IMG/VR virus record: IMGVR_UViG_3300033153_002966
Coordinates: 1 to 26,749 of that record
Reading direction: 5' to 3' (one strand)
DNA: 26,749 nt
From: a virus
The notes beneath the pieces were generated by a model, which saw nothing but the letters and a program-made list of their open reading frames with translations, ran no database searches and had not been told where the DNA came from. The position numbers were made by a program, and so were the translations under genes. Shown piece after piece: positions 1 through 26,749 of this stretch. Every line of letters begins with the position of its first letter. Positions within the stretch are counted from its first letter, which is position 1.

Positions 1-119
1 ATTACATAATGATAACCTATACCATCAAATCCTCTTTCTTTATGCCACTTATGAATAGTCTCAGCATTATCACCTCTACCTTGTTCTGAGTCACTACAGT
101 GAATAATACACTTAATCAT
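1..119 (-). CDS. N-acetylmuramoyl-L-alanine amidase endolysin, N-terminal part (cut by window edge)
   Basis: Only the first 39 codons are in the window; the gene continues past base 1. The visible protein begins MIKCIIHCSDS and continues with RGDNAETIHKWHKERGFDG then IGYHYV. This is the N-terminal pattern of Amidase_2/T7-lysozyme-type amidases: the early His in IHCS is the expected first zinc ligand, followed by the IxxWHxxxGFxxIGYHY signature. By family knowledge it would cut the amide bond between muramic acid and L-alanine in peptidoglycan at lysis. The ATG overlaps the TGA of the upstream membrane-protein gene (ATGA) and has a GAGGT Shine-Dalgarno motif. It lies at the end of the lysis cluster, next to holin and coiled-coil membrane genes. 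Family assignment is firm. Catalytic completeness cannot be judged from the fragment. Confidence 0.85.
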   Translation of the reverse strand, partial: MIKCIIHCSDSEQGRGDNAETIHKWHKERGFDGIGYHYV

Positions 120-652
120 ATTCTGTTACCTCTTATATGTTCTTTTCTACCTAACTCTTTTTTTATATGAGCTATCTCTAGTCTATTCAGAGCTACGTTC
201 TTCTCAGTAGTAGTAACAAGTTCTAGTACCTTATCCATCTTACCGTTGTTAGCTTGTACATCTAATACTAAGTATCCAAAAGCAAATGTTAGTATTAGTA
301 ATCCAAATGCTAATCTCTTGTTTCCTTTTACATCCATCTTCTCCACCTCATCACCAAGCTTGTCTTCTATTCTTCTATTAGCTCTTGTTATCTCTTGAGA
401 CTTAGTGTCACATGATTGATACATAGCAGATTCAAGACTATGTGTAATATCTTCTGTCTTAGCAACTCTCTTAAATAAAATACTTATGTCTCTAGTGTTA
501 TTCTCTGTAGTTACAGCAGTTCTAGCCATCAACTCCATTGCATCACTAGTCTTTCTATTACTAGCAACAAGTAGAGTCATATCACCAGCTAGTCTTTCTA
601 CTACTGCTTCTAACTTACTTAGCTTATCACTATTTGTACAATGTTCACTCAC
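116..652 (-). CDS. Coiled-coil protein with one membrane segment, lysis cluster
   Basis: A 178-aa protein. Residues about 10-110 are charged and heptad-like, consistent with coiled coil. Residues about 113-132 (LAFGLLILTFAFGYLVLD) form one hydrophobic membrane span, and a second helical charged stretch of about 45 residues follows. The start is GTG with AAGGA six bases upstream; no ATG fits as well. It lies between the holin and the endolysin and overlaps the endolysin start by 4 bp. The position suggests a role in lysis, for example an inner-membrane spanin-like or accessory holin protein. The central rather than N-terminal membrane segment is unlike classic Rz, so no family name is given. 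Function is inferred from context only. Confidence 0.6.
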   Translation of the reverse strand: MSEHCTNSDKLSKLEAVVERLAGDMTLLVASNRKTSDAMELMARTAVTTENNTRDISILFKRVAKTEDITHSLESAMYQSCDTKSQEITRANRRIEDKLGDEVEKMDVKGNKRLAFGLLILTFAFGYLVLDVQANNGKMDKVLELVTTTEKNVALNRLEIAHIKKELGRKEHIRGNRI

Positions 653-691
653 TTGCTATCCTTGTATATTCTATATGTAATCATAACACAA

Positions 692-1051
692 TTATGGAGC
701 TTTACCAGCTTTGATAAATTCAATACCTTTAGAACCAAAGAATGCACCATTAACTAGCATGAGTAAACTTGTATATGTAGTAACCCAATACTCAGCTAAT
801 TCAGCATTGAACCATAACATACCTACAAGATTGAAGTTCAATAGTAAGAGAACAATAGCTCTACTAGAAGTATACCAAGGTACTTTAGAATCAGCTTCCC
901 ATCTTCTAGTAACATGTTCACTATCTAATCTATCCATCTCTTGTATTATCTCAGGAGGTATATCACCTGTAAACATTTGTCTAATACCACTAGTTATTGA
1001 CTGTGTAGCTTTACCAGTAGCTTCTATCTCATCTTTACCAAACCAACCCAT
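692..1051 (-). CDS. Holin-like membrane protein
   Basis: About 119 aa from the ATG at 1051, which has AAGGA seven bases upstream. A TTG two codons earlier lies too close to that motif. The N-terminal half is soluble. Residues about 65-85 (around AIVLLLLNFNLVGMLWF) and 90-110 (around TTYTSLLMLVNGAFFGSKG) are hydrophobic spans. The pattern DSEHVxxRWEADSxxPWxxSxR followed by a membrane span and a terminal FFGSKGIEFI is the one I associate with phage holins of the 3TM gene-transfer-release type (compare YFGSRGIEK endings). It would sit in the inner membrane and set the timing of endolysin release. The lysis-cluster position supports this. The number of spans is read by eye. Confidence 0.7.
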   Translation of the reverse strand: MGWFGKDEIEATGKATQSITSGIRQMFTGDIPPEIIQEMDRLDSEHVTRRWEADSKVPWYTSSRAIVLLLLNFNLVGMLWFNAELAEYWVTTYTSLLMLVNGAFFGSKGIEFIKAGKAP

Positions 1052-1061
1052 TTTCAATTCC

Positions 1062-1625
1062 TTATTTAATAAATACTAATCTTCCAACATGTTTACTGTC
1101 AGACTCTTCTGTGTGATAACCAAACTCATATCCAAATACATTATAGTAGAATAAATACTTATGTCTATTCTCTTCCCATTGCATATACTTAAAGTTATAA
1201 GCGGTGTTACGAACATTCCATAAGTAAGCCATCATACCACACCAATTAGATTCTATAGTATCACCTAATGTAAAAGCATTACCGTTACACTTAGCCAAGT
1301 ACTTAGAGTTATCTCTAGTGCCTCTAGTTCCATCTTCCCATTCTAGCATGAATCTTTCAGATGATGTATCACAATAGCTATCATCATCTAACCAACCCCA
1401 TATCAACCAATAGACTAATTGGTATTCTATCCAAGATACATTTCTCTTAGATATAGGAACATCTCTGTTTAGTCTAGGTAGATATAATCCATTAGATAGT
1501 ACATAGTTATATACTGTATTTCTAGCGTACTTTCTATGTGGTGCTACTATTGGATACCATGCTAATCCAAACACTTTACGGAATAATGTCCATAGTAGGA
1601 TTAGTGTGTATCTAAGATATCTCAT
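1062..1625 (-). CDS. Conserved phage protein of unknown function, membrane-anchored N-terminus
   Basis: A 187-aa protein starting MRYLRYTLILLWTLFRKVFGL, with a hydrophobic N-terminal stretch (residues 5-22) that could be a signal anchor. The rest is rich in Trp and Tyr (WIEYQLVYWLIWGWLDDD, NWCGMMAYLWNVRNTAYNF). I recognise it as a kind of protein often seen near tail and lysis genes of podoviruses, but I know no function. The start at 1625 is preferred because it overlaps the TAA of the preceding fibre gene as TAATG, the junction type used repeatedly in this genome. An ATG three codons earlier (1634) sits only two bases from AAGGA and is the alternative. It overlaps nothing downstream and precedes the holin. 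Confidence 0.6.
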   Translation of the reverse strand: MRYLRYTLILLWTLFRKVFGLAWYPIVAPHRKYARNTVYNYVLSNGLYLPRLNRDVPISKRNVSWIEYQLVYWLIWGWLDDDSYCDTSSERFMLEWEDGTRGTRDNSKYLAKCNGNAFTLGDTIESNWCGMMAYLWNVRNTAYNFKYMQWEENRHKYLFYYNVFGYEFGYHTEESDSKHVGRLVFIK

Positions 1626-1897
1626 TATTTCCATTTTCCTTTTAATCCGGCTCTACAAGATGCACTAGATTGTGCAGCACCTGTGTTGTCATATACATTA
1701 AATACCACTCCTAAAGTAGTTGGGCTTCTAAACGACACGAACCATGGAGATAATGTTGCACTTCTGACAACATTACCAGAAATAATATTATCACTATTTG
1801 ATGTCATATCAACTACCTCAATAGGAAATGCCCAAGTAGTTGTACTTGTTTCACCTATTAAATAGGTACCTAACTCTAAACTACCATTAGCCCTCAT
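1625..1897 (-). pseudogene. C-terminal part of small fibre gene, separated by a frame-breaking duplication
   Basis: This is the downstream piece of a fibre-type gene whose upstream piece lies at 2073-2204. Its frame is open from the stop at 1625 up through 2014 (residues such as DFYGNQSITVQGANF then YPDGSVVGSTDNGSF precede the Met at 1897), so the Met is probably not a true start. If one copy of the 70-bp tandem duplication at 2015-2154 is removed, the two pieces join into one 169-aa protein starting MSTLQTNEIKNLAG. The small size, beta-rich Gly/Ser/Thr composition and position after two similar fibre genes suggest a tail-fibre tip or appendage. No catalytic motif is visible. As printed, the gene would not make the full protein. 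Confidence 0.65.
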
Positions 1898-2014
1898 CTC
1901 AAAACTACCATTATCAGTACTACCAACAACACTTCCATCAGGATAACTCTTAGCTGTAAAGTTAGCACCTTGTACTGTTATAGATTGATTGCCATAGAAG
2001 TCTCTTAGTGCTTG

Positions 2015-2154
2015 CTCTGAAGCTATAGCTGTACCAGCCCACTTACTATCTGTAGGTATTGGTGCTATATCTTCAACTAATATACTCTGAAGCTATAGCT
2101 GTACCAGCCCACTTACTATCTGTAGGTATTGGTGCTATATCTTCAACTAATATA
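2015..2154. repeat. Perfect 70-bp tandem duplication
   Basis: The segment 2015-2084 is repeated without mismatch at 2085-2154. Both copies begin CTCTGAAGCTATAGCTGTAC and end CAACTAATATA. Seventy is 1 mod 3, so the second copy shifts the minus-strand fibre frame; removing one copy restores a single 169-codon frame. Microhomology at the junction is only CT. Confidence 0.97.
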
Positions 2155-2204
2155 CTTGATGTACCAGCTAGATTTTTAATCTCATTTGTTTGTAAAGTAC
2201 TCAT
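2073..2204 (-). pseudogene. N-terminal part of small fibre gene, truncated by the 70-bp duplication
   Basis: ATG at 2204, then 43 codons ending in TGA at 2073-2075, which lies inside the first duplicate copy. The protein reads MSTLQTNEIKNLAGTSSILV, then EDIAPIPTDSKWAGTAIASE, then three frameshifted residues and stop. The TNEIKNLAG...S opening resembles N-termini of phage fibre and baseplate accessory proteins. GGAGA lies a few bases upstream of the ATG, and the previous gene's stop is 13 bp away, so the initiation region looks functional. Its intact form continues into the reading frame of 1625-1897. Either a real frame-breaking duplication or an assembly join explains the break. Confidence 0.6.
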
Positions 2205-2217
2205 ACTATCTTCTCCA

Positions 2218-2640
2218 TTATCTTAGTTCTACCCAGCTAGTCATTACAGCACCACTATTATCTTCTACTCTATACACTGCACCAACTGGAACTATGGTTC
2301 CGACTTGGACATAATCACTATCTGCATCAGTTGCACCTCTTTGTCCAGCCAAATCAACACTCACACCACCAACCAATAGTCTTAAATATGAACTTGAATT
2401 TGAAGCTGCATATCCCATTATAGATACTTGTATAGGCTTACCAGTGTCATTAGTGTAGTCTGTATTAACAGCTCTACTACCGCTTACATCTTGCCATGTT
2501 TGTCCTACGCCTATAACATCATCAGTAGTAGCCATAGTAACGTCACCACTTGGTATTGTTACAACCGTATCAACTGCACTATCTTCACCTTGTAGAGACA
2601 CAGAGCCACCACTTGTAGCTCTTAATAATATCTTACTCAT
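2218..2640 (-). CDS. Small tail-fibre/appendage protein (QTWQD-type C-terminal module)
   Basis: A 140-aa protein. The N-terminal 50 residues (LLRATSGGSVSLQGEDSAVD, then TVVTIPSGDV) look like a repeat-type fibre stalk. The C-terminal part carries GQTWQDVSGSRAVNTDYTN, then DTGKPIQVSI, and ends SWVELR. The same order of blocks (QTWQD...SR...YTN.TGKPI...V...Y.V...W.ELR) occurs in the neighbour at 2954-3319. This module is common at the C-termini of phage fibre proteins and probably forms a beta-sandwich tip; receptor binding is inference. The ATG overlaps the chaperone-like gene's stop as TAATG, implying coupled translation. Confidence 0.65.
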   Translation of the reverse strand: MSKILLRATSGGSVSLQGEDSAVDTVVTIPSGDVTMATTDDVIGVGQTWQDVSGSRAVNTDYTNDTGKPIQVSIMGYAASNSSSYLRLLVGGVSVDLAGQRGATDADSDYVQVGTIVPVGAVYRVEDNSGAVMTSWVELR

Positions 2641-2954
2641 TATATAACTCCATATTCTTCACGGGTTGGCATAACCCATGTTTTAGTTGATTGTCTCAGT
2701 GCTTGTCTGTACCGTCTAAGTTCAGCTACATTACCATTGTCTGTATCTTGTGCTATATACACAAGTATATCAACAGCAGTTAATTCAGTGTCTCTAGTAG
2801 CTCTGAAGTCAGCTTGTTCTTTAGCTAGTAGTTCTTCATCTGTAGGTGCTTGAATTACATCTACTTCTTCTTTTGTAATCTCTACTAGTCCTACATGATT
2901 AGTAACTATTGGGTCTATGTATATGTTATTATTCTCATCTTTAAAATACTTCAT
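2640..2954 (-). CDS. Phage tail (fibre) assembly chaperone-like protein
   Basis: About 104 aa beginning MKYFKDENNNIYIDP. The C-terminal half has the pattern RATRDTELTAVDILV...YRQALRQ...WVMPTREEYGV, which matches the helical phage tail assembly chaperone/Tfa-like family (R..RD..L...D......YRQALR....PT). Such proteins help fold or trimerise fibre proteins encoded next to them, and here the gene sits between two fibre-tip genes. The start at 2954 is chosen because it overlaps the upstream TAA as TAATG with GGAAGGA upstream; a start six codons earlier would lie inside the neighbour's end. The family call rests on pattern recognition only. Confidence 0.65.
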   Translation of the reverse strand: MKYFKDENNNIYIDPIVTNHVGLVEITKEEVDVIQAPTDEELLAKEQADFRATRDTELTAVDILVYIAQDTDNGNVAELRRYRQALRQSTKTWVMPTREEYGVI

Positions 2955-3319
2955 TATCTTAGTTCCTTCCAATCAACTGTTCCTACATTTAACGTAACCG
3001 CATAAGTACTATTATTCGGAACTAAACCTGATACATTCATTCTTTTACTTGTCGCATCATTCTGTAGTTCGTTTTGAATTATAATTCCATCTACAGATAT
3101 AGTTATTTGCATACCAGCAGTTTCTGATGAACTAGAAACAGATATGAATATAGGTTTTCCAGTAGTGTTAGTGTATGTTACACCAGCACTCCTACTTGCG
3201 GTTAAATCTTGCCAAGTTTGCTCGTACCCTATACCAAACTCAGTAGGTATGTCTTCATCCAGTGCTACTTTCTTATCATTAACATATAGTAACCCAGCTA
3301 TACTTTTTAATATACTCAT
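2954..3319 (-). CDS. Small tail-fibre/appendage protein, paralogue of the 2218-2640 product
   Basis: A 121-aa protein starting MSILKSIAGLLYVNDKKVAL. Residues about 33-50 read QTWQDLTASRSAGVTYTN, followed by TTGKPIFISVS, and the protein ends VDWKELR. This is the same module as in the gene two positions downstream, so the two are paralogues with unrelated N-termini. The ATG has GGAGA and a four-base spacer. The N-terminal motif probably docks on the main fibre; this is inference. It follows the T7-type fibre gene by nine bases and precedes the chaperone-like gene with TAATG overlap. Confidence 0.65.
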   Translation of the reverse strand: MSILKSIAGLLYVNDKKVALDEDIPTEFGIGYEQTWQDLTASRSAGVTYTNTTGKPIFISVSSSSETAGMQITISVDGIIIQNELQNDATSKRMNVSGLVPNNSTYAVTLNVGTVDWKELR

Positions 3320-3328
3320 ATTATCTCC

Positions 3329-4501
3329 TTATACAACAGACATAACTGAGCCATCAGCTATCTCTAAAGTTAAACCATCAGGTATTTCAAAACCAGTTAC
3401 TACACTAGCACTAACACCAGATTCAATAGTTTCATTACCATTCAATACATTTGGATTCTTATTAACAGAACTCCAATAACTATCACCTTCTGTACCATGA
3501 TTAGACACACTCATTCCTTCATGTCCAGTCTCTAAGGGTAAACCAAGTATCTTCTCCCAGTCATTACCAGTAGCTCTAGCAACTAAAGCAAGACCTTCAT
3601 CTGCTGGAAAACTAGGTGCTGGTAAACTAGAACCACTAGACTTAGCTGCCCAATGTAGTGAAGAATATTCAGTAGTATCTGCAGCTGTAAATGTACCATC
3701 TCCATCTGAAGTATATGTCTTAACAAATACATCTTCTGGTTCAGTAGCATAACTATCAGATGTCATTCTCTCTGCTTCTGCTCCCCAAGCTTCTAGCTGT
3801 CCAGCATCTGCAGCTTGTGACTCTGCTTTTTCGGAATAGTGAAAAGAACTATATTCTGAAGAGTTTATTATTGTAAATGTTCCATCTCCGTCAGAAGTAT
3901 ATAGCTTGACGAATACATCTTCAGCTTCTGTTGCATAACTCTCTGATGTGAGCTTAGATGCTTCTGCTTCCCATTTATATAACTCTGTGTTTGTAACATT
4001 TTCAGGGATTGATGTATCATTTTCTAGCTCATTTCCTGCTGCGTTCCATTTAATATAAGCATCTGGAGGTGGAGATTCTAAAACAACGGATACATTTTGA
4101 GCTGAATCTGGAAGTCTAACATGAGACCCTGCATCCGCCTCTCTATCTGCAATTAGGTATGTTTGATAATCTTGGTCTGAGTTTAACGTTGACGCTAATA
4201 GATCCCCTGATGTTTGATATTCAATCAATCTATCAATATCTAACTTTCTCAAAAGAGTTACAGCGTCTCCATTAGACGCAGCACTAATAAGTGTTATTGA
4301 CCCACCTAAATCCCCTGAGAGTGCTACTGTGTAGTCTGTGTCAAGTATGAGAATATCTGTACTATCATCAGATGCTTGACCTACTGGTGTGAGGTAGACT
4401 TTTATATCCCCGTCAAAGAAAAGTTTAAAGCTGAAAGGGAATACAGTTTGTCCTGCCCCTGCTGTATACTCTGCACGCCCTATTGTACTATTGAAAGCCA
4501 T
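3329..4501 (-). CDS. Tail fibre protein with T7 gp17-type N-terminal domain
   Basis: A 390-aa protein. Residues 1-120 carry the T7 tail-fibre N-terminal signature: GQTVFPFSFKLF, GDIKVYLTP, DYTVALSGD, GGSITLISA, GDAVTLLRKLDIDR and DQDYQTYLIAD. This domain anchors fibres to the tail in T7-like phages. Residues about 177-226 and 239-288 are two copies of one repeat (EA.ERMTSDSYATEPEDVFVK, then TYTSDGDGTFT...EYSS.H....KS), likely stalk segments. The C-terminus (NVLNGNETIESGV, then TGFEIPDGLTLEIADGS) resembles the short beta end-cap of podoviral fibres. AAGGAG precedes the ATG. It is shorter than T7 gp17 (553 aa), so receptor binding may depend on the small fibre genes downstream. Confidence 0.9.
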   Translation of the reverse strand: MAFNSTIGRAEYTAGAGQTVFPFSFKLFFDGDIKVYLTPVGQASDDSTDILILDTDYTVALSGDLGGSITLISAASNGDAVTLLRKLDIDRLIEYQTSGDLLASTLNSDQDYQTYLIADREADAGSHVRLPDSAQNVSVVLESPPPDAYIKWNAAGNELENDTSIPENVTNTELYKWEAEASKLTSESYATEAEDVFVKLYTSDGDGTFTIINSSEYSSFHYSEKAESQAADAGQLEAWGAEAERMTSDSYATEPEDVFVKTYTSDGDGTFTAADTTEYSSLHWAAKSSGSSLPAPSFPADEGLALVARATGNDWEKILGLPLETGHEGMSVSNHGTEGDSYWSSVNKNPNVLNGNETIESGVSASVVTGFEIPDGLTLEIADGSVMSVV

Positions 4502-4511
4502 TTATTACTCC

Positions 4512-7364
4512 TTATTTGTTATAGAACTGTTTAAGTTCTTGTAATGCATCTTGTTCAGATATACCGTCTTCTTGCGCTTTATACTTCGCAGGTCTGATTA
4601 AGTCCTTCTGAATTGACTTATTATATAGGTTTACATCTTGAACTCTAGCATCATTTTTAGCCGCAGTGTCAAACTTTAAAGTCAGTGATCTTATCTGTTG
4701 TACTTTATCGTCATCAATTAGCTCCTTATATGAGGCTGAGTTCATCAGTTGTGTAACAGTCTCTTTGAAGTTCATACCTTCAATTAATAAACCCTTACGA
4801 GCGTATTTCTTAATTTTTACATACTGTTTATTAGTAAGTTTAAATCCATTCATCATTGGACTCATATTAGGAATTGCACTTAGTCTAGTAGTCTCAGCCA
4901 ACCTCATTACTTCACGATACGCTTTACTTCTAGTTTCTACTGATGTACCCCAAGGTGAGAGCACTTTATCATACTTAACTTCTTTACCAAATGAATCGAC
5001 TGTCTTAGGTATATTAGATGATGTCATATTCCACTGCTCGTAGAAGTATTCACCAATCGTATCTGCTTGTACGTGGCGAGTATCGTCAATACTACGTTTA
5101 ATGTTTCTGCGTAGTCCTGAGAAGGGCATCATAGCATTTGCTTGATTCTTCACATATCTCTCAGCATATCTTTGAGGCTCTGACCATACATTCATAAGGT
5201 CTCTCATACCCGTCATAAACGTCTTATTTAAAGTATTCTCAGCTAATGCTATTACCAGTCCGTCTATTGTACGCTCTAGTTGTTTTTCTTCTTCTTCACC
5301 TAATACTGTATATTTAGTAGCATCTTGGTATTCAGAAAGATCTGCCATCGCTCCAACAATGTAAGAGAAAGGCTCCATACGATCATATGAAATGTATTCT
5401 TTACCTGTAGGTGTGTCTATAACAATAGATCTAGGTCTCCACCCTGCTTCATATCTGTTCTTACGTACATCTCTGTCTGTAGGGGCTGAACCAGTGATGT
5501 ACCCATTTGAAGCTGCTTGGTATCCCATATATGCTAAGGCAGTACCAGTAGCCATCTTAGACCTAGCCATCTGTCCTTTAGCCCCACCTGCAAATACGTC
5601 CTCACGATACTGTTTTGCTAATAATCCTAGAGGTGTTCTTTCTAAATAGGCTTGTTTAAGAAGGTTAGCAGGTGTCTTTATGAAAGGAAAAACCCATCTA
5701 ACTCCAGGAGTTGTTTGTACCCACTTCTGAAATGCTTGACCTGTAGCTCCTAAGGGTTCCTGGAAAGTCATTGATAGACCTTCACGCTTAGCAATCTCTA
5801 ACATTTCTTCTGTAGGATTTTCCATTAAATCAGTAAAGAACTCTTGAGTCTTTACTGACCCCCATTTATTTTGCTTAGCTATTGCCTCAGCTCTTCTATA
5901 CGCTTGTTGGATTATAGCGTTACGTTCTGCTGTCTTTTTCATAAACGCATCTGTACCACCCATTAAGCGCTCTGTAGGGAATCTTAACACATTGCCTAAC
6001 CCATTTACCCATGAGCCTATTGTTGTGATCCCTGCAGCATCCATATTGAATGCTTCCGCACTTATAGCTTTTCTACTTGGTACTTCTAGTTTATCAATAC
6101 CACCATAAGGTTCAGCAGTCTTCATTACTTTCCAACTAACATCCCAAGATTCCCTAAATCCTGTTGTAGCTGCAAGTAGCTTAGCTCTGAATTCACCCAT
6201 CAAAACATTGTCAAAGTCATCAACACCTCTACCACCCATAATAGATGCTACAGCTGTGTCACCTAAGTCAACACCAATACGGATCATTGATCCTGCACTA
6301 TTTACTAGATGAGTACTTAGACCCGATAAAATACCATTAATGAATACCTCATACGCGCTATCAAATGTTCTACTCGCTGCACTTGTCCCAGTAGCTTCAA
6401 CAACTGCTGTGATACCTTTAGTAGAATCTGCTACAGCTATTTGCTGTGCGATAGTGTTAATGTCTAACCCTCTATTCATATTTACTGCTTGCTGAGTTAT
6501 CTCTTCAGCCATATCAGCATCTATTTTACCGCCAGTAGGGATACCCATAGCTCTCATACCGCGACCATACTCAGCTCTAGCACCCATAAATTGTTGATAG
6601 AAAGCTGTGTGAAAGTGATACTGTTTAGCAAATTGTGCTTTAGTAACGTCACCTACATTAGGATCATTAACCATATTAGCTAACTCTTTTAGTCTAACAG
6701 CAGATTGCTCTAAGACTTGACGAGTAGCTAGGATCTCTTCAGGAGCTAAAAGTGAACCATCTTCACGCTCTAACACTTTACGAATAAAATCAACATCTTG
6801 ACCTAGATCATCTGCTAAGCCTCGTAGTTGCTCATCACCCACTACACCACGCCTAGCCTTATCAATGTTAACAGCATTATTATCAGCCATTAAACCTATA
6901 ACAGCTTTCACGTCATCTGCTTCTTCAATAGTATCAAAGTTCATTTGCCATGAGTTTGTAGTATCAAAATCTTCAATATCAGAAGTCTTAAAATTAAGTG
7001 CTTCTTTCTTTGCTTGAAATTCTGTAGGTTGAGGTACTAAAGGTTCTTTCATCTTAGGAACGTCTTTAGTATTAAATTGTTTAGTAGATACTACTTCTTC
7101 AGGTGTCATTGGAGCTTGATTATATTTAATAAGCATATCATTTACTGTTTTAGCAGGCTTATCTGGTGTCTTCATATTCTTAATAAGCTTACGAGAAAAC
7201 CACGACTTTAACCCCCCTGCATACTTATCTTCAGGCATTTCAGTTGTTACGGGTTCTGCAAGACCTTCTTGAAGTGTTGCAACATCTTGAGCTGCTTGAT
7301 CTTCGTTGTATGTTACAGTTTCGTTTGCACCATCTGGTTGGGTGTTGCTGTATGATATTTCCAT
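4512..7364 (-). CDS. Large internal virion (DNA ejection) protein, gp16-like position
   Basis: A 950-aa protein, the largest in the window. It is mainly helical and charged. Around residues 213-275 it has ATRQVLEQSAVRLKELAN and then FYQQFMGARAEYGRGM, a pattern seen in large ejection proteins of many podoviruses. Around residues 641-685 it has RPRSIVIDTPTGKEYISYDR followed by MEPFSYIVGAMADL, also typical of this group. No lytic transglycosylase motif is apparent, unlike T7 gp16 (1318 aa), so cell-wall cutting is not supported. By position (last of three internal protein genes, just before the fibre) it should form the inner core and leave the capsid with the DNA. ATG overlaps the upstream TAA (TAATG). 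Confidence 0.75.
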   Translation of the reverse strand: MEISYSNTQPDGANETVTYNEDQAAQDVATLQEGLAEPVTTEMPEDKYAGGLKSWFSRKLIKNMKTPDKPAKTVNDMLIKYNQAPMTPEEVVSTKQFNTKDVPKMKEPLVPQPTEFQAKKEALNFKTSDIEDFDTTNSWQMNFDTIEEADDVKAVIGLMADNNAVNIDKARRGVVGDEQLRGLADDLGQDVDFIRKVLEREDGSLLAPEEILATRQVLEQSAVRLKELANMVNDPNVGDVTKAQFAKQYHFHTAFYQQFMGARAEYGRGMRAMGIPTGGKIDADMAEEITQQAVNMNRGLDINTIAQQIAVADSTKGITAVVEATGTSAASRTFDSAYEVFINGILSGLSTHLVNSAGSMIRIGVDLGDTAVASIMGGRGVDDFDNVLMGEFRAKLLAATTGFRESWDVSWKVMKTAEPYGGIDKLEVPSRKAISAEAFNMDAAGITTIGSWVNGLGNVLRFPTERLMGGTDAFMKKTAERNAIIQQAYRRAEAIAKQNKWGSVKTQEFFTDLMENPTEEMLEIAKREGLSMTFQEPLGATGQAFQKWVQTTPGVRWVFPFIKTPANLLKQAYLERTPLGLLAKQYREDVFAGGAKGQMARSKMATGTALAYMGYQAASNGYITGSAPTDRDVRKNRYEAGWRPRSIVIDTPTGKEYISYDRMEPFSYIVGAMADLSEYQDATKYTVLGEEEEKQLERTIDGLVIALAENTLNKTFMTGMRDLMNVWSEPQRYAERYVKNQANAMMPFSGLRRNIKRSIDDTRHVQADTIGEYFYEQWNMTSSNIPKTVDSFGKEVKYDKVLSPWGTSVETRSKAYREVMRLAETTRLSAIPNMSPMMNGFKLTNKQYVKIKKYARKGLLIEGMNFKETVTQLMNSASYKELIDDDKVQQIRSLTLKFDTAAKNDARVQDVNLYNKSIQKDLIRPAKYKAQEDGISEQDALQELKQFYNK

Positions 7365-8134
7365 TACTCAACTCCTACTTGTTCATCTGGTATTATACCC
7401 TTTTTCTTGCTCATTTTCTTCCCTACGTATGCAGCACCTTCACCAAGTGTTTTACCCGCTACAGCACCTATAGTACCTGAAGTTGCAGATTGTGTATAAT
7501 CAATTTCATCTCTCATACCTACTTCTACTTCCAGAGTCTGACGAACCAAGTCTTCTCCTCCCGTATACATAGCACCTTCAAGAGCAGCAATGTTTGCAGG
7601 ATTCATTAGCATCTTTTTAAATGCTGCTTTCCCTGCTGTCTTGCCTCCAAGTTTAGCTGCAAAGCCTGCGCCTAAAGTACCAAACCCAATAAGGTTAGTA
7701 TAGTCAGTTACAAAAGCGTCTCCAAACCTTTTAACTCCCTCCCATGTAATGTCTTTAGCATCATATGTTTCAAGCCCATAAGTCATAGCCATTTTTTCCA
7801 TATCTGTAGCATCAGCAAAGTCTATAGCAGTCTCACCTAAATCTACAAGATTATAGTTAACATCTGCCATATACTGAAGACCCCATTTAACTAATTCCTT
7901 ATCTGGAGGTGTTTCAGTTTCTGCCCCTTCTTTCTTTGTGTGAAGGATTCTCATAGAGTCTATGAAATTAGTATCAGTATATAATTCCTCTTCCTGAACT
8001 TTACGACTTTGATTAACAAGGTCAGACGCAGTCTTAACCATGTAGTCACGTTGTTGTTTTTCAGTATAACCATTTTGGTTAGTGTTAACTTCTGTTGTCT
8101 CTGTGTTCCAGTCAAAACCTATATTTCCACTCAT
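7364..8134 (-). CDS. Probable internal virion protein
   Basis: A 256-aa protein. The N-terminal half is acidic and polar. The C-terminal half (residues about 140-235) is rich in Gly and Ala (LIGFGTLGAGFAAKLGGKTA, ATSGTIGAVAGKTLGEGAA), a composition seen in ejection proteins that insert into membranes. The C-terminus is lysine-rich (KKMSKKKG). I recognise no family. It sits between two internal virion protein genes, starts one base after the preceding stop behind GGAGG, and overlaps the next gene as TAATG, so it is almost certainly made with them. Together with the 950-aa product it may correspond to parts of a larger ejection protein in relatives; this is inference. Confidence 0.55.
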   Translation of the reverse strand: MSGNIGFDWNTETTEVNTNQNGYTEKQQRDYMVKTASDLVNQSRKVQEEELYTDTNFIDSMRILHTKKEGAETETPPDKELVKWGLQYMADVNYNLVDLGETAIDFADATDMEKMAMTYGLETYDAKDITWEGVKRFGDAFVTDYTNLIGFGTLGAGFAAKLGGKTAGKAAFKKMLMNPANIAALEGAMYTGGEDLVRQTLEVEVGMRDEIDYTQSATSGTIGAVAGKTLGEGAAYVGKKMSKKKGIIPDEQVGVE

Positions 8135-8135
8135 G

Positions 8136-9818
8136 TTAATCCTCCAACATCATATCTTCCCATGTCACTGGATCTCTCCACCCGATAGAAACAAATATAC
8201 TGTCATTATAAGCTGAAGCTGATTTAGTTGCCTCTTCTTTTTCATTTGCTAATCTCTTAGCTGTATTCGCTGCTTTCTTGTCATCTAAACTTTTATTATA
8301 CTCTGTTATCAAGCGTCTTCCAATAGTAAGTGATTTTGTTTCTTGTTCAAGAGGATCACCTATTGCAGATACCTCATCATAGAACGTGCTCATCATATTA
8401 TTAAAGTCTTTCATAGTTTGGTTACTAAGATCTATCTGAGCCATTAGAGTACCTTCTATAACACCGAATAAACCCTTAATCTCACTAGTAGCCATTTTAC
8501 CATTATTAGTACCACGCCAATTGTAAGCACCTTTAAGCATTGATTCTCTTTGAGCAGCTAATCTACCACGATCTGCATATGATAAGTTAACATCGGAATA
8601 AATATCTTTTGGTGAACTCTCTAAAAGAACTTTAGGGTAAGCATAAGAAGCAACTGTTGCTGCATCTGAGTACTTTCTTCCTTGTCCTAGAGATAAAGTC
8701 TCACGTAAGTTATCAGCATCTGTCTGAGTGATTGAAGATGAAGTTAACCAACTTTGAATCATACTCTCAGTTAGTTCCCCTTTGTTAAGTAATACAACAC
8801 CCTCTCTGTAAGTGGCTGTTGTAGTTACGTCATACAATTTCTTCTCTTTATCATCTTGAATAAATTGTGCGTCATTATATTCTTTAACTTGTTTTAACAT
8901 TGAAGACTTAAGTTTAGCAATCTCTTCAGGGTCTGACATATCAAAGGCTCCCTCTTTCTGCGCGTTAACAAACTTATCATACCCAATTTGTCCACGACCA
9001 GATGACACAAACTCACCAAACTTAGCTACTTCATTATCGACCACCGCATTTTGAGTGATCGCTATCATGTTTACATCATGTTCAGCTTGACTAATATAGC
9101 CATCTCTTACTGCTGCGCTACCTGATACAAAGATCTCAGACATAACACGTGACTGTTCTATAACGTCACCTTTCTTGTAAGCATTTGAGTATAGTTGACT
9201 CATAGCAATATTTGAATCTTTATATTTAGCTTTATTAGCAGCAGTGTTATTTTTAGACTTTGAAAGACTTAAAGCCCTTAGTCCTGCTGTACCATAATTC
9301 ATCGTTGTCTCTTGTGCAACTATCTTCGTTGATTCAGTAGGGGCGCCTTTAATTGTCTCTGAAGAGAATTTAGTATACATCTCCATGAAAGCTGCAGGAT
9401 CACCCTTAGCTTCTATCATAGCTAAGTCATAAGCAGATTTAGCATCACTCTTAACCTGACTTGAATAAGCAGCAGAAGCAGCAGAGTCATAAGCTCTACT
9501 GTAGATACCGAACCCTTTAGATGCTGTACCTTCAGTTAGTTTACTTATCGCCTCTGTCTTCTCATCAGCATCCATAAACTCATCTGCGTTAATCTCTCTT
9601 ACTTTTGCTTTACGCTTAGCAACATCAACTACTGCATCTTTAGCACCTTGTGCTTGAGCACCTTTACCTGCTAAGTTAAATAACTGATCAGAGAATTGTC
9701 CAAGTCTTTGAGAAAGAGACTGCTTCGACCTTGCCTTAGCAAGCATCCCCGCATTACCTTGCATACCTCCTGGTTTAGCCCCAGCTATATTTGCTGATTG
9801 ATATGATTCTATTTTCAT
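8136..9818 (-). CDS. Internal virion protein, gp15-like position
   Basis: A 560-aa, mostly helical, Ala/Ser/Lys-rich soluble protein without membrane segments. The N-terminus has QSLSQRLGQFSDQLFNLAGK, followed by a lysine-rich linker and long amphipathic helices. It ends with the acidic motif WEDMMLED. The size and position between a gp14-like and a gp16-like gene match the middle internal core protein of T7-like phages (T7 gp15, 747 aa), which helps form the ejection conduit across the periplasm. Sequence similarity to T7 itself is not visible by eye. GGAGG lies upstream of the ATG, which overlaps the previous stop as TAATG. Confidence 0.65.
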   Translation of the reverse strand: MKIESYQSANIAGAKPGGMQGNAGMLAKARSKQSLSQRLGQFSDQLFNLAGKGAQAQGAKDAVVDVAKRKAKVREINADEFMDADEKTEAISKLTEGTASKGFGIYSRAYDSAASAAYSSQVKSDAKSAYDLAMIEAKGDPAAFMEMYTKFSSETIKGAPTESTKIVAQETTMNYGTAGLRALSLSKSKNNTAANKAKYKDSNIAMSQLYSNAYKKGDVIEQSRVMSEIFVSGSAAVRDGYISQAEHDVNMIAITQNAVVDNEVAKFGEFVSSGRGQIGYDKFVNAQKEGAFDMSDPEEIAKLKSSMLKQVKEYNDAQFIQDDKEKKLYDVTTTATYREGVVLLNKGELTESMIQSWLTSSSITQTDADNLRETLSLGQGRKYSDAATVASYAYPKVLLESSPKDIYSDVNLSYADRGRLAAQRESMLKGAYNWRGTNNGKMATSEIKGLFGVIEGTLMAQIDLSNQTMKDFNNMMSTFYDEVSAIGDPLEQETKSLTIGRRLITEYNKSLDDKKAANTAKRLANEKEEATKSASAYNDSIFVSIGWRDPVTWEDMMLED

Positions 9819-10345
9819 TATGCTAACCTCCCCATAGTAACTCCTGCACCAAGCATTCCCAGGCCTGCTTGTTGATAACCCGTTCTAACTGATTGTGCTG
9901 CTGCAATGTCTTGTGCTGCTGCATCCATGTCATACCCTGCTTTAGTAACTATACCTGATAGCTCCATAAACTTTTGATCCCATGCTAAGTCGTCTGCTGC
10001 TTGTTTAGCTAGATTCTCTAACGTAGCCCCTGATCTTCCCTGAACTGATTGTACTAACATATTATTAGCTTGAGTGTCATTATAACTCTCATGTAGTCTT
10101 GCATTGTTCAGTTTAGCTTCACGTACTGCAGCTTCCCCTGCTGTTCTAAGTCTTTCAGCAGAATACCTACTTGCATCTGCTGAAGCTTCAGCCGCTTGAA
10201 TGTTATAGTATCCTTCAAGTCCTGCTACTCCTAAACCTGCAATTCCTACACCTGCCCAAGCATTACTTCCTTCATAAGGTTGAACATAGTTACCTTTACC
10301 ATCTACCCCCATGCCTTGGTCTTTTAATTGTGAATAATTAGCCAT
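9818..10345 (-). CDS. Internal virion protein, gp14-like
   Basis: About 175 aa from the second of two adjacent ATGs. AGGAGG is five bases from this ATG but only two from the first (10348), so 10345 is preferred. Residues about 30-48 (AWAGVGIAGLGVAGLEGYY) are hydrophobic and Gly-rich. A long Ala-rich helix follows with DASRYSAERLRTAGEAAVRE and NARLHESYNDTQANNMLVQS, and the C-terminus is again Gly/Ala-rich (AGLGMLGAGVTMGRLA). T7 gp14-type proteins share this build: a Gly/Ala hydrophobic segment, a coiled helix and a small size. They form a pore in the outer membrane during ejection. Position directly after tail tube B matches T7 order. Confidence 0.7.
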   Translation of the reverse strand: MANYSQLKDQGMGVDGKGNYVQPYEGSNAWAGVGIAGLGVAGLEGYYNIQAAEASADASRYSAERLRTAGEAAVREAKLNNARLHESYNDTQANNMLVQSVQGRSGATLENLAKQAADDLAWDQKFMELSGIVTKAGYDMDAAAQDIAAAQSVRTGYQQAGLGMLGAGVTMGRLA

Positions 10346-10354
10346 CATGTCCTC

Positions 10355-12136
10355 CTAGTACGCAATTTCTAAACCAATTCCGCGTAATATAAACGGGAGA
10401 GGTTCTTCTTGATGAATTTCTACTTCTTGTAGTCTATCATATCCTAATAGATAAAGCTCTTTAAACCCTGTAAAAGGTTCTGGTGCTTGATCTAATGCTA
10501 CTGTGAATTGTCTATCTGCAGCATATCTTTGTCTTGCATATACCCCTAAACTATTCAACACATTCATATCAATCTTAACTATTCTTTTACGTCTATATAG
10601 AGTCATGCCTTTCTGTGTTTCAGAACTTACTGGTAACGTGATAACTGAAGTCTTAAAGTTAAGCCCCACCTCTAATCGGTATGCGTCTCTATTTATTGTA
10701 ATTTTATTGTCTCCGTCTGTACCTTCGTACTTCGCATCATCTTTAATAGAGAAGTCTGCAATAACTTTAAATAAAGTATTAGCGAACGCATCATCAAAAT
10801 TAGTAACTAATTCTGTTATAGCCACACCTGAGGTGTAATCAGTATAAACCACTGGTTCTCCATTATGAACAACTTCTTCTCCATTATGTATAACAGTTTC
10901 AGTTGTGGGTTCAGTACCTTTCTGAATTACGTTGTGATCAGTGTATGTATCTTCTGTAAGAAGTTCTAGGAAATATTCATTTTCTCTGTATACTAAGAAA
11001 TATACGTCTTTATCTACAACTGTAACATCTTTAAAGAGCCCGACTGTTGTCCAATGTGTCCATCCAGCAATCTCTTCATGTCTCATAGTGTTTAGGACTG
11101 CACAAGTGCCGTCTTCATTGATTACATAAACATAATCACCAACATCAAAACGTGTACCTTTAATAGCCGCCATTGCAATTACATTAGTTACTAGATGAGA
11201 CGATAATAATGTAAGGTTCATAGATACGTAGTTTGCTTCGTTAAAGTCATATAGGTATTGTCTGACTGTACGCTCTGAACTATCTACAAATAGTGTAGCA
11301 CCATCAATTAAGATGGGTCTAATGCGTTTAGAACCATACCCTGTCTGTTTTCTCCACTCACTCTCTGCAGGTGATATAAGAGGTGCAGCATTATAGAATT
11401 CTCCACCAGTAGTAAATACTTGTAAATTTCTTCCTGAGAAGATATTAGTGATCTTATTAAACTGGTCAGTGTCAAGAGTATCTGCTAATGCATCATCTCC
11501 AACTCCTGTACCTAAGTCAAAGTCAAAGAATCCAGATACTTTAGAACCCCATATAGTTGTAGGTCTTTGTGTCGACCCTGCTAACCATAATCTATTTTGA
11601 TGAAAAGTACATACTGCAGGCCACCCTCTAGTGTTCGACCATACAGGCTCAGCACCTGAACCAAAGTCAAATGCAGGAGGTTGATTAACAAATGTTACTG
11701 GGCTCATGTCCCAAGATGTGTCACTACCTTGACGTTGTAGTCTATAAGGTGCTATTGTTTCATGTGTTAAGATCATTGTATCAGCAGACTGTATTAAATC
11801 TATTTCATTGATAACTGTATGGTCTGTGTAAGGAGACACTATAGCTGCTGCCACTTTTATACCGTCTCTATATATATCTATAAATCCTGACCTTAGTAAT
11901 ATTACATATTTTTGTGTTGTGTTAAATACAAAAGGTTCTATACGTGCACGTGAAGGTACTAGCGTGTCTTCAACTTTAGATAGTCCAGGTCTTCTACGCA
12001 TACCTCCATGAGGTAATATAACCATATTCTCCGCATTAGCTACACCATTGCTGTACTTAGTGATGTCTACACGAGCATGAAGCTCCGGAGTTAGTTCACC
12101 TGCTGTTAGGTTAGATTGTACGTATTCTACTCCCAT
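10355..12136 (-). CDS. Tail tubular protein B / nozzle (T7 gp12-like)
   Basis: A 593-aa protein. The N-terminus is diagnostic for the podoviral nozzle family: VQSNLTAGELTPELHARVDI, then YSNGVANAENMVILPHGGMR and RRPGL. Further blocks such as RIEPFVFNTTQKYVILLRSG, PPAFDFGSGAEPVW and CTFHQNRLWLAGSTQRPTTI, followed by WGSKV, are the usual beta-propeller strands of this family. It would form the distal hexameric tail nozzle below the adaptor ring. It lies directly after the tail tube A gene, the order seen in T7 (gp11, gp12). A weak upstream GAGA suggests initiation by coupling to the preceding gene, which ends two bases before the ATG. Confidence 0.88.
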   Translation of the reverse strand: MGVEYVQSNLTAGELTPELHARVDITKYSNGVANAENMVILPHGGMRRRPGLSKVEDTLVPSRARIEPFVFNTTQKYVILLRSGFIDIYRDGIKVAAAIVSPYTDHTVINEIDLIQSADTMILTHETIAPYRLQRQGSDTSWDMSPVTFVNQPPAFDFGSGAEPVWSNTRGWPAVCTFHQNRLWLAGSTQRPTTIWGSKVSGFFDFDLGTGVGDDALADTLDTDQFNKITNIFSGRNLQVFTTGGEFYNAAPLISPAESEWRKQTGYGSKRIRPILIDGATLFVDSSERTVRQYLYDFNEANYVSMNLTLLSSHLVTNVIAMAAIKGTRFDVGDYVYVINEDGTCAVLNTMRHEEIAGWTHWTTVGLFKDVTVVDKDVYFLVYRENEYFLELLTEDTYTDHNVIQKGTEPTTETVIHNGEEVVHNGEPVVYTDYTSGVAITELVTNFDDAFANTLFKVIADFSIKDDAKYEGTDGDNKITINRDAYRLEVGLNFKTSVITLPVSSETQKGMTLYRRKRIVKIDMNVLNSLGVYARQRYAADRQFTVALDQAPEPFTGFKELYLLGYDRLQEVEIHQEEPLPFILRGIGLEIAY

Positions 12137-12138
12137 AA

Positions 12139-12699
12139 CTAGTGTCTCGCATCAGCATATGGAGAGTATTCAAACTCTTGGTTAGGCCTTTGTGAAGCGT
12201 CTGCAAATTTAGCTTGTGATAAAGCTCTTTCATACTTAGCATTATAGAATTGTGCTTTCTCTAAATCCCCAGTAATAGGAATAGAGAACTGTGCAGCTAG
12301 ATAAAACTCAAACATTTTAGCGTAGTGTGAAGGTAGTTTATCTGCACTAACATTATACGTATATTCAATATCAATTGATTCCTCATTCGTATACAACTTG
12401 TCTTCATATATCTCATAGTCATATACTGAGACTGCCCTGATAAGGTAAAGAAGGTCTACAGGTAATTGAAACTGGTAAGTATAAACATTATTAGGTGTGG
12501 CAACTAAACGGGCTAATTTTGCTTGCTTAGTTGCAAATCTCCATCTATATGTAGTCAATACTGCTTTGTAACTGTGCTCAAATAAGTTCTCAGCTACTTG
12601 TGATCCTGCAGTACCTTCAGTAAATGAAGCTATTGGTTGATGCCCTAAAAGCAAAAGAGCGTTTGATGATAATGAAATTTCTGCTGCGTTACCCGCCAT
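12139..12699 (-). CDS. Tail tubular protein A / head-tail adaptor (T7 gp11-like)
   Basis: About 186 aa starting MAGNAAEISLSSNALLLLGH, then QPIASFTEGTAGSQVAENLF and YKAVLTTYRWRFATKQAKLA. This is the typical opening of gp11-like adaptors (SNALLLLG..PI.SF.EG....V..NL.......L....W.FA.K...LA). The protein builds the dodecameric ring between portal and nozzle. The ATG at 12699 is chosen because AAGGAG lies six bases upstream and the conserved sequence begins there; a longer frame reaches 12729 with no supporting motif. A stable UUCG hairpin sits just upstream. Confidence 0.9.
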   Translation of the reverse strand: MAGNAAEISLSSNALLLLGHQPIASFTEGTAGSQVAENLFEHSYKAVLTTYRWRFATKQAKLARLVATPNNVYTYQFQLPVDLLYLIRAVSVYDYEIYEDKLYTNEESIDIEYTYNVSADKLPSHYAKMFEFYLAAQFSIPITGDLEKAQFYNAKYERALSQAKFADASQRPNQEFEYSPYADARH

Positions 12700-12722
12700 A
12701 AGATGCTCCTTAGTGATTAATT

Positions 12723-12742
12723 GTACCACCCGAAGGTGGTAC
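12723..12742 (-). terminator. UUCG-tetraloop hairpin after the accessory capsid gene
   Basis: On the minus strand GTACCACC-TTCG-GGTGGTAC forms a perfect 8-bp stem closed by C(UUCG)G, one of the most stable RNA tetraloops. It begins nine bases after the stop of the 83-aa gene and is followed by AATTAAT, not a run of U. It may be a weak terminator, a pause site or a 3' stability/processing element that lowers expression of tail genes relative to capsid genes. Confidence 0.6.
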
Positions 12743-12750
12743 TAGAATGA

Positions 12751-13002
12751 CTAAGCTACAGCTACATACCCAGTATCTACTTCATCTGCATCAGATTTAG
12801 TAACTACTAGTAGTACAGAAGCATCCGTAGCAGTTGCAAGAATAAAATCTCCAACTTTTACAATACCAATTAAACCAACAAAGTAATCGTCAGCAATCAC
12901 TGTTGCTTTATTATCAGTAGCTGATCCATATACAAAAAACGTAGGTGATAACGAACCCGCACCAACATTTCCACTAAAACTTTCTTTTGTAAATCCTGCC
13001 AT
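12751..13002 (-). CDS. Small capsid-associated protein, possible decoration protein
   Basis: An 83-aa protein beginning MAGFTKESFSGNVGAGSLSP, then FFVYGSATDNKATVIADDYF. The composition is beta-rich with V.VGDFILATATDASVLLVV in the middle. Small proteins of this pattern (a YxSATDxKATVxAxxYF block followed by xVGDxIxxxxxD) are commonly encoded directly after the major capsid gene of podoviruses. A decoration or capsid-stabilising role is inferred from position and size. AAAGGG with a six-base spacer precedes the ATG. It is bracketed by two strong hairpins, and its promoter is most likely that of the capsid gene. Confidence 0.6.
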   Translation of the reverse strand: MAGFTKESFSGNVGAGSLSPTFFVYGSATDNKATVIADDYFVGLIGIVKVGDFILATATDASVLLVVTKSDADEVDTGYVAVA

Positions 13003-13022
13003 ACTATACCCTTTCTATCTGT

Positions 13023-13048
13023 TACCTAAACTCTTAAGAGTTTAGGTA
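13023..13048 (-). promoter_or_regulatory. 26-bp perfect palindrome spanning the capsid gene stop codon
   Basis: The palindrome TACCTAAACTCTT/AAGAGTTTAGGTA is centred between 13035 and 13036. As RNA it gives an 11-bp stem with loop UUAA. It contains the TAA of the major capsid gene (13034-13036). There is no following U-run on the minus strand, so it is better read as an mRNA 3' protection, RNase processing or translational-uncoupling element than as a classic terminator. Confidence 0.6.
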
Positions 13049-13861
13049 TTTAACTTCAACAATGCCTTCAACGTCTATTGCAACAGACCCAGCTTTCCAC
13101 ATACCCATAGATAACCATGAAGCTTTGTGAGCAACATAATCAACTTTAGTTTTCATGTCAATACCAACAGCATGACCTAATGCAGCTTTATGGAATGCAA
13201 AACCAGAACGTACAGTAGTTGTAAGTGGAAGACCACCTTCAGCTCTTGCAGATCCAATTATTTTCCATTTGAAGCCCATAAATGAATCAATCTCGCCACT
13301 CATTAGTAAACGCACTGAGTTATAATCAGCAGAAGCGATAGTAGTGTCATTTAGTAAATCGTTAAGACCACCTTCAGTAACTACAAAGAATCTGTCTTCA
13401 GAAGGAGCTTCAACAGCATTCAGCTTCTTAGCAGCTGCAGTAATTGTAGCTAAATCAAGAGCTTGAGTACCTGCACCTACAGTTGTAGTTGTAGTATCTA
13501 ATGCATCAATGATTGATTGATCATCACGTCTACCCATTGCACCAGCAATAGTCTTAGCAAGTTGCGTTACTTCATCAAAGTTAACTGTTTTAGCATCATA
13601 GATATCTGTATACTCTGGAGCTTCATAATCTAATAGAGTAGCAACTTTTAAAGAGTGTGCAATTCCCATAGGAACAACATCAGCAGATGAACCAGTACGA
13701 GTTGTAGCAGCACCTTTACCCATTAATCTAAAATCGTACTTGTCTCCAACTACACCTAAACGAGATGTTACACATCCACGTAATGTTATCATACCTTGGT
13801 ATGCGTGTTTTACTTCACTGTCAAACTGTTCAACAGCTACTGTACTTAATGCTTGTGACAT
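13034..13861 (-). CDS. Major capsid protein
   Basis: A 275-aa protein starting MSQALSTVAVEQFDSEVKHA, then YQGMITLRGCVTSRLGVVGD and KYDFRLMGKG. This fits phage capsid proteins of marine and other podoviruses: VEQFdsEVkhaYQ, then GD.y.FR..G...A, then DYEAPEYTDIYDAKTVNFDE, then AGAMGRRDDQSIIDAL. The C-terminal half has FMGFKWKIIGSARAEGGLP and GFAFHKAALGHAVG, typical of the HK97-like P and A domains. It follows a scaffold gene, has its own strong promoter and structured leader, and starts behind AAAGGA with a six-base spacer. No separate protease gene is present nearby, in line with T7-type scaffold-driven assembly. Confidence 0.88.
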   Translation of the reverse strand: MSQALSTVAVEQFDSEVKHAYQGMITLRGCVTSRLGVVGDKYDFRLMGKGAATTRTGSSADVVPMGIAHSLKVATLLDYEAPEYTDIYDAKTVNFDEVTQLAKTIAGAMGRRDDQSIIDALDTTTTTVGAGTQALDLATITAAAKKLNAVEAPSEDRFFVVTEGGLNDLLNDTTIASADYNSVRLLMSGEIDSFMGFKWKIIGSARAEGGLPLTTTVRSGFAFHKAALGHAVGIDMKTKVDYVAHKASWLSMGMWKAGSVAIDVEGIVEVKYLNS

Positions 13862-14010
13862 ATTAAGTCCTTTAGTTTATATTTGATTTAATATTTGCTA
13901 AAGGCTTAGGGTAGCTCCCAACAAGAGGGAGTTCATAGCTTTGTAGCTACAAATTCTCAACTTGCTAGGTTCTCGTGAGAGGGTGTCTAACGTAGTTAAT
14001 AATTTAATAT
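13862..14010 (-). promoter_or_regulatory. Structured 5' leader of the major capsid mRNA
   Basis: About 150 nt lie between the predicted start of transcription and the capsid ATG, with no gene. Visible elements are a 14-bp palindrome TTTGTAGCTACAAA at 13940-13953, a CTCCC/GGGAG stem with a seven-base loop around 13916-13932, and a CTAA-GCCT-TTAG hairpin nearer the gene. These may stabilise the abundant capsid mRNA or control initiation. No known riboswitch is recognised. Confidence 0.45.
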
Positions 14011-14017
14011 TAACATC

Positions 14018-14046
14018 ATTGTATCATAGTTTAAGTAAAAAGTAAA
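14018..14046 (-). promoter_or_regulatory. Promoter of the major capsid gene (sigma-70 type, extended -10)
   Basis: On the minus strand TTTACT (14046-14041), a 17-base spacer, then TACAAT (14023-14018). The -10 is preceded by TATGA, giving TATGNTACAAT, an extended -10 box. The optimal spacing and the same 11-base pattern in front of the terminase gene (20890-20880) support it. Transcription would start near 14011, in the gap between scaffold and capsid genes. Confidence 0.7.
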
Positions 14047-14053
14047 CTATTTA

Positions 14054-14773
14054 TTAATTGAAAGGAGTTAGCTTTCCACCAGTTGCAAGAAAATCTCTTT
14101 CCAACGCTTCAACTTTAGACCTATATGCCGAATCACTTGACATACGTCTATTCCCATAATTATCTGTTGCATAGCGCATAGCAGATAGTTTATCTCCATC
14201 AACTGCAGGTGCTGTAGGAGCTACTGTAGGTGACGCAGTATTACCCATCTTCATCAGTTTCTCGATAGCTTCAATCCCTTTTGCTCCAACCCACATAGAG
14301 TTGATTCCTTCAACAGCCTCTTCACCAAGATTAGCTCTAACCCAATCAGTAGCATTGTTAATACGTGAATTTGCATCTTTACCTAAAGCTTCTAGCTGCT
14401 CATTCTTATATACTGTAGACTGTGCTGTCTCTGCTTCACTCATAGAGGTAAGTAAATTGTTATACCCCTCATTACTTAGACCATTCTCTAAGCCCCATGC
14501 TGACAATGTATCATTACCATTAATACCTTCGTTAAGTTCGTAAGCTTCAGGAGCGCCTGCAAACCCTTTCATATGATCATTATATTCCGCATTCTTCTTA
14601 GAATAACTAGACTGTAACTCTTTGTATCCACTCTCTAGTGCTGATACACTTTCATACTTACCATCTAAGTATGATGTTGTTGACTGAGTTTCACCCTCTG
14701 TTGTTACTGTTGTTGCTTCAGAAGCAGTTGCGTCTGAAGAAGTGTCTACTGTTTGTGATGTTTCTTCACTCAT
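14054..14773 (-). CDS. Capsid scaffolding protein
   Basis: A 239-aa acidic protein. The N-terminal 35 residues are Ser/Thr/Glu-rich and disordered. Then come SYLDGKYESVSALESGYKEL and QSSYSKKNAEYNDH, the usual opening of podoviral scaffold proteins (L.GKY.s...L..gYkeLQ....). The middle is helical and the C-terminus short. Position directly upstream of the major capsid gene and downstream of the portal region matches T7 gp9. It would direct procapsid assembly and then leave. GGAGAACCT lies before the ATG. The capsid gene promoter follows the stop, so capsid can be made in excess of scaffold. Confidence 0.85.
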   Translation of the reverse strand: MSEETSQTVDTSSDATASEATTVTTEGETQSTTSYLDGKYESVSALESGYKELQSSYSKKNAEYNDHMKGFAGAPEAYELNEGINGNDTLSAWGLENGLSNEGYNNLLTSMSEAETAQSTVYKNEQLEALGKDANSRINNATDWVRANLGEEAVEGINSMWVGAKGIEAIEKLMKMGNTASPTVAPTAPAVDGDKLSAMRYATDNYGNRRMSSDSAYRSKVEALERDFLATGGKLTPFN

Positions 14774-14812
14774 AGGTTCTCCGTTGTTTTAATTTGAGCA
14801 TAGGCTCTATAA

Positions 14813-14842
14813 ATAGGACACGCCAGAAGTGGCGTGTCCTAT
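14813..14842 (-). terminator. 12-bp hairpin after the head-fibre gene
   Basis: A perfect stem ATAGGACACGCC/GGCGTGTCCTAT with a six-base loop. On the minus strand it begins eight bases after the stop of the head-fibre-like gene and is followed by TTTATAG, so it could act as an intrinsic terminator or attenuator ahead of the scaffold gene. It is the most GC-rich short segment around. The short U-run makes efficiency uncertain. Confidence 0.6.
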
Positions 14843-14850
14843 CTAAGAAT

Positions 14851-15240
14851 CTAAAGTCTAATTGAAGATAAATCCATAGATACATCAGTAAGAGTTACTG
14901 TCATATCGGGACTACTTCTAAATCTCATAACATATACATCTCCAGCACTTCCAATGAACTTCGAGGTGAAGCTAAAACTAGCTTCTGTTGCATCTCTAGG
15001 AACATTATAAGCATATGTACTAATGATTGTAGCTGTTGTAATGTTGTAGATCTCTGCATGGATAGTTCTTGTACTAGCAACACTTGTGAAAGATAATGTT
15101 GTACTAAAGCTTCCTAATGTTGTAGATCTCTGCATGGATAGTTCTTGTACTAGCAACACTTGTGAAAGATAATGTTGTACTAAAGCTTCCACTATAGAAA
15201 CCATCAATAGGTACTTGTATTGTACCATTTGGTAGATCAA
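14851..15240 (-). pseudogene. C-terminal part of head-fibre-like gene, out of frame through a 76-bp duplication
   Basis: In this frame the true continuation of the upstream gene begins within the duplicated segment: SGSFSTTLSFTSVASTRTIH, then AEIYNITTATIISTYAYNVP, then a beta-rich end DVYVMRFRSSPDMTVTLTDV and SSIRL. Residues before SGSFS are frameshifted read-through of the other copy and the Met at 15240 is not a credible start. Collapsing the duplication joins this piece to the 15104-16021 frame as one 364-aa protein. The C-terminal sequence looks like a beta-sandwich tip of a virion fibre. As printed it has no ribosome binding site of its own. Confidence 0.6.
15039..15190. repeat. Perfect 76-bp tandem duplication
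   Basis: Segment 15039-15114 is repeated without mismatch at 15115-15190; both begin TAATGTTGTAGATCTCTGCA and end ACTAAAGCTTCC. There is no microhomology at the junction. The length is 1 mod 3, so the minus-strand gene is shifted out of frame. Removing one copy gives exactly 365 codons including the stop. Confidence 0.97.
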
Positions 15241-16021
15241 CTATTACACCGATATTTCCATCTGTTGCATAGTTCTCTATATTCTGTGCTATTGCTGTTA
15301 GATTGTAAATACCACCAGTTGCTTGTTTTTGTAGTAAACCAATAACATTTGGAAGAACTATATTATTTCTTCTATTAACAAATAGTTCCCCAATAGAAGC
15401 ATCTTGTATTAAAGCACCACCAATTTGGCTGACAATATCCGGTGGTGTCTCTACCCAGTCTCCAGCATCAATCGCACTTAGATATAGTGGAACACCAAGA
15501 GTTGTTGTCGAGGTATCAAGATCATGAATAACACCACCAGTAGTAATAATGCCTTTTGAGCCATGAGCGATATCGTGTGTAGCTACACCAAGAATAATAG
15601 CATTTGCAAATGTATCCGCTTGTGCTAGTTTGATTTGTGGAATACCGCCAGATACACCATTATTTGTAACTGCTTTACCATTCAATATTGGTACACCAGT
15701 ATTATTAATAACCTCCATGTGCATCTCTTGACCTATTTGTAGAGTAACATCATCATATTGCCCTTGATAATTAAGCACTCCATCTTTAGAGTATAAATTA
15801 CCATTAGCATATGCTGGTGCTGCAATCAATTCCTCAAAAAGCTCTTTAGTTATAGTTACAGTTCCATCTTTTTTAACATAATCAACTAACTTATCATCAG
15901 TTACTTTAACTTTAGCATCTACTTCAGCAGACGTTAATACTTTATCTGTAGAGTTAACTCCTCCTAATTGGTGGTTATTAAGCTCTCCACTACTGTTGAT
16001 TGTCTGTAATTCCCTAGCCAC
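15104..16021 (-). CDS. Head-fibre/structural protein, N-terminal part ending early at the 76-bp duplication
   Basis: 305 codons as printed; the last residues (YNIRKL) are frameshifted. The start is GTG with AGGAGG six bases upstream. The N-terminus (MARELQTINSSGELNNHQLG, then DKVLTSAEVDAKV) is a helical attachment region. Residues about 90-215 form a domain seen in many phage virion proteins: G.EMHMEVINNTGVPILNGKA, then QADTFANAIILGVATHDIAH and TLGVPLYLSAIDAGDW...PDIVSQIGGALIQD. Position between the portal/connector genes and the scaffold suggests a head fibre rather than a tail fibre; this is inference. The intact gene would span 14851-16021 minus one repeat copy, 364 aa. Confidence 0.65.
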   Translation of the reverse strand: MARELQTINSSGELNNHQLGGVNSTDKVLTSAEVDAKVKVTDDKLVDYVKKDGTVTITKELFEELIAAPAYANGNLYSKDGVLNYQGQYDDVTLQIGQEMHMEVINNTGVPILNGKAVTNNGVSGGIPQIKLAQADTFANAIILGVATHDIAHGSKGIITTGGVIHDLDTSTTTLGVPLYLSAIDAGDWVETPPDIVSQIGGALIQDASIGELFVNRRNNIVLPNVIGLLQKQATGGIYNLTAIAQNIENYATDGNIGVIVDLPNGTIQVPIDGFYSGSFSTTLSFTSVASTRTIHAEIYNIRKL

Positions 16022-16253
16022 GATTCACCTCCTGGATGATATTGTTGATCACATTAGCTTGACCTTGACGAAGACCTATAGTTAATAAGTCATCTCCAGG
16101 TCTTGCCATTGATGTATCCACATATGTCTCTTTGAGGTACTTAAGTAATTCCTTACCTAAGTCTGTCTCAAACGTGCCTTTATAAAGTTTATTAAGCGCA
16201 GCATACTGCTCTTTAACCTCATCAGATACTTCTATTCTTGTGTTAAGCTCCAC
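16014..16253 (-). CDS. Bbp19-like small phage protein, connector region
   Basis: About 79 aa if it begins at the GTG at 16253, which has AAGGAGG five bases upstream inside the end of the portal gene. An ATG at 16274 would lengthen it by seven residues but lies upstream of that motif. The core YAALNKLYKGTFETDLGKEL, then LKYLKETYVDTSMARPGDDL and GLRQGQANVINNII, matches the Bbp19-like family of short phage proteins (one-helix start, F.t..G...L..l......tsm.pgdp....R.GQ..vv..I). Function is not established; it regularly lies beside portal genes. It overlaps the portal gene at its start and the head-fibre GTG at its end. Confidence 0.65.
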   Translation of the reverse strand: MELNTRIEVSDEVKEQYAALNKLYKGTFETDLGKELLKYLKETYVDTSMARPGDDLLTIGLRQGQANVINNIIQEVNRG

Positions 16254-17775
16254 CTTGACCTCCTTGCATTGCAAGCGCTTGGTCTTCTAATGCTTTTTGT
16301 TGCGCAGCTTGTTCTTTCTTCATATCTTTTTTCTCAAGCTCAGTATGAAGTAAACGCTTAGGAAGACCCATAATGTCTGCAATCTCTTTAGGTACTGCAT
16401 CCATGTTAACATTTGCTTGTACTATCTCTGGTGGTAACATAGCCATGAACTCCATGTATCTACCAATCGTTGCAAGTTCATGTTCATCTTGTTTACGCGC
16501 TGAAGGTGATGTGAATTTAATCTTAACTTCTTTACCATCTACACGTACATCAGGCATCTTACCCATTTGAGTAAGGATATAAACACTTCTAGCAATTAGA
16601 CGTTCTAGTAGTTCACTCTGAATTCTTCCAGATGCCCCTACTTGTGTCTGCGCATGTTCTGCATTACGCATACTCATCTCAGTTGCTGTACGCACTGGTG
16701 TCTCTTCTATGTTACCAAAAGGATTTGATAGCAATGTACGTCTAATAACGTCCTGAAGACTCTTAATAGCGAAGTCTAGTAGTTGAACATTACCAGTAAC
16801 TGGCATTTGCTCTAAAGACTTGTTACCATTTGCATTAGACCCTACAGGCATAACTGAACCTGGTTTTAATCTAACTGTAAAGGGGTTGATAACACCATCA
16901 TCTGTAGCAGTGAATATTGGGTTAGCTTGGAAGTTTAGCCCTTTTAAGTAGTCCTCTACCATCTTGTTAAGTGATTTAATGTCAGGTAGTACGCGCATTA
17001 CACGCCCACGTCCATAACTCTCACCAGGTATAGTAGACTCACGAAAGACTATCCAAGGACTAGAGTCTAAGTTCTCTTGAATAAGGAAGACCCCTTCAGC
17101 TTCATAGATAAGTATATTCTCATACCCTCTATCTACTTCCATAACACCTTCGATAAATGTTACATCCTCTTCAGGTGTATCATTTATGATCTTAGCAAGA
17201 GCATCAGTGATCTTAGCAGTTGGCCATGTCTTCTTAACATCTCCAGCTTGTACTGTTACATCTCTCCATACAGTATCAATAATACCACGAGCAGATCTCT
17301 CTATAATTAACTCACTAAGTGATACAGCTCTGAAGTTCAATGAAGATTGAATACCATCACCTGCTTCAACAATTAAAGCACCAGTAGATATACCAAGATC
17401 AAGAAAGCACTCATGAATCTGTGATGAGAAGTTTGAAGAGTTGATATGATCAAACAGTATGTCTGTCATTTGTTCTAGACCTTCATCTACCTCTTCTTTC
17501 TCTTCTTCAGGTATTTGTGTACCCGCTTCTAGTTTCATCCAGTTAAGTGTAGAAGGGACTAACTGTGTCTCCATTCTATTGGCATAATCTTCTAGTGAAT
17601 CTGTAGCTGTAGAGTCAAACACATAGTCACGCTTCTTAGCTCCCGGGTTCCATTTATCAATAGTATTACGCTCAGGAAGAGCATACTGATAACACTCACG
17701 TAGATGGTTCTCCCATAGTTGTTTATTACCCCTACCCGCTTCAATGCGTCTAAGGGTATCTCTATAACTAGTCAT
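16243..17775 (-). CDS. Portal protein (head-to-tail connector, T7 gp8-type)
   Basis: A 510-aa protein with the podoviral connector signature: YRDTLRRIEAGRGNKQLWEN, then REC.QYALPERN, then VFDSTATDSLEDYANRMETQ followed by LVPSTLNWMKLE. Later blocks include SYGRGRVMRVLPDIKSLNKM, PFTVRLKPGSVMPV and NPFGNIEETPVRTATEMSMR. All are characteristic of the T7/epsilon15-like head-tail connector family, and the length agrees (T7 gp8 is 536 aa). It forms the dodecameric ring at one capsid vertex for packaging and tail attachment. The C-terminus is Gln-rich (AAQQKALEDQALAMQGGQGG). AGGA lies upstream of the ATG, and it overlaps the preceding small gene by 8 bp. Confidence 0.93.
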   Translation of the reverse strand: MTSYRDTLRRIEAGRGNKQLWENHLRECYQYALPERNTIDKWNPGAKKRDYVFDSTATDSLEDYANRMETQLVPSTLNWMKLEAGTQIPEEEKEEVDEGLEQMTDILFDHINSSNFSSQIHECFLDLGISTGALIVEAGDGIQSSLNFRAVSLSELIIERSARGIIDTVWRDVTVQAGDVKKTWPTAKITDALAKIINDTPEEDVTFIEGVMEVDRGYENILIYEAEGVFLIQENLDSSPWIVFRESTIPGESYGRGRVMRVLPDIKSLNKMVEDYLKGLNFQANPIFTATDDGVINPFTVRLKPGSVMPVGSNANGNKSLEQMPVTGNVQLLDFAIKSLQDVIRRTLLSNPFGNIEETPVRTATEMSMRNAEHAQTQVGASGRIQSELLERLIARSVYILTQMGKMPDVRVDGKEVKIKFTSPSARKQDEHELATIGRYMEFMAMLPPEIVQANVNMDAVPKEIADIMGLPKRLLHTELEKKDMKKEQAAQQKALEDQALAMQGGQGGA

Positions 17776-18109
17776 TGATGAGTCCTAACAACTCGTCTCT
17801 TGTAGCCTTCTGAGTGAAGCTAATACCCTTAGTTCTAAGTATTTCTCTCAGTTGGGATTTAGTAAGCTCTTTGGGCTTAGTACCAACATTAGCTTCTTGA
17901 GTAGGCGAGGCTATCTCCTTGGGTTTAGTTTCTACCCTAGCTCCTGGCTTCAACACACTTAGTGTTTTACCTTCATTATCTACAATTCTAGCTTCATTAT
18001 AGTTCTTATACTTACCAATAGGTAACCTATCAAACTCTGTGTTAGGTACTATCTTAACAATCTCACCCGTGTTAATGTCTTCCAACATTATTAATTCATT
18101 TGATCTCAT
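17768..18109 (-). CDS. Small protein with C-terminal HeH/LEM-like helix-extension-helix motif
   Basis: A 113-aa protein. Residues 1-60 form a small beta-rich region (LIMLEDINTGEIVKIVPNTE), followed by a Lys/Pro/Thr linker. The last 33 residues (LTKSQLREILRTKGISFTQK, then ATRDELLGLIND) match the HeH/LEM/SAP-like pattern of a short helix, an extended loop and a second helix, common in phage proteins near packaging and portal genes. Such motifs can bind DNA or protein, so a role in packaging or head completion is possible but not shown. GGAGG lies six bases before the ATG. It overlaps the portal start by 8 bp. Confidence 0.6.
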   Translation of the reverse strand: MRSNELIMLEDINTGEIVKIVPNTEFDRLPIGKYKNYNEARIVDNEGKTLSVLKPGARVETKPKEIASPTQEANVGTKPKELTKSQLREILRTKGISFTQKATRDELLGLIND

Positions 18110-18110
18110 C

Positions 18111-18665
18111 TTAACCTCCTAGTACCGTAGACTTATCTTTAACACCTGTCTCTTGACCTTGCCATAAAAGACCACGACGACCTTGTCCTAATCTAGTAGC
18201 ACGTTCTGATGCGTCTGCTGCAGCTGCTTTAGCTTTATCAGATGCCATCTTCTCCTGCTCCATAGTAGCTACACGCTCTGCTTCTGCTGCATGCTTCTGT
18301 GCTGCTTCTGCATCTGCTTCATCACGCTCAGCCTGACTCATGTCTGCATAAACGTCAGCTGCATTCTGTGCTGCCATACCCATACCAAAAGTAGGATTAA
18401 CTGCGAATGCTAACCAGCTTCCAGGATCACTAGCTGATGCAAGTAATGCTTCACCCGTCTTAGTCCACCACTCATCGTCAGCTACATTCTCACCCGCTCT
18501 CTCAACTTCTTTACCTACTGTCTCAGCTACTCTCTCTGTTTCTGATGCAATCTTACTTGAAGTTCTGCTAACCTCTTTGCTAACTCTTTTAAGTGGATTA
18601 CCTTTATGTAATCTTCCCTCATTAGGAAACAGTAGCTCCCCTAGAGGTGTATACTTAAACATCAT
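18111..18665 (-). CDS. Podoviral structural-region protein of unknown function
   Basis: About 184 aa from the ATGATG at 18665, which overlaps the previous TGA and has AAAGGA six bases upstream; an ATG six codons earlier has no such support. Residues about 25-75 are charged coiled coil (RVSKEVSRTSSKIASETERV), then a hydrophobic patch (GSWLAFAVNPTFGMGMAAQN), then an Ala/Glu-rich helix (DEADAEAAQKHAAEAERVAT). The C-terminus GRRGLLWQGQETGVKDKSTV, ending LGG, resembles the RxSTLLTGG...GVxD...TLLGG ending of a short protein common upstream of podoviral portal genes. A virion or assembly role is inferred from context only. Confidence 0.6.
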   Translation of the reverse strand: MMFKYTPLGELLFPNEGRLHKGNPLKRVSKEVSRTSSKIASETERVAETVGKEVERAGENVADDEWWTKTGEALLASASDPGSWLAFAVNPTFGMGMAAQNAADVYADMSQAERDEADAEAAQKHAAEAERVATMEQEKMASDKAKAAAADASERATRLGQGRRGLLWQGQETGVKDKSTVLGG

Positions 18666-19051
18666 TTTAATTCCTTTGTCCATACATAAATACGTTTAGC
18701 ATGGTGCTTGTGTAAAGCATTGAAGCCATCACATATATCACAATCAAATAAGATTATGTTCTCTTTGAGTGTTACGTGGGTACCTAGTTCTTTCAAGACC
18801 TTATACATCTGTCTTGGTTTCTTAGACCACATAAAGTGTACCCAAATGACCGTATCTCCAATAGCGTAATAGATTAAGAAGGCATCTTTATCCCCGAGCA
18901 TCTTATAATCATGCTCCAGAAAGTCCAACATAGCTTCTTTATCATCAAAGGTAGACTCTTCCATTTTACTAATTGCAAACTGTAGTAAGTCGTCTTTTAT
19001 CATCATTACTGCCTTGTCCTTCGCCTTAGCCATTATATCATAAGTTGTCAT
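18662..19051 (-). CDS. Unknown protein, possibly GNAT-like
   Basis: A 129-aa protein with N-terminal helices (DKAVMMIKDDLLQFAISKME) and a C-terminal alternating beta/alpha part (AFLIYYAIGDTVIWVHFMWS, then ILFDCDICDGFNALHKHHAK and RIYVWTKEL). Small acetyltransferase-fold proteins are often encoded between terminase and portal genes in podoviruses, and the strand-helix order here would allow that, but no clear acetyl-CoA loop (R/QxxGxG/A) is visible. I therefore leave function open. Its ATG overlaps the stop of the 52-aa gene as ATGA, and its TGA overlaps the next ATG. Confidence 0.55.
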   Translation of the reverse strand: MTTYDIMAKAKDKAVMMIKDDLLQFAISKMEESTFDDKEAMLDFLEHDYKMLGDKDAFLIYYAIGDTVIWVHFMWSKKPRQMYKVLKELGTHVTLKENIILFDCDICDGFNALHKHHAKRIYVWTKELK

Positions 19052-19206
19052 TGCTTGGAATCATACCTAAGCTTGGCTGTAACTTGCTGTTCATTGTACC
19101 AAAGCTTCTTATACTCAGACGCACGTTCACGCCACTCTATAAGCTCCTCAACTACTTGTTCAACACTTACATCTGGTCTACTCTTTACCCAATCTTCAAC
19201 TGTCAT
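19048..19206 (-). CDS. 52-aa protein between terminase and the next gene
   Basis: A short gene starting at ATG 19206 with GGAG five to six bases upstream and ending in TGA at 19048-19050. The protein reads MTVEDWVKSRPDVSVEQVVE, ELIEWRERASEYKKLWYNEQ, then QVTAKLRYDSKQ. It is helical and charged, with no recognised family. It overlaps the end of the large terminase gene by 11 bp and the following ATG by 4 bp (ATGA), filling exactly the gap between them, which is strong evidence that it is real. Confidence 0.7.
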   Translation of the reverse strand: MTVEDWVKSRPDVSVEQVVEELIEWRERASEYKKLWYNEQQVTAKLRYDSKQ

Positions 19207-20515
19207 AAGGACTCCAATTCAATTCATTTGTTCTGTGTCTATTCTTCATACCGCTTGCTATGTTCTCAGTCCAACTAAGTGCAAAGTATCTAAAGGCATC
19301 AGCGCCATGTGAAGCCCAGTCATGTAGTGCAGTGTCTTTATATGTGTTAGTCTTCTCGTTAAACTCTTTACGATAGTTCTTTAAAGCTCTAATACCTTCT
19401 TTGCAGTTCTCTGCATCAAACCAACAGCGACCTATAATATTACGAGCAGCTTCAATACCATCTGCAATACCCTTATTAGGTACAAGTATACAACTAATCC
19501 CCATCTTTCTTAGTGCTGTCTCTCTTGATTGTCCTGTAGAAAGCTCACGAACTCGCACATCATGAGGAAGGTAATGCCCACTAAAAGTGAAGTTATACCT
19601 GTCACGTAAGTCATGAAGATAATTAACATAATGCTTAAGACCTTCACCATTATTCTCATAGTAGTCAACAACTCTTATCTCCTTACCATTTGATTGTACT
19701 GTCCATATTGATGTAGCATCAGAGATACCAAGATCCCAAAAGGTGAATGTCTTCAGTGATGACTCAATAGGTACAGTAGTTATCCTCATGTCTTTAGCAG
19801 CCACATTCATCTGCTTAATATAATAAGCACCATCAATGTCCATATCAGCCCACGAACCATTAAGCCATTGTTCTTTAAGTGCTTCAGGTAAAGATTCTAA
19901 ATACTTCATGTACTGAGGATCCGCTTTCATAAGATGAGGATTATCTCTAATAGTCGCATTAACATAGATAAATGTGCGTGCATTACGTGAGAACTTAATA
20001 CGACTAGGTTTGTTATCAATAGAGAAGCGTTCTTTAACCCACTCATGGCCTGCACCACCTGGATTAGTAGTTAAGAACACTTGAGTAGTTAGACCAGGAA
20101 CTGTAGACCTTACAGAGCCAAGGAGTTTCTCATATAGCCTCTCACTAGGAATGTGTGTGACTTCCTCCATCAGTAGTCTGTGTATTTCCCAACCTTGATA
20201 TTTTGTGTAGGCATCAGGAGTAGCTAAGTGACCAGTATAGATGATAGCACCTGAAGGAAACTTAATAACTGCAGGATTACCAGACACTGTTGCGCCTAAA
20301 GGGGAGTATATAGTTCTAGCACGATCTACGAAGTCAGCAAGGTCGGTAGCATTACGTCTAATAACTAGGCCACGATAAGCGGGGTTCTCTACATCATATA
20401 GTAACCATCTAATCGCTGTATCTGTTTTTCCACCCCCTCTAGAGCCTCCAAAGAGTATTTCATCTGCTGTAGATGCTAGTGCTATCTGTTGTACAGGTGT
20501 AGGTGTCCAACTCAA
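19196..20515 (-). CDS. terL: Terminase large subunit
   Basis: A 439-aa DNA-packaging motor. The ATPase domain shows Walker A GGSRGGGKT at residues 23-31, Walker B LLMEEVTH at 114-121 and coupling motif TTNPGG at 149-154. The RNase-H-like nuclease domain shows FWDLGISDATSIW with Asp261, a second acidic strand VVDYYE (about 282-287), PHD at 317-319, and the C-terminal SHGADAFRY with Asp406. Together these are the expected metal-binding acids. The start is a TTG that overlaps the small subunit's TGA (TTGA); the conserved N-terminus TPVQQIALASTADEILFGG begins right after it and no in-frame ATG precedes the Walker A motif. Confidence 0.93.
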   Translation of the reverse strand: MSWTPTPVQQIALASTADEILFGGSRGGGKTDTAIRWLLYDVENPAYRGLVIRRNATDLADFVDRARTIYSPLGATVSGNPAVIKFPSGAIIYTGHLATPDAYTKYQGWEIHRLLMEEVTHIPSERLYEKLLGSVRSTVPGLTTQVFLTTNPGGAGHEWVKERFSIDNKPSRIKFSRNARTFIYVNATIRDNPHLMKADPQYMKYLESLPEALKEQWLNGSWADMDIDGAYYIKQMNVAAKDMRITTVPIESSLKTFTFWDLGISDATSIWTVQSNGKEIRVVDYYENNGEGLKHYVNYLHDLRDRYNFTFSGHYLPHDVRVRELSTGQSRETALRKMGISCILVPNKGIADGIEAARNIIGRCWFDAENCKEGIRALKNYRKEFNEKTNTYKDTALHDWASHGADAFRYFALSWTENIASGMKNRHRTNELNWSPYDS

Positions 20516-20874
20516 TTGTCTTCATCCTTAAGAGGTAAGTAGCATTTCTCTACTTCTTGAATAACCACCTCTTGCTTAGTAGCTATCATTCTATTGTGTT
20601 GAGTCTGTAAAGTAAACTTAGCAAAGCTCTTATCATTAGCAAACCCATGACTGACCACCCAAGATTCACACTCATTCTCTGCAGCAGTCAATAATGTCTT
20701 AAAGCGCTCATCAAGTGATCTCTCAACAAATGTAGCCCAATCAATATTTAACCATCTATAAAGATGAGTAAGAGTCTTGGGGTAATCTTCAAGATCAAAA
20801 AACTCATCAAGTAGTTCTTCTAATCTCTCTGTTGTATACCAATCTGCGTTAATTCTTTCGGAAAACTTTTTCAT
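20512..20874 (-). CDS. terS: Probable terminase small subunit
   Basis: About 120 aa starting MKKFSERINADWYTTERLEE. The protein is helical: residues 10-60 (LDEFFDLEDYPKTLTHLYRW, then LNIDWATFVER) could form the helix-turn-helix that recognises the packaging site, followed by a helical oligomerisation region and an acidic end (PLKDEDN). Assignment rests on size, fold and position directly before terL, with which it overlaps by 4 bp. The ATG at 20874 has no Shine-Dalgarno motif; an extended -10 box ends five bases upstream, so the transcript may be leaderless. A longer frame to TTG 20922 would place the promoter inside the coding region and is disfavoured. Confidence 0.7.
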   Translation of the reverse strand: MKKFSERINADWYTTERLEELLDEFFDLEDYPKTLTHLYRWLNIDWATFVERSLDERFKTLLTAAENECESWVVSHGFANDKSFAKFTLQTQHNRMIATKQEVVIQEVEKCYLPLKDEDN

Positions 20875-20879
20875 GTGAT

Positions 20880-20890
20880 ATTGTAGCATA
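20880..20890 (-). promoter_or_regulatory. Extended -10 promoter of the terminase operon
   Basis: On the minus strand TATGCTACAAT, identical to the capsid promoter's TATGATACAAT except at the free position. No good -35 hexamer is found at 16-18 bases; instead a TGTACCTT box (20904-20897) sits beside it. Predicted transcription start falls at about the terS ATG. Confidence 0.55.
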
Positions 20891-20942
20891 ATTGCAAAGG
20901 TACAAAAATACACTACCTTCAACTCATACTAGAAACGCTAAA

Positions 20943-20983
20943 ATAAGAACATTAAGGGTAGTCATAGGTCTTAATGTTCTTAT
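20943..20983. repeat. 14-bp inverted repeat in the divergent control region
   Basis: ATAAGAACATTAAG (20943-20956) pairs perfectly with CTTAATGTTCTTAT (20970-20983) around a 13-base loop. On the plus strand it is followed by ATATACCTTTTTAATT and on the minus strand by TTATTTTAG, so it could terminate stray transcription in either direction, or serve as an operator or origin element. Confidence 0.6.
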
Positions 20984-21279
20984 ATATACCTTTTTAATTA
21001 AAGATGAATAAATGTACTAATTGTACTAAACACAGTGCTAACCCCTACTGGCAGGGGCACACAGCCAAAAACCGAAATGTACCTACCAAGGTACAAAAAA
21101 AAGGTACATTTTTCAGCGTACATAAATACTTTTAATACTGCTTTAATATAAAACATACTACAATTAGGGGATTTAAACAGATTAGTGAGAAGTTAGGTTG
21201 AAGCTATCGAGGCTTATTGGATGAACAACCTAACCATACAATTATACCTCATCATCCTTATAAAACCATAAGGCTCCAC

Positions 21280-23466
21280 ATGACCATACAAGACCATGCC
21301 AGACACTTAAACACCACATACCAATTTAATGTTATTCCTATGTACCACTTAATCAGAGAAACATCAGGGGACAAAAGAGTGAAGATGATAGAGTGGCAAC
21401 AGTACAAAGCTGAACCATACCCTCTAGATGAATGGCAACCTGATTACAAAGCCCTTGCTATCATGACTGGTCAAATAAGTAACCTTACTATCTTGGACAT
21501 TGACTCTGAAGAAGCATTGGACACACTACTAAACTCTTTAGGTGGTGAACTCATCAACCTTGCAGATTATATAGTTAAGACAACTAATGGATATCAACTA
21601 TTCTACAGCTATGAGCCTAATACTACTACACGAATAGGTATTAAAGACAAGATAGACTTCTTAAGTGGTGGGGTTACCTTCGCTACTGAGCCTAACCCTG
21701 GTTATCAGACTATAAAGTCACATCAGCCCCAACCAATGCCACAAGCTCTTAAAGATCTAATACTAGATGATGAGGCTAAAGCTACATCAGAAGACACTAA
21801 AGCCTTTGAAGATGCATTAAGAGAAAACTCTACTCTCCCTTATCGTCATCCTCTTCAGCCTCTTATAAAGAAATTTACTGAGGCTTCACGTATAACAATG
21901 GCTAAAGAGCTGGAGAAAGTCTTTTGTACTAAAGACTATGCAGACTATGACCTAAAAGACTTTGCAAAGCCTGGACAGGTTCACGCCTCTATGATGTATG
22001 TATTAGGTATTGTAGCTGCAGCACCTACAGTATCACAAGAGTTATACCTAAAGTTTGCAAGACAGTGGGCTAAGAAAGTAGCGAAAATAGATACTAATGA
22101 CTCAAGAGAAGAGCAACTCATAACTAATCGTATTAAAGGAGGTATGAAATACTTTAGATATGATAAAGAGTGGGAGAGTAAAGCTGAAGAGCTTACAAGT
22201 GTTAAAGCTATTGCTCAGAAGCAAGATCGTATAGTATGGTTTGATCCTGAAGATGATAAATATGTTATATATCACCCTGAAGCAAACAGACTCACAAGAC
22301 TAGGTAAGGTGTCTTTCAAGGACTCTATGGCTAGAGTACATAACAAAGCTAACCCTAATGACAAAATGAAAGCAGGGGATATAAGTGTAGAGCAGCTGAA
22401 TGAAAAGTACACTACCTTTGATCCTACAGTCTCAGATAGGTTCTTCAAGAATATGTTTGATGAGGATATGTTCAATGACTTTATAAGAACCCCAGCAATG
22501 CATTATTTTCTCACTGCAACACCTTCAACAGAGATACCTCCATATTTCAAGCACCTCCTTGATAATGTAATACCCGTTAAAGAAGAGCAGGAACTATGGT
22601 TACATAACCTTGCTTACCACTTGACATACTTACAAGTGCCTCAGACTATGACAGTTATTACAGGTGCAGGAGGTACGGGAAAAGGAACATTACTAAATGA
22701 TGTTCACGAACTTATATATAAAGAGTACCACGCTACAGTATCAGCAGCAGATATGACTAAACAGTTCCGTTCAGTTCTGAAGAATAAACTATCAGTATTT
22801 GTAGATGAGGGAGATGAGAAGGTAGGTAAGTTTGCACCTCCAAAGCTCACAAAGACTTTTAAAGAGTTAGTAGGTAACTCTAAAGCGATGATTGAATCGA
22901 AGAACGCTAATACTCTTCACCCTGATAACCATAACTGTAAGTATACGCTTGCAACAAACTCTGAAGTTCCTTTCAAGTTTGAGAATGGGGATAGACGTAC
23001 TAATGTATTTAAAACTAAGGACACAAATATAACTACACTTGCTTGGTTTACTAATCATGATGACCTGATGGCGCGTCTTACAGATGAACTATATACCTTT
23101 ATGAACTATCTAAAGAGTATAGAAGTATCAGCCAAACGATCACGAACTCTTATTAATAATAGACCTAGACAAGTTATATTAGAAGCTTCAGTAAATAGAG
23201 TTGATGCTTATGTAGAGGCCATTCTTACTAAAGACGTTGAAGCCCTTATTGAACTTGATCATGACTTTGGTGAGTGGTATGAACGACTTTTTATCACTGA
23301 TGGTAAATCATCTTGTCCAGTCAAGGACTTGAAAGCCCAATTAGGAGACATGTACTCACCAGTGGCTAAGGCCTTGAAGAATGCAGGTGTAAATACTAAG
23401 AAGTCTAATAATGTTCGTAGTATAATTTTAAACCCTAAAGGTTCTGACAAGCCCTTCAAGAATTAA
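21280..23466 (+). CDS. Primase-helicase: Prim-Pol (AEP) domain plus SF3 helicase domain
   Basis: About 728 aa from the ATG at 21280. The N-terminal 160 residues are an archaeo-eukaryotic-type Prim-Pol: metal-binding LTILDIDSEEA (Asp73, Asp75), then TTNGYQLFYSY (about 101-111), then FLSGGVTFATEP. In the usual GGxHxYF motif the His is Gln here. The C-terminal part is an SF3/D5-like helicase: Walker A GAGGTGKGT (462-470), Walker B VFVDEGDE (506-513), sensor TLATNS (556-561) and arginine-rich GDRRTNVF (about 570-577). It replaces the TOPRIM primase-helicase of T7. ATG 21280 has AAGG six bases upstream and the Prim-Pol fold begins there; an in-frame TTG at 21217 behind GAGG would add 21 residues. 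Confidence 0.85.
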   Translation: MTIQDHARHLNTTYQFNVIPMYHLIRETSGDKRVKMIEWQQYKAEPYPLDEWQPDYKALAIMTGQISNLTILDIDSEEALDTLLNSLGGELINLADYIVKTTNGYQLFYSYEPNTTTRIGIKDKIDFLSGGVTFATEPNPGYQTIKSHQPQPMPQALKDLILDDEAKATSEDTKAFEDALRENSTLPYRHPLQPLIKKFTEASRITMAKELEKVFCTKDYADYDLKDFAKPGQVHASMMYVLGIVAAAPTVSQELYLKFARQWAKKVAKIDTNDSREEQLITNRIKGGMKYFRYDKEWESKAEELTSVKAIAQKQDRIVWFDPEDDKYVIYHPEANRLTRLGKVSFKDSMARVHNKANPNDKMKAGDISVEQLNEKYTTFDPTVSDRFFKNMFDEDMFNDFIRTPAMHYFLTATPSTEIPPYFKHLLDNVIPVKEEQELWLHNLAYHLTYLQVPQTMTVITGAGGTGKGTLLNDVHELIYKEYHATVSAADMTKQFRSVLKNKLSVFVDEGDEKVGKFAPPKLTKTFKELVGNSKAMIESKNANTLHPDNHNCKYTLATNSEVPFKFENGDRRTNVFKTKDTNITTLAWFTNHDDLMARLTDELYTFMNYLKSIEVSAKRSRTLINNRPRQVILEASVNRVDAYVEAILTKDVEALIELDHDFGEWYERLFITDGKSSCPVKDLKAQLGDMYSPVAKALKNAGVNTKKSNNVRSIILNPKGSDKPFKN

Positions 23467-23708
23467 GCAAGCCTTAATAAAAGTTATATTATACTAACAA
23501 TAGTTAAAGGAAGACCTCCTAAGTAAGAGGTTAAACTACTATATGCCTCCTTTAACATATTTCTCGATGGTTAAATCCACAATCTCGACGGAGATTTTTA
23601 CAGCCTTAGCTTCATTCTAAGGCTGATTAAAGTCGCCAGCAGAAAGAAAACTGTACCAAACTCAAGTAACTTTAAAAATGGGAAAGATACTCCCGAAGGA
23701 AAAACACT
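23467..23708 (+). ncRNA. Structured intercistronic segment before the SSB-polymerase gene
   Basis: 242 bases without a convincing gene but with a series of hairpins on the plus strand. ATTAAG/CTTAAT (23462-23478) carries the primase stop codon. A long-range stem GTTAAAGGA (23503-23511) with TCCTTTAAC (23548-23556) encloses ACCTC/GAGGT (23514-23531). AATCTC-GACG-GAGATT (23581-23596) is followed by TTT and looks like a weak terminator. CAGCCTTAG/CTAAGGCTG (23601-23625) has a seven-base loop. GGGA/TCCC (23680-23694) sits just before the Shine-Dalgarno motif. It may be a processed RNA, an origin or a translation-control leader. No tRNA or intron core was recognised. Confidence 0.45.
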
Positions 23709-25634
23709 ATGGCAATAGTTAAAAACGTTGAGCTAGAATGGACTAGCATTGTAACACCAAATCAAATGAGTGGAAAATATTCTACAGACTTTTACTTTTC
23801 AGATAAAGAAGTAGAACAAGCGTTTGTTAAACAGATTGATGATGCGTGGGAAAGTCACAAAGGAACTCACAAAGGTGCACCACAGTCTCTAGGTTATTCA
23901 GAAACTGAAGAGGGTCGTATTAAGTTTAAAGCAACGCAAGCACCTAAGTCTAATGATGGTAAGTATACTTTTGAAGTATTATGTTTTGATGCGAAGGCTA
24001 AAAAGCTTGATACTGTACCTAGTATCGGAAATGGTACTGTAGCTAATGTAGACTTGGAGTTATATCCTTACACATTTAAGAATAACAAAGGTGTAAAGCT
24101 TAACTTAAAAGCTATACAGATCTTAGAACTTAAAGAGAATGGCAACGCAGCAGGCGCAGGCTTTGGTGAAGAAGAAGGTTTTGTAGCTCAAGAAAAGTCA
24201 CGTCCTATTTTTGCAGATACAGAAACTATAGGACTTTATGGCAACATTAGACTTATTCAACTACACCAAGACAACAACACACTTATTTATGATTGTAACT
24301 ATATTAATATTGAAGAGATAAAATATTATTTAAAAGATACACATTTAGTATTTCATAACATCTTGTATGATCTAAACTGTCCACAGTTCCATAACTGGGT
24401 ACCGAAAGAGATTGACGATACTATGTATATGGCAAGACTTCACTATCCCCACTTAGACTCATTTAGTCTAAAAAACTTACTTATCTATATTGAAGAAGCC
24501 CCAAAGGGAGACGAAGGTGCTAGTGATTGGTCAGGCCAACTTACAAAAGAGCAATTAGAATATGCTGCTTATGATGTAATAGCTTTAGAAAAACTCTATA
24601 ACACTATGCTACCTATACTAAATGACCTAAGTTATAAAATAGATAGACTTAGTATTAAATACGCATTGAACTATAGTAGAGTGGGTGTACCTATTCATGA
24701 GAAGAATAGAAAAGCCTTAATCAAAGAGGCAAATAAAAAACTATCAAAGATTAAACTTCCTGAAGGCTTAAATGTAAACAGTCCTAAGCAAGTTAAAGAG
24801 TTTTTAGGTTCGGTAGACTCAAGTGCTGCAACACTTACTGATATGGTTTTGTTTAAAGGCTCTCAGAACGCTCAAAACATTACTTGTAAAGATCAGAATT
24901 TACAGCAGATACCAAGAGCTTTAAAGAGCTGTATAGGTTTTGATGATGAGAGATGGTTAGTGGATGCAGATTATGCTGCCTTAGAACTTTATTGTCTTGC
25001 TTCTTATGTAGGTGATATTACTATGTATAAGATGCTAAAGGAGGGAGTAGACCTTCATAAGTACTCAGCGTCTCAAATATATAATAAACCTATGGATGAG
25101 GTAACTAAAGATGAGAGACAAGTAGGTAAGACTGCGAACTTCTCACTAGGGTATGGTGCGAGCTATAAAACATACATACAGATGGCTAAGAGTATGGCAG
25201 GGATAGTATTGCAAGAAGCCGAGGCTGAATCGATTAAAGCCTCATGGCTTAACACCTACTCTGATGTGGCAAGATGGCATAGAAGCCCTAAGCAGTTAGA
25301 TAATGATCAGTATACTCTAGTAACTACACCCCTAGGGAGAAAAGTTAGAGCTAATGGCTATAATGATCAGCTTAACATTCCAGTGCAAGGTATGGGCGCT
25401 GAGTGTACTAAACTTGCGATACATTACTTGTATCAATGTGAACCCTCAGTTCGTTTATGTTTAACAGTCCACGATAGCATCACTTTAGAATGTGAGAGTA
25501 AAGAAGAAGCTGAAAGATTAGCTCCAATACTTGAGGACTGTATGAAGAAGGGCTTTAAAGAAGTAAATAAACACTGTCACTTTCCAGACTTGGATATAGG
25601 GGCAGAAGCAGAGATAGTAAAGGATTTAGGATGA
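23709..25634 (+). CDS. Fusion of T7 gp2.5-like ssDNA-binding protein with family A DNA polymerase
   Basis: A 641-aa protein. Residues 1-145 match T7 gp2.5-like SSB: an N-terminal strand region, then CFDAKAKKLDTVPSIGNGT (92-110), then LELYPYTFKNNKGVKLNLKA followed by IQILEL, paralleling gp2.5's DSKGKKMEDVPIIGGGS and LVPYKW. A short acidic piece FGEEEGF (152-158) follows, where gp2.5 has its acidic tail. Residues 165-300 are a 3'-5' exonuclease: FADTE (Asp170, Glu172), HNILYD (216-221), YAAYD (285-289). Residues 300-641 are polymerase: motif A DYAALELY (421-428), motif B R470/K474/F478/YG482-483, motif C VHDS (587-590). The polymerase part is short (about 475 aa; T7 gp5 is 704). GAAGGA lies eight bases before the ATG. 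Confidence 0.85.
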   Translation: MAIVKNVELEWTSIVTPNQMSGKYSTDFYFSDKEVEQAFVKQIDDAWESHKGTHKGAPQSLGYSETEEGRIKFKATQAPKSNDGKYTFEVLCFDAKAKKLDTVPSIGNGTVANVDLELYPYTFKNNKGVKLNLKAIQILELKENGNAAGAGFGEEEGFVAQEKSRPIFADTETIGLYGNIRLIQLHQDNNTLIYDCNYINIEEIKYYLKDTHLVFHNILYDLNCPQFHNWVPKEIDDTMYMARLHYPHLDSFSLKNLLIYIEEAPKGDEGASDWSGQLTKEQLEYAAYDVIALEKLYNTMLPILNDLSYKIDRLSIKYALNYSRVGVPIHEKNRKALIKEANKKLSKIKLPEGLNVNSPKQVKEFLGSVDSSAATLTDMVLFKGSQNAQNITCKDQNLQQIPRALKSCIGFDDERWLVDADYAALELYCLASYVGDITMYKMLKEGVDLHKYSASQIYNKPMDEVTKDERQVGKTANFSLGYGASYKTYIQMAKSMAGIVLQEAEAESIKASWLNTYSDVARWHRSPKQLDNDQYTLVTTPLGRKVRANGYNDQLNIPVQGMGAECTKLAIHYLYQCEPSVRLCLTVHDSITLECESKEEAERLAPILEDCMKKGFKEVNKHCHFPDLDIGAEAEIVKDLG

Positions 25635-26368
25635 ACCCATTTATGAATATAGATAAAACACTTATAGTTGATGCAGACTCTATATGCTTCATAGCAGCAT
25701 ATAATGCTGACAAAGATACACTGCCTGAAGAGTTCTTCAATGGTGACAGAGAAGAGGAAATACTTAGACTTGGTAAAGAGTATGGCTTGACTCACATCAA
25801 GAGTCTTTTAGACTCTACAGGATGTGAGAGCGCGGAGTTATACTTTACATCAGGTAGAGAGTGCTTTAGATACCAAGTAGATCCAACTTACAAAGCTAAT
25901 AGAAAAGGTAAACCAGCTCCAGTAGGTATTAATGATATTAAAAAGTATTTACACTCTCTGTATCCAGGAGAAATTTGTATAGCCTATGAAGCTGATGACA
26001 TTTGTGTATATCGAGGTAAGCAGAACAACACTCTACTTACTGCTATAGATAAGGATGTTATTTATCAGACTGTAGGGACACACTATAACTACAAAAAGAA
26101 TGAATACATCACAGTAACTCGTAAGGAAGCGGATAAGTTTCTATGGGTTCAAATGATTCAAGGAGATACTGTAGATGGCATTTATGGTATCGAAGGTATG
26201 GGGAAAGTAAAAGCTAACAAGTTCTTAGACGAAGTGAAAGATTATGAGAAGGCAGTATTAGAGCTTTATAAATCAAAAGGTAAGTCCAAGGCAGAGTTTA
26301 TGAGTAATCTAAACCTACTTGACATGAATTTACTACAAAAAGATGGAAGTATAAGGTTAAGAATATGA
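25631..26368 (+). CDS. 5'-3' exonuclease / flap endonuclease (T7 gp6-like)
   Basis: A 245-aa FEN-type nuclease. Metal-site acids appear in order: DAD (14-16), YEADD (119-123), DKD (140-142) and GDTVDGI (178-184). The last is followed by the helix-hairpin-helix GIEGMGKVKANKFL (186-199), which grips duplex DNA. The segment CFRYQVDPTYKANRKGKP (78-95) matches the arch/helical-gateway residues of phage exonucleases. It would remove RNA primers and flaps and may degrade host DNA. The ATG overlaps the polymerase stop by 4 bp (ATGA) with AAAGGA six bases upstream, so it is translationally coupled to the SSB-polymerase. Confidence 0.9.
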   Translation: MNPFMNIDKTLIVDADSICFIAAYNADKDTLPEEFFNGDREEEILRLGKEYGLTHIKSLLDSTGCESAELYFTSGRECFRYQVDPTYKANRKGKPAPVGINDIKKYLHSLYPGEICIAYEADDICVYRGKQNNTLLTAIDKDVIYQTVGTHYNYKKNEYITVTRKEADKFLWVQMIQGDTVDGIYGIEGMGKVKANKFLDEVKDYEKAVLELYKSKGKSKAEFMSNLNLLDMNLLQKDGSIRLRI

Positions 26369-26749
26369 AGCCCCTACAACACCAAACTAGAAAAGCTCAT
26401 GAGTGCTACGATATACTAAAGTCTAAGGGTTTAGTATATCTAGCAGGAGAGGTTCGTTCGGGTAAAACATTGACAGCTATACTCGTTGCTGAGATGTCTA
26501 AAGTTATGAGTGTATTAGTTCTTACTAAGAAAGCTGCTATTCCTGGCTGGGAGAAGTTTAGTGATAATATGACTAAGCATTATCATATTACTAATTATGA
26601 ACAAGTATCTAAGCTTCATGGTGAGTATGACCTTATAATTATTGATGAGGCGCATAATCTTGGACAGGTTGGTAAACCCTCAAAGAGAGTTAAAGAGATT
26701 AGAAAGCTTGCTTATGACAAACCAGTGATACTCCTTTCAGGTACTCCTC
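26365..26749 (+). CDS. SF2 helicase (DEAH-box), N-terminal part cut by window edge
   Basis: 128 codons are visible before the window ends. The Q-motif-like LQHQTRKA (4-11) leads to motif I GEVRSGKT (28-35), then LVLTKKAAIPGW (51-62, the motif Ia region), motif II IIIDEAHNLG (91-100) and motif III LLSGTP (123-128). These are the ordered motifs of RecA-like domain 1 in SF2 helicases of the phage SNF2/DEXH type. Replication-block context suggests an accessory helicase for replication or recombination. The ATG overlaps the exonuclease stop as ATGA. Whether a second RecA domain or a nuclease domain follows cannot be seen. Confidence 0.85.
   Translation, partial: MKPLQHQTRKAHECYDILKSKGLVYLAGEVRSGKTLTAILVAEMSKVMSVLVLTKKAAIPGWEKFSDNMTKHYHITNYEQVSKLHGEYDLIIIDEAHNLGQVGKPSKRVKEIRKLAYDKPVILLSGTP

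Follow-up and report, generated by a model that had tools for sequence, protein, structure and literature searches.

Bacterial tandem-repeat contingency loci consist of arrayed short units whose copy number varies. In phages, a related case is that of Enterococcus phage EfV12-phi1, in which tail-fibre tandem duplications of 1.8 kb, in frame and in several copies, were documented by PCR, coverage and long reads (PMC6365445). Repeats of another origin are the VGP 'heterotype' and 'homotype' false duplications, in which a single sequence is written twice when haplotype differences or errors block merging; genes are falsely altered, and the false duplications are associated with the boundaries of heterozygous sites (PMC9516828). 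A literature search for tail-fibre phase variation via tandem duplication returned nothing relevant.

Here we describe two exact tandem duplications, D1 and D2, in a 26.7-kb virus record, the whole of which was analysed and is called the window below. With a probability of roughly 0.87, we consider both to be assembly artefacts, which would have arisen when contig ends were joined without merging their overlap.

Two exact duplications in the window

The window belongs to a podovirus-like phage, with a capsid protein 36-42% identical to those of Dunaliella viridis virus SI2, Methylophilales phage MEP301 and Vibrio phages. D2, at positions 2015-2154, consists of two copies of 70 bp (2015-2084 and 2085-2154), and D1, at 15039-15190, of two copies of 76 bp (15039-15114 and 15115-15190). 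At both sites the copies are adjacent, head-to-tail and 100% identical. The match of the second D2 copy runs on for 2 bp, to position 2156, and D1 is without run-on. Exact repeats of 70 and 76 bp cannot be chance. The preliminary description had reported two perfect, frame-breaking duplications of 70-76 bp, each 1 mod 3 in length, and the repeat scan together with three-frame translation bears this out: both unit lengths are 1 mod 3, and each duplication breaks the frame of one minus-strand gene. The statement that the window holds only two such duplications also holds for exact tandem copies of at least 20 bp, as the scan of the window found no others.

D1 splits a gene located between the portal and scaffolding genes. 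The N-terminal part (15104-16021, minus strand) encodes 305 residues, 87% identical to the locus L002 and with the last residues out of frame; it ends with ...EIYNIRKL*, and the remainder reaches position 14851 in another frame (C-terminal part, 14851-15190, minus strand). In the three-frame translation, ...STRTIHAEIYNI is followed by RKL*, and the segment that is repeated proceeds in another frame with TTATIISTYAYN. An intact homologue of 366 aa, 87% identical, is found in L002 (IMGVR 3300033153_002442), and both window copies align to the same single 76-bp stretch of it. Uninterrupted homologues are present in six further relatives (L005, L011, L014, L017, L018 and L055). The middle of the gene matches proteins named tail fibre in isolates, including Roseobacter phage CRP-6. 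The C-terminal domain is predicted from a homologue to be a TNF-like beta-sandwich (Foldseek E ~3e-4), as in trimeric fibre tips, this domain being the exception in a structure model that is poor overall. It is reasonable to call this gene fibre-type. Compared to L002, the fibre-like gene (window 14852-15966) has 84-87% DNA identity and the capsid and tail tubular genes of the pair have ~70-72%; in view of this higher identity, the fibre gene seems to have been exchanged between phages.

D2 splits a smaller gene, whose ATG lies at 2204 on the minus strand. Its N-terminal part (2073-2204, minus strand) has 43 aa followed by a stop and matches the start of an intact 178-aa ORF in L131 (3300033153_001096); in translation, MSTLQTNEIKNLAGTSSILVEDIAPIPTDSKWAGTAIASE runs into YIS*. 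The C-terminal part (1625-2086, minus strand), in the other frame, is open for 153 aa and is 73% identical to L131. Here the segment SILVEDIAP...AIASE is repeated and then followed by QALRDFYG in another frame. The homologue in L131 carries one copy of the unit, and both window copies align to one stretch of it, 5001-5065. A family match was searched for the gene itself and none was found; its neighbours match tail-fibre and tail-fibre-assembly (chaperone) families. Thus, where both genes had been described beforehand as fibre-type, the tail-fibre homologues and the TNF-like prediction agree with this for the 15-kb gene, and for the 2-kb gene it is plausible by position next to such families only.

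Together with the 190-aa gene that follows it, the broken small gene forms a module (window 1168-2204) shared with the 43-kb contig L131 at 84-89% DNA identity. Adjacent to the module, two short proteins (2218-2640 and 2954-3319) both have a phrog_18834 domain and a TWQD...TGKPI motif, and a tail-fibre-assembly-type protein is encoded between them, so that 2218-3319 is a cluster of small paralogous fibre-tip-like genes.

Copy number among relatives

The two-copy state of either unit was not seen in any relative found, few strains being available. Given the single-copy homologues, the ancestral state is one copy in both genes. When viral contigs were scanned for exact matches to parts of both units, no near-identical contig of this virus emerged. 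Among bacterial genomes, the scan for relatives turned up a single Methylophaga MAG contig and one distant locus, both uninformative here.

These data bear on the possibility of a contingency switch, in which one tandem unit gained or lost toggles each fibre gene and generates variable surfaces in the phage population. Such a switch would be in keeping with two frame-breaking units of a length that is 1 mod 3, and with two genes that resemble virion-surface genes; exact repeats of such size can be lost again through recombination. However, the copy number of the D1 and D2 units varies in no homologue found (again among few strains), each site has two copies only, with neither an array nor microhomology, and both genes, as assembled, would be OFF simultaneously. 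We consider a contingency switch very unlikely. It is equally unlikely that the two-copy states are real and that two virion-surface genes of one phage are switched on and off as one 70- or 76-bp unit is lost and regained.

Blunt duplications outside fibre genes

The comparison set was drawn from related IMG/VR contigs and comprised 112 loci with ~0.9 Mb of distinct sequence. Five blunt exact tandem duplications of at least 25 bp were found in it, in L025 (32 bp), L027 (63 bp), L028 (26 bp), L071 (32 bp) and L097 (26 bp). The duplication in L025 breaks the frame of the portal gene, leaving a 401-aa and a 124-aa ORF that differ in frame, and the one in L027 doubles 21 aa of the portal. In L028 the frame of the scaffolding gene is broken just past the ATG. 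The portal and the scaffolding protein are both essential, and neither is a phase-variable surface. The same class of duplication, therefore, is not confined to surface or variable genes, which counts against a contingency switch; fibre location is non-diagnostic, and since the same process acts outside fibre genes, it is no argument for phase variation.

Fibre-like genes make up ~15% of the window, and both duplications would fall in them by chance in ~2% of cases, assuming that all positions are equally likely. The earlier view that chance placement in such genes is unlikely agrees with this figure, but the argument, while suggestive, is weak. It is noted that two joins in 26.7 kb are more than the rate in the relatives would give (~0.15 expected) and that both lie in fibre-like genes, which we count against an assembly artefact.

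In fourteen isolate phages (0.50 Mb of distinct sequence) no blunt duplication of at least 25 bp was found. The sole isolate duplication of comparable size, 58 bp in L125, is intergenic and has a 12-bp run-on. The comparison of IMG/VR relatives with isolates, 5 in ~0.9 Mb versus 0 in 0.50 Mb, is in the right direction and not significant alone (p 0.17).

Shared joins, losses and strain seams in sister contigs

Duplication, loss and haplotype switch at a join are all observed in sister contigs. L025, from assembly 3300033141, and L067, from assembly 3300033148, share 99.9% identity and have a common left end in the portal gene, position 4601 of L025 corresponding to 15782 of L067. After this common end, L025 repeats its last 32 bp (duplication 4568-4633), whereas L067 skips 97 L025-bases (at 15782/15783), with 65 bp of single-copy sequence missing. 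Judged from the two sequences, this is best read as one join with two wrong spacings, an overlap leading to the duplication and a gap to the loss.

A library artefact, in which amplification or ligation chimeras made the repeated stretches before assembly, does not predict that two assemblies have a common left end and then differ in spacing. Whole-genome amplification chimeras are common in virus metagenomes, which speaks for this explanation, but the same chimera would be needed in enough reads to dominate the consensus. We regard it as the least likely of the explanations considered.

Blunt losses were also found in several other sister contigs. The terminase gene of L064 has lost 45-46 bp compared to the near-identical L029, L056 and L082, and the portal gene of L040 has lost 43 bp compared to the near-identical L042 and L043; both losses are blunt and break the frame. 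Tail tubular A of L025 lacks ~80 bp that are present in the near-identical L083, and L097 has an in-frame loss of 54 bp relative to the near-identical L023. In the capsid gene of L048, 'NN' stands at 1017-1018, where ~60 bp are absent compared to the window protein and the frame changes; this 'NN' is an under-estimated scaffold gap.

The exact 32-bp duplication of L071 (3300033148_001446), at 461-525, is present as a single copy in L094 (3300033153_003076; 9715-9755). To the left the two are identical at 493 of 493 positions, and to the right there are ~17 mismatches in 453 (Fisher p 6e-6), starting a few bases past the second copy. With identity on the left and mismatches on the right, the duplication lies on a seam between two strains. 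This position is the one that the hypothesis of unmerged contig ends predicts.

The sister contigs also bear on whether D1 and D2 could be genuine, non-programmed tandem duplications, i.e. chance mutations in the sampled virus or products of host-driven selection, without switching. Exact copies are expected if such events are recent, and tandem duplications of fibre genes do arise under coevolution in Enterococcus phage EfV12-phi1 (PMC6365445). The known cases, however, are in frame and 1.8 kb long, whereas D1 and D2 both break the frame and lack microhomology. Moreover, no case of the blunt kind was found in the 0.50 Mb of isolates, and those in sister contigs fall on strain seams and at sites that also show losses. 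Because real fibre-gene duplications are known (PMC6365445), a small chance remains for this explanation.

Junctions and unit lengths

The run-on at the seven blunt duplications is 2 and 0 bp for the two in the window and 2, 0, 0, 1 and 1 bp for the others, a sum of 6 bp. For random blunt copies, a sum of 5.3 bp is expected (simulated mean 0.76 per junction). Microhomology at the junctions is not beyond chance. Replication slippage normally uses short direct repeats.

The lengths of the blunt duplications span 26-76 bp, and all of them lie below 77, a standard k-mer size of short-read assemblers. Although the cases are few, lengths below 77 are compatible with overlaps too short for graph merging. 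Two other mechanisms of joining were considered. A fixed-k overlap of one constant length was rejected, as the lengths vary from 26 to 76 bp. A gap-closer using a spurious short overlap is less likely, as it would leave a run-on of ~10 bp or more compared to the 0-2 bp seen.

The polymerase and primase genes of the window

In the ORF at 23709-25634, a T7-type ssDNA-binding protein and a family A DNA polymerase are fused in frame; the two are separate genes in ctXG1253. The polymerase is without ~33 residues ahead of motif 1. The spacing between NVNS and NLQQ is 42 residues, compared to 75-97 in the three relatives in which both motifs were found. In addition, the window polymerase has AQN where five relatives have SGR, and the conserved Arg of motif 1 is absent. 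No close viral relative of this polymerase was found when searched for. Its sequence may contain a deletion-type blunt join near 24,850-24,890; the gene product is either an odd polymerase or the result of such an assembly join.

A 749-aa primase/helicase-like protein is encoded at 21217-23466. Among 50,697 phage records it has one weak match only, the primase of Nitratiruptor phage NrS-1, with 22% identity.

Proposed origin of the duplications

In the proposed mechanism for unmerged contig ends, the assembler's contigs would end where co-occurring strains differ. A short stretch shared by the strains would close the left contig and also open the right one. These contigs would then be joined end to end, apparently with their spacing wrongly estimated as zero, and the shared stretch, remaining unmerged, would be written twice, exactly and without microhomology. 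If the true spacing were positive, the same blunt join would lose sequence instead.

We infer the same origin for the two sites of the window, as well as the assembler step responsible. The preliminary description had preferred unmerged contig overlaps; the portal and scaffolding duplications, the L025/L067 join, present in two assemblies of one species, and the L071/L094 haplotype switch support this preference, and for the window sites they do so by analogy. For its competing hypothesis of phase-variable fibre genes, the frame arithmetic and the type of gene are the sole support.

Biologically the duplications are unremarkable; their use is as a warning about data quality. In public viral metagenome contigs of this phage lineage, blunt joins duplicate or delete tens of bases, and the genes hit include those for portal, scaffolding, terminase and capsid proteins and probably those for fibres. 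Reads are needed wherever such contigs are used to call genes or to claim pseudogenes or phase variation. Such joins are detectable by a simple screen for exact tandem repeats that are blunt and some tens of bases long, combined with comparison of sister contigs.

Comparison with known systems

As in bacterial contingency loci, the reading frame would shift with a copy number not divisible by 3; unlike those loci, D1 and D2 have one extra copy of a long unit, and this unit is single-copy in all relatives found. The tandem duplication within a tail-fibre gene is a feature shared with EfV12-phi1, but the units here are 70 and 76 bp, frame-breaking, present in two copies and known from assembled sequence alone. 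The VGP false duplications resemble the proposed origin in that a sequence present once would be doubled because two assembled pieces were left unmerged. In contrast to them, the duplications described here are 26-76 bp in length, occur in viral metagenome contigs and are directly adjacent without N, and the joins would be between co-occurring virus strains instead of parental haplotypes.
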